From: Kappaphycus alvarezii
Lineage: Eukaryota > Rhodophyta > Florideophyceae > Gigartinales > Solieriaceae
NCBI GenBank assembly: GCA_002205965.3
Contig: NADL03000504.1
Location: 248,001 to 312,000, forward strand
DNA: 64,000 nt
Reading direction: 5' to 3'
Shown piece by piece: positions 1-64,000 of this stretch (positions are counted from its first letter, which is position 1; each line of letters begins with the position of its first letter). The position numbers were made by a program, and so were the translations under genes. The notes under the pieces were generated by a model. It saw only the letters and a program-made list of their open reading frames with translations, ran no database searches and was not told where the DNA came from.

Positions 1-1641
1 AACACATTTCATGATACGGAAATTGACAGCATTGGAGGGCCTACGGGTCCTAGATCCCCGCATGTGCTGTACCGCCCGCTGAGGAAGTGCTGCCAGGAAG
101 ATGGTGCTTTCCTTTGTCGTTTGGAGTAACTAGAAGTAACTCAGATTTGGTCGTGCGACCCAACTGATTGTGACGGCCAAGGGTCGTTCAACTTCTTCTA
201 CATGAAATGGAGAAAGGGTTCTCAGTTGGGAAGGGTTTGGTCTTCTGTAATTTGATGCGAAGAAGTGGTTCCTGGTTCCTTGGAAAATTTTCTTCCATAC
301 GTTCAAGTGCATGGTGCTGTACTTTGCACGGAGCTTGGTGGAACAGCACATGATGACTTCCCCACACCTAAGGTTTTCGGTGGTAGTCAGTAGGGGACTG
401 AAAGATTGACTTTAATGTATAAGTAAATGGCATGGTGAAACTTTGAATGATAGATATGCATACATATTGCAGGGAAGGGTAGCAGATTGTGTTCATTTAC
501 TTGCGAAATCAGTAAAGTGTCAGCACTGGCACTGTACTGATACGTCAACACGGCCTGTCAGAAGAGTGAACCTGAGCTTGCGTCTTGCCTCGCAGGGTCC
601 ACACATGCCCAAAAAAGGGTCTCAGATAGGACATTGCACAATGTGCCCTGGCAAGACATTTTCATTGTCCGTGCATCACGATATCATTGGTGGAGAGCAA
701 AACATTTTTTTATTTAGATTAGTAGAAATACTGTCATTTTTTAGTACATGTACGTCCTTAATCAAAAATTACAAAGTAATGCCTTTTTTGACTTTGCCCA
801 AAACTTTTTGTGTCGACGATACGCACGTTCAACATCGAAGGCACTAGATGGCGGATCTCCTACATTTTCTTGGTTGGATGATTCTTGGACAGATCTATGA
901 TTCCCTACAGATTTATCTGCACCTGGTACCTCAGGAGTCACGAGATCAGCCCCATTTACCATGCCAACGTTAAAATTTGCGGCTTGTACATCCGTGACAG
1001 TATTACTGTCCGTGATGCCGGGCACACCGACTAAGTTCTGATCAAAAGGAGAATTGGTGTCAATGAATTCATGTTCGGTGTCGGGTGCAAGGAACTAAGC
1101 CATTTTGCTGGTTTTTGTCGTTTCGGATGCCAGTGGAGTCCTGATGCCTCTTTTTTGGATCGGTACTGACGAAATCAGGCCAGATTTCTAGAATTTTCGT
1201 CCTCCATCGTTGTGAAATAGCTACTGTAGTAGAATCAGAACGAAACATTTTAAACTTTAATACCCGTCTGGGAACAGGTTCAATGCGACGGATATCGTGT
1301 AAAATATTTGACGGGAATGGGTACATTAATGAGCCTATTCTTCTCGACGTACATATAGGTATAGGCACATGGACCTAAATCCAGTTCATGAATAGGTACA
1401 GACAACGAACATGTGCACGAATTTTTAAGACATTTAGTTCTGGACAATAGTACATTAGTCAATTTACCATACCAACGGATATACGGACAATGGAACTTCC
1501 GCCGGATGGAATGGAATGTAATGATTGAATGGAACATATAGACCGAGGCTACTTCCGACGGACATGGGGTCAACGGATATCACCAATGCCGGTCCGTGTA
1601 CCTATGTCCGCGGGTATTCAGGCAAGCTTTTCTTAATGCCC
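1..1641. other. unassigned sequence left of the copia relic
   Basis: I recognise no conserved protein or RNA gene here. Short open frames exist on both strands, the longest about 134 codons (443-847, +), but none carries a motif I can name. Base composition is AT-rich with T-runs near 700-760. A Ser/Asp-rich minus-strand frame (762-1025) could be a linker between integrase and reverse transcriptase of a decayed copia element, but this is only a guess. Confidence 0.4.
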
Positions 1642-1668
1642 GCTTCACTTTGGTATTTAAAGTCAGCT

Positions 1669-2688
1669 CAAAGTCTGATGCGCAAAGTTTACCTTAGACT
1701 GACCAAAGACTTTGGATTACCTGAGAACCAGTTACTAGAGTCACTGAAACCTCTTTACGGATTATCCGATTCAGGAGACTATTGGAATCGCACTATGAAT
1801 TCACACCTGGAGAAAGATCTCGGCATGAATAAACGGATGGAGATCTCGCAATTTTCTCCAAATATACAGACGGAGAACTTCATGGATTAGTTGTAACATA
1901 TGTGAGCGATTCTCTACTTTGTGGCATCGAAGAATTCGTTAAGTTGTCCAAAAAAATCCCTGATAATTTGAATCGAGAGAGAGGGAGTTCGATGACACTA
2001 TATTTGCAGGTGTCCGAGTGTCGAGAACTTAGTATGGATTTGTGTTTAGTCAGTAAAAATATGTTAAGGAGTTACGCATTCTGCCGATGGACGCGTCTTT
2101 TTCTGAATTCAGATCTATAAGGCATAGATTTGCTTGTTTAGCACATACTAAGCCTGAAATATTATGTGCCGTAAATATCGCCTAGCAAGTTACTGAAACC
2201 AAATTCTCAATGGACGCAATAAATTAGTCGAACAAAGTTGTAAAGCATGGGCAGAACAACCCTGGTTCTTCGCTCAAGTATTACAAGTTTGACAAAAACT
2301 CCATAAGGTTGAAAGTATGTTCTGACTCTTCATTTGCCAAGAACGACTTCAATACTTCCCAACTGGGATACATTGTCTTGCTCACTAAAAAGACCGGGAC
2401 TTGTAATGTGCTAAGTTATTGTAGTCACAAAAGTTGAGGAGTAACTAGATCTGCACTGGGCGCCGAGGTTTATGCTCTTGCAGATGCCTTCGATATTAGC
2501 TACACGATTAAGCACGACCTTGAATCCTTGCTTGGAATCAAAATTCCACTCTAAATGTTCACGGGCTCCAAAAGTCTATTGATGTTATCAACATGTGTTC
2601 CTACCCTTTGGAAAAACGCCTCATTGTTGATATTAGTTCTGTAAGAGATTCATATGCAAAAAAGGAAATATCCAATTTTGGATTTGTA
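1669..2688 (+). pseudogene. copia reverse transcriptase / RNase H remnant
   Basis: The translation around 1684-1780 reads KVYLRLTKDFGLP then LKPLYGLSDSGDYWN, typical of copia RT just before the catalytic box. The box itself, near 1890-1910, reads TYVSDSLLCG: the second residue of the usual YVDD is Asp-to-Ser mutated, so the enzyme is dead. Frameshifts and stops follow. RNase H remnants, recognisable by alignment to 30832-31371 on the other strand, run to about 2688, where similarity to family B stops abruptly. Confidence 0.75.
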
Positions 2689-3751
2689 TTGCACGTAGTG
2701 CAGTGCACTTTGACGTGCTTTACCTTACACTGAAATGGGACGCGAATTTTCGCTAAGTCCAAGTTGACATTCAGCAATCCGAGTAGGTTGTGTAATTTTT
2801 ACTGTAATTTATACACTTTGTAGTGTAAGATATTGTAGAAACTCTTTTGTGGCTACGGATTAGCTCATAGCCACACATTTTAGTTTAGCCAAGATAGCTA
2901 TGGTCTTGTGACCATATTTCAACTTGGTGGGACTTGTAAATGTGCGAGCTCACCCGAGGTCACCCACTGGGGTTTGTAAACTAACCGAGTTCGGTCTACA
3001 GTTTGCACATTTCGGGGGAAGCCTTTTCCGTTAGGAATTCCCACGGCCCCCCTTTCTGCAACCGTTATCGGCTCGATCCTCTTTGATATTTTAATTACTA
3101 TAAGGGTTCGCCCGTGGCCCTTTACAAGGTTTCGACCTTTTTTCCACGTTCTTACCGTTCTTTTCTACCTCTGTAGAGGAATTGAGATTCCCTACAGGAA
3201 TGGTGCACTCGCGCAGTTGCACATTCACACCGTTAGGCGTTCTTTTCTATACCTCTACAGGTGGGTCGCAACCCCTGTAGGGAAGGTATCCTTGGAGTGG
3301 CAAGCTTTTTCACACTGTAAGGTGTTCTCATCAAACTGATACGAGTATAAACCGAGCGCCTGTTTAGGCCAGTGAGGAGTTTCTACCTCCCACCGACAGA
3401 AGTTGTGTCCGCAGGAGGACCTTCTTCGAGGAAGACTTCGCAGGAGTAGCCTATCAAGGCTTGTAAAGTCGTTACCAACAAGCCCAAGTGGACCATTTGG
3501 GGCCATCGGCCTTACAATCCGGCGTTAACACCTCACTTTTGTGCGTCAGCGCAACCCCATTTTGGTTAACCAAGCCTCTACCAAATTTCTGCATTGCTGC
3601 GTGCTGAGCTACTAGAGCCAAAGGCTCTTTAAAGGGAAAGGAGGAGTCCGACACTTCGTGGTGTAGTTCTTATCTCCGATCCCTAGTTTTCGTTCTTCGG
3701 CCGTTTCGGCCGTTTGGGTTGTTTTCCTAGTCCTTTCGGACAGTAGCATCA
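2689..3751. other. unidentified insert interrupting the copia relic
   Basis: This segment replaces the end of RNase H and the start of the LTR of copy C. It contains a short inverted repeat at about 2849-2873 (TGTGGCTACG with CATAGCCACA) and two imperfect direct copies of a motif beginning CGTTCTTTTCTA near 3158 and 3238, each followed by a CTACAGG/CCTGTAGGG-type inverted element. I see no recognisable coding domain. It may be a non-autonomous element or a solo LTR of another family. Confidence 0.35.
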
Positions 3752-4107
3752 CATTGTAGCTATTTGCCCTCACTACTATTTCTATCCTACGTAGTCTATA
3801 TTTTCTCTATCCAATTGCACTGTTAGCAATGCATGTTAGGACTGTTACAGTTTAAGGGTCACTAGGACTGTCCGCAGAACTATCCGCTAGGGAAATTAGC
3901 AAGAAGATAGTAGATGTGCTACAGATAGTCGACAGTATCTACTGCCTATAAAAGGCCTAGCTTCCTTGGGCACTGAAGTAAAAAAACATCATAAACCATT
4001 TTATTTCAACCTACTCAGCAGCTCTACGCTAGCAAAAACTTCTGCCTTTTTTCAGGCTCGCCGGTAACGCCGCCAGTCTGATTTTTACCACTTGAATTTT
4101 CGCGACA
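3752..4107 (+). repeat. 3' LTR (partial) of copia family B, copy C
   Basis: It matches the reverse complement of 30206-30611 and 36420-36827 through several blocks: the TATTTTCTCTATCC block, the CTAGGACTGT block, the AAAAGGCCTA promoter-like block, and the terminal GAATTTTCGCGACA. The first about 50 bases of the LTR are missing, replaced by sequence from the 2689-3751 insert. Confidence 0.75.
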
Positions 4108-7100
4108 AAAATCTACTTGTATTTCCTGAATTTTTTTAAACAGATTTTGAAATTTCATCCAACGGGATGAATCTGTTTCTAGAAACTTAAAATTTTAGAA
4201 ATAGACCAGGGCAATGACCTATTTGGGGGTCAAATACATCATGCACGTAATCTATTTCTATTGCATCTGGCGATAGATGGCGCATGTACATTGGCCGGCT
4301 GCACATAGTGTTCCCCGTCATGATTCTAGAGAACACCATGTACATAATCACAAAATCATTTGTTCTCCCTCATACTGAACCATCAACCTCACCTTTCCCC
4401 CCAGCTTCCCTCCCATTAACTTCACCACTTCCCACCCCTGCCTCTACAAATCCCACGACAACGTCATAGCAAACGTCATCATGTGAAGATGGAAATCTTA
4501 GGACCTCGAAGAAAATTCCATTCTCGCTCGAGCTTAGAAAAAAGTGTCCGAGGACCCCATTCTAGGAGTTCAGCAAAAGGCAAAGCGTTTCTTTGAAGAA
4601 ATGTTCAGCCAGTAAGTAATTAATAATTTTGTAACTCTTCCTGATATTTGATAAGTCCTTGAAGGAGGAAACGGTCCTTCAATTATTTTGTCAGTAGTAA
4701 TTGATTTATGCAGAACATTATTGTAGTTAAGGGTCCCCGGAAATCCGAAAAAGGTGTGCCAAATCCGTAGCTCAGCATCTACAATAGCCTCGAGAACAAT
4801 CCTCGGCTTTCTCTCCTCGCCATTAAACTGTCCAGCCGATTCTATTGAACAATTCTTTTGCTTCTAATGATGACATTCAATGCAGGCCACGCATCCTAGA
4901 GAGTCTCCCTCTGCATAAATTCCCATCACCATTTCTAAATCAGACATTGTCGGCTATTTCAAATACTTGACTTTGAATTCCTGCCGAAGGAAATTAAAAG
5001 ATCTTTTTAACAACAGTAGTGCGGGATCTCACTAATTTGTAGGTACTCTTCGATACCATTAACTGACATTCCATAGGACAAAATGCGCAATGAGCCGTCA
5101 TTGAAACTAAAGAACTAAAGAACTAATCAATTTCTGTATCAAAAGAGCGGTCAATTAGCGTTTATCTTCAATAAGGAGCTTCCAGGTATCTTCAGCTGCT
5201 TTGAATTGAGCAAAAGCTATTCTTTTCATAAAAATCTGCGTAATCCCCTCATAGCTGCCTTCCCTTTCAGAAGAGCTCTTAGCTATCATTACCTTATCCA
5301 GTATCACTCCTGTTACTTTCGACGCTCAAATTTGACACACCGACATACTTACGCACGCTGAGCACACAGGTCTGCTTCTCTGCAACCAGTACAACAGTCA
5401 GTCAGCCATCCACACCTATTTCTTTTGACTTCGATAGCATATAAGGGACTTCGATTGCAACCCAGGGGAACATCAAGAGCAACTCATTGGACTAAGATAC
5501 AATCAATTTTCGCAACAAACCTTGCCCCTTCTCCGTAGCCACGATCGGGAAAAAATTTCTAGTTAGCATAAGCATGTACGATTTCGCACCATTCTCCGGC
5601 AAAAGAAATGCTTTCTGAAAGACCTATACGACATGTCCAAAGCGAAGTAAATTAGCCTTCACCTTGGATTTACCAACACCTATCTCAAATAGAAAATCTA
5701 ACTTGACTTTAAAAGAAACATCACCATAGCACTGCGCCACCTCATGCTCCACCACAAAACTCGCATTAATCATTTCAACCCATACTAAACTCCAATTCAA
5801 GAGCAAAACGGCTGGAAAAAAGTCAGCCTAGCACTATAGTACCCCCTGACTCCATAAAATAATACTAGATAAATACCGGCAGTCTTTGAAATTTTACAGA
5901 TAACACACGGTCCAACATCTTCTTTGAGGTAATGGAGCAGCAGAGTAGATGCAGCGTCTAACCTCCCAACAAAACCGATTCTTCAAACAGCTCATGAAAA
6001 ATCAAGCCAAACCGTCTCTTATAGCGAACGTATGAATAATATTAACGACAGCCATCCCAAATCGGCTGCACATCTCGTTTTATCCCACCTTGGTACCGAC
6101 TGCGATAACGATCGCGGAAGAAATCCAGAACCGGTTTCGTCTACAGGGTGTATGGTGCGCGTATACATTGGAACAGCAGAGGAAAACACTCAATTGGTTA
6201 AGTCAAATTCGAACGCTCTGAAACAACTTAACGGGAACTCTGGTTCCGAGTAACCATGCTATATTACATCTTTGACAACGTAAAAAATTTCTTCTTCGCT
6301 TAACAGATTATGGTGTCACTTAAATGTAGTCGAAAATGAGTGCAAAGCTTTGAAAAAAGTCGAGGTGATAGCGTACAAGTGATCAGATAAAACTAGTAAT
6401 GCAGAGTAAGACTTCATGTAGACACCGGAAATTCAACAGAACATACGCAGCAGAAACTAAACATATCTACTCGTAACACTCTTCATTATCTAAACCAAAA
6501 CCTATAATTTTCTTCATGGGATCAGAAGTACCCATGTAGTCACCACACTTACTCATGAAAAGCTCATAGTTGTCTATACCCTTCCTGCAACAAATAAAGC
6601 TCACCCAATGTCCTCCAATCAGATCGATGTTCGAAACCGCCTAGTTCATCCAATTAAATCCTCCATCTCTCGTTTTATTAGTTCTACCTCCTTCTCATCC
6701 CCATAATCCTCGCCATCCTCTGCCTCCTCCCCGGTATCCTCGCCCTACTCTTATTCTATTTAGTAGAAATTTTACGGGATTAACACTCCTTGCAATACTC
6801 ACTAACCTCACTATCAACCTTCTCCAAGTAACCCCCCCCACTTCTTTTTCGATGATCTCCACCAGGTACCAGGCGATGATATCGTTCAATTTTTTGTTTT
6901 TCTGACGAAGTAGGTAGTTCTCACAATAAGTTGAACCCAAGGGCAATAACGGGGGGACGGTAAGGGATAACGATAATGAGATTTGTGAATAAGGTGCGAA
7001 GACAAAGGCCTTGCGTATTGGTTGAAAAGAGGGTAGAAGTTGTCGAGTTCTTGTTGGAGGACTGTGGATAAATTTTTGCTGGGAGAAGGTATGTTTAAAT

Positions 7101-7582
7101 GGAGCCGGTAACCTCGGATTCTCCGCCTTGATGATTCAAAAAGAATAGACGGAAATTTTTTGCTGTGGATATTAGTGGAAACCTATTTAACGGGATAATT
7201 TATGGCCAAATCGCGTATTTAAGATAGGAACCTGAAATACGAATAAACATGTTGAGGATCGAAAAAGATCAAATAACCCTAGAAGTCTGAACAAATAGGA
7301 ATCGTTTATAAAACAAAAATATCAATAGAATGCAGGACGAAACGGAAATTTTGTTGCGTAAAAGAAAAAGGAAAGTTTAGAGAGAAACCGAAGAATAAGC
7401 AATTTCTGCCGTGGAGAGAATGCTCCGGGCTTCTCGCTTGACACGGAGGATTTAACGAGATGGGATTTTAGGCACAAGTCAGGCACTCTGATGAAATCAC
7501 GTTGCTGAGTTACTAGGCGGATTGGGAAGGAAGGTCAATGTTTATGGACAGAGAGGTTAACCGATTATTTGAATTTGAATCC
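4108..7582. other. long unassigned AT-rich stretch
   Basis: I find no gene or recognisable element. The open frames are all under about 85 codons and carry no motifs. The stretch is AT-rich with purine-rich and pyrimidine-rich runs (for example 6660-6740 and 7300-7400). It could be old decayed repeats or long intergenic DNA. Confidence 0.4.
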
Positions 7583-7953
7583 GCCCACACGCACCAGCTC
7601 AAGGTCCACGATCTCCACCAGCACATATTTTCGAGACTTCTGCTGCCTCCCTCCCGTAACTCCTCCCACGACCGGGTATGCCGATTCTAGCCCCCGGTCT
7701 TCGACTCCTTCGGCGCCCTAGCTCCCCAAACTGTGCAACTTGTTAAAGAGTTTGTACCAGCGTTGCTAGGAAATGCCACACCTCCGAAGCTGCTATTCGC
7801 ACGCGCATCAATTGCGCCCTTAGGTTGTCGGCGGCTATGGCCATCATTTCACGGACTACACTGCACGTAGCCGAGGCTGTCTATCCAGTTAGTTCCTGAC
7901 TGAATAGTTGGTCAGTCGGTGCACACTCCAGATACTGAATAAGTATCATTCTC
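7583..7953 (+). mobile_element. non-LTR element 3' fragment (E7)
   Basis: This is a 5'-truncated fragment of the REL-endo non-LTR family. Around 7700 the translation reads VFDSFGALAPQT, matching the conserved FDSLGAPS block near the C-terminus of ORF2 in the 42780-45834 and 10083-10636 copies. Its 3' non-coding end (ATAGTTGGTC, then GAATAAGTATCATTCTC near 7953) matches the 3' ends of those copies. Frameshifts make it non-coding. Confidence 0.7.
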
Positions 7954-8029
7954 GGAATTAAGTATAAACCCTCGATACGCACAAGGATCATGAAATCCAG
8001 AGAAGGATCTACCGTCAGGGATTTATGAA

Positions 8030-8832
8030 AAAGCCGACTGCAGCTTTCCAAACCCCACATCCATCCGCGGTCAGTCTACTTACGATAAGGGGTGAATAGT
8101 GACGCTGTGTCGCCACGTGGGAGGTCGCGTGTTTGATGACACTGTACCAAAGGGGCGCGGAGTGCAACAGGCCCATAGACCATTTAGGAGACCGTGCTGC
8201 GGATTTACGCAAAAAAGGTCTTCGATGAATCCACCGGCACAATGCGGTACCGAAGGTGTTTGGCCGACAGCTATTCAAAGCAGCAGAAGTCGGCATCCAA
8301 TACGAAGTGAACCACAGAACTTCTGCATTGAGTGCTCGACCCTCGGACGCTCTGGTGCATCCGCAGTCTGCTGTAGCGAACACCCCACTTCCTCTCGCGA
8401 TGGTGCAAGGCGTCTAGGTATCAGCGCCATTCCAGGAGAGCTATGCATATGTTAATGGGAGCAGAAAAAGCGCGATTAGGTGCCAATGCAGCAGAAATAC
8501 GGTAGGCGAGGGACCTGGCTACGAATGCGTAAGCCATTCCCGAAGAGCTGTGCAAGGATGGACCAGACTAGGATGGACTTTTGTGCTGGTAGCCTTCGAC
8601 TCTTGAGGGCCACCTGCTGAGACACCATGTACAGTCATTAACGAAAACGCGGCAGCCATCGTGTCTCGCAGCGTATGTCCAACGGGAGAAATGTGGCGTC
8701 TGTGGCATGTGCCCCGTAGTGGACGAAATTTGGTCTACTGTGCATTTGTATGAGTGATGGCCTCGGCATTTGTATTCCTCCTCATTTGCACCATTTACAG
8801 TCCAGGTCTGCGGAGAGCCTGTCGTAGGCGGG
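8030..8832 (+). mobile_element. non-LTR element 3' fragment (E5), relative of E3
   Basis: Read across several frameshifts, this fragment aligns with the C-terminal part of ORF2 at 59801-60580. Matching blocks are STYD, RVFDDT, GAECNRPIDHLGD, AADL, FKAAEVGIQYEV, a GWTFVLVAFDS block and AAAIVSRS. It therefore covers the zinc-finger/REL-endo domain and the C-terminal tail of an element whose 5' part was never copied or has been lost. Many stops; non-functional. Confidence 0.7.
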
Positions 8833-8990
8833 AGCGAGGAGACTTGTAGCGCGGGCATACGGAGTTAACATCATCGCCCTCAGCACCTCCTTCCTTTCAA
8901 GCCTCAATCTCGTCAATCGACTACTAGCAACTCCGTATGCCCGCTCTATAAGTCTCCTCGCTCCCTCTTACAACAGGCTCTCCGCAGACC
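8811..8990. repeat. inverted repeat (fold-back) at an element junction
   Basis: About 61 bases at 8811-8871 are the imperfect reverse complement of 8929-8990 (for example GGTCTGCGGAGAGCCTGT against ACAGGCTCTCCGCAGACC), separated by about 57 bases. The right arm is part of the following element E2'. The left arm is an inverted copy placed upstream of it, as seen when 5' inversion or template switching happens during target-primed reverse transcription. Confidence 0.8.
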
Positions 8991-9845
8991 TGGACTTACC
9001 CCTCGAACTCCAATTAGAGGCACTGCTTGAGCCCATCCCCCGTTGGACTCAACGACTTCTCGCCCCTTACAACACGCTATTACTGAGCATCTGTACCAAT
9101 CCCACCTGGTGAAGTTGCGCCACTCTTTCCCTGCGCACCACTACAACCATCACTGCTCGCGCCTTCTCTCGGCGCAGTCCTCCACAGCCTCGGGCCCTTT
9201 CTCCACCTTACCCCTCCCATCCAATGGCCTGTATACACCCGTCGAGATCTGGCGAACGATTGTCTCTGCACACCTCGGACCCCTGCCCCAAATGCCTCTC
9301 TGGCCATTCCGACGTTCCGCCTATCCTTGACGAGCTTGGACATCACGCGGCTATATACAAGGGTGATATAGGGGCGGTACGCCGGCACAACCGCCTGCGA
9401 GACCTTTTATACCACGAAATCTCGCAACCCGTCATTGCCCTTTCCATCAAAAGGGAGCGTGTCCTCGCAGCCGATCTGCACAAGAGCCCCAATGAGCGGC
9501 GAGCACTCGACTTGTCATTGACGATTCCCTGTTCGCCCCATCTCCGATGGCCTTGGATGTCCACCATTGTCAGCCCCATTCTGCCCCATACCGCAACTTA
9601 GCCGACAATGGTGCGTCTACTCTTCACCGTACCGAGAAGAAGAAAGTAGCATACTATTATGCGGCTTGCGACCAAGAAGGCTTAGAGCTCATCCCCCTCG
9701 CCATCGACATCTATGGACAGATTGGGAAATCTGGTCTCAAGGCTCTCCAAGACCTTAGCAACCTTATGGCTGAGAGGTGTGGGAAACACCGTCATTGTGA
9801 GCTTCATTCCCTGCGTACACGTGTCTCATCGTTCGTCCTCTGATA
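8880..9845 (+). mobile_element. non-LTR element 3' fragment (E2'), relative of E2
   Basis: Across two or three frames this encodes the C-terminal half of an ORF2 like that at 56566-59474. A conserved VEIWRTIVSAHLG block is followed by CPKC, then ELGHHAA, then RRHNRLRD, and finally a degenerate endonuclease Asp region ending PHSAPYRNL. The C-X2-C and RHN elements of the REL-endo region are visible. The last finger cysteine is lost (HHAAIY where E2 has HHASVC). The reading frame shifts near 9545. Confidence 0.75.
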
Positions 9846-10082
9846 CACGGCTGTTTGGCGAATCATCGCGAAATATGTATCACTAGCAAGCGACAGCTCT
9901 CAGTGACACTAGCTCCGCCTGGGTCAGATAGTCTCTGTGGTGGGACCCACTTCACATAAAAAGTCACCCTTCCCCCCATTTTCAGCCAATATTCTTGTTC
10001 AGATTTGATGTCGGAGTCGCTGAAAATCCGAGCGATGGGAATTCTTTCTGACCATCCGCCGCATTCTCGCAACCACACGGTA

Positions 10083-10636
10083 GGTGCACTTCCCCTGCTG
10101 GACTACAGACCAGCCGAAATTCTCCTTGTACGACCCCCTCCTGACTCTTCAGCCGGCCTCCCGGACTGGCCTACCACCTGCGACGTGGCTGAAACGTCCC
10201 CGTTCAAGCAGCCATCTCTCACGAAAGCGAGCAAGTCGTCGGAGGGCTGCCGCCCATACGCACCACCTCAAGATCGAGAACCTTCAGCACAAGCTCACAA
10301 GACTTCTGCGCCACCCTCCCTCAACACCTCCCCCGACCCAGGATTCAGATTCCAGCCCCTGGTTTTCGACTCCCTCGGCGCGCCATCTTCCGAAACTATC
10401 TTGTTTACTAAAGAGTTTGTGCCCCGCGTTGCTCGGAAATGCTGCACCTCGGAAGCTACCATTCGCACGCGCATCTACCAGCGCATCAGTTGCAACTTGT
10501 GGTCGTCGATCGCTACGGTCATTATCTCTCGGACTCATATGTATACCGACCTAGTACATCCACATAGTCCTTCACTGAATAGTTGGTCAACAGGTGTGCA
10601 CTCCCAATATTAAATGAATAAATATCATCCTCCTCT
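10083..10636 (+). mobile_element. non-LTR element 3' fragment (E6), relative of E1
   Basis: Translation of 10083-10560 gives LLDYRPAEILLVRPPPDS, then CDVAETSPFK, then FDSLGAPSSET and RIYQRISCNLWSS. These match the REL-endo RPAD / D and C-terminal blocks of E1 ORF2. It starts within the endonuclease, so it is strongly 5'-truncated. The 3' end (ATAGTTGGTCAACAGG, then ATAAATATCATCCTC near 10636) is shared with E7 and, more distantly, E1. Confidence 0.75.
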
Positions 10637-10792
10637 TAGATTACTTAGGTAGTTTCGGTGCCACATGGCAAGAATCAGCATTGCCGTGATCAAGAGTTTG
10701 TAGAAACAAAGTATTGAAAGCGCCCCTAGGGTGCGGGATAGCAGAATTCCCATGAGGTGGTGACAGGAAAGTAGCGATGCACACACCCCATG

Positions 10793-11515
10793 TTATCCGA
10801 AGAGCCCTGAAAAGAGACCGCCGAATAGTCTCTTGTCTTTTGGTGCCTCCTGGAGTACATACTTTTCGGCAACCCAAACTTGAACCTCTTGTAACTTTGC
10901 CAGTGTAGCGTCACCTAAAACGCTAGTCCGGCCATTTGGCAGACGACATGAACTGGTTGCCATGTCGCTCTTGAGGACGTGCTTGTCAGGATTCATGGGG
11001 ATGCCAAGTAAGGAGGCGCCGAATCTAATCGCGTAATCGTAGAAGTCGTAATGAACCGGATCTGTGTTTTCCGCAAAAATGACCTGTTCCTTGTCCACTG
11101 TAAAAACAAACATTGAACGGGGGCTTGTGGCCTCTCGATAATCATCACGTGCATAGAAGCCATAGGACGAGTAGCCACCAAATAAGACACCCAGTTCTGT
11201 CCGCCCTAGAACCAAGGACGGGACGCCTCCTAGGGGAAGCTGGTTGTCGAAAAATGCATCATTGGAGAAGCCATCGCGAGTTGCTGAGTAGACCAAGGAA
11301 AGAGACTCATTTGTAAGCATTGTGTCTTGAACGGCAACTTTGAGCTGACCTGGAGGCAGGAGAGGCAATCGTGCTTTGACTCGCTCAATGTCATCGTTTT
11401 CAGGGGTAGTTGTGGATGCCTGTGGATGGGAACTTTCAGACTGACCAAATTCACATGATTTTTCGCAATGCCGCGTGAAGGACGCTGAGTCTTTGACAGA
11501 GAGGTACTTCCCCAT
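10793..11515 (-). CDS. TLDc-domain-like protein
   Basis: This is a single uninterrupted frame of 240 codons. The ATG at 11513-11515 has in-frame stops immediately upstream, which supports the start. After about 80 polar residues comes a TLDc-like core: RDGFSNDAFF, then LVLGRTELGVLFGGY, SMFVFTVD, and a later FGASLLGIP strand. The pattern R-D-G-F ... V-L-x-R-x-x-x-G-x-x-F-G-G-Y is typical of TLDc proteins (OXR1/TBC1D24/RTD-like), which are linked to oxidative-stress tolerance and V-ATPase binding. There is no Ras/Rab GAP or LysM domain. The C-terminus ends in a Gly/Phe-rich tail. Function beyond the fold is not deducible. A non-LTR fragment ends about 150 bp beyond its stop. Confidence 0.65.
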   Translation of the reverse strand: MGKYLSVKDSASFTRHCEKSCEFGQSESSHPQASTTTPENDDIERVKARLPLLPPGQLKVAVQDTMLTNESLSLVYSATRDGFSNDAFFDNQLPLGGVPSLVLGRTELGVLFGGYSSYGFYARDDYREATSPRSMFVFTVDKEQVIFAENTDPVHYDFYDYAIRFGASLLGIPMNPDKHVLKSDMATSSCRLPNGRTSVLGDATLAKLQEVQVWVAEKYVLQEAPKDKRLFGGLFSGLFG

Positions 11516-11655
11516 TTACTAGAAATCGCGCCATTGATGCCAATTGGGCTTAGCGACATTGGTAAATGAAAAGCTATGAGCTTCATGTTGCAACGTCTTC
11601 ATCTGCATGACGCAGTGATCTCAATGAGCCCTGCGTGGTTCAGTGTACCTATATA

Positions 11656-11690
11656 TTGTACTGTACAATACAGTACAGTACCGTATGCAG
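11656..11690. repeat. TACAGTAC-type palindromic cluster
   Basis: It contains TGTACTGTACAATACAGTAC and continues ACCGTATGCAG. The same short palindromic words recur in at least five other non-coding places in this window (37343-37385, 39506-39535, 39608-39636, 56318-56370, 56447-56465). Confidence 0.7.
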
Positions 11691-12245
11691 TTTGGGGGGG
11701 GGACTTTTAATGTGTTCAAAAACCTGAACCATACAGGTAGTAGTTACACTAGAAGACTAGAGGAACATCTCCAGGCGACGGCTGAATCATCTCCCACTCC
11801 AACAAGGACAAAGGGGGGACTAGAAGAAAATTCGTCCTGCAGTGTACACGATAGATACTCAATGAAGTAAAGTTTCTTCTGACCATCTAAATACGGGATC
11901 CAGACAGCTTGAAAAACTTCTAGTGTAAGCATGACAACTTACAGACAATGACAACCAAGACGAAAACTCCGGACGAACGAACTTGCCAACGGACTGACAG
12001 GGCTGCGCAGACTACGTTCCTTCGGAGACTGTAACAAAGACAGCAGGTTGAAAAGCGATAGGAAACAGCGAACTTTGAAAACCCTGTTCGAGTGGAAGGG
12101 CCGTCCTTACACGTCTTTCCCAGGTCGTCCCACGTGCGCTGGGGACGCGGAAGGACAATCCACTCGAAATAACCATCAGCAACAACGGTGCAGCGAGAGA
12201 TCTTGAGTCATGGTTGTTCCGTCGCCAGGACATGCGAGCGGACAT

Positions 12246-12310
12246 AGATCCGGCGCCCGCGCCAAGTTCAGCGCGGGCGCCGGATCTACGCTGAACTTGG
12301 CGCGGGCGCC
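12246..12310. repeat. GC-rich compound palindrome / hairpin
   Basis: A perfect 17-bp inverted repeat (12246-12262 AGATCCGGCGCCCGCGC, with 12271-12287) encloses an 8-base loop CAAGTTCA. A second, overlapping perfect inverted repeat pairs 12252-12273 with 12289-12310. The middle arm can therefore pair with either neighbour, giving two mutually exclusive hairpins. The surroundings are about 50% GC. Function is unknown. Confidence 0.85.
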
Positions 12311-13719
12311 GAGAAGCGCGAAAACAAAACTTGAGCAGGTCAGTAAGATAGGGAGGACGGTGGGGACCGGGGCCGAGAGAGCTATTATGTGGTCAATACG
12401 CAGTACAGGGTATTTATTGTACTTTGCTGTACACTTTGGGTTCTCTCCTCGAGCAAATTTAGTCCATGACACAAATTACCAAAATCATCCCAGCAACGTC
12501 CTTTTCAAACTAATTAAGTGTGCTTTTTGCGCTAACCAACATTTCAGGAGATGATGCTCTCTAAACGCAACTAGTTTTGAACCTGATTTTGTCCTTGACC
12601 GCGACACTGCCGACCACGCAGCATCTTGCGACTCCAAATGGAAAGTTTCAAAACCCTGTGGATAACCACGATTAAGGGCAGCAGGGTGTGGTGATTGTTG
12701 CGGAGCCTAGTCGAGGAAGACCACACTGAAGTGCAGTGCAGCAGGGCAAGAACCGTCACGTCAGTGATAGGTGTCTCCAACTCTTCACATATTCTTTAAA
12801 CGGACCATGTGTTCTAGTATCACTAGGGGATCTGCCACAATGGTATCCGAATCTCATCCAACCCATATGGCATCCGGTGTATCGAATTTCTGTAATTTGT
12901 GAATTGATGCTATTTGTTTTCAGAAATGATCCGTGGTAGGCAAATGGATGATTCTTTCATTAATTGAAAGGACCAGTAAAGGCGTCAATTTAGTGCATAC
13001 GCGTTAGTGTTACACTTCGTATAGTGCATTCGTCACCTGGGAGGGTGAAGTTTTAAGGTTTCTAAATTCTTTATTAATTTAACTTGATGTAATGTCGTTT
13101 AGCATTTCTTCCGTATCTGCTCCGTACCTTGAGCAGTTCTAAACTGCGAGAAAGTTCTCTGGCGCTTTCTATATGCAGTACGGTAACGCAAGTCTCAGAG
13201 GCAGTTGTTCTTCAGAGCTAGAACCGCAACCTTATAGAGCTCGATTTGGTCGATTGCAGCATGAAGAACTTTGACACGTGGGTGTCCCTCCAGCTACGCT
13301 GTCTGCAGAAATAAACTGGAAATTTTTTCACATACTGTACATTTCTACGCAACATCCTATTTAATTCTTCCACAATATGGCTGTCCTGTAGATATCACGT
13401 TGACATTTTGTGTTGAAAGACAAGGTGACATCAAAGTAAATACTGTTTTTTCGGATCGGTATTTTTTATTGTTTTTTTTCAAAATCTTCATACGAGTGGT
13501 TCAAGCGGAATTTTAAGCCGGCCGACGCCTCCACACTTCGTTCCACATCAACACCTAACGTGAACACCTAGCACATCCGTGCGATCATACCGTCGTTCAT
13601 ACAAGCGTGCCATTCAAGGTTCGACACATCCATCCCCTCTCACACCCCTCGGATCGTAGTGTGGGACGCAAGAAACGGTTTACTCGCATCAGGGCGTATT
13701 CGCCCGACGCGGTGTCGAA

Positions 13720-16700
13720 ATGGCTTTGGCTGAGCGTTGCGATCTCTCGTTTTTGAATGAAGATGATGATGACCTGGACGTGCCACTGGCCTCAAAAAGG
13801 CGAACCCTACAAGAGACCGAATTGCACCTGATGCCGCTGTGAGGTCTGTAGCTCTAGCACTGGGAGACCTCGACTTTGAAGAAGAGGAGGTAGATGATGA
13901 GGAAGACCTCACCAAGCAGGAGGAGGAATTACCGGAACATGCTTGCGCATATTGCGGTATTCATGATCCTGCCTGTGTTGTCAAGGATAAGGTTGATGGC
14001 AGATGGTACTGTAACGGAAGAGGAAAGCTGCCGGGGAGTCACATAATTACCCATTTAGTGAAATCGAGGCACAAAGAGGTTAGTCTGCACGTTGATTCTC
14101 CGTTAGGAGACACAATTCTGGAATGCTACAATTGCTGCACAACAAATGTGTTTCTTTTAGGGTTCGTTCCTGCACAGGGTGACTCCGTGGTTGTCCTATT
14201 GTGCAGGGAACCGTGCTTACATGCGAAGGGTTGGAGGACATGAACTGGGACTTGGATGCTTGGCAGCCATTAATTGAAGACGGGCAGTTTCTTCCATGGT
14301 TAGTTCGTGTACCCTCCGAAAAAGAAATGGCACGTTCACGTCAGATATCTGTTGCAGAGGCCAGCAAACTCGAGGAGCTCTGGAAATCAAATTCCGCCGC
14401 CACGCTTGAAGATATTTCAAAACCTAGTACTGTGGAGGACTTGCCGCGTGCGCTGTTGCGATATGAAGACGGCTACCACTTTCAGCGAGTGTTTGGCGCA
14501 TTAGTGAAAGCAGAATCGGAGAATGACAGGCGAATGAAGGAGGAACAGAGTCGCTCGAGTATTACCGTTCGCTGGGACATAAGCCTGAACAAGCGGCGCG
14601 TGGCGTACTTTGTGATTCCGCAGATGTCAGATGGCGACATCCGCATCATGAACGGAGATGAAATTAGGCTGGGACACTCTGGATTGAAATGGGACTGTGT
14701 AGGCATCGTCAAAGGATTCACTACAGATGAAGAGGTTGCGCTTGAACTGCGAAGCGGAAAGCAATCTTCTCGAGCACCGACAGACACCACTACAGGTTTC
14801 AAAGTCGAGATTGTGTGGAAGTCGACCTCTTTCGATCGAATGAACGCAGCATTGCGCCAATTTGCTGTGGACGACACATCAGTGTCTGGGTACCTATTTC
14901 ACCGGATTCTGGGTCATGAGGTGCATCCGCAGGTAGTTAAGACGTCCAGCATTCCGGACAATCTAAGCGCCCCGAACTTGCCGCGATTGAACGATTCTCA
15001 GAAGGTTGCCGTCCGCTCAGTACTAGAATCTCCTTTGTCGCTCATTCAAGGCCCTCCAGGCACTGGAAAGACTGTTACTTCGGCTACTATTGTGTACCAC
15101 CTCGCAAGGCAGGTCAAAGGAAAAATTCTGGTATGCGCTCCGAGCAATATCGCAGTCGATCAGCTCAGTGAGAAAATTGCGATGACGGGTCTGAAAGTAG
15201 TCCGTGTCGTGGCCAAGTCCCGTGAGGCCTTGTCATCCGCGGTGGAGCACCTCTCCTTACATTACCAGGTACGCCATGTCGATGATCGAGAAGAGTCTGA
15301 ACTCAACAAACTCATGAAACTCCGAGATGAGGCAGGAGAGCTGAGTGATCGGGACGACCGACGTTTGCGCTCACTGCGAAAGGCAACTGAACGCGAACTA
15401 TTAGATGCTGCTGACGTTATATGCACCACCTGCGTTACAGCTGGGGATCCTCGCCTTTCGTCTCTTCGATTCCGATCTGTACTTATTGACGAGGCCACCC
15501 AGGCGTGTGAACCAGAGGCATTGATTCCAATTGTACATGGGTGCAAGCAGCTCGTGTTCGTCGGAGACCATTGCCAGCTTGGCCCAGTTATTACTGAGAA
15601 GCGAGCAGCAGCAGCCGGGCTAGGACAGTCTATGTTTGAGCGGCTAGTTGCTCTTGGCATTCGGCCGATTCGTCTTCAAGTGCAGTATCGTATGCACCCT
15701 GCGCTCTCACACTTCCATCGATTACTTTCTACGAGGGCACCCTTCAAAATGGTGTTTCCGCAGAGGACAGGAAGTCTTCCATTGCAGAATTTCCATGGGT
15801 AGATACAAATCGACCCATGATCTTCTGGTCTCAGACTGGTCCTGAGGAGGTGTCTGCGTCTGGTACTAGCTATTTGAACAGGGTTGAGGCCTCAGCAGTT
15901 GAAAAGGCGGTCACTCATTTCTTGAAAGCTGGTGTTCCTGCTGAGGAAATCGGAGTCATCACACCGTACGAAGGCCAAAGAGCATATGTCGTTTCTCATT
16001 TTGCTCGCATGGGACCGCTCCGTCAAGATCTCTACAGGGATGTCGAGGTTGCCTCAGTTGATGCGTTCCAGGAAGGGAGAAAACCTACATCATAATGTCT
16101 TGCGTGCGCTCAAATGAACACCAAGGGATTGGCTTTCTCTCGGATCCCAGACGTCTTAACGTTGCATTGACCCGTTCACGCTTCGGGAATGTTATCGTAG
16201 GGAATCCCAAAGTATTGTCTCGCCAATCATTATGGGCAAGTCTTCTACAACATTATCGTGATGAAAACTGCCTCGTCGAGGGCCCGCTATCAAATTTGAA
16301 AATATGTGTAATATCAATCCCTCGTCCACGTCGCAGGCAGAACGGGGAATTCGCAAGACACACACCTCTACCGCCAGGTCCGAACTCCATGACTGCAACG
16401 GGTCTGGATCCAGTGTTCCATCCTCCTGCGTTTGACAGAAATGGTTCTGGGGATAGGTTGGCTGAAATATCAGGTAACGGGGGACCGGGACTAATCGGCG
16501 ACGGCCGTCTTGGGGGATCGGTTGTTAACACTCTAATGAATAGCTCTCGTGTGCCGCTGCCCCAGATGTCTTTCAGCATGATGGGCTCTCCATTTGCACC
16601 GCCGACATTCTCGCTGACCCAGAGCAGCCCTTTTTCTGCGGGTCCGCTTCCCGCAACACCAAGTGCGGTCACATCTGGCACGGATCGCCGTGGAGCTCCG

Positions 16701-16739
16701 TCAAATGACTACTCCTATCAAGCCCCTGGCTGGAAGTAG
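13720..16739 (+). CDS. UPF1: UPF1 RNA helicase (nonsense-mediated decay), four apparent frameshifts
   Basis: ATP-dependent 5'-3' RNA helicase at the centre of nonsense-mediated mRNA decay, acting in the cytoplasm with UPF2/UPF3. The ATG at 13720 opens an acidic N-terminus. A CH zinc domain follows ([31 protein letters not shown]; 13940-14160). Then come the 1B region and an SF1 core: GPPGTGKT (15050-15073), [16 protein letters not shown] (15488-15502), [25 protein letters not shown], and [10 protein letters not shown] near 16150. A Pro/Gly-rich tail of about 150 residues ends at 16739; total length is about 1006, close to the usual 970-1120. The frame must shift by minus one base near 13795, 14230, 15713 and 16068, in runs of A, G, C and G respectively. 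All helicase motifs are otherwise intact, so I read these as assembly errors. No intron seen. Convergent with the gene at 17564. Confidence 0.93.
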
Positions 16740-17563
16740 TCAGGCCTGTCCAAATAGACCCTGACAAAGAATCAAGAATTATCTTTGTCCTAAACCTTGT
16801 CATCTGCGGCTGAGTATCAAACCCTCGCGAGTTCACTGCCGACCGTAACGTATTTCGAAGGAGTCTGGAGGTCAACATTGGAAAGGTTGCAGCGAAGGCA
16901 TTCTTCTGTGCGCGTTAACAACCTCTCTTGAAGTCTGGATAAGAGAAGACTATATCACTGATAGTGAGCTCGAAATTGTTCACTGAAAAAAGGTCAGGAG
17001 CGAAGTCAAAAACTTGCGTTTCAGGGTTTTTGTGCTCAGAGTTTTAAGCAGTGACAAGATGTTTTTCTGCATATCGATGACGACAGCGTCCGAAAAGTGC
17101 TGTGCAATTCTGCGAAGTGTTGCCGCCTTTTTCTATCGTTTGGAATGGGAGTAAGCAGGCCACAAGGCCCTGTCCACAAAGGTCAATACCGACAAATACC
17201 CGAGGCGTAGTTGGTTATCACACCGTAAGTGATACAGGAATATTGACGCTTCCACGAGAGAGCCATGTCACGCGGGAAGCCATACACTCCATCGGATTCC
17301 TCTCCTCTCGGAGGGATTCGATCGTGTGTTTTAACATCTGAGACTTGTCACGGTCAATAGATTGTGTCAGATCTCTGCAAGTGTCGGTCGCTTTTGGAAA
17401 AAGTGACGAAGAGGCGGATAGTAGCAGTGGAAGTAGCTGTTCCAAAGGTAAAGCGCTTTACGGACTGGAATAATTGCTATGGGAAGTGGTGAACCATCTC
17501 GGGTGCCAGCCGATATTTTTCAAAGTAGGGTGAAACGAGTACCCTGGTGGCAATTGATTAGGA
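16740..17563. other. intergenic region between convergent genes
   Basis: This separates the 3' ends of UPF1 (+) and the sepiapterin-reductase-like gene (-). It presumably contains both 3' UTRs and terminators. I see no further gene; the small open frames (under 80 codons) have no recognisable features. Confidence 0.5.
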
Positions 17564-18358
17564 TTACGAGTCGGAAAAGTCTATGTGCTGCCCGCTCTCA
17601 TACCGATCTTGAAGTAAAAGGAAAATAAGTTTCTGAGCGGATTCATCTGGATCAACTGCAGATTTAGTAGCTAGCATCTGATGGAGGCTCTCCTGTAAGC
17701 TTGGATCCGTCCCTTTCAAGCTCTGCCTGTCGGAGATCATGTCTGTCCCCATGGCACCTGGCGCATAGCAAATTACTCGAATGTCACCACGTTCCTTTGC
17801 AATGACTCGATGAATCATCTCAACGGCTGCCTTACTGGAGCAGTATGGGGCCCAACTCCGAAACGGGTGTAAAGATGTTACGCTTGTTGTGAGGGCTATT
17901 CTCTTAATGCAAGAGTTCGGAACTGCCCTCACGAAGGCATTTGCGACTGATGCGGCCGCGACAGTATTGACTTCTAAGTTTTCTCTGACAGCTGATGCAA
18001 AATCTTCACTCCCAATCTGTGTTGCCCGCAGAATTCCAGCGTTGTTAAACAGAAAGGCGACATGTGCATTACTTGTAGCTTCCTGCAATGCAGCTTCGGT
18101 CTTTGCACCAGCTTCTTTCTCTTGCAAGTCGAACAGGAGGGGAGTTACTTTGAATTGCGTTGTGGAATCTTGCGACGTAAGAGACGAGGAGAGATCGGAG
18201 ATTTTGCCTTTTGAGGTAGGGCGAGCATGGAGAAGTAGGGTCACTTCTGCCGCGTTGAGACGCGCCAAAGTGCTCGCAAGCATCCTTGCTAAACTGTTAC
18301 CAAACCCGCGAGATGCGCCAGTGATCAAGGCGACGACTTTTTTTTGAGATACATCCAT
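17564..18358 (-). CDS. SPR: sepiapterin reductase-like short-chain dehydrogenase
   Basis: Predicted NADPH-dependent reductase of the SDR superfamily. The closest family I recognise is sepiapterin reductase, which performs the last step of tetrahydrobiopterin synthesis. The frame has 264 codons, the usual SPR length (about 260), and starts at an ATG (18356-18358). Visible motifs: the cofactor loop TGASRGFG (residues 13-20), NNAG (105-108), the catalytic Ser within TTSVTSLHPF (157-166), YxxxK in YCSSK (172-176), and the PG turn after YAP (198-201). The SPR-typical C-terminus SGQHIDFSDS replaces the usual SDR tail. The LHPFRSWAPYCSSKAA block is the strongest family signal. An alternative is a benzil reductase or another SPR-like carbonyl reductase. 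Convergent with UPF1. Confidence 0.8.
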   Translation of the reverse strand: MDVSQKKVVALITGASRGFGNSLARMLASTLARLNAAEVTLLLHARPTSKGKISDLSSSLTSQDSTTQFKVTPLLFDLQEKEAGAKTEAALQEATSNAHVAFLFNNAGILRATQIGSEDFASAVRENLEVNTVAAASVANAFVRAVPNSCIKRIALTTSVTSLHPFRSWAPYCSSKAAVEMIHRVIAKERGDIRVICYAPGAMGTDMISDRQSLKGTDPSLQESLHQMLATKSAVDPDESAQKLIFLLLQDRYESGQHIDFSDS

Positions 18359-18656
18359 AGTTCTCGATCCCTTTGCGAACTATCGAAAGGTACACAGAGT
18401 TTCGTGTAGAATCAAAGACGCTTTTGATTTGGTCCCGTCCACATTCACTTCAAGAGCAATCTGTGGAACAAAAAAAGAAGATCGCGTGCCTTACAGGCTG
18501 TCAAACGAAGGCCGATGGAACTGCAATCCATCGGCGGCACACGTGTGGCACCGTATGGCTTTGAATACGGGCTACTTGGCCGAGGTAAATAATTACTGTA
18601 CATATGTACACAAATCAAGAAATTGAGTGTTTTTTTATAATGTTGCTTAGTCGGTC
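18359..18656. other. upstream region of the SPR-like gene
   Basis: This is about 300 bases of presumed promoter and 5' UTR for the minus-strand gene. I see no motif I can assign. It contains a short palindromic stretch GTACATATGTAC (18598-18609). Confidence 0.4.
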
Positions 18657-19015
18657 GAACACTTAATCCGGGAGCAAGTCTTTGCAGCCGACCTCCGTAT
18701 GAGCCGAGCCGACGCGCACTGAATGTAGTCATCGAAGACCCTCTGTTCCCGATCACCCTTCAGGGTCTTGATGTGACTATTGTCAGTCCTCACCCCGCGC
18801 CATATCGCAACCAGACCGATAGAGGTCTCTTAGCACTGACACGAGCCGAACGGCGGAAAAGGGAGTACTATGAGCTACCTTGTCCTGCCGAAGGTATGGA
18901 CCTTGTACCTATCGCCATTGGCATTTACGGGCAAACAGGGTCTACCGGACTCCAGGCGCTTCATGACGCTAGTAACTTCACTGCCGACCATCTAGGGTAG
19001 CATCCTCTGTCTGAA
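18657..19015 (+). mobile_element. non-LTR element 3' fragment (E2 subfamily)
   Basis: The translation contains FAADLRMSRADA, then after a frameshift LDVTIVSPHPAPYRNQTD, ERRKREYYELP, LVPIAIGIYG and GLQALHD. These match the last REL-endo Asp block and C-terminal tail of E2 (56566-57525) and E2' (8880-9845). It is a strongly 5'-truncated, non-functional copy lying between the SPR-like gene promoter and the hAT element. Confidence 0.75.
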
Positions 19016-19937
19016 TTCCGGAAGCTTCAGACATGTGTCCTGGCATTTGTTCTCCGGTACCCCGCGGTCATGCTGAATTACTGAAAACAGCGTACTGACC
19101 CCACCTCCGGACCTCCACACGGGGTCCTTGCCTGATACCCCACTAGAACCTCTGATATAAAATGTCTCTTTTTCTCGAGGTTTTCGGGCAACACGAGGTA
19201 GACCTGTTCACGGTCCGGGGACCGTCAGTCCGGACCACGGTCCGATACGATTTGGTGTGGTCTTTCGTCAAATCATGCGCAGTTGGTTCGGTGTAAAGCA
19301 TAAAGGCATAAGATAAGTTCGCTCCCATGCTCTTAGTAGACTAACCGGTTCGGTCCATCGGTACTCAGATCAATAACGGTCCGGTCCTTAGTCCTTAAAA
19401 AATCCGATCCGGACCTCAGTAGCCTGTAACTTTCCCATGAGGCAACGTACCTGCACTCCGGTGAACCCATCAACCTCGACTTCCGGGAAAACGGTACAAT
19501 CCGGGGCAGAGATGGGGTAGCGCGACAGGAACATGCACTTCATTGGTGCAAGAGAATTCATCTAGCTCCTCAGTCCTCAACTTATCCCTGGTAAACTTAG
19601 GTCATTTTATTCGTACAATCACAATAACGGTCTATATAATTAATTCCCACTTCCTCCTACATACTGCGCCGTATGTAGCTATTCATTCAGCTTCCCCCTT
19701 TCCCCACTAGTCAACCTAATCTCCATTGAGAACCACCTCTTACCCATTTCTCCTTTTTTATCACTCCAAGCCACATTTTGAGAACCCGATCTCCAACATG
19801 GCAAGCCAATCAAGCACAACTCTCCCTCAACCCTCTCACAGTACTTCCGACTCACAGGTTGCTGCGGCACGGAAGAAACGCAAACCTACAACTGATGTTT
19901 GAGAGTACTACATGGAACGATCTAAGGCGGAGTTGTC

Positions 19938-21645
19938 GTGATAAAATGTGCGCTATGTTCTATGAAACCATTCAGTATCAATAGCTCTACAAGCACGCTG
20001 ATGAGGCACGCAAAAAAGCATGGGTATCCTTTTTCCACTAATCAAACCAAACTGGACTACTTGGGAGGTATCATCAAAAAAAATTTCACGCCTCAAAAAG
20101 AAAAGAACTTTCGATTCACGAAGAAACTCTTTAAGTGGATAATCTCAAGCACGCAACCGTTTTCGGTTGTGGAAACGAAGACGTTCAAAGAAATGATATC
20201 TTATCCGATACCGATATACACGTGCTCTCCCGAACCACTATTCAACGTCACGTTATTCAGGAGAAAGAAGAAATGATGGTGCATGTTCAAAACGCCTTGA
20301 AAAATTCAAAAATCAAAAGTTGCTCTAACTGCAGACGCTTGGAGTTCCGTTGTTATGAAGGGGTACTTATGTGTTACTGGTCATTTTATTGACTCTAGCT
20401 GGACTTTAAAAATCCTTGTCTCGAGGTTTGTTAGATTTAACACGCCCCACACCGCCGAAGCTTTTGCTATCTGTCTAGAAGAAATTATCGACAAGTGGGG
20501 GCTACGCACAAAAATATGAGCCGCTACAACTGATAACGCTAGTGATTTGGTTTCTGGAATGTCCATATTGGAGAGATGCCTTCGAATCACACAGGAGCAA
20601 AGAATCAATGATGTGCAACACGTACGTTGCCTAGCCCATGTTGTTAACCTTGCGGTTAAGGACTACCTTAAGGAAATTTACTCCGAAATCGCTGCCATAA
20701 GAAGTGCAATTTCGTCAATAAGAGCTTCAGCCAAACGACGGGACATTTTTGAAAGAGATTGTATTGAGCTTGGACAATAAAAAATTCCCCTTCCCTCCCT
20801 GGACTGCGAGACTAGATGTTGTCCCACATTTACACTGATAAGAGCTGCGCACAAGGCACCCAATGTTCTGAATGCAGTTATGTACCGTGTTCCTGATTAA
20901 AATACATCAGTTGTATTTGAATGCGATTGGGATCGCGCGTACATCACATGAGAATTCCTATCAACCGCAGCCACAGTCACAGAGGCATCTTCTGGGCAGA
21001 GCTACGTTAAGTTGAGTTTAAGTGTGATGGATTTTCTTTTGTTAGTTCAGAGGTGTGAGTCATTTACAGGAAGAACCGGTAACATGTTGCAACCCATTGC
21101 AAGCATCATGCTCGCAAAGCCAGAGAAGTACAGGCCCAGTGTTTTCTCAAGGGTCGCGAATCTGGGGAAAATCCTAGACCCGCGATTTGAAAATGATGCC
21201 TTAGAGGACGACCATGTGCTTGGGCAGCATGTTGTGCAGCAGAGCAGCACAAATAGTGAGGGGAATCTTGCCTCTGGCTCTGAAGTAGGGCAGCCCGCTG
21301 AAAGTCCGGTTTCTAGTACCCGTCAATTCAAGTACCTAATGAGTCTAGTTCTGGAACAAGAGCGAGAGCCAATTGGAGGTCCTTCGATGAGAATGCACGA
21401 TTTTTGTCCGCAACCGCAACTGGAGACCGTCACATCGATGTTCTGCAGTAATGGCAAGCTAATGAGAAAATGTTTCCAAACATTGCTCAACTTTCAATGG
21501 ACATATTGGCAATACAAGAAACGTCAGTGCCTAGTGAATCTATATTTTCAGAAGCTGGAAGTATCGCTTCTGCAAGGAGGGGTAGCTTATTGGACGAATC
21601 CATCCCTACATCCATTTTACTTCGATCGTGGTATCGCTTTTTGAA
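19938..21645 (+). pseudogene. hAT transposase, decayed
   Basis: The N-terminal BED-type zinc finger is visible (IKCALC, then TLMRHAKKHG, from about 19940), followed by the hAT LFKWIISSTQPFSVVE block (20130-20175). Near 20615-20660 comes VRCLAHVVNLAVKD, the conserved hAT motif. At 21120-21190 there is MLAKPEKY followed by LGKILDPRF. The C-terminal dimerisation domain reads LAIQETSVPSESIFSEAGS in another frame (about 21500-21560) and ends at a TGA near 21645. Stops and frameshifts separate these pieces, so the gene is inactive. Domain order is normal for an Ac-like hAT transposase. Confidence 0.85.
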
Positions 21646-23580
21646 GTGATGTGAGGAACTCATAGGGCTCTTGTAGTTGATTTGATATGTTTCATTAAAG
21701 TATTTTCCCCCCTTGAATATTAACAACTCCCACATTGATCATCTCATGTAGACCCGGATCAATATCTACCCCACCCTATCACCCGCGGAGTGCAGAGGGG
21801 GATTAAACCAAGATTAATGCCCTACACAGATATCCTCTAACAATCAGAATAGTGCAATTGCCCATGAGGAAGGATCCAAAGTCGGGTCTGCCTTACGAAG
21901 AGGATTAAAAATGTGTGGCCCACTAGAGTCTAGTAGAGGAAATCAATTGACTAGAATTTATCATAACGTACATCGATTCAGGCATTGCAGAACTTCTATG
22001 TGGTATGCAAACCCCAAGTATGTACTGCCTTAGTCAAGGATCTACGTTTTGCGTTTTGGGAGATAAATTGTGCTGTGTTTGTCGGACTTACAGCCTTTGT
22101 GGCAGGATAAAGAGTATTTGGAAAAGTACTGCGGTAAATTGGCGGGCGTTGCGGAGAAAAGTGAAGGTTTATCGGTCACAATGTCGAAAAAGTTTTATGA
22201 TGATACGCAGTTTTTCTCAAAGCCGCCGTTGCTTGCAAAGTTTCATAATAGTCAAACGGTCATGACAGAACTCTTTTCTGAGTTTAGAGAATATCCAGAT
22301 CTTTATTCTATCATTATGCGCGAAATAGAACCCGATACTAGCAAAAGAAAGCGCTGATAGAATAGCAAAACTGCAGAAAGAAAATGATCAATGCTCCGCC
22401 GAGAGAGATCCCGTTGTGGGGTTGGTTAGTGCTTACTGGTTACTTGAATGGGCTAAGTAACTTACAAACGAATCCAACGTCTCAGATGAAGTACTCTTGC
22501 CCGAAAACCCAAAAGAGAAGTCGATACAGACATAAATCGTATACGCCACCCCATTTACAGGGATTCGATTTGGAACTTACAGACCTAGGTGCCCCGCTGC
22601 ATGTCATAAAGATATAACACTTGGGATGGAGAGAAGGATATTGAACTCTAGGACGGGGAAGTAAAAAAGTTGGCGAAACAGTGAATCAGACGTTTGCCGA
22701 ATTCAAAACTGAATACGAGGCAGCAGTAAATAAAAGCGAATAGGGAATGAAGGCGCTAATGAAGGAGGAAAACAACATATAATGGCTGCGAATAAAACTG
22801 TTAAATTAAAAAATGAAAAGTATAGTGAAGAATATACATTGGGAAAAAGAAAAAGGCTTAGTCACTACAGAAATAAATGAATCTTTGGGCCAAGTTGGTA
22901 GTTTGCAGGACGGTGGGGGTGTTTGGCATGAATTGTAGCACGGCAGAGAATGGAGACAATCGAGACGGCAAAATATGGAGCTAGAATGATTTAAAAGGGT
23001 AGATAGAGGCGAACCGGTCGTGGGAACGATAGCTGAACGGGACATTGCAGATTTACTTATCATGGTCTGTTTATGTGCACTTGTGGTTAGTTATTCAGCT
23101 TGGAGAGCTCCGTGTTAAAATGGTATGGTGAAGGAACAAGCTAGGGGAATACGAAAGAGAACGAAAGGCAGTATTTTGGTTGAGAACATACAAGGGAAAC
23201 GTTTCGGGAGGTGAAAAAGAAATGGAAGAGTAGGATAAAGGAGCGGTGGGGGGAACGTCCGTAATGAAAAAAGAGTACCAACTAGAGTGGTGTTGCTGGA
23301 ACCCGCTGTGCAGAGAAAACGAACGGCGGGGGCTTGGTGAGGGAGATTAGAAGAAGGAGTCTAGAGACAGAAATGACGGGGATCTGTAGAGAGTGCGAGA
23401 AGTGGGAAGCGGAAAGCCAGATGGGGGTAGATGTTCAAGACTTCTTGACAATGTGCCCCAGCAAGTGGGGAACAGGAAGAGCGTGAAGTTTACGATCACT
23501 ATACGGTTGTGTGCAAAGTTTGCAAAGTTTCCATACCCCCGTACAGTATTAAAGATGTCATGAAATGTTACACGTACTGT
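21646..23580. other. non-transposase interior of the hAT element
   Basis: About 1.9 kb lies between the transposase stop and the right subterminal repeats. Open frames of up to 95 codons (for example 22070-22357, +) are polar and lysine-rich but match no family I can name. The region could be cargo, a second decayed insertion, or simply untranslated interior. Confidence 0.35.
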
Positions 23581-23831
23581 GTAATTCAGTTCGGTCCTGC
23601 AATAAGGGGACCATGGTTCGGCCCACTTTACACTTCGAGCCCTAACGGCGGTTTTTCGTAGGAAACGAGTTGTTCAACTTGGTCCTTGCAATGTGTCGCT
23701 AAACTCAGTCCGGCCCGGTGCTGTATGAAAAACAGGAGATTTAGTCTCTAATTTCTAAAATTTATGCAGTTCAGCCCAATAGGGGCATTTTTTAATCATA
23801 AAGGACCGTTACCGAACCGTGGACAGGTCTA

Positions 23832-24379
23832 ACGCGAGGAGAAATTTCGATAAAACCCTTAAAAGGGGCGAGACATATCCGTCGAAGTAAACTGAAGCGC
23901 CAAAATATCTGAGTTACTGCAAGCACCAAGTATTGTATAGTCGATAATACGACCTCGAGTCTTAATAACGCGGTGAAGCGTCTTTGAATTGACCTCGCGA
24001 GATTAAAAATAATATGTTTCCCACTAAAATCCAGCCGAACGCCCTCCCTGATCTCTGCAGCAGACACAATGCTGAGAGGTAGGTAGACTGCTTGACGGGA
24101 CCTAGAGTTCTCGGGCATCCACTCTCAAGCAGGCAATACACTCCCTTTCCGCAATTTCAAAACAGCTTCATCGTTCACGAAATGTCATTCGGTCCATCCT
24201 TTCCAATCACCCAGCATATTCGACCAGAAACAAGCGAACAAACCGAAAAAAGATTACAATCAGAGATGAGCGTAGGCTGACGCGAGCAGCATCAAATTCA
24301 ACTAAAAGAGCTAGAGTTCTCCGCAGTGAGCTTCAGCTGCCCATTTCCGCGAGCTGGACATGTGCATATCTTAACGGTA
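23832..24379. other. unassigned stretch between hAT and Tc1/mariner relics
   Basis: I see no recognisable gene. It may contain the decayed N-terminal (DNA-binding) part and left TIR of the Tc1/mariner relic that follows, but I cannot identify them with confidence. Confidence 0.35.
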
Positions 24380-25064
24380 GCATCAATTTGCGCTATAAAC
24401 GGGTTATATGTCAGCCGCCTTTGACGGTGAGTCATCGGGAAACTCGCGTCGGATGGGCAAGGCAACACGCAATGAAAGGGTATGGCTGGCGGGGACGTGT
24501 GATGTTTGGTGACGACAAGAAGTCTAATTGTCATGGACCGAATGGTTTAAGGAGCTATGGGACGATAACAGGAAAGAGGAGTTGGTGGTTTCGAAGCGTC
24601 AACACAGTAGTAACGGAAACATGATTTTGGCAGCGTTTTGCGGTTTTGGTGGAACTTAATTGGTTCAAGTAAGATGTCGGCTAAATGGACAGGAGTGTGT
24701 GGTGATGTTTGAGAAGGAGATAATACCGTGGTAAGACGATAATTTGCAAGTTTAATGTGTCTACTAGAAGGATAATGCTCCTGGTTATGCTTCTTTGGTC
24801 GCTAAGGATTGGTTTAAATCTCAAGGTATTAGGGTTATTAACTGGCCCGCGAGGTCTCGAGGCCTCAACCCTATAGAGAATCTGCGGGTATACTGTTCCG
24901 GAAAGTCTACGCAATTAGCCACCAGTTTAGCGCTACCTCTGAATTAATGGACTGTATCACCCTTAGTTGGAGCTCAATCGATGATACAATTACGCAGGGA
25001 CTTGTTCCATCTAGGCATAAGCGTTGCTTCGATGTTAATTCTAAGCAGGGAGGAGTAATTGGTT
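24380..25064 (+). pseudogene. Tc1/mariner transposase relic (DD34E)
   Basis: The first catalytic Asp lies in MFGDDKKSN (Asp codon 24511-24513), preceded by ETRVGWARQHA and followed by GPNGLRS. The second Asp is in KDNAPGYASLVAKDWF (codon 24771-24773). The third residue is the Glu in GLNPIENL (codon 24876-24878), exactly 34 residues after the second Asp, the Tc1 signature. A C-terminal SWSSIDDTI ... PSRHKRCFDV ... QGGVIGY block completes the family pattern. Stops and frame changes between 24610 and 24770 show decay. I could not define the TIRs. Confidence 0.8.
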
Positions 25065-25290
25065 ATTGGTTTTGTGTCGGGAGCTTTTTGTGGTCGTAGA
25101 ACCGCTACGTGCCCTATGACAGCAATCAGCATTAAAAATACACTCTTTAGTTTAATTTCTGAGACCGTCTGTTTCGTATTAAAAACAATGGCCCAATTAC
25201 TGTTTGTTTTATACTTTCTCTCGATTGGGAAGTTTTGTTTTTAATTTTACTGTAATGTACACACGTCGCCGAATTATCGTTATGGTGGGG
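25065..25290. other. flank between Tc1 relic and copia element A
   Basis: AT-rich sequence, presumably the 3' non-coding end of the Tc1/mariner relic, ending at the GTGTC target duplication (25291-25295) of copia element A. Confidence 0.4.
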
Positions 25291-25295
25291 GTGTC

Positions 25296-25531
25296 TGTCA
25301 CGAAGATCGATGCCTCCCCTTGCTCGGGTGACCTCCGGCGACTGCACTCGCTCCTTTTATTCTGACCATCCACAGTCTTTGGACCCTGCGCGGTCCTTGT
25401 TACTTACAGTTACACCCTGAACTACTCTCCTACTGTAAGCCAATACTGGTCCCTTCAGCCGGACTAGGCTCAGCTCCTCCTGAGCCATTGTTTTCTAGCC
25501 TCTAGCCCCGTAAAGAGAACGATTACCAACA
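25296..25531 (-). repeat. 3' LTR of copia A
   Basis: 236 bp. It aligns with 30085-30205 joined to 36828-36940. Shared blocks include TCGCTCCTTTTATTCTGACC, the CCCTGAACTACTCTCCTACT block and AGAGAACGATT. The two LTRs differ at many positions, so the insertion is not recent. Confidence 0.88.
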
Positions 25532-26165
25532 CCCCTTCTCGGAGCTAACCAGATGACTATTTGGAGAACAGAAAAATAAACGTCATCAATATGGTTAGCT
25601 CAGGATCGAAGTCGGTCCCTTGCAAAAAATTCACGAACGAAAAATGATACACTAAAATAAGAATAGGGAGCTCAAAACCATTCAACCACACGAAACTTTC
25701 AAATACAGAATCGTCAGAAAAATCATGCACCAGCCACACGTGTAGTCGTGATGCTGGAATAAATAAGCAAAATCAAGATTGCAAAGTGTGTGTTATAAAG
25801 AGCGAAGCAACGTCTCCATTTCCCCAGCAGTGCTGAGTGCGAAAGCGAATTGAAAGCCAGTGACCTGTCAAAGGACAGTAGGAGCAGGGGTTTCAATTAT
25901 TAATCCGCCGCAATGCGAAGAGACGCGGCCTGGAAGGGTAAATACTGACTGCAACGGTTAGATGTTCTCTTTTGTCTTAATAAAGACTTGGTGTCGTAGT
26001 AGATCTCTTAGTGCTGTTTGGGCCTGCAACAATTCCTTTTGCAAAATGTAAACTTCTGTTGTGTCGCTTCAATGTTCTCAAATCAAATTGTTTTCTGAGG
26101 ATGTCTGAGACCTGGAGGAAGGTTGAGATGTGTTCCAATCTGATTCTTCTGCGCGAAATCAGATC

Positions 26166-29051
26166 TCAGATGTAATGATACTTTACCGACATATGTTTGT
26201 TCTTCGGCCCAATTTGTTCGTTTGTAGCGATAGCCAGAGCGGCATTGTTATCGAAAAATACCGTACTTGTGAAGATAAGAGCTGAACCACCTAAAGGGCT
26301 AAGCTTGAAGAATTCCCAGAACAATTTTTGAATCCAGACTAGTTCCAATGCGCCCATTGACAAGGAGACATATTCAGCTTCGGCGGAGCTCAGGACCACG
26401 ACAATTTGATTCTTACTTTTCCGACTGATGGAGCGACCACCCAGACTAATCACACAGCCCACTGTTGATTTCTGATCTCCTTTATTGCCTACCCAATCTG
26501 CATCGGTAAACATTTCCAACCCCATACCCTTCCGTTCATGATTTCTCATAGGAAATAGTATTCCGAAATTACTTGATCCTGAAATATAACTTAACAAACG
26601 TTTAAGGTATTTTAAGTGACGAAGTGTTTGGGCATGAACCTGTCGTGCAAGTGAACATGCAGAAAAACAAGTATCTGGTCAGTTACAGACTGCCAAGTAC
26701 AAGAGTTCACTGATGCTAGATCGATAGTAAGACTGTGCTCTTGATGCAAATGAAATGCCCATTGAATTTGCGCCTGATAAATCAGCTTGCCTCAGCGTAG
26801 CTTAGCACATGCTCTATTTGCTTCGCATATACTGTGTTTCTTCAATTTCTCTCCCATAAATGTTCTGTGAAATCATGATCCCTTCAGTTCCTCGTTTAAT
26901 TTCCCATCCAATGAACGTTTCCGTTTTGCCAAAGAATTTGACTTCAAATTGCTCTCTCATTTTCTTCTTGGTGTAGTCACGGAGCGGAAGGGAGTTTGTT
27001 GCAAACATCGTGCTGTCCAAAACAATAGTAACGATGACAAAGTGAGCCTGCACACGCTGAAAAGAACTCTGGCATCGACAGAAGACTGTTCGAACTTCCA
27101 ACTTAGCAAAACTTGGAACAGAAAAGAGCCCTATATCTTCCCAGCTTGCTTTGTGCCATATATAGATTTCTGTAGAACACAGAAATGTCCTGGTCGCTCC
27201 TCAACTCCAGTGGAATTAGTTGGTTGTTCAATGAAAATCTGTACATATATCTCCCCGTGCAGATACGCATTACTTACGTCCCCTCCTTCTACGAATAACC
27301 CTTCTGCAGCAGCTATTGAAATGATCACAGGTATAGATTCATCTGATGCAACGGGGGCATAAAAATTATCGGGATCGAAATCAAGACCTGGTTTTTTTGA
27401 CACACCGTACCACGCACCTAGCTTCATGAAGGTGAGTCTTGGCCTCCTCATCAAGAGGCTTTACGCGAAAAATCCATGTGATTGGTACCGCTTCCATGTC
27501 CGAAGTGCGTGTAGTGCAAGACAATTTTCACGCTTGCGAAGAGCTTTATGCTCTCTGGCAATTACCTCAAGCCACTACTTTGATTTGATAGCGTCTTCGA
27601 ACGTTAGTGGAAGACGAGATTCTTTTGTGTTTACCTTTGCGAAGGCGCTTGACAATTCCGCGGCTCTTCGACAAGCCTGAAAAGCCTGTATCAAAATTTC
27701 GTCGGCGTGACCATCAAGATCTCGATTGTTCTCTAATTCATGCTGTCTTGCGATTCCATCAAGGAGAGATGAAACACCTGGCAGTGTTTCAGAATTTCAT
27801 GGGCAGAAGTCTTGACGCCGTATGCAGATGATTTTCGTTGCTTCCGGGACATATATCTTGTAAATTCTTCGCTTTCCAAGAACATAAAAAGTCCATGTAA
27901 CGCGCGGGCTGAAATTTTCCTGTTCCTCCGAGTTTCAGGCTGATAAACGAAGGCGAAAATGTGTTGTCCGAATTCCGGAAGGTTCTTGAAGTCAATTCTT
28001 GTTCTACAGTCCCAACGCAAAATAGGTATTTCCCCAGTGATTTTATCAGATAGTAACCGATTCCTAAGTCAGTTTTCATGATGCATGGCTTCTGCGCACA
28101 ACTTGTGATTCAAATTGGAGGCGAATAGAAGGATACGTGCACGAGTTCTGAGTTCCAGCCAATACCTTTCTGCCCCCCAACTGCTTTGAGGAGCATGCGG
28201 AGGTGATTACTCGAGATTAATTGCGTTTTCAAAACAGAAGCTCTTGAAATCAGTTGCGATATTTTCTCCGGCACTATCCAATCGAAAGTTGAGCAGTCTA
28301 AACCCGGTTTGGTTTTACGATCTTGTCTTGTAGTGCTTAACAGCTGGGTAGAGGTTATTATTTGTCTTGATAAAATACGCATTAGGCTTTCCTGTATACT
28401 CGTCCAGTCTTACGATGCCATTGAAGTGCGAGCTCTGCTTCAGAGAAGGAGGCCAAAAAAATGCAGAATGAGAGGATATAGCTTTCCATTTTCTTTGTGA
28501 CAATTTTGTTCTTTGATCCTGTCAGGTCAAGAGTGTACAGTCCATCATCTCCAATCGGTATACTTGACTTTGTTTCCTCAGAGCATCGCTCGAATAATAA
28601 AAGGTGCTGATAAATTCAACCGCTGTGGGGTCCACAGTGAATAGGATACGGAATTCTTTTGAAAGAATCCCGACTGAAAGGATGTTTGTTGTAAAATCTG
28701 GAGCATGGTATGCCTCAAAAATGAAGTCACCTCGAATAGGAATTCGTACTTTTCCTTTCCCAACGATAACTCATGTACCACTAGATGCCTGTATAACAAT
28801 CGCTTCTAGAGTTTCAATCTCAAAAAAATACTTCTCCCAAAAAAGAAATTGTGCGACTTCCTGGAGTCGATTAGCGCGGAATAGGTCGTCCTCTCCCCGC
28901 ATTTGGCGACGGTGCTCCGAAACTTGACCTTAGCCATGGAGCCCCACATGAATGGGTCCTTTTTTCTGCTTTGGTAACTCCTTTCATTATATTGATTCGT
29001 GCTTTGTTGGTTTCCGGCTTGTGCAGGGTTTGCATGATGAGTATGAGGCAT
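26166..29051 (-). pseudogene. copia A pol: protease, integrase, RT, RNase H, decayed
   Basis: Read from 29051 down. The protease region has ALIDSRKSHNFF, where family members have D-S-G: the active-site Gly is Arg. Integrase pieces lie at about 28000-28500 (FNGIVRLDEYTGKPNAYFIK). The RT finger/palm lies at 27131-27454 (GLDFDPDNFYAPVASDES, GGDVSNAYLHGEIYVQIFI). The catalytic YVDD position near 27030 reads VLDS, so the polymerase is dead. RNase H is at 26166-26597 (TDADWVGNKGDQKSTVG, LSSAEAEYVSLSMGA, LELVWIQKLFWE). Frameshifts separate all domains. Confidence 0.85.
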
Positions 29052-29209
29052 TTCCTGATTTAACGGGCTGAAAATCGTAGTATAAGGTGTACGAGATGGG
29101 TTGAATGAATATAGATCTCCCTTCGATGTTAGTGAGCCTCATCTTCGCATGCACCTTGCCCTACTGCTTCAAAAGAACCTCAGCCCACGACCAAGATTGT
29201 ATCCATGTG

Positions 29210-29750
29210 TTCCTTTCCTTGTGAAATCATCCTGTCGATGCCAACATGCCTTTGTAAAACGGCCCTGCTTTCCGCATACTCCTCACACTATGTCATCTTT
29301 TTTTATTGATCATATACAGTGGCATTCCGACTTGACCAAACTTTTGTGCGGAGGCCTTCGGTACATGAACTTGAGCTCTAGTCCGTTTCAAAAAATGGAG
29401 CCTTAGTAGCTCAGTTTGAACTGCTGTAATCAATTCTTCGAAGTCTATCTTTCCAGCCAACATAGCGATTGGTGCGAAATTTTCGGGCAGTGCTTCGAAT
29501 ATTTTTCGCCTTTTTGTCTTCATACATTTTTTTGTCGTCTGACTCAAGTTTTACAAGAACGTCATAGAAGTTGTTGAGATGATCTTCGAACTTTTCTCCA
29601 TCTTGAACTGCAGATCTTACCATACTTGTTGCAATTTGAGGACCTTGTAGTCGTTCGAACTTGTGTACAGCTTTGACAAAGCATTCTATAGATCCGCAGC
29701 GGTTCGTTCATCGTTTTTAGTAATAGTACCTTGTTGAGACATCGGACCAT
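29210..29750 (-). pseudogene. copia A gag, decayed
   Basis: Pieces of a copia-type Gag are spread over three frames: EKFEDHLNNFYDVLVKLES, then ALPENFAPIAMLAGKIDFEE, then a zinc-knuckle remnant near 29255-29290. The CCHC knuckle is broken: the first Cys position is a TGA stop and the His position is Arg (VCGKQGRFTKACW follows). Confidence 0.75.
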
Positions 29751-30084
29751 TCGTAACTGTCAAAACGATTACAGTCTTAGCGCGGATCATCCCCTTCCTT
29801 CACATTCTATTTTTATCAAGAGAAGTGGAATCGGGAGGACACTTTTGCAATCCTTGGAGATCAATATCTTCCCGGCGAACGTATGCTTGCACATGGCGCC
29901 TCCATTCATGAAGTCTTTCGTGGCCGTAAGCTTTGGGAACTTCGTCACCCCGTCCATTTCCGACATGTAATCTTTGCGATCTCATGTGGATGTGAAGTAA
30001 AAAAGATGTGTTCAAAAAAGAAAAAGTGTTTTGCGATCAAAGAGGGAAGATTTTTATGGTTGAAAAATCGATTCTACTGTACCT

Positions 30085-30205
30085 TGTGACGATGATCGAT
30101 GTCTCCCCTTGCTTGGGTGAACTCCGGCTACTGCATTCGCTCCTTTTATTCTGACCCGCCACGATCTTTGGACCCTGTGCGGTCCATGCTCCTTACAGTG
30201 ACACA
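30085..30205 (-). repeat. 5' LTR of copia A, inner part
   Basis: This part of the copia A 5' LTR adjoins the internal region. It matches 25296-25416 and stops at ACACA, where element B is inserted. The other part of the LTR resumes at 36828. Confidence 0.85.
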
Positions 30206-30611
30206 TTTCGCGAAAATTCAAGGGATAAAAGGAGACTGGCGACGTTGGCGGCGAGCCTGAAAAAAACTGTAATCTTTTTGCTTAGGATAGACAAATTGAG
30301 TAGGCTGAAATGAAATTTTTGATGTTCTTGTTACTTCAGTGCCGAAGGCGGGTAGGCCTTTTATAAGCAGTAGATTCCGTCGACTATTTCTAGCACATCT
30401 ACTAGCTCCTTACTAGATTCCCTAGCGGATAGTCCTGCGGACGGCCCAGGTGACCCTTATACTGTAACAGTCCTAGCAGACATCGTTAACAGTAGAATAG
30501 GATAGAGAAAATATAGATTACGTAGGATAAAAATAGCAGTAAGGGCAAAAAACTACACTACAGGACTGTAATTAGAGCATCAAGAAGTTATGTGTATCGT
30601 GTACCTCAACA
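30206..30611 (-). repeat. 3' LTR of copia B
   Basis: About 406 bp, similar along its full length to 36420-36827. Common blocks include GCCGAAGGCGGGTAGGCCTT and CTAGATTCCCTAGCGGATAG. Numerous substitutions between the two LTRs suggest an old insertion. The end at 30206 reads TTTCGCG where the other copy has TGTCGCG. Confidence 0.88.
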
Positions 30612-30649
30612 CTCCCTCTCTTTGCCCTGAACTATTGTTTTCTCCATCA

Positions 30650-33600
30650 TTAGTCAAGAATTACCCATTGTTGAACAGGTAGATCACACTTACTTGTTGT
30701 GATAATGTAATTCAGTGCATCACACTTTGCGATCTTCGCGAAGGCGTCTGCGGGGTTGTCCGCAGTTTGCACAGATCCAACATTGGATATTTCCTCTTTT
30801 GCATATGCATCCCTTACAGAACTAATATCAATCATAAGGCGTTTTTCCAAAGTAGAGGAACACTTGGTGATAACATCAAATAGACTTTTGGAGTCCTTAA
30901 ACATGAGAGTGGAATTTTGATTCCAAGCAGAGATTCAAGGTCGTGCTTAATCATGTAGCCAATATCGAAGGCATCGGAAAAAGCATAAACTTCGGCACCT
31001 AGTACAGATCTAGTTACTCTGCAACTTTTGTGACTAGAATAATTCAGCATATTAAAAGTTCCTGTCTTGTCAGTGAGCAAAACGATGTATCCAAGTTGGT
31101 AAGTATTGTCGTCGTTGTTTGCGAATGACGAGTCAGAATATACTTTCAACTTTATAGAGTTTTTGTCCAACTTGTAATACTTAAGCGACGAACAAGGGTT
31201 GTTCTGCACATGCTTTACAACTTTGTTCAACTGCTTTATTGCTTCCACTGAGAATTTGGTTTCAGTCACTTGCGCGGCCATGTTAACAGCACAACATATT
31301 TCAGGCTTTGTATGTGTTATCCAAGCCAATCTATGCCTTAAAGATCTGAATTCAGAAAAAGAGGCGTCCATCGGCAGAATGCGTAACTTCTTTCCTTACT
31401 GTTCCTGACTTAACTCAAATCCATAGTCAGTTCTCTTTACTTTGACACCTGCAAATACAGTTTCATCCAACTCCCCTTCTCTCGACTCAAACTTATCAAG
31501 AGTCTTTTGGGACAACTTAACGAATTAATTGTTGCCACAAAGTAGAGAATCGTCCACATATGTTCCAACTAGTCCCTGAAGTTCTCCGTTTGTATGCATT
31601 GAGAAGAGTGCGAGGTCTCCATCGGTTGGCGCCATGCCTAGATCTTTCTTCATGTGTGAAGCCATAGTTCGATTCTAATAGTCTTCTGAATCGGATAATC
31701 CGTAAAGAGGTTTCAGGAACTCGAGTGATTGGTTCTTAGGTAATCCAAAGTCTTTGGTTGGTCAAAGGTAAACTTTTCGCGTTAGAATTTGAGCTGACTG
31801 TAAATAAGCCTGTTTAACATCTTGAGACCAAATCTTGAAATCGTGTATTGCATCAATTGCAACCAACAAGCGTGTGGAACGCTGGCGTATAGTCGTGGTT
31901 TCAATATTCGAGATAGTTCTTTTCTTTTTCCCTATGAACTTGTACTACAATCCGTGCTTTTTGTATCTCTTTGTTAGTGTTCTTATTTTTGATTGACCGA
32001 ACGAATATTCCAGAGAGGATAATAGCATTATTTGGTATGTCGTCTTTTGCGACTATTTTCCAGGTATTTCTCTCAACAATTCCTTCTATTTATTTCTGTT
32101 TCGCCCTCAGAAATTCAGCCGAATTGGATCTGGGATCTCGTGGGGGTAAAACTCCATTGAGATTGATGTCAATAAGTTGAAGATTTTTGGAGTATACCAT
32201 TTCAATTGATGAATGCAAAGCTTCGACTAGTGTTTCAACTTGATCATCAAAATATGGCTTTACTTGAGAGCGTGAATGTTGCAATTCCTCGCCTTTTCCG
32301 TCAACAAAGACTTGTCTGTCATTAATTTTCGCGATTTTGTAAGGTACTGTCCACTTAGGTTTGGGCTTTTCACGATAGACTAGAACTTTACTTCCAATGT
32401 GAAGTTCATGGTGAGCGGTATTTGGAAGCTGCGAATTCAGAGCGGTTCTGAGTCTGAGTTCCGAGGTGATAGTTTCCATCTCAGTTCTTGCAGTTTGGAG
32501 CGCTCTCATTCGTTCCATTTGATTCGGAAGTTCGCTATTCATGGCCGGAAACCTCGGTAAAACTCCAAAGACGAGTAACGATGTAACTAGTCCTTTTGGG
32601 TTCATAGTATCGTTCATAGACTTAGCGGCGAGACGTAGAGCGAGTTCTACTTCAATGTCAGGCTCTGAATGGCGAATCTTGTGGTAAACACGGCATAATG
32701 GATCATGGTAACCTTCACCAGAACCAATAGAATTATGACTTTCAACTCCAGATAGGCTGATTTTGATTCCATTCGATTTTACCAAATCTTTCCACGCTTT
32801 GGAAACGAATTGAATACCTTGGTCCACTTTCATTCTATCAGTAAATCCAGTGTAAATTGTAGCCTAGCACTCAAGAAAAGAGTTCCAAATAGATTCCGTA
32901 CTTTGACTGCGTAGGAATACAGCATTACCGAAATGGGTTTGCGTATCCATGATATGAAGTACAGGGTTTTTGTCAAGAAAAATGATATCAAGAGCTAAAT
33001 CTTGATTAAATATGATTCAATTAGGCATACTAACCTGGAATGATCTGGGTTTCGGTTCAAAGAGCTGACATGTGCGGAACTGTTTAGATATCTCCGAAAT
33101 CAAATCTCGCGTCTCGGGAGTTGCTTCCTCTAGTCTAGCTCCGCTTATCAGATTGTACAGCTTTGAGGCAGACGGATGGAAAAATGTAAATGGAGGCGCT
33201 TTAATTGAGACTTTGTGAACAGAATTTCAGAAAAAGCACACACGGCGTAAAGATGGACGTGTTTGCGTGTGATTGGCATATCCAATCCATGTCTTTTGGA
33301 CACAAGTAGGTTTTCAACGTTATCTGCAACAAGTCCAAATTTGTCTAAAGCTTCCAGGCCAATCGAGAATGGAATATTGGCATTAACTACATCGACGAGT
33401 AGCGGGATGAAAGCACCTTCAGGCGTTGGAATACGAATTGTAATCTGTGCAATGCTTAGAAATATTCCATCGCCAAACTTGTAAGCAGTTTTCACGTGAA
33501 GACGTTTAATCTTAATCCCAGCTGGGTCACAATATGCCTTTGCTTGTGATTTTCCAGTCACTGATTATTGAGCACCAGTGTCGAGACACATTCCGTGGAA
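30650..33600 (-). pseudogene. copia B pol: protease, integrase, RT, RNase H
   Basis: Read downward. Protease active site LDTGAQ (about 33565-33585) is intact but followed by a TAA. Then come IKRLHVKTAYKFGDGIF and VNANIPFSIGLEALDKFG. Integrase (32090-32833) shows DQGIQF, SHNS and the GEGYH glutamate, then a C-terminal VYREKPKPKWTVPYKI domain. The RT keeps an intact TYVDDSLLCG (about 31545-31575) but has several in-frame stops around it. RNase H (30832-31371) has VYSDSSFAN and LGAEVYAFSDAFD. A frameshift near 30904 leads to FKDSKSLFDVITK and EKRLMIDISSVRDAYAKEE. Best-preserved copy of the family, but not intact. Confidence 0.85.
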
Positions 33601-33796
33601 TTTCTCTGAGTTGGAGTGTTTTGGCAATTTGCTGCTTTTGACAGTTAAAATCTCATGTATCTTTACGTAATCATTCTCCATTTTCTTTGCTTCGGTGGAA
33701 GAGGGACGAGTTTTACGTTATAGATGGGAGGCTTGTCGCGTTCCCTTACAGTTTGCCTTTCCTTAGGAGCACTTCGGCTTGTTTGAGCACCGTCAG

Positions 33797-35207
33797 TTAA
33801 AAATACTTAACTGAAATTTGCGAAAAAAAACTGTTCAGGGACATACGTTGAGTCATCGTTGTCCAAATTTCCATTTTCTCATTCTTCGATGTCATCATCA
33901 CTGTTGACGTCTCCAAAGAAATCCTGAGCAGGCAGTATTTCTTCATCAACTGATTGATCATCATGATCCAATTCCTGGCAGAGCTCAAAAAGTAGACGTT
34001 TCGTGGCTTTGGCCGGATCTTTATATGAGTTTCTCTGATAGTATTGAACCTTTCGAGCAACATTCTCAGCCATTGATTGGCGACATTGAAAAAAATATGG
34101 CCCTTTTTACCACAACCCCAACAAACTCTATCATAACGAGGTTTTTTCTTTCTCATGCTGTAAGCGTCATTGCTTCGTAAGTTACCATCGTGACGATTGA
34201 CTTTGGTAGAGCGCGAGTCCCGGCCGTATTGAGGTTTCCCAGTATACAATTTATCAGCAAGACGGCTACGTAGTGTAGGGTCTGCATCTGAGATCGATGT
34301 CATACGTAGGTTCCTCTGATCTCTCATTAATCCAACTTTCTCCTCTTGCTCTAATTGAGCGGCAGAAATGAGCTGGCTGTAAAATGATTGATAACCTAAG
34401 TCACCAGAATTTGCTCTGCTGCAAGATCACGAGCTCAGGAGAATCCAATAACGGCGGACTGAAGATACTCAATCTTGTGTCTTTCTGAGCGGCAATGCTT
34501 GGGGAATGAGCTTAGAGATTTCCTTGTGGACTTTCTCGATAGAATCATTTACAGTAAAAATGGGAGAAATATACTGACTCACACGAATATTGCGAAGATA
34601 CCTTCAATATTCGTTATCTAGACTCTTTTCGCATTTCCTGTCAGAAGATGCAGGAGATACTTGAGCTTATGTTCGTCATTGAGCATATAATCTTTACAGG
34701 CATACTTGTACTCAGCTATGAACTTGTTCCAACATTCGGCTAGGTTTCCAGAAAAATTCTTATTTTCTTCTCTGAAGCGCATGGACAGGTAGTGTGAGAC
34801 CTTGTTTTACGATGGTGCTGGGGGTTGGGTGGACACTGGAGTGGGACGTATCGGGTTTGGGGGGAGTCTAATCGGTGATCCGGTTGGTGACGCAAGAGAG
34901 TTGAAATGTGCATCAATTTGGTTTAATGCTTTGTTAAGGTCACCATTGCGGAGGATAGTTGACGCAAAGGGAATTCAGGGCGGACGGTTGGCGCATCGCG
35001 TTCCGTGAGAAACAAAATCAACATGCGAGTAGTGGATGGATTACTCAGAACCTGCCCCGAGAAAAGCATTGGGATAGGGAAGTCCTCAAGTAACCGGGCC
35101 CTTAATTCATCACTAGCGAGGGCACTATCCTCAACATAACCTTTGACGCAGTCTACCAGAGACTGTTTCAACTCTGTGGACTGTCTAATACCTCGACCGA
35201 AAACCAT
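33797..35207 (-). pseudogene. copia B gag, decayed
   Basis: Gag-like sequence: FREENKNFSGNLAECWNKFI and EYKYACKDYMLNDEHKLKYL near 34640-34790, and a knuckle VCWGCGKKGHIFFN near 34095-34130 in which the last Cys of CCHC is absent in this frame. An upstream piece (34923-35207) with LKQSLVDCVKGYVEDSALAS is probably the Gag N-terminal part. Frameshifts interrupt it. Confidence 0.65.
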
Positions 35208-35494
35208 ATCACTATACCCTTTTGGAAATGCTGATTTAATGGTGATTTAATGCTTCGAAAATTTGGCCCTTATTCAGCTTTTCAGCACTATACGTCGTTT
35301 TTTGTGGTTGGCTACTATTTATTTTTTTGCTTTTTCCTTTTCCTTTCACTGTAAACTTTTGATATTTCAATTTTTTTGTTCTCAAATTGTTTTTCTGTTT
35401 TCAATTTGTGTCTTTTTTCAATTTATATTTTTTCAGTATGTTTTTGTTTCAATGTTCAAGCAAGAATCACACTTAATTTGATAATTCAATTTAC

Positions 35495-35797
35495 TCAGAA
35501 CAAAAAAAGAGATCCAGATCTAATTTGGACTAGCTCTAACTTATTACTGACAACCTTGAGATGATTTTTGCCAGATAGATGGCGCTGTAAATGCGAATGA
35601 CTGTCAAACTTGCGCTTACAATCAGTACAGTAAAGGGGATCTTTTTTGTTTTGAACGCGGTTGAGGTGCTTTTTGCTCCTGACATGGTCAAAAAACGTTT
35701 TTGAACCGTTGCACATGACGTTGCACAATTTACATGTGCGCTTTCTTGCGGCATTGCGTGTCTTTGTAGACTTAAAAACACCAGCTCTGTGAGCCAC
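35495..35797 (-). CDS. two-finger C2H2 (U1/matrin-like) zinc-finger frame inside copia B
   Basis: A 100-codon frame with two zinc fingers. Finger 1: CKLCNVMCNGSKTFFDHVRS then KKH, giving C-X2-C-X12-H-X5-H, the U1/matrin spacing for nucleic-acid binding. Finger 2: CTDCKRKFDSHSHLQRHL then SGKNH, the same spacing. It lies between the 5' LTR and gag, in element orientation. The conserved ligands suggest it was coding recently. It is either a captured host exon or an accessory protein of the element. No Gag or Pol motif is present. The listed start is not an ATG, so the true start is uncertain. Confidence 0.55.
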   Translation of the reverse strand: MAHRAGVFKSTKTRNAARKRTCKLCNVMCNGSKTFFDHVRSKKHLNRVQNKKDPLYCTDCKRKFDSHSHLQRHLSGKNHLKVVSNKLELVQIRSGSLFLF

Positions 35798-36419
35798 TCG
35801 GCGGTCGGCTTTACTGTGCAGTCATAAAGGACCCTTTTTGACTGTCAGCAGCTGTAATGGCCTGGGGGGCTGTAACTGACAGTAGACGGCGAGGTACAAT
35901 GGGTAGATCTGAAACTTGACCTTGAGTAGAATCTGAAACGACGTCGGAGGAACCTGACTCTGAAACCGTCGGGACAGCTCTTACTTTCTCATTTTATCGT
36001 AGAAGATGGCCCCGGATTTGTCTGGACTAGTGATTTCTGGGTGCCACGTGTAGACCTTTGATTGGCTGACTGTCCACTTGGCAATACCTCTTTGGTCTCG
36101 GTAGACGGCCCACTTGGCGAAATTGGTGTGGCTGACGTATTTCTGGGTCTGACTGTAGGGGTAGGGGCGTACTGTACAGTAGAAATCAGCGTACAGAGAC
36201 CTGATCTAGATTCCAGTGCTGTTCTGGATCTGCTTGGGCCAGGCTGGCTTCGTGGCTTTCAAGCGTATTGCGGTTCTTATTGGTCACTAGTTAGTGTTCG
36301 AACAGAATTTAAAAATACGTATTGTTATTATTTACAGGCTTACACGTGGCTCTAAACAAAGCGGTCGAATATCAAATAGTCTTACTTCTTAAATTATCCG
36401 AAAAACGGTAAATCCGGAT
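35798..36419. other. copia B 5' leader region
   Basis: Non-coding sequence between the zinc-finger frame and the 5' LTR. It contains a partial direct repetition (GTCCACTTGGC near 36070 and GCCCACTTGGCG near 36108). I could not identify a convincing tRNA primer-binding site next to the LTR at 36419. Confidence 0.4.
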
Positions 36420-36827
36420 TGTCGCGAAAATTCAAGGGATAAAAAGCAGACTGGCGGCGTTAGTGACGAGCCTGAAAACACTGTAATCGTTTATGTCTAA
36501 TATAGACAAGTTGAGTAGGTTGAAATGAAATTGTTGATGTTGTTTTTACTTCAGTGCCGAAGGCGGGTAGGCCTTTTACAGGCAGTAGATGCCGTCGTCT
36601 ATCTCTAGCACATCCACTAACTCCTTACTAGATTCCCTAGCGGATAGTACTGCGGACGGCCCTAGTGACCCTTACAATACGACAGTCCTAGCAGGCATCG
36701 CTAACAGCACAATAGGATAGAGAAAATATAGACAACATAGGATAAAAAATAGAAGTAAGGGGAAAAAATTACACTAGAGTACTGTAATTAGAACATAAAT
36801 AAATTATGTGTATCGTGTATTTCAACA
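36420..36827 (-). repeat. 5' LTR of copia B
   Basis: 408 bp, bounded by TGTCGCG (36420) and TTTCAACA (36827) on the + strand, i.e. TG...CA in element orientation. See 30206-30611 for the partner. Confidence 0.88.
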
Positions 36828-36940
36828 ACACCCTGAACTACTCTCCTACTGTATGCCAATACTGGTCCCTTCAGCCGGACCCAGAGCCCCTGGCCATTAT
36901 TTTCTATCCTTTAGCGCAGTACAGAGAACGATTCCCAACA
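36828..36940 (-). repeat. 5' LTR of copia A, outer part
   Basis: It resumes the A LTR interrupted at 30205, matching 25412-25531 (CTGAACTACTCTCCTACTGT, GAGAACGATT, CCAACA). It is followed by the target duplication GTGTC at 36941-36945. Confidence 0.87.
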
Positions 36941-38014
36941 GTGTCAAATGGCATCAGTCCAGTGTACAGGCTAACCTATTTTTCAATCATTAAAACACCC
37001 CAATTTTTCCCCAGTTTGTAGTGCAGCTACACAAGGCCCAAACGTCTCTGTGCAATGGAAGATACACACAACAGTTCATATGAATCATATGATACGTACA
37101 GTATGACGCTGTACGCGTTCTTTTTTGTCTGCCATAAAATCATGCCTTTCGGGTCCAGAGTTCCGAAATAAAGGCAAATGTGGTACTTGGGACTGATATC
37201 TGACTGGTTGAAAACATGTACAACAATGGTTAGTTTGCCGCAGCAAGCTGGCAGTTGCACAAACCCTATTTTTACAGGACATTGTCATACCAACGACGAA
37301 AGATAAAGAAATTTAGTCAAAAAAAGGCTTTGTGCACCTTTTACTGTACAGCACAGTACAGTACTGTACAGCACTGTGCTGTTTACGTACCGTATCATTC
37401 AGTTCCTCACTTCTTAGACTTGGTAAACAATTTCACAACAGATGATGACCCCACTGCAGTCACGGTGACCCCCCAAATACTTTTTTTAACGGGAACCACT
37501 GCTGGCGTCGAGGTCAGAGTGCGACCTCTGATCAATGTTTGTTGACAAGGAGAACAAACTTCTCTTCAGGCGCATGACTATTTAGTAATGAACATGAGGA
37601 GATCATCAGCGAGTAAACGGCAATACTGTTGTGTACCTTGCCCTTTTCGATTAGAGCTGAAAAAAATCGCCTGGGCGGACTCCAGAGTTTTCATCCCCGA
37701 TCCGTCATTACTATTTTGTTAATTTGAAGAGTTACCTTCACGTTCTGGAGTCTCCAAATTCTCACTGAGGCGTTCGAATCTACTGTTGGTTTCGTAAGGA
37801 TGGTAACTCAGAAAAAATTGTACTATTGCGTTCACTGCTCATTCCTAGAACATTGACTGGCTTAAAGAAACAGGTCATTGTCCTACGTGGACAAGACATA
37901 AACATCTCTTATCTCTTATTGTTCGCACACTCACATGCCTGCAGGCCATCAACTTATCAGGGAATACGAGAGGAAATGCTGCTGCAAGAAGCCTTGCACA
38001 ATATCGTCAACCCA
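36941..38014. other. intergenic region right of the nested copia elements
   Basis: I see no supported gene. It contains a TACAGTAC-type palindromic cluster at 37343-37385. The part near 38014 presumably contains the 3' UTR of the PRPP synthetase gene. Confidence 0.5.
37343..37385. repeat. TACAGTAC-type palindromic cluster
   Basis: Alternating ACTGTACAG / CAGTACAGTACTGTACAG words that can fold on themselves, followed by CACTGTGCTG. Same word family as at 11656-11690 and the clusters near 39.5 and 56.3 kb. Confidence 0.7.
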
Positions 38015-39127
38015 TTACATGTTAGTTCCAAAAAGACTAGACACAGACTCCTCGCGATGAACACGACTAATTGTTTCCGCCATAAGTCGCCCCACCGAAA
38101 TCTTTGTAATACATGGCAATGCCTGCTCCACTTCCTTTGACAGCCTGATAGAGTTAGTAATAACCAATTCCTCAATGCAAGACTTCTTAATCCTGTCGAC
38201 GGCCGGACCGGATAGCACGGCATGAATGCAACACGCCCTGACACTTTTGGCACCATTTTCCTTGAGCGCCTCAGCTGCCTTGGTCAAAGTGCCTGCTGTA
38301 TCGACCATATCATCCACAATTACGCAGTCTCTGCCCTCAACTTCTCCAATGACATGCAACACGTGGGCGACATTCGGCGCTGAACGCCTCTTATCAATGA
38401 TAGCCAATGCTGCATCCAAACCTTTGGCCAATAAGCGAGCACGTTCCATACCCCCTGCATCTGGAGATACGACGACCAGGGGATTTGAATTTGCCTGGCG
38501 CATCGCCCGGAATTCCGGTGAACCCTGCAAATAATTGACAAAAACTGGCAAGGCAAACATGTGATCGACTGGAATATTGAAAAATCCTTGAATCTGTCCC
38601 GCATGCAACTCAAAGGCCAAGACACGATGAGCACCAGCGGTCTGAATGAGGTCAGCAACAAGACGAGCGGTGATCGGGACACGAGGGGCCGCCTTACGAT
38701 CCTGACGGCCATATCCGTAATATGGAATTACGGCGGTGATACGTTTTGCAGAGGCCCTCTTGAGTGTATCGATGATGACGAGCAGTTCCATGAGATGATC
38801 ATTGACTGGAGGTGAGGTAGGTTGTACAATAAAGACATCCTTGCCTCGAACATTGTCCTCGATGTGGACACGTGTCTCACCGTCAGAAAACCGGGTGACA
38901 AGGGCGGAAGTTATTCGAACCTTGAGATGGGAGGCGATTTCCTCGGCGAGTTGACGGTTTGCATTGCCGGTGACGACTCTGATTTCATAGTTGAGAGCTT
39001 TGTCGAGCTCCATAAGGTTGGTGTTGCTGTGGAAATTTGAAAGAGAACCATTCGAGTAGCCGAAAATCTGCGGCTGGGCTGACTCATCTGGGACTTGAGC
39101 ACCTCCCTCAGCTTTGCGGACAGTCAT
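38015..39127 (-). CDS. PRPS: ribose-phosphate pyrophosphokinase (PRPP synthetase)
   Basis: Makes 5-phosphoribosyl-1-pyrophosphate from ribose 5-phosphate and ATP, the precursor for nucleotides, His and Trp. Intact 370-codon frame starting at an ATG. Residues 1-45 are an extension rich in Ser/Asn beyond the usual about 315-residue enzyme. The conserved core starts at about 49 (IRVVTGNANRQLAEEI). Visible motifs: FSDGETRVHI (80-89), PYYGYGRQDRK (135-145), ELHAGQIQGFF (173-183) and the PRPP-binding loop VIVDDMVDTAGT (269-280). This is the phosphate-dependent class I type. The N-terminal extension is not an obvious transit peptide, so plastid or cytosolic location is open. Divergent from the gene at 40731 across 1.6 kb. 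Confidence 0.95.
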   Translation of the reverse strand: MTVRKAEGGAQVPDESAQPQIFGYSNGSLSNFHSNTNLMELDKALNYEIRVVTGNANRQLAEEIASHLKVRITSALVTRFSDGETRVHIEDNVRGKDVFIVQPTSPPVNDHLMELLVIIDTLKRASAKRITAVIPYYGYGRQDRKAAPRVPITARLVADLIQTAGAHRVLAFELHAGQIQGFFNIPVDHMFALPVFVNYLQGSPEFRAMRQANSNPLVVVSPDAGGMERARLLAKGLDAALAIIDKRRSAPNVAHVLHVIGEVEGRDCVIVDDMVDTAGTLTKAAEALKENGAKSVRACCIHAVLSGPAVDRIKKSCIEELVITNSIRLSKEVEQALPCITKISVGRLMAETISRVHREESVSSLFGTNM

Positions 39128-40730
39128 CGTTGACTTGAGTGAGGCGGAAAGGTGGAGACTGGGACGTGAAAGGAATGGTTGAAGATGAAGGTTTTGTCGT
39201 ATTGCTATCGACTGATGACGGAGGAGAGAAGTGAAGTGGGCGGTACGTGGGAGATAATAATGGAAAGCAGTGACAGGAGCGATGGGTGACGTTGAAGGAC
39301 GAGGAGTGCGGCGAGAGTTTGTAAAGGATTAGATAGGATTGGGGTATGCCTTTTAGATGCAGGGCTCTGCCCAAACTGGGCTGTAGGCCGGCTAACGGGC
39401 GTGGGACGTCGGGAGGTTTTGCCGGCGATTTATTTATTTTAGCAGAATCCAAGTCAAAATGCTGGTAACCTGCAGGCAGTGAGAACTATTATTTTTCGCC
39501 CCCATTCGTACAGTACAGTGTACGGTACAGTATAGCTGTCCTGTCGTCACCCGTCACTGCCGTACAGAGCTGTTTAGTGTAACAACATACAGTCCTCTTC
39601 TGCATAGTGTACAGTACAGTGTAGTACTGTACATACATTTCTTTGCATCATTCAGTAAACCATCTACAGCACGTTCAATAGACCTTAATTGTAGTTCGCA
39701 GTAGAGAGAAATATCGAGCCGACCTACGGGTACTCGCGCGCATTTCAACAAACTGAATTTGATGAGCTTCGATTAACTCAAACTGCCGGCATTTCAACCA
39801 GGTCCGTCGAGAGACACTACTGGCAGCCTTTCTTCGAATTTACAGAAAAAATCTTTTGCAACTTTGAGCCGTCGGCGTTACGCAAAATTGCATTTTGTAC
39901 AAGTTGGCGCCGTGCAACAGTTTTGCACGAAGCGGGCGGCGGCGGTTTACATCTGCAGACAACATTATCCCCGCCATACGTACAGTAGAAGCTAATTTTT
40001 GGTCCACTGGTCCACTATGGGCCTTGACCCATTTTAAGACCCGCAATTAAGTGAATGAAAAAAATCCCAATCACCTGGTTCTCTAAATGGTAGGTACACA
40101 GGAGTTGCCAGACCATGTGGTTGCAATGGAAAATTCCACTGAGGACATGGAGCTCAATCTCAGCAAAAACAATAATTTTCTCACTTTCAACCTCGGAAAC
40201 ACGAGTCCGCCGTATATGTAACCAGGGGCGAGGGAGCTACAGTTACTGGCTAGTTTATAGACCAATAAGTTCAGGGCATTCGTCACTGCAATAACCAAAT
40301 TTATTTCTTGCAACCTGTTATGCATTTTCAGCCATAGATCCAATTCAGTTATGTTTGAGGATATTCTTTAGGCCCATCCATATCTCCCAAACGACATGTC
40401 AGAAGCTTAAATTGATCCGCCACCATCGAATCCTAAGCCGATAATATTTCCATTGCAATTTTTTTGGTTGATTATACTGTAGTTCGACTACGGCAAGAGA
40501 CGCTACTGACAACTTTGGATGTCAAACAGTCGTTCAACTGCTTTGAGCCGAACATTAAGGCTTGCAATCCCATCCACATCGCAATCCATCGCTGAACAGT
40601 CACATCCTGATCAGCTCTCTTTTGCACTTTATCGGTTTTCTACTGGAGGAGAGGACATCGCATACCAACCGATTGGGCACAACTCAGCAGCACTGCGGGA
40701 CAATCAAATCTTCCCTAGCCTCGCTGCGCG
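39128..40730. other. divergent intergenic region
   Basis: This is the shared upstream region of PRPP synthetase (-) and the cyclase-like gene (+). It contains two TACAGTAC-type palindromic clusters (39506-39535 and 39608-39636). A CT-rich stretch lies just upstream of the + gene. The open frames at 39108-39452 (-) and 40519-40896 (+) have no recognisable features, and I do not regard them as genes. Confidence 0.5.
39506..39636. repeat. two TACAGTAC-type palindromic clusters
   Basis: CGTACAGTACAGTGTACGGT around 39507 and TGTACAGTACAGTGTAGTAC around 39607, separated by about 70 bases. Each is largely self-complementary. They lie in the divergent promoter region. Confidence 0.65.
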
Positions 40731-42570
40731 ATGCCCTTCCTTCTCAGCTTCTCCCCCTCCATCCCCCTCCGATCCCTTTTGCCCCGCACCACCCAACTCC
40801 AAACGCCAAACCGTCGTAGACCACAAATGTCTACTCCCACACCCGCTCCTCCTTCCCCAGGCTCCTCAACTTTCTATCCCGCTCCCTCGAGGGTGACCCA
40901 GCTCTCTCCCTCTCAAAGGCAGAACAAGCCTTCGCTAATCTCAAATCTCGCCGTCCACGCCCCCCCCATCCCCCTTTGTTTCTACTACTACTCGCCCCCA
41001 CTCACCTACCACCACCTTTGATGTCGTCATCATCGGTGCCACCCTTGGTATCTTTTACGCTACAGCCCTTCAATCCCTTGGTTGGCGTGTTATTGTTTTG
41101 GAAAGAGGCGCAGTGCAGGGTAGATTACAAGAATGGAATATTTCCCGCCATGAGCTTTCCGCCCTCGTGCAGAACAATGTTCTAACCGCCGAGCAGTTGG
41201 AGGACGCTATTGTAACTGAGTTTCTTGCCCCAGGCCGAATCGGATTTGCGATGCGTGATGGCTCTACCAATGAACTTGGCGTCTCCAATGTCCTTAATGT
41301 TGGAGTCGCCCCGGATATACTCGTCGCAACAGCGAAAGCGAATTTTCTACGTCTTGGAGGAGTCATCAAAGAGTACTGCAATGTCCAACGCGTTAGCGTT
41401 GCCCCAGACTCTGTCCGTATAGTCTTGCGCCGTGCCAAGGTCAAAGTTCAAGGTGCGTTGGGCGCCGGGGGAACTGGTCTTCTGGGTGATGTGGCTGAAG
41501 AGGAGGAACAAGTTCATGCCCGTGTATTGGTAGACGCTATGGGTGCCTTCTCGCCCATTGCAGCTCAGACAAGAGGATATCGTAAGCCAGATGGCGTCTG
41601 CATCACAGTAGGCAGTTGCATGATAGGCGATTGGGAACAGAACGAGACCGGTGACTTGATATATTCCTTTCAACCGATCAACAAGAAACGGAGCACCCAA
41701 TACTTCTGGGAGGCCTTTCCGGTTGGAAGGGACGCAAGAGCGAGGACAACGTACATGTTTTCATACGGCCCTTGTCAAGAACAGAGGCAAAGCTTGACAG
41801 AGGCTTTGGAAGATTATCTGGATGGGCTACCTCAGTATCAGGGAGTTGATATCGACAGTATGACCGTCCAGCGGATATTGTTTGGGTTTTTCCCTACATA
41901 TTTTCGAGACAGTCCGACCAATGTAGCCTTTGATCGAGTGCTACCAGTGGGGGATGCAGGAGGACTGCAATCACCCATTAGTTTTGGAGGCTTTGGTTGC
42001 TGCTTACGCCATTTGGGAAGAATAACCGGCGCTTTGAACGAGGCACTCTGTCAACCTGATGACTCGTTACTCAAGCGCTCAAATTTGCAAATGCTGCAGT
42101 GGTATCTCCCATCTTTGCTGGTTGCAGGGCTTTTCAACAAAGCAATGTCTGTACAGCCCGGTCAAACCACCGCGGGACCTTTGCTTGATGAATATGGCAT
42201 CAATGAAGTGTTGTGGTCCAATATGAGGGCCATGGCTGACCTTGGCGAACATGTCCAACGGCCTTTTTTGCAGGACGTGGTTACCGCTGGTGGCTTGTCT
42301 AAAACCTTAGCAGCAATGGCGTTTCGAAGTCCCGTCCTCGCTGTTAAAATGACAGCATTCCTTGGCCCCGGGGAACTTTTAAGCTGGAGCAGGCATTATG
42401 TTGCCCTTCTCCTCTATGGTGCATCTGTTCCATACCTTAAACTCCTCAAGGCCATCTCGGAAAAATCAAAGCAGTTGTCATTCGAACAACGATTTCGCTT
42501 GAACCGGCTCATTGATGCAGCAACATATGGAAGTGGCCGAGACGCAGAGGGAGAACTCGCACAGAGTTGA
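40731..42570 (+). CDS. lycopene-cyclase-like FAD oxidoreductase, probably plastid-targeted
   Basis: FAD/NAD(P)-binding protein of the lycopene cyclase-like family known from plants (At2g32640 type); the reaction is unproven. The dinucleotide-binding fold is at 41017-41105: FDVVIIGATLG, then VIVLERG. The family core reads GDAGGLQSPISFGGFG (41953-42000), followed by LRHLGRITGAL and RPFLQDVV. The C-terminus is hydrophobic and ends RLIDAATYGSGRD before the stop at 42570. To reach an ATG the frame must shift twice by minus one base, near 40857 (C4) and 40960-40975 (C8/C5). This gives a start at 40731 with a Ser/Arg/Pro-rich leader (MPFLLSFSPSIPLRSLLPRT) resembling a transit peptide. The start is inferred. 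The 3' 1100 bp from 41621 are duplicated at 48247. Convergent with the nucleoporin-like gene. Confidence 0.82.
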
Positions 42571-42720
42571 GGTAAGTAGAGGTTTACGTCTTAGTAGATT
42601 GAGCAGTTAAACACAACACAAGGCAGACCAAAGTAGTTTCAGAAAACCCTTTACTCGAGAGTTAAACTACAACTGGCCTTTGGACCTTATCAGGGCCGCA
42701 ATTTTCTGATTTGTAGAGCA
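41621..42720 (+). repeat. tandem duplication unit 1, left part
   Basis: 1100 bp (3' half of the cyclase-like gene plus about 150 bp downstream). By eye it is identical to 48247-49346. The original continuation of this unit (nucleoporin tail) resumes at 47159 after the inserted non-LTR element. Confidence 0.92.
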
Positions 42721-42779
42721 GGAAGGAAGTTTAATGCGTTCAGTATCTACTGGGGACTGCGCACGTCCTAACTATACGG

Positions 42780-45700
42780 TTAAGATCTAACCGGGTGTGC
42801 TTCGTCGTCCATGCGCATCGGGGCTCGCGACGGGATAGCTTCAGCGATGGATGACCAGAGGGTGCAACTCAGTCGCTGGTAGATACGGCGGCGGATAACG
42901 CCAACTGTCGAGTGACACTTGGACGCGATCCGCGGAACTAACTCCTCGATAAATGCAATGGTTCCAGGGGAAGGGGCACCTAGGGAATCAAACGCCAGAG
43001 GTCGAAACGTGAAGTTCGGCGTGTAAGGCGCAGAAGATGGACCAGTTGAGGGAGCGGGGAGGCGTCGGGCGATGTTGCGTTCCAGGGTTGTGACCTTATC
43101 GCGGGCCGCCAGTTCAGCAGCGCCTCCGGCGACCTGGGTCGCCTTGGTGCGAACTGCGGCCTTAAACGGTGAGACGACAGTGATGTCACAGGCAATGTGG
43201 CGCAACGTTGTGCCTTCCGGGGTTGGGGGCGGTTGTACAAGGATATCGGCGGGCCGGAGCTCAGTGCCCGGGACGAGGAACGGAACCTCGTGCCGAGTAT
43301 CCAGACCCGCGGCGCGGGTAACGTGTGTCGCAATCGCATTACAGAGCGAGTTATGGCGGTGACGACGGCCGAAACCAGGGCAGCAGAGGTCGGCGGCGTG
43401 ATCCCCGAGGGTGTCCAAGGGGTGGTCACAGTGGTGGCAGTTGAGGGGCATGGAGTCATCATACACTGGCAGTCCGAGGTGACGGCGGAGCATGGTCTGC
43501 CAGTGTGTGGTGTGGACCTTCGTAGCTGCCGTGGGGTGAGCGAAGAGAAACGCCGCAGCGGGGCTGCGGCGGAACGCTAGGCCACGGATGCGATGTCGAA
43601 TGTCGGCGTCGCTGTGTGCGGTCGGGTTTGGGGCATTCGCCCAGGAGTCGTCGTGCCAATGTACTCTTGCCCGCGCCTCTTGCTGCACCCGTTTGAGAAG
43701 GGTTAGAGTGTTGGTGGGTGAAGCAGCTAGAGTTGGAGGGTCAAGGGTGGAAAGGTTGACTATCCCGGGGATGGAGAGGGCGAAACGGCGGAGAGAAGGC
43801 CCAGCCTGACGGAGGAGGAAGGACCGGTCGCCGCGGTAGCGGCCAGAAGCAAGTGCACAAGCACGCGGCGTGGCATATGCGGAAGTTCGCTGCCGTGCGG
43901 GCGCAGCATCAATGATGCTGGCGGCGGCAGCGCCGTGGAGGCACGAGGCGATGCTTTCGAAGCCCTGACCTCCGAGGTGCATGGGGAGGCAGACTTGGTC
44001 CCAGGCTCGGTTCGTGAGAGCTATGCCGTGTAACTTTTCATATGATGACCGTTGTAGATCATCAAATTCTTCTGCGGCGGACTCGGCTAGGCGCGGATCT
44101 GAGAGCTTGAATGCATGCGATAGGAGGCATGCAGAGGCACAGATCCGGTGCATGTGGAACCGGGCGCGGGCGTCGCGGACCAGCAGGAGGCGGTCCAGGG
44201 TCAGGCGGCACTGAGCAATCTTGGACCGGAGAAAACTCTCCGTGAACGTTTTGTTCCCAATGGGGGCCCCTAGAAGCGGAAAGCCGTCCCGCGAGCATTC
44301 TGCGAGAGGGAATTCCGCTAAGAGGGCTGCTCGATCCTGCGGCATGACGTGAGGCCAGTATATGCGTGTCTTACGTGGGTTGACATGGAAGCCAACCGTG
44401 GGACCATCTCGGGCAAGGAGCCTGAGCGCCTGACGGATGGCGCCAAGGTTCCCGACGATCGTGCCGTCATCGGCGTACCATTGGCAGAGAGCAATGTTGG
44501 GGATCTCAGCAACCCGACGGATGAGCGGTTGGATCGTTAGCGAGAACAACAACATGCTGGCCGGGTCACCCTGTTGGGTGCCCTGGGCACTTGGTATGAC
44601 GGTGCGATCCCGGTTCGGGACAAGCAATGGCGGTTGCATTCGGCCGTAGATCATGTTTGCGAAGCGGGCTAGCGAGGGGGCGAGCATTGGTAGGTGGTCC
44701 AGCATAGACTGCCGATCAACGCGGTTGAAGGCGTTGTTAGCGTCTATGAGGACCGTGGCGACGTTCGGGGTGGCGAAGAAGCGGCGTAGTGTCGTGCGGG
44801 TGTCGTGTACAATAGAGTCCAACCCGGCTTTAACACCATTGGCCGTCTGATGCGGCGACAGAACCGAGTGTGAATCGGCTATTGCGGCGGGGAGCAGTGC
44901 CTTCGTCACTATCCTGCGAAGCACAGACCCGATGGCGATCGGGCGGACCTTGTCGGGAGTCGGCTGAAGCGGGAGGAGCGTCGCCGCTGCCACGAGGGGG
45001 AGCACAGCGTCCGGGAGCTCCCCCGTGCGAGCCGAGAAACGAGCTGTGTGAGGACACGCAGACCGGTCACGCCGGCTTCGGGACTGACGCGAGTCTTAAC
45101 CAGAAGGTGGAACCAGCGCGACGGCGTTCGTTCGGGTCCGGCGGTGGTGTCCCGCGGGACGCCGCGGACCGCGTGTTCCACAGCAGCCTCGGTGATGCAC
45201 GGGGGCGGCGGGAGCCGTCCTTCCGGGAGCGGCGAGACAGGGCTCGGCGGGGACGGGTGCAGGTCCCGGAGCCGCTGAATCGTCGCCGGGTCGTTGACGT
45301 CGGCGAGCGGGCCATTGTGGAGGGCGCGCATGGCCTTACCGTATCGCGCATCGGCGCAAAGGGCTCTGCACGACGGGCGCGCCCGATGTCGCCGGGGACT
45401 GTTGGGGCGTACAGCGTGTTTCCTTCCCACCATTCTAGCCGAGCCTGATGAGCTGCGAGAGCTTCGGCCCAGAGTGCTCCCCACTGCGAGCCCGTGTGCG
45501 CACGACGGAGGCGTTCTCGGAGGGCGATCCGTTGGCTCTTGGGGTCCCGCCATCCGCGCTCTCCCCGAAGACAGCGACGGAGGACAGCCGTGGGCAGCAT
45601 GTGGAGGTGAAGGAATGCTCGTTGAGTGGCGTCTTCCCCACGAGCATTCGCCGCAGCTTTGACCAGCTTGATAAACAGGAGGATAAATTGGGTGAGGCAG

Positions 45701-45834
45701 GGAGCAGGGATATCTTGGAAGATATCCGTGTCGCGGTAGGGTGTTGAGAGGATTTCCATGGGAGTGGGCAAGGGGAATGACGCCGATGTATCATGCGGCG
45801 GGGGGTCCGATTCCATAGGGTGGACCGGATCCAT
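42780..45834 (-). CDS. E1 ORF2: reverse transcriptase with C-terminal REL endonuclease
   Basis: About 1018 codons from the ATG at 45834, with apparent minus-one shifts near 45385 and 45010. The N-terminal region (PTAVLRRCLRGERGW) is shared with E3. The RT spans 45000-44200: DKVRPIAIGSVLRR, LIDANNAFNRVDR (motif A), TQQGDPASMLLF (B), CQWYADDGTIVG (C), LGAPIG (E). After a linker, the C-terminus has C-X2-C-X8-H-X4-C (CHHC ... GDHAADLC, about 43450-43385), RHRHN, then EVPF, LRPADILV and CDITVVSPF. This finger-RHN-E-RPAD-D order is the R2-type endonuclease, with RPAD where R2-like elements have R-P-D. No APE or RNase H domain seen. It is the most intact ORF2 here; the two shifts may be assembly errors. 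Confidence 0.87.
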
Positions 45835-45851
45835 GGTGGGGAGGAGCGGAG

Positions 45852-47095
45852 TTAGGCCGACTGGCCTCTTGGCTGATGGTGGGGCTCCTCCGCACCTTGT
45901 ATGCCAGCCATCAACGGCTGCATGGGAACGTGAGATGCGGACTCATTACCCATCGTTGCCGCGGAGGCGACGGTGGGAGGGAGAACGGCCGTGGGCGCCA
46001 GAGGTGCGTTGGGCACCATAAGAAACTCCGACGCCTGGGCGTCTTCGGTTGCGGGGCATCGGCGTTTTGACGCCGACGGGGAAGAGCCCGGGGACCGAAG
46101 TGTGAGGTCGGATGTGTGTTGAGGAGCGGGCGGGGAGCGGCAGGGGGGAGGATCGTGTGCCCCTGTTGGGGCGTTTAGGGGCTTGTGCGGGGCCGGGTGA
46201 GGTCGGGACGGGTTTGGTCGGGGCCGGGGCGGTGGGTTTGACGGGATTTGGGGCCGGTGTTTGGGCGGGCGTGCGGGCGGGAATCCCGCGGGTCGGGCGG
46301 CGCGCCTCAGCAATGAGGCGGGCATCGTGACGGAGGGCGATCGTCATGGCGTTGCGGACGTGGGGGGCAACCCACGAGCGCAGTTTGGGGCTCACCAGGC
46401 GAGCCGCTTCACGTTGGAGGCGGGTGGCCACACCCTGGGCGGCAGAGATGTCCAGCGTAGAGCAGTGCTGCGTGAGCGTAAGCGGCGCAACGTATAGGTC
46501 CGGATACGTCAGACGGAGATGAGCGAGGACGTTGAAAACGTCAGGGCGAGCCGGGGCGGGAAAGTATAAGTAGAACAATTTCCCGACGAGCGGGACTAGG
46601 ACGAAGGGGGCAAGTTTGTCTTGGCAAGAGCGGCGGCCAAGCAGAGCTGGCGGTGTGCTGTGTCGAACGATGGGAAGGAGGACGTAGGGGACGGGGCGAA
46701 CCCTACGTGGAGGAGGTCGGGGGCAGGCGGGCGAACGGGTTCGGGTTCGCCCGTGCGGGGGTCAAGGCGGCAAGGGTTGTCGGTGACGGTGGGGAGGAGG
46801 GCGCGGGCGCGGGCAAGGTCGGCCTGGGAAAAATCTTCCGGGTGGCCAATCATATGGCGCGCCTTCGGAGATTCAGAATATTGTGGCCAATAGCGGGGTC
46901 GATTTCGGGGAGCTGCACCGATGGTAACGGACGCAGCGAGGAGGGGGTGGCTGGGCGGGGTGGAAGACGGGATGCGACGACCGCGTACGGCGCGCGCATC
47001 CAGGGGGAAGGCGTCTGCCCGGTCCATGTGGGCGGAGAGGGCGGCCGCGCGGGAGACGGAGAGGGAGCGGCGGCCGCAGGAAGGGGGGGAAGTCA
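45852..47095 (-). CDS. E1 ORF1, proline-rich
   Basis: Predicted ORF1 product upstream of ORF2 with an 18-bp gap. The first in-frame ATG is at 47095. The N-terminal part is Arg/Pro/Ser-rich. A more structured block follows (GHPEDFSQADLARARALLPT; then FNVLAHLRLTYPDLYVAPLT; then LVSPKLRSWVAPHVRNAM). The C-terminal third is a Pro/Ala-rich low-complexity tract and ends in an acidic/Met-containing tail. At least two frame changes are needed (near 46590 and 46200-46320). I recognise no RRM, CCHC or coiled coil, so its RNA-binding role is only assumed by analogy. Confidence 0.55.
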
Positions 47096-47158
47096 TGGGA
47101 GTTGGGGGAGTGGGGAGGCATGATGGAGAAGGACTGATCAATGAGCGGTTGTGGGGCA

Positions 47159-48249
47159 AGCCGTGGTCTAATGTCTCCGCAGTACTAAACCGTAGATTTC
47201 AGCTGGCTCAAAAATACCGCAAACTCCGAGGTATTAATAACAGCAGACGACTGTACTGGAGGGACAGCCTTCAGCATTAGTGCCCTTACAGTTCCTAACC
47301 GCTTTCGCAATTCATCCTTCATTGCTTGCGTCAAAGATCCTTGATCGTTGTAGACTATCACATGAGTAATCAAGAGATGAAGTGCGCTGTCCATGATAAT
47401 TTCTAGTACGGCACGACGTTCGCCTTCTGCCCCACGAGTCACCTCAGTACAGGCATAATACAGAATGGCAACAAGGGCTCCTAAACTTGGACTCTCTTCG
47501 TCTCTTGACATAGATGGGTTAAAGAATAAGGTATCCAAAACTTCCGACATACGGCGCAGTGCAACGAGAGCATTTCCTAGAGCACGATGAAGTGATCTAG
47601 AAACCTCCTCGCCGAAGTAGACACCAGAATTTGTAATGATGCCTGACCCGAACGGACCCCATGGTGAAGCAGGAGACTGGTACTGTGCATTCGGTGTATA
47701 GGGAGTTGAACCTTTAGGTGAGTGGAGTTGTGGAGTACCCGGCATCCCGGGTGAAGGCGAAAAATGACCCGGGCTTGGCCATTGTTTGTGGCTGCTCCCA
47801 CCAATAGCCGCCCGCAAAGCGTGAGAAGGAGACATTTTCTTTGGAGAGCTTGGTACGGAGTTTCCAGTCTGTGAGGGACTTGAATGCCACGGTGATGGAC
47901 TCATCCCACGAGCATTGGTATTCAAACCATCCCCGTCAGTCCGTAATAGCTGGCTTCGCTCTCGCTCCTGCCGTGTAACTGGCCGCACCCATCTCTCGAT
48001 GGGTTCCGCTCGAATCAATCGAAACACTTGAGAAGGGAAACAAACTAGTCTCGATACAGCGTTTCCAAAAAGCTCTGGTAGTGCCTCTCTAAGTTGCAGA
48101 GCGTAGTTTGAAAGCCTAAATAAGGTAATAGATGCGACCTCGGCCTCCTCAACTCTCCCTATGGTCAGATACTTGCTACTCATTCCAGCCTCACTGCGCT
48201 GTGAGTAACCTCTTTCCTCACTAGAAAGAGAGGAGGGCCAATCTCCTGA
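47159..48249 (-). pseudogene. duplicated nucleoporin-like C-terminus (unit 1, right part)
   Basis: 1091 bp matching 49347-50437 with four substitutions found by eye. It carries the last about 330 codons of the nucleoporin-like gene without promoter or N-terminus, so it is a truncated copy. Two substitutions change the protein (Arg to Leu and Glu to Ala near the C-terminus). It is joined at its upstream end to sequence of the cyclase-like gene at a 3-base microhomology TGA (48247-48249). Confidence 0.92.
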
Positions 48250-49346
48250 TAGGCGATTGGGAACAGAACGAGACCGGTGACTTGATATATTCCTTTCAAC
48301 CGATCAACAAGAAACGGAGCACCCAATACTTCTGGGAGGCCTTTCCGGTTGGAAGGGACGCAAGAGCGAGGACAACGTACATGTTTTCATACGGCCCTTG
48401 TCAAGAACAGAGGCAAAGCTTGACAGAGGCTTTGGAAGATTATCTGGATGGGCTACCTCAGTATCAGGGAGTTGATATCGACAGTATGACCGTCCAGCGG
48501 ATATTGTTTGGGTTTTTCCCTACATATTTTCGAGACAGTCCGACCAATGTAGCCTTTGATCGAGTGCTACCAGTGGGGGATGCAGGAGGACTGCAATCAC
48601 CCATTAGTTTTGGAGGCTTTGGTTGCTGCTTACGCCATTTGGGAAGAATAACCGGCGCTTTGAACGAGGCACTCTGTCAACCTGATGACTCGTTACTCAA
48701 GCGCTCAAATTTGCAAATGCTGCAGTGGTATCTCCCATCTTTGCTGGTTGCAGGGCTTTTCAACAAAGCAATGTCTGTACAGCCCGGTCAAACCACCGCG
48801 GGACCTTTGCTTGATGAATATGGCATCAATGAAGTGTTGTGGTCCAATATGAGGGCCATGGCTGACCTTGGCGAACATGTCCAACGGCCTTTTTTGCAGG
48901 ACGTGGTTACCGCTGGTGGCTTGTCTAAAACCTTAGCAGCAATGGCGTTTCGAAGTCCCGTCCTCGCTGTTAAAATGACAGCATTCCTTGGCCCCGGGGA
49001 ACTTTTAAGCTGGAGCAGGCATTATGTTGCCCTTCTCCTCTATGGTGCATCTGTTCCATACCTTAAACTCCTCAAGGCCATCTCGGAAAAATCAAAGCAG
49101 TTGTCATTCGAACAACGATTTCGCTTGAACCGGCTCATTGATGCAGCAACATATGGAAGTGGCCGAGACGCAGAGGGAGAACTCGCACAGAGTTGAGGTA
49201 AGTAGAGGTTTACGTCTTAGTAGATTGAGCAGTTAAACACAACACAAGGCAGACCAAAGTAGTTTCAGAAAACCCTTTACTCGAGAGTTAAACTACAACT
49301 GGCCTTTGGACCTTATCAGGGCCGCAATTTTCTGATTTGTAGAGCA
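48247..49346 (+). pseudogene. duplicated cyclase-like 3' half (unit 2, left part)
   Basis: Copy of 41621-42720. It encodes residues from GDWEQNETGDLIYSFQ to the natural stop at 49196 but lacks the FAD-binding N-terminus and any promoter of its own. The frame is fully open for 304 codons and I see no substitutions, so the duplication is recent or has been homogenised by gene conversion. It ends in the empty site that defines the E1 insertion. Confidence 0.92.
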
Positions 49347-50437
49347 AGCCGTGGTCTAATGTCTCCGCAGTACTAAACCGTAGATTTCAGCTGGCTCAAA
49401 AATACCTCAAACTCCGAGGTATTAATAACAGCAGACGACTGTACTGGAGGGACAGCCTTCAGCATTCGTGCCCTTACAGTTCCTAACCGCTTTCGCAATT
49501 CATCCTTCATTGCTTGCGTCAAAGATCCTTGATCGTTGTAGACTATCACATGAGTAATCAAGAGATGAAGTGCGCTGTCCATGATAATTTCTAGTACGGC
49601 ACGACGTTCGCCTTCTGCCCCACGAGTCACCTCAGTACAGGCATAATACAGAATGGCAACAAGGGCTCCTAAACTTGGACTCTCTTCGTCTCTTGACATA
49701 GATGGGTTAAAGAATAAGGTATCCAAAACTTCCGACATACGGCGCAGTGCAACGAGAGCATTTCCTAGAGCACGATGAAGTGATCTAGAAACCTCCTCGC
49801 CGAAGTAGACACCAGAATTTGTAATGATGCCTGACCCGAACGGACCCCATGGTGAAGCAGGAGACTGGTACTGTGCATTCGGTGTATAGGGAGTTGAACC
49901 TTTAGGTGAGTGGAGTTGTGGAGTACCCGGCATCCCGGGTGAAGGCGAAAAATGACCCGGGCTTGGCCATTGTTTGTGGCTGCTCCCACCAATAGCCGCC
50001 CGCAAAGCGTGAGAAGGAGACATTTTCTTTGGAGAGCTTGGTACGGAGTTTCCAGTCTGTGAGGGACTTGAATGCCACGGTGATGGACTCATCCCACGAG
50101 CATTGGTATTCAAACCATCCCCGTCAGTCCGTAATAGCTGGCTTCGCTCTCGCTCCTGCCGTGTAACTGGCCGCACCCATCTCTCGATGGGTTCCGCTCG
50201 AATCAATCGAAACACTTGAGAAGGGAAACAAACTAGTCTCGATACAGCGTTTCCAAAAAGCTCTGGTAGTGCCTCTCTAAGTTGCAGAGCGTAGTTTGAA
50301 AGCCTAAATAAGGTAATAGATGCGACCTCGGCCTCCTCAACTCTCCCTATGGTCAGATACTTGCTACCCATTCCAGCCTCACTGCGCTGTGAGTAACCTC
50401 TTCCCTCACTAGAAAGAGAGGAGGGCCAATCTCCTGA
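49347..50437 (-). repeat. tandem duplication unit 2, right part (inside the intact gene)
   Basis: This is the source-side copy of the nucleoporin-like tail. Together with 48247-49346 it forms the uninterrupted 2,188-bp duplication unit. The offset to unit 1 is constant (2,188) from 47159 to 48249. Confidence 0.92.
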
Positions 50438-53400
50438 AAGATCTAAAGCGCTTCCAGTGATTCGTGTTAGGTTTGCTGCACAAAATTCCAGTACGTCTCG
50501 AAGTTCTTGCTCGCGGTCTTGGGAGGTCTGGTCGCCGAGAGTCTGACTTGGAATTGCGACACTACTGAGTTGTAGATATGCGCACCATACTAGATGTGCG
50601 GGATTACGCGCCTCTTGACTTGCTTCATACGTTGGTATCAAGGTTCCTGCTGGCGGTAGCAATCCCAGAATGCTCCCACCACTCACATGACGCAGTATAC
50701 TTGACAGGTTTGGTTCATTAACTTCTAACTTTTTCAGATGGATCCGGGCAACAGCAAGCACTAGGCTTGCTGCGGACTCTTTCACAGAGCCATCCGAAGG
50801 CTTCTTCCCGGAGAGCCTCGCGAGAGAAGAAATTGCCTCGAAGATGGTTGCGACATCCCGATCTCTAAACGGAAGCTGAGATATGGAATCAGTTCTCTCG
50901 ATAACTGAAGATATAGCAACGGATGCTGCACTGCATACTGCGGGGACTACATGCGCAAACTTCAGCGATGTAACAGCACTCCCCCCGAATGCATTGATAT
51001 CTTCAGCAGATCGAAAAGCCACCCCACTCGCCAGCCTTGCCCCCGATAACAGTAGCCACCGAACAATATCAAGATGTGAGGCATTTGTCCCAGCACCGTT
51101 TGACCGCTCTTGTTGAACAGACGCGAGGATGTGGTCAATAGAATGCGAAATCTGGCCAAGCGGCATTATAGAACATTGTCTTTCGAGGACTGCCGGAGGA
51201 CGAGAAAACCTAACTGATGTTAATGCGGGTTGCTCCAGCTCGTCATATGACAAATAGGCAGATAGGAAGCCCATTAGTCTTGCGACCTCTGAGGCGATAG
51301 CGACGCTATGCGCTGATGTCGTTAGAGAGGGAATGACAAACGTCAGTATACGACACAGCACGCGACAGAGCTTGCCACGAAACTGCGGGCTTGAATAGGA
51401 CAAGGCGAGGGAAGGATTGGATGTAAACGAGTCCGTGAATACTACTTTCGATGCCATTTCGCAAAACGATGATATCAATCTCACCTGGACATCTTTCCGG
51501 TTAACCACCGCATTCAAATGGAGAATGTCTCGAACAAGATCAATGTGTTGAGATACGTTAACATCGAAATATTTCATATATCGAATAATGGCTTGCACAT
51601 CAAAATAGTAGTCCACACCAAAGCGAGTTCGGACATCTCCGATTCTCCGGAAATCTTCAAGAACTCTGGCCTGCATAGCGTCGCCCTCATTAAGTCCGAG
51701 TGCTTTCCCTAATTCCACGGACAGAACTCTTGAGTAATCCTCTGCAGAGGCGAGCCCTGACGACGGATTTAGATTATCTGACATGTCCCTAACTTCATTG
51801 TTAGCGCCAAATTTTGCCTGTACAGATTCACTCCAACGAGTCATGTAATGCTCCTCCACGCTGAGAAGGACATGCATCCATCGCTCTGTGAAAACTGCAG
51901 CAAATTGCGTAAACGCTTCCTCCGCGAAAAGATCTCTTGGCAAACCGCTTTCTTTCTCTGTTGTTGAGGTAGAATCCGATCTGTGTGAGATAAGAGATTC
52001 GCTGGTTCGGGTTGAAATAACGTCAGAAAAGACACTGAGGCAGTCTGATGCAATAGTTTTCCAAGCGGATGAGACATCGACTAGGAGACTTTGCCTTGAG
52101 ACAATCTTCTCCGTTTCAAAAGGGAGACTCTTACTGCCCTCGGGAGTAAGGAAGAAACCAGTCCTCCTAAAGATAGAATCAGAGAGAAATTGATACATGC
52201 AAGTGGCTCTCGATAAGTCAATTTTGCCAGAGGCCTTCGAGGCGGCTCCGTCGCATCGTAAGAGGCTAGCCAACAATTCCCAAATACGTAAGGCCTCCCA
52301 ACAGCTTCTTAGCCACTTACTGTTTTGCATCTGCCAACATATTCGAAGGAAGCGAACAGATGACGCGATCAGCAACGCCTTTTGTCCTAGAGCCTTCAAA
52401 GTATCTATGTTATCGATTGTGCCTTGTACTGAACTAACTGCTACCCACTCATCACGGCTTTCACGTAGAACATCAACAAGGGCAGTTAGAATTTCGTTGC
52501 TGCTCGCCTCACTCCCAGCTCTGTCTTGTGCATCGAGTGTTTTTTCATGGATTTTTTGCTCACTCGAAGTTGGCGGGTTTCCTTGTCCAACCAGCTTGAC
52601 AGAGTTCGAGTCCACGCCACTCGATCCCATTAAAGAGCGAGCTGCAGCTCTTTGACCACAAGACACAATTGTAACCATTAGCTCTATGACAGCCAACGAG
52701 TGACCTCTTCTTATGCGACGAGCATAGCCGTGGCGAATGGATTCAGCTCCTCCTCTCCAGAAACTGAACGAGATCGGTTCATTGTAGGCCACGGCACCTG
52801 AATAGTTCCGCCTGAACCAGAAATTTGGGAAAGGCAGCAAAACTGTAAGGCTAAGCATCGCGCACACATGTCCTCTACCCAAGTCCGCCAGGAAGATATC
52901 CTTTCCCATCTCACATCTTCCTCCGTTACATTCAAAGACAAATACCTAGTGTGGTGCAGTTCCGGTAGAAAGCCCCGGAAATCAGACTCTGTCCACGCAG
53001 AAAAGAATGGTTCCTTTTTCAGACGTTCAGAACCCCCTGAGGATATGATGGCCATCGCGTAGATGACGTCTGGTTTCAGAAGCAACTTTTCCAGCGCCGT
53101 TAGTTCTATTCCCGACTCGTCATCCATGCAGTCCGATTGTCCAGACCTGGATAACTCCTTGCGTGAGTTGGCACTATGAAGAAATGCGTTCCTCTCCCGA
53201 AGGGCAACATAACAAGCGACCAAGGCAGCCTTCAGTGCAGGGAATAAGAATGTGTCAGTCTCACTAAGTTGGCTCCTCGACGGCAGCATGGAATGGGCCA
53301 CTCCTGTGAACACTGCCACTAGGATCCCAGAAATAGCTGGGTCATGCAAGACATCGATCGGACGCATCGAGAATAGATGAAGACTACAGGCAGGAAGAAG

Positions 53401-55932
53401 CCAGTGCAAAGATTTCGATTCAGCGTCGGGTTCCTCCGGAATAGCGGTTGTTAACCACAGTGGTAGGGCAACACCACGAAGAAAGCTGTAAATCTTGCTC
53501 GCGCCTCCTCGATACCCGTCCGCAACCTCTGAGAAAATCTTAACATCGCTTGTGCGTGATAAAGACGAAATCTTTCTGAGCAAAACTTTCGAGAGACTCT
53601 CTCCGCGTGTGCACAAGCCAGCGATGCGAGATAGTGCGGCTACTGCGGGAAAGATTTTGCCCCTAGTGCCGATAATGCTGCTTGCAGAGGCAAGGCATTC
53701 TTCGAAGCAGCTATGCGCTCCAAAACATACTGAGCTCTTTCGGCTGAGTCAGTAGTCATGGACGCTAAGCATGAACATGAAACGGTGAGGAGTACCTCCC
53801 TCCGGCTTTTCGTTAACCAAGACCCTCGCACCCAGTCTCCGGGATCAGCCAGCTCACTAGCAATTCCAGATACTGTGAGTAAACGTGACTCATCACGTAA
53901 AAGGCTATCCCGCAGGCCTCTTGAACCAGACCTGCATAACCTTTCAAACATTTTCATGGTTTCTAAAGCCGACAGTAGAAGTTCCCCTAGAGCTTCCTCC
54001 CCATACACAGAGATGCCATCGTGATCCCTCAATGCCTGTAATAGAATTGCAGTATATGATCTGCTGCTTCAAACCCGTTCCAAGCAGTTATCCAGTTACA
54101 GAGGTCAAGACGCGTTTGCCACACCAATAGATCCTCGGGTGATTCTCGAGCGATATGCATCTGGGGGGATATCTTCACCTGCCTGAACGCAAAGAATACT
54201 TTCATTCTCTGGAATGACAGCTGCTAAGTCGGAGTATATTTCGTGAAAACGGGGTCCGAGCGCCGCTTCAATTGATTGCAGCATCTGCGCGTCATCCTCA
54301 TCATGCAGGACATGCAACTATCTCGGTACAAATCACAACATTCTTTCAATGTGAACAGATTATTCGACAAATAATCAGTCGCAAGCTCAGCGGTCCTCTG
54401 GGAAACGGTCATTGACGTCAGTAACGATAGCAGTGGACGATATGTGAGAGGGAATACTGCTGACGATAATCTCAGAAGAGTACGTGGTCCTAGTCGTCTC
54501 TCTCTAGACTTCTCCTTCTCCCAAAAAATTTCGGCTATCTCTGTGCTCATGTCGTGACTTGTCTTCTCAAGGATTCCAATCGCGAGTTCCACCATGTTTT
54601 CAATTTGGTCAGGCTGGCAGCCTCCAGGAGGAAAAACAGTTAGAAATGCAATGTAGTCTACCCAAAAAACATGGTGTAGGTCCGCAACTAAAAGTTCATC
54701 GACAGCCAGAGAATAACATCCCACACTTCGAAGTGCGACGAGCACGTTGCTCTCAAGCGCTGCAGAGACATGAGCCGTCGCATCGAATGCCCCATTGCCA
54801 ACATTGCGATTTCTGCCAAACCACGGACACATGCGGAGGAACGCCGCCCAGGAAAGAGTAACAATCGATGCCTCTGCCATGTTGATCGTTCTCACTTTCT
54901 TTATGGTTTCGTCAATCAAAGTAAGAGCCGCATCGTCATGCGCAAGTCGTTCACCATCCTGCATGCCGTCGCGCCCATCGCGATGCATATCCTCAGGGTC
55001 AGCCTCTGGTTGCACAACAGCCGCCAAACCATTGGATAAGTTCACGGATGCTGCAAATAATGCGGCAGTTTCTGTGCTCGCGAAGCCTGTTGAGATGTGT
55101 TCAAACTCTGCAGACGGCTTCTGGGAAAACGTAAAGCCGCTCTCGGAGGCGTCGACGAATGCTTTCAGAAGTTTTGCGCGCTCACCCGCGGTCAGTGGCT
55201 TATAATGGCAACAGGCGAACAGTACCTCCATAAGCCATTCTTGTTGTTCTGTTGCAGGTATTCCGATGAGTTCTTTTGACATTCCCTTTTTCGAATTCCT
55301 AAGGCAAGAGATGACGCCACTCAAGATGATCGACTTGAGCTGGTCTCCGCACTCAGATAAAAATTCTGAAAAGGCGCCATACAGAGCGTGGTTGCTTTTG
55401 GGAGAGCCACCCTTGCATACTACCACGAGGCACGAAAACGCTCTGCGCCTTTCTGTGACCCAAAAGTCCTCAATTGCGTCGAGTGGGGCAAGTTGTGTTA
55501 GGTCCTTGGATATCGTGAGCAACTTGGAAAGATCATCCTCATGGGTTTCGTCCAAATAATCACGAAGCAGAAGCGCAGCTTGGGGCGGGAAATTCTCAAG
55601 GAATTCTGCAATGCCTGGATGTGAACAAGCTCCGCCTCTGTCGGGTTTGGATGCGACCTTGTTGAGTTACATTCATTGCGATAGGTGATTTCTTTTGTAT
55701 CTTGCACGGTTTGTCCTCCGGACAAGCGTTTGCTACTCGTAACATCTACAGCTTGAAAGAGGCTATCCTTGTGGTCCAGGAGGATGCGTTTCGCTTGGTC
55801 GCGATTGACAGATGCTGTTCTCAGTAGGCTGTTTAGCGCCGTGAACGACAGGTCAGTTGTCCTTATACCAACCATTTCGAAGACGGCGGACCGTTGATCA
55901 CTTTGGAGAAAAAGTGGATGAAAAATCACCAA
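49373..55932 (-). CDS. large scaffold nucleoporin-like protein (Nup188/Nup205 type), several apparent frameshifts
   Basis: About 2,185 codons, mostly alpha-helical, read from 55932 to 49373. Family assignment is tentative. Length, helical-solenoid character and blocks such as YRPLLSLLTSMTVSQRTAEL, TRFGVDYYFDVQAIIRYMKY and LFRLSNYALQLREALPEL resemble the Nup188/Nup205 inner-ring proteins. The last 350 residues contain a disordered stretch with about 14 Ser-Pro/Thr-Pro sites, then a helical tail ending QLKSTV. Frame changes are needed near 55600, 54310, 54120, 54035, 53640 and 52715. All but the one at 54120 equal the loss of one base, and in each case the protein continues sensibly in the next frame. 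The first codon is uncertain (GTG at 55932; an ATG lies 19 codons further in). Convergent with the cyclase-like gene. Its last 1091 bp are duplicated at 47159. Confidence 0.6.
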
Positions 55933-56499
55933 TCCGGGGTGTTCGACGCTTGCTTGTTACTGGAGTGAAAATGTGCAAAGGGCGGATATGAATCAGTTAG
56001 TTTTCTTGGGTGAAGTAGCGTCGTGTTCCAAGTCACATTACCGAAGGTCCCAGAGCGCTGGTTGCTTATGATGGCTCAGAGGGCTGTGAAAGAAGGCGTA
56101 GCTTGAATCCTTGTTAGAACTTCTTTGAAAATACTTGAACGAATGACCCAGGCCAAACAGAGTACTTCAGGCGGTAGGATTATAGATCAAAATGTACCAA
56201 AGAAGTTGCTGGGACCAATTGATTACTGCGTTAGAACAAAACAATTTAAATTATTCAATTGATCCTTGGCGATCCTTGCTTCGCTCTCCCCTGAGTTGTG
56301 TAAGAGGCAGAAAGTGTACTTTACTGTACTGTACATACAGCTGGGAGTACTGTATAGTACAGTACAGCACATTATACCTCGATTTAAATATATTTACTGA
56401 GAAGAAAAAAACTTTTCATTTAATTTTGATGCTCTCAAAATTTTGTAGTACAGTACAGTACTGTTGCGGACTAAACAGTAGTCCTGTAATCCTGTAAAG
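55933..56499. other. upstream region of the nucleoporin-like gene
   Basis: Presumed promoter and 5' UTR of the minus-strand gene. It contains two TACAGTAC-type clusters (56318-56370 and 56447-56465). No gene seen. Confidence 0.5.
56318..56465. repeat. two TACAGTAC-type palindromic clusters
   Basis: ACTTTACTGTACTGTACATA then GTACTGTATAGTACAGTACA, and further right GTAGTACAGTACAGTACTGT. Same word family as at 11.66, 37.35, 39.5 and 39.6 kb. Confidence 0.7.
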
Positions 56500-59480
56500 C
56501 TCGAAGAAGAAGAAGACTTTACCAAGCAGAAAAGGGGGGCTAGCGGCTCTCATAAGGGGAAAAATCTATCCGAGCCAGGAGCGGTTGAGTTGTCGTCGGT
56601 TGATCGCGACAGAAGTTCGTTGTTGTATGAGCGAACTGATAATCGTCAACAAGCGATCACGCTCGAAGGCAGGGCTACTGCCTTTCCGTGGAGCGATGTA
56701 CTCAGCAATTCTGGACAGACCTCGTTCGGCACCGGGACAGGCAGACCTGTATATATCGAAAGCCATCGGGTGGAAGTCGATACGTAGTTCGGCGCAGAGG
56801 TGGCCATAGCGGAGAGATTTCGCGCGCTCAGATGCAGTAAGGGCGGCGAGGGGCATGTGAATCCGCTGTTGGGCGTATGGAGCGGAGTGGGGGCTGATGA
56901 CAGTGAAGTCGTAGCCCTGGGGGACGGGAGAGAACTGGACATCATCGATATAGATGTCGACGCGGCGGCGGGAGTTGGAGGGTCGGGGCAAGTCTTGCGG
57001 GAAGGTCCATTCCCGGACAGGGCGAATCCCAATTGATAAGCGTGATACCTCGGAAATGAGGCGGTCGCGAACATAATTGTAGCGCCGAATGGAGCCGTCT
57101 GCGCAGGGACAGACAGAGGCATGGTGTCCGTAGGAATCCAGGGTGGGGACAGTGCGGAAGTGGGCGGCGGCGCAATAGGTGCAGGGTTGTGTGCCAGAAA
57201 AGATGGGGACACCAAGACGGAAGCAAACCATGGTTCGCCAGACTTCAGGAGCGGCCCGGGTACCGAGATGGCTCTGCGGGAGGTTGTGAAAGGGACGGGA
57301 GGCGTGGGAAGAAGCGACGGAAGCTAGGCGGCGGAGTAGCCGGGAGCCTTCGGAGGAGGAGAGGTCGACGGAAGAGAGAAGTCTGGCGCGAAGCGCCTTT
57401 GTGATCTCAGCAGTAGCGGTTGTCTGGAAGTCAGACAGGCCGGGGAAGAAGAGGCGCGGAGGCCAGCAAGGACGGCTCTGGGGAGAAACTGTCGGGGAGG
57501 CTGTATTTGGCCCGGATAGAGGCAAGAGGCGTTGACATCAAGGGGAGACGTCGAAGCAATCACCGAGGAGGAGGCGAAGAAGTGGGTAGGAGGAGAGAAC
57601 AGAGCCAGCGTAGCATGCCTCTGCGATGGTTTCGATTAGGGGAAGTCCGAGCCTTCCCATACGTAGTGGAAGCTAGGCGGTGAGCCAGGCACTGTCTGGG
57701 AGACGACGGTGCATGTCTTCGAACACCCTTCGCATTCCAGAGTCAAAGGTTTGAGCTCCGGAAAGAGTGAGATGCGGCGGGGTGCAGCGAAGAACATAGA
57801 TCAGGCGGCAGGAACTGGCACAGTGTCGCAGTAGTTGGTAGCCCAGTTGAGGGTCATTCAATCCGGAGATGCGCGACCAAACCTCGGAAATGGCATGTAC
57901 GCGGGAGGCAAGAAAAGACTGGCAGCTTTGCGGGGTGCCGATTGGGGATCCGAGGACTGTCACGGAATTGTGGGAAGGTATCGTGCAGGGTATGGCACAC
58001 CGAAGGGACGCGGGGAGGGGATCCGGGCCAGGACGCCATAGCGTTGTTTTCGCCATGTTGATAGAGAACCCGAGTGGCTTTCCACGGTCTGAGATGAAGC
58101 GGAGAACCTCAGAAGCGAGGTTGACAGGGACGATGACGGTACCGTCGTCCGCGAACCAAGCGTTTAGGCGTATGGCGGGAAAGCGTGATGAGAGCTGGGT
58201 GACCAATGGATGGATGCCAAGGGCGAACAGGATGCTTCCGAGCGGATCTCCCTGGTGGGTGCCTGTGCGACTGTTCAGGATGTGTGAACCGAACATGAGC
58301 GTGGAATCACCTCCACACAAGTAGTGCACAAACCGGGCGAGGTCGGGGATATGGTTGGCGGTCTCGAGCAGAATGTTGTGGCGCTCGATTTTGTTGAACG
58401 CGCTTGACGCGTCAATTTGAAGGAGAGCGAAGCTGGCGCTGTCAGGGCGGGTGGAGAGAACCCGTGTCGCATGAATGACGGCTTCTGTTCCGTGGCGGAC
58501 TCCGACGGCGAGCTGGTGAGGAAGGAAATAAGAGACGACGGTGGGTTGTGTAGACAAGCGCCGAACGACGAGGCGGCAGATGAAGCGTCGAAGAACCGTA
58601 CCGATGGCGATGGGGCGGAGACTGTCGCCGCGGGCCTTTGGGATGCCGAGTAGGGTAGCCCCGGCAAAGAGATGACGGAGCTCAGTTGGGAGTCGGCCGT
58701 CCACGGCAGAGTTCACAAAGATTGTGAGCTGAGACGGGGCGGAGCGATCTGCGGTATCACCGCCTGGTGCATGGGAGAGGGATTTGAAGACGGATGGGCG
58801 GAGGCCGTTAGGGCCCGGAGAGCTGCGGTGTGGTAGGAAGGCGAGCTGACGGCGAACCTCGGCCTCCGTAAAGACAAAGGCGGGGGGCAGCAAGTGGCGC
58901 GGAGTTGGGGTAACCGGGACACTTGGAGAGGGATGCAGGGAAGCAAGGAGGGATTTGTTATGGAGAGTAGACGGTGCCGGTGAGGTGGTAGAGCAGAGGG
59001 CGGCGACAGCCTTAGTGAGGGCCCCTGCTGGAGAAAGCGGCGGCAGCGGGTGGTGGGAGAGGGGTGGGAATAGGAGGTGGATGGCAATGGGGAACCGAAG
59101 GCGTCAAGTGCATCTGAATAGAGCGTTTGCCAGCGTCCTTCCATGGCCATGGAGATGCGGGATCGGAGAAGCCGGTGGACGGAGGCGCGGTTGCGATTAC
59201 GGGGTTCGCGCCGGCCGTTTTTCCGAAGGACCAGCTTTCCAACTGCGAAGAGACGGGTGAGGCATTCCACGCGATATGCAGGGGAGTGTGCGTGGTTGTA
59301 GGCATACAGAAGGCAATAAAAGAGATTGTGGAAATCGGAACGCAGAGAATTGGGCAAGTAGGAGATGGACGGGATCGGAAGTTGAAAGGTGGAGAGGAGG
59401 GAGGGACAAGATTCGGAGTGGTAACTGGCGGTCGGCCGGTATGAAGGTTCCACGCGAGGCCTACTGGTCATCGTCCATAG
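56500..59480 (-). mobile_element. non-LTR retrotransposon E2 (second subfamily)
   Basis: Minus-strand element with a single recognisable long ORF2-type coding region (59474 to 56566). The 3' side runs into CTTCTTCTTCTTCG in element orientation (near 56500-56513), possibly its terminal microsatellite tail; the exact end is not defined. Subfamily relatives are the fragments at 8880-9845 and 18657-19015. It lies directly 5' of, and in line with, E3. Confidence 0.75.
56566..59474 (-). pseudogene. E2 ORF2: RT with REL endonuclease, frameshifted
   Basis: The first reading block, after MTSRPRVEPSYRP (59474), runs to about 58900. The RT follows (58893-57673): EVRRQLAFLPHRSSPGPNGL, SLRPIAIGTVLRRFICR, LLQIDASSAFNKIER (A), GTHQGDPLGSILFALG (B), NAWFADDGTVIV (C), VLGSPIGTPQ (E). 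A frameshifted linker (57670-57530) leads to the C-terminal block (57525-56566) with APEVWRTMV, CTYC, SYGHHASVC, RRYNYVRD, EWTF, RRVDIYIDD and YDFTVISPHSAPY. The endonuclease signature is present, with R-V-D in place of R-P-A-D and RYN in place of RHN. At least three frame changes; probably inactive, unless some shifts are assembly errors. Confidence 0.82.
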
Positions 59481-59521
59481 ACTCCGGAATCGGAACGTGT
59501 TCAAGTACGGAGTATCCGGCG

Positions 59522-59545
59522 CCCGCGGGCGGGCCCGCGGGCGGG
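59522..59545. repeat. GC-only 12-bp tandem repeat
   Basis: CCCGCGGGCGGG occurs twice in direct succession, just upstream of the inferred ATG of E2. It can form strong secondary structure. It may belong to the 5' leader of E2. Confidence 0.7.
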
Positions 59546-59800
59546 ACAACAGCGGCTGGATGGGGCGAAGGTACTGTAGAGGCGTCTGGAGATGAAGGTC
59601 CAGCCCGCGAATGATGCAAGTTATGTTGTACAGTGTATACTGTACGAACGGTCGCGGCCAATCACAGGCCACGACTGATCTGACTTGGCACACCCAATGA
59701 TTTGTCCTAAACAGCCAAGTGGCCGTACTACTGTGTTGTTAGGTTCGTCTTTTGTCATTGGTGTACAGTCCAAATGTGCAACGTTGCAAAGTACTTAAAA

Positions 59801-62800
59801 TTAAGTTGGAATTGAGTGACTACGCTCTACGTGTTGCGGTGCGCGACAAATTACGGATGCTGCACATGTTGACCAGATTGAGTAGCTGAGCTTCTGATAC
59901 AGGCGAGTCTTCACTCCCCCAGTCGAGCATCCGCTACGAGACGCTACTGCTGCCGCGTATGTCTCTATAACCTTGGATGTTTCTAAAGAGGGTGTTCCTA
60001 ACGAGTCGAAGGCTAGTGGTACAAAATCCCATCCTAGCCTTAATCGTCCCGGCATTGCCTCGCATGGAATCGCTGCCACTTTCGTAGCTAAGTCTCTCTT
60101 CTTCCGCTTTCCTGCTGCGTTTGCAACAGCTCGCGCTTCTCGTGCTGCCATTGACTTATAGCTCTCTTGGAACGGGGATGATGCAGTCACGTCATACGCC
60201 ACTGGGAGAGGGGACTGGGTGTTTGTTGCATTAGACCTTGGGTACACCAGAATGTCCGCGGGTCGCGCGTTCAGTCCAGGAAGTAGGTACTTCACTTCGT
60301 ATTGAACGCTGACTCCTGCTGCCTTGAACAGCTCTCGGCCAAGTACCTTTACAACCGCTGTGTGACGGTTGGTCCATCCGAGACCTTTGTTGCATAAGTC
60401 TGCTGCATGGTCTTCTAGAGCGTCCATGGGCCTGTGGCACTCCGCGCACCGCAGCGGAGCAGTGTCATCAAATACGGGCACTCCCAGATGGCGACGGAGC
60501 ATTACTGTCCACATCTCGTCGTACGTTCGGTTGACCGCAGACGGATGCGCAGTCAGGAACGCTGCTGCAGGCGTCCCCATGTATGCTTGGCGGCGAATCC
60601 TTCACCGAACATCTTCTTCCGAGTGCATTGCGGGTTGAGGAATCTCGCCCATTCATCATCCTTCCAGAAGGACTTTGCTGCCGACTCGCACCAGGCTCGA
60701 TACAGAACGTTGTGTGGATTATGGGCTTGGCAGCAAGGCTGGCCGCTGTCAGTGCTTCTGGAAGACTGCCTTGTTCGTTCGGAAAGGATGCTTGGAGCTG
60801 TCGTACAAAGTCCCGAAGGTGTCCATCCGCTTCCGCGTACCTATACTCACGGTGTTCTAACGCATCGGGCTCGTCAGGGCATCACAGTTGCTCGGCTTCA
60901 ATAATGCTCACCGCATACGCTGCGATATTGAGCGTCGCAACAGGTGTGAAGCCATGGCCGCCATATCGCAGAGGTAAGGATACCTGCTGTCGAACTGCAC
61001 CGGTCATCGGCACATTATTGGAGCGCGAGTAGAATTCCAACTGTTCTTCATCAAATCTCATTGCAATGGCAGTGGACACATCCGGCGGCGTTAGCTTCAC
61101 CACATGTTGAAGCTTGCATGCCGAGGCACATACTCGGTGAAGATGAAACCGAGTACGAGCGTCTCCGATACCGTCGATCAGCGATAAAGTGTTCTTACAG
61201 CCGCTGATTTTCTCATTGAGAAAGTTTTCCATGAATTGGGGCGTTCCAATCGGGGCGCCGAGGAGGTCGATGCCTTCAGTGGAAAAGTTATCTATAGGGA
61301 AGCGGTGCAATAGTGGCGATGTACGGTTGTCAGGCTGGCGCGGCCAGAAGAGACGTGTTTTCGCCGGGTTCAAATGCAATCCGTGATCGGGTCCCCTTGC
61401 ACTGAGGATCGGATTGCTTTGTGGAGCTCCGTATGAGTGCCTATGAGGGTGCAGTCATCGGCATACCATCTGTGTAGACTGAGCTGAGTTCGCCCGGCAA
61501 TTTCTGTTGCTAATGGATGCACTACAAGGGAGAACATGAGCATACTTGCCCGGTCCCCTTGTTGCATCCCTTCTTGGCTAGGGATGTCTTGTGCAGACGC
61601 CACAGGCAGAATTAGCGAAGGCTTGTTGCGAGCGTACAACATGTTCAGAAAACGACATAGCGATGGTACCTTGGTCGGGAGCAAGTTTATCATGCGCTGT
61701 CTGGAGAACCGATTGAAGGCATTATGTGCATCCACGGACACTAGTAGTGCGTACTCTTCCTTGTTGCCCTGGCACTGTACCAATCTCCGTGCATCGTGCA
61801 CAATGGAATCCAGTCCGCAGGGCACGCCATTGGCCACTTGAAGGGGTGTAAGATATTCTCTCGTGTCTTCCAGTGCTTGTGGTAGAAGCACCTTTGTTAC
61901 AAGTCTCCTCAGGGCCGTCCCAATGGCAATGGGGCGAATCTTATCTGGCCGAGGTTGGATGGGCAGCAGCGTCGCAGAGGAGATCAAAGGAATTGTGTCG
62001 TCTGGAAGGTCCCCATGGGCTAAGCTCGTCACAACAGCAGTTAGCACCGAGATGCCTGTCACTCCTGCTTCGGGACTCACGGTTGTGTTGGCCAGCAAAC
62101 GAAGGAGCCGCGGGGACATTCTGTCCGGGCCCGGCGTGGAGTTTGGGTTAAGGCGTCGGACAGCGCGCAGAACCGCCTCTTCAGTGATGTCCATCGGGAG
62201 CGGAAGGTCTCTCGCTTGGATAGCTTTCACCGGAGACTGCGGTGCTGGGTGCAGTTCTTGCAGACGTTCTATAACCTGCGGGTCTCGCACGTCGGCGATG
62301 CGCGACTGATGTAGCGTGCGCATCGCACGTCCGTATTGTGCGTCTGCTGCCAAGTGGGATGCTCGGCGAAACTTCGGGTCGTGCTTACTGTCAGTCTGCT
62401 GGCGGCGACGCCTAACGATTCTCTCTTCTCTGGTCTTGTGGGCTTGAATTGCTTCTGTCCAAGGTTCATTCCATTCGCCAGCGTTGGCACGGCGGATGCG
62501 TTCGCGCAGTCCTTGGCTTTGCCTTATTTGAGACCGCCATCCGGCTTCCCCACGCATTAAGCGTCGCAGAACTGCAGTGGGAAGAAGGTGTATTCGGAGG
62601 AGGGTGGCATGGACTGCATCGGCATTCCGTGCGTTTGCCGCAGCGCGGAAAAGCCGTATGAGTAATATGGCGAGGCTGTGCATGCAGTTTGCGGGTATGC
62701 GGTCGAAGATGTCCGAAGGTCTTAGCGGGCTGTGCAATGCATCGTAAACCGTAGGGAGGGACGTGGCTTGCGTGGACCATTCGCGGGTTTCTGAGGAAGT

Positions 62801-62812
62801 CATTTGAGGCAT
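59801..62812 (-). pseudogene. E3 ORF2: RT with REL endonuclease, frameshifted
   Basis: About 1000 codons. The ATG at 62812 opens MPQMTSSETREWS. A shared N-terminal PTAVLRRLMRGEAGW block follows, then NPNSTPGPDRMSPRLLRLL. RT motifs: DKIRPIAIGTALRRLV, LLVSVDAHNAFNRFSRQ (A), MQQGDRASMLMFS (B), HRWYADDCTLIG (C). A minus-one shift near 61375 leads to LFWPRQ and LLGAPIGTPQ. A stop and two more shifts follow (60885, about 60710, about 60580). The last block has CAECHRPMDALEDHAADLC (the C-X2-C-X8-H-X4-C finger), NRHTAV, YEVKYLLPG, RPADILVYP and YDVTASSPF. Every catalytic signature is present, but the frame breaks suggest it is inactive or poorly assembled. Confidence 0.83.
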
Positions 62813-62821
62813 TGCTGCGGG

Positions 62822-63338
62822 CTAGGGAGAAAGAGGGGAGGGGTTAGTGGCGTGATGTCCTGATTGCCCGTTGTCCCAATGGGGGGCAGAGTCACGTTTT
62901 GCCGTCTCCTTCCGCATGTCTTTCATCCGCTGTGACAGGGCGCGGGTGCGGTTCGTACGTCGCTCGGTCTTCGCAGTCGTCATGGGTGGGGCTCCAAGAA
63001 CGGGCTTGGACTGTTTAGGGTGCTGAGCGGCGCTTGTTTCATTCGGTTTGGCAACCGGCAAGTTGGTAGGCGACGGGTCCGCAGTTTCTGCGGGTGTGGG
63101 TTTTGTGCCTGTTTCCGATGGTGCAGCGCTTTTGGGTTCTTCCCGGACTGTAGCGGGTTCCGGTATCTCCACTCCTTCGTCTAGGGTGTCCGTGGATGTG
63201 TGTTGGTGGGCCTCTGCTGGAGTATTTGGCTCCGGAGCTGCACAGGGGTTGTCCTGTGCGTCTGGTACATCCTGTTTGTGGCCATTGGTATGCGCATCGT
63301 CAGCTAAGGGTCTGTCTTTTTCTTCAGTTGCCGGTGCC
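62822..63338 (-). pseudogene. E3 ORF1, C-terminal part
   Basis: An open frame rich in Pro, Thr, Glu and Ala. It ends with a basic segment (TERRTNRTRALSQRMKDMR) and stops about 9 bp before the ORF2 start. The N-terminal part is missing because of truncation at 63338. By chance the frame continues into the RT fragment of E4 to the right, making a 387-codon chimeric open frame. Confidence 0.6.
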
Positions 63339-64000
63339 AAGTCGTGCCAATGTACTGTTGCCCGCGCCTCTTGCTGCACCCGTTTGAGAAGGGTTAGAGT
63401 GTTGGTGGGTGAAGCAGCTAGAGTTGGAGGGTCAAGGGTGGAAAGGTCGACTATCCCGGGGATGGAGAGGGCGAAACGGCGGAGAGGAGGCCCAGCCTGA
63501 CGAAGGAGGAAGGACCGGTCGCCGCGGTAGCGGCCAGAAGCAAATGCACAAGCACGCGGCGTGGCGTATGCGGAAGTCCGCTGCCGTGCGGGCGCAGCAT
63601 CAATGATGCTGGCGGCGGCAGCGCCGTGGAGGCACGACGCGATTCTTTCGAAGCCCTGACCTCCGAGGTGCATGGGGAGGCAGACTTGGTCCCAGGCCCG
63701 GTCCGTGAGAGCTATGCCGTGTAACTTTTCATATGATGACCGTTGTGGATCATCAAATTTTTCTGCGGCGGACTCGGCTAAGCGCGGATCTGAGAGCTTG
63801 AATGCATGCGATAGGAGGCATGCAGAGGCACAGATCCGGTGCATGTGGAACCGGGCGCGGGCGTCGCGGACCAGCAGGAGGCGGTCCAGGGTACGGCGGC
63901 ACTGAGAAATCTTGGACCGGAGAAGACTCTCCGTGAACGTTTTGTTCCCATTGGGCGCCCGATGTCGCCGGGACTGTTGGGGCATACAGCGTGTTTCCTT
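63339..64000 (-). mobile_element. non-LTR element E4, internally deleted fragment close to E1
   Basis: Nearly identical to E1 44265-43640, i.e. the RT thumb and linker region (AHAFKLSDPRLAESA in the E1 frame is here SHAFKLSDPRLAESA). At about 63952-63960 the sequence jumps to that of E1 near 45376 (GCGCCCGATGTCGCC), so about 1.1 kb covering the RT catalytic core is deleted. It runs off the window at the right. Very high similarity to E1 indicates recent activity of this subfamily. Confidence 0.82.

Follow-up and report, generated by a model that had tools for sequence, protein, structure and literature searches.

Clusters of LINE elements in algae are familiar from Zepp, an L1-type LINE, and the Zepp-like clusters of green algae resemble the clustered algal LINE described here. 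Dualen/RandI elements are likewise known from algae, and a two-ORF structure is known from SLACS and CZAR. A close comparison is offered by R2, whose proteins in the PDB (R2 and R2Tg) combine a reverse transcriptase (RT), a linker, a CCHC knuckle and a restriction-like endonuclease (RLE), a DNA-cutting domain of ancient type. According to PMC4640811, the RT and RLE organisation of CRE/SLACS, NeSL, R4, HERO and Utopia can be likened by description to that reported below, Dualen possesses an APE domain in addition to its RLE, and LINEs of the RLE type are mostly known as target-specific, with four of the clades mostly so and HERO, the exception, largely non-specific. The knuckle that precedes the RLE is given as CX2-3CX7-8HX4C in PMC5678591.

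The stretch of DNA analysed here (hereafter the window) comprises 64,000 nucleotides of the Kappaphycus alvarezii contig NADL03000504.1 (positions 248,001 to 312,000 of the forward strand); three matches to the phycobilisome family fit a red alga as its source, unless they stem from contamination. It contains E1, a subfamily A element of 4408 nt on the minus strand (42721..47128), whose 3' end lies at 42721 and whose 5' end at 47128 was placed by means of other long copies. All E1 features given here are on the minus strand. The interval 42780..45834 does carry ORF2, as had been supposed, but not as a single open frame: the coding sequence changes frame near 45.4 kb and again near 45.0 kb, so that it occupies three frames, and a remnant of ORF1, also with frame breaks, lies at 45852..47121. 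Open copies (L017 and L021) exist elsewhere. In L021, ORF1 encodes 424 amino acids, and an ORF2 of 1018 amino acids begins 17 nt past the ORF1 stop codon in a different frame and encodes RT, CCHC knuckle and RLE in this order; open ORF2 frames of 1053-1056 amino acids are present in some other genomic copies. The separation of ORF1 from ORF2 stated in the preliminary description is thus seen in the open copies and also in the E3 subfamily, where ORF1 is broken in the copy that was read (L095). The ORF1 pieces of subfamily A and E3b are weakly alike (E 0.013), and a PDB search with ORF1 gave nothing beyond chance-like matches (best E 0.44).

In E1, the RT domain is located at 44358..44957 (PF00078, E 1.1e-10), with its YADD motif at 44466-44477. 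The CCHC knuckle follows at 43383..43439, and the RLE core, delimited by translation, alignment and profile, at 43143..43364; within the core, translation places RHN in 43350-43364, the E motif in 43278-43292, RPADILV at 43236-43256 and CDITV at 43176-43190, followed by K residues. The same YADD-CCHC-RHN-E-RPAD-DIT series was read from E3 (59804-60580), while E2 (56569-57525) carries a variant with RYN and RRVD, so that the motif order initially proposed for these three elements is borne out by translation. One detail of the knuckle requires correction: its C-X2-C and H-X4-C parts were rightly described, but the middle spacing in E1 and E3 is X9 rather than X8. The knuckle stands in the expected place and order, with a spacing one above the published X7-8 range.

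Across five family members, 32 columns of the RLE alignment are invariant, and this conservation, together with a low dN/dS over the RLE, shows that the motif series is not a product of chance. The dN/dS values for E1 against L021 were 0.010/0.096 for ORF2 and 0.017/0.143 for the RLE; ORF1 of L009 and L021 gave 0.054/0.165, and the comparison of L095 with L096 gave 0.158/1.424, with dS near saturation. ORF2 and the RLE are hence under purifying selection, with dN/dS at about 0.1, and this selection speaks for function.

A profile of the RLE alone, built from the five members and searched against 177,635 PDB sequences with E values up to 10, returned a single match, the R2 protein 9nl2, at a non-significant E of 0.79. 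This alignment spans the domain (CCHC, RHN, E, (R/K)P, D) and sets the proline of R-P-A-D on that of K-P-D in 9nl2, with the aspartate one residue later. A two-sequence RLE profile found no match in the PDB, and a fragmentary six-row profile found four chance-like matches there, none of them an RT. The RT itself is of the LINE type, as judged from PF00078, the sole Pfam match of the L021 ORF2, and from its PDB matches of the R2 and LINE-1 types: a profile of A, E3 and E2 yielded ten of them, named R2, LINE-1 ORF2, RNA-directed DNA polymerase or reverse transcriptase-like protein.

It is this RT that lends some substance to a different reading, in which the element would be an APE-type LINE with an unrelated C-terminal domain. 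The best RT-profile match, R2 (1.2e-14, 56.5 bits), is followed closely by an L1-like RT (5.6e-14, 54.2 bits), and in single-sequence PDB searches L1 ranked above R2 for a 741-amino-acid part, whereas R2 came first for the whole ORF2. Neither ORF of L021, however, matched an APE domain in Pfam or NCBIfam at E values up to 10, in searches whose HMMER filters drop most weak matches; the RLE profile found R2 alone; and both R2 and R2Tg show a second, weak aligned stretch at CCHC-RHN, in the same order and almost equally far from the RT (356 vs 352 positions). We consider an APE-type element highly improbable. An RLE-type non-LTR element, as first suggested, is supported by the R2 match at E 0.79, the order shared with R2 and R2Tg and the lack of an APE match, but it is not proven, and on these sequence comparisons the family would be a LINE of the RLE kind in a two-ORF form.

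By the tests made, the family is not a member of the R2 clade. It differs from R2 in having two ORFs, dispersed targets and no N-terminal zinc finger or Myb match in Pfam, and it has R-P-A-D where R2 has K-P-D. The gap from this aspartate to the next D measures 19 residues in E1 and 20 in E3, in contrast to 12 in the R2 protein 9nl2, which also has X8 in place of X9 in its knuckle. Insertion into 28S rRNA genes, the hallmark of the R2 clade, was not seen: 60 sampled flanks varied, and E1 itself is flanked by two long open frames in the window. Dualen is set apart by its APE, a domain for which the present family gave no match.

The family is abundant. A search of 336.02 Mb in 884 contigs with the E1 ORF2 gave 68 matches from the best 60 of 24,212 candidates, a good number of them 94-99% identical, and a search with the RLE of the E3 subfamily gave at least 147 matches at 71-100% identity. 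Scans of viral contigs and other genome contigs confirmed no relatives. Within the window, E1 is accompanied on the minus strand by the related E2 (seen over at least 56569..59693, broken frames; RT at 57676-58893, RLE at 56569-57525), by E3 of a related subfamily (59804..63340, outer limits approximate, frames broken and ORF1 5'-truncated here) and by E4 (63341..64000), an E1-like fragment (97%) with an internal deletion that adjoins the 5' side of E3 in the same orientation and is cut off by the window end. On reading, E4 jumps from the 45.4-kb part to the 44.27-kb part of E1. The plus strand carries a short 3'-end insertion of subfamily B found by pattern match (11834..11879; 43 nt and a TTC tail). 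The window further holds an inverted repeat pair of about 1 kb (1654-2687 and 30771-31806, 85% identical) and a direct repeat pair (30205-30617 and 36418-36834, 87%). In L095, a further reverse transcriptase-like frame fragment with WYHDDG for YADD (339-896) lies upstream of the E3-like element.

The borders of E1 can be read from its surroundings. Its 3' flank is repeated with 100% identity within the window (41621-42720 and 48247-49346), its 5' flank with 99.45% identity (47149-48249 and 49337-50437), and the overlap of the two flank repeats by 10 bp marks an empty site at 49337..49346, inside the tandem copy of the flanks. A third locus on contig C837, about 97% identical, is continuous through the site without E1, and the empty locus and the flank overlap together identify E1 as an insertion with a 10-bp target. 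The target copy on the 3' side (42711..42720, TTGTAGAGCA on the plus strand) is identical to the empty site; that on the 5' side (47149..47158, TTGTGGGGCA on the plus strand) differs at 2 of its 10 bases. Several other long copies start at CTCCATCATG, and the initial 20 nt of the inserted sequence (47129..47148), absent from the other long copies compared and from the empty site, are therefore read as filler. At the opposite border, a short pyrimidine tail, CTTCC (42721..42725, from border comparison), adjoins the 3'-end signature of subfamily A (GATACTGAACGCATTAAACTTC, 42726..42747, by pattern match). E1 sits almost exactly in the middle of a unit of a 2.2-kb tandem duplication (41621-50437) that is absent from the homologous contig C837; this duplication is perhaps an assembly join of two alleles. 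Among the best 40 scored matches to the L014 flank there was no homologous empty locus, and the flank of L073 has an identical counterpart on C25, where A ends are listed at the same 1933-bp spacing.

The 60 sampled flanks, which vary, lend no support to site-specific insertion into a single gene family, and there is no Rfam match within the window. Target selectivity, which the preliminary description had considered possible, has weak support: the insertions are scattered, yet a single nucleotide of the high-copy repeat X (at least 40 copies at 97-100%, the best 40 scored of 311 candidates) has been used at least twice, in L038 and L082. The uninterrupted ATCATTGCTGGCATTTTG is found in the X copy L133 and in 19 of 20 further X copies, L132 being short of one T there, and the twentieth, L139, bears a diverged A end in this position, perhaps a third insertion. 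At the X site, the A copy of L131 retains 164 nt and that of L134 no fewer than 1351 nt, a difference that speaks for separate insertions. A single old insertion, later shortened in L131, is conceivable in the strict sense, yet the 5' junction of L131 falls at the very same base. This shared site is the best evidence for target selectivity. Repeat X is 98.6% alike in L132 and L133 over 3.2 kb and has gag-like open frames by eye. As to local sequence, 63 external flanks (52 from the A-end sample and 11 from long copies) were compared with pyrimidine runs within the window: the pyrimidine-purine step at the junction reads TG in 29 flanks, the window value being 30%, and CG in 3, the window value being 20%; since the first base of this step may belong to the element tail, a mild preference is the most that these figures indicate.

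A consistent target site duplication was considered and rejected. Of 33 micro-inserts, 30 did no better than shuffled pairs, the other three sharing words of 26, 33 and 13 nt (the last a simple ACAGT-type repeat), and none of the 10 long copies counted stood out; E1, whose imperfect 10-bp copy this test misses, L026 and L095 are not among the ten. Reading revealed duplications of 41 bp with one mismatch in L048, of 17 nt in L117 and of 10 bp with two mismatches in E1. A tail derived from the target is ruled out for E1, L048 and the X site, where the tail is absent from the empty or repeated sites.

Subfamilies A, B and C, defined by their 3' ends, occur in large numbers. The A pattern has 2135 genomic matches with at most one mismatch (control 19), the B and C patterns 1324 and 1038 with at most two (controls 0), and two A patterns more distant from the 3' end 1720 and 1403 (controls 0). 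The tails that follow A ends are (TTC)n, (TTTC)n or similar to CTTCC/CTCC. For closer study, 60 of the first 67 exact A ends listed were sampled, omitting five in a C21 cluster (taken later as L097) and two that lie within the stretches of neighbours. Of these ends, 33 keep just 17-38 nt of the element, as judged against one reference with mismatches allowed and with a search pattern that fixes the lower limit at 16 nt, and 20 of the 33 start 25-28 nt from the 3' end. Among the other 27, L081 has 54 nt left and L076, which lies behind another A end, 29 nt; the remaining copies continue in the direction of the end of the sampled sequence, some of them mismatched. Three A micro-insertions (L031, L043, L079) were seen, on reading, to occupy different positions within or close to a single other repeat (TAAAATAACCCAA).

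In the minimum-energy fold of the A 3' end, a single-sequence prediction, a GGAC-GUCC stem is positioned just 5' of the 25-28 nt boundary, which points to a hairpin-linked stop of reverse transcription that may operate in subfamily A only. The centroid fold differs and does not retain the stem for both forms of A, and the same hairpin is missing from B and C. In a sample of 20 of the first 26 B ends listed (six near other ends were omitted), nine keep 23-39 nt without a sharp peak, the lower value being equal to the length of the B search pattern, three keep 44-61 nt and eight at least 69 nt.

Immediately after 8 of the 60 sampled A ends comes a family copy in the same orientation; among these eight, L036 was assigned by reading and L071 and L076 by matches of close to 70%, and L038 represents a perfect tandem duplication of 58 bp. 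In L043, a C end follows 98 nt further on, and in L064 an A copy in the opposite orientation comes next. Over 82 loci, of which 20 were picked for long ORF2 matches and two (L097, L098) for clusters, 38 of 125 A, B or C ends have A sequence within 45 nt on the same strand, each repeated unit being counted. Two further regions merit mention: A ends recur about every 7 kb in the same orientation at C30:171347-192516, and C-type 3' ends recur mostly every 522-526 bp in one orientation at C129:203324-211518, a satellite-like arrangement.

How such arrays arise can be viewed in several ways. R2 proteins are described in PMC11371274 as jumping between templates in vitro, and head-to-tail repeats as the major class of 3' junctions made by a nuclease-dead R2 in cells. 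A comparable process may operate in the family studied here, since six loci (L018, L020, L022, L027, L035, L097) have 3'-end copies of about 9-37 nt lodged between the members of an array, which fits template jumping. The main rival to template jumping holds that new copies enter the 3' ends of family members and restore the target each time. The listed junctions do lie at A, B or C 3' termini, in a survey that covered the sequence downstream of such ends; neighbouring ends, taken from 170 listed on C1-C39, have the same rather than the opposite orientation in 31 vs 6 cases within 10 kb (p 2e-5; tandem duplications inflate the 31) and in 52 vs 44 cases at greater distance; and in L117, a B copy, what stands before the repeated target, GTTTCTTC, is identical to the 3' end and tail of the element itself. 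Serial self-targeting is nonetheless unlikely in our view, as the tiny copies between array members are more simply explained by re-initiation repeated within one event, 52 of the 60 sampled ends have no family copy directly after them, and the shared site in repeat X is, by eye, unlike the 3' end.

Plain tandem duplication certainly makes up part of the array structure (L014, L022, L038, L097). That unequal exchange or assembly artefacts should account for the arrays in the main is less likely still: identical junctions recur within L014, L022 and L097, L038 is exactly duplicated, and the 2.2-kb tandem duplication of the window is missing from the homologous stretch of C837, but the junctions that do not recur vary in truncation point and linker, and neighbours can come from different subfamilies.

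We regard it as probable that E1 is one member of a two-ORF family of non-LTR retrotransposons that is autonomous, has been active recently, encodes an RLE of the R2 type and moves by abortive, template-jumping target-primed reverse transcription. The borders, the two ORFs, the RLE motif order, the purifying selection, the copy number, the micro-insertions, the arrays in one orientation and the one shared site are observations; the nicking, the hairpin stop and the template jumping are what we infer from them. The ORF2 protein would bind the 3' end of its own RNA, and the RLE would nick the target with a mild preference at most and with occasional hotspots. The RT would then prime at the nick, giving rise to a short (TTC)n, (TTTC)n, CTTCC or CTCC tail, and would often halt after 25-28 nt, just 3' of the predicted GGAC-GUCC hairpin, to leave a micro-insertion, or alternatively jump onto the 3' end of another family RNA and thus build a head-to-tail array.

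The literature matches listed for algal or two-ORF LINEs with an RLE, or for the host, hold no description of the family, which is weak evidence that the two-ORF form, the spread and the insertion products of this RLE LINE are undescribed. A bolder proposal, which we advance as a doubtful but possible one, is that of a red-algal lineage of two-ORF RLE LINEs in which a hairpin of the 3' UTR governs reverse transcription, so that about half of the events would stop within 17-38 nt and others would hop between RNAs, with probably more than one thousand micro-insertions, self-built arrays and RLE hotspots in other mobile elements as the outcome. Insertions of some 20-30 nt from a 3' end are probably easy to overlook in repeat annotation. 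With its high copy number, dispersed insertions, open copies, unoccupied homologous site and numerous short products, the family constitutes a natural data set that bears on target choice, stalling and template jumps of R2-type enzymes, and is relevant to R2-based gene insertion.
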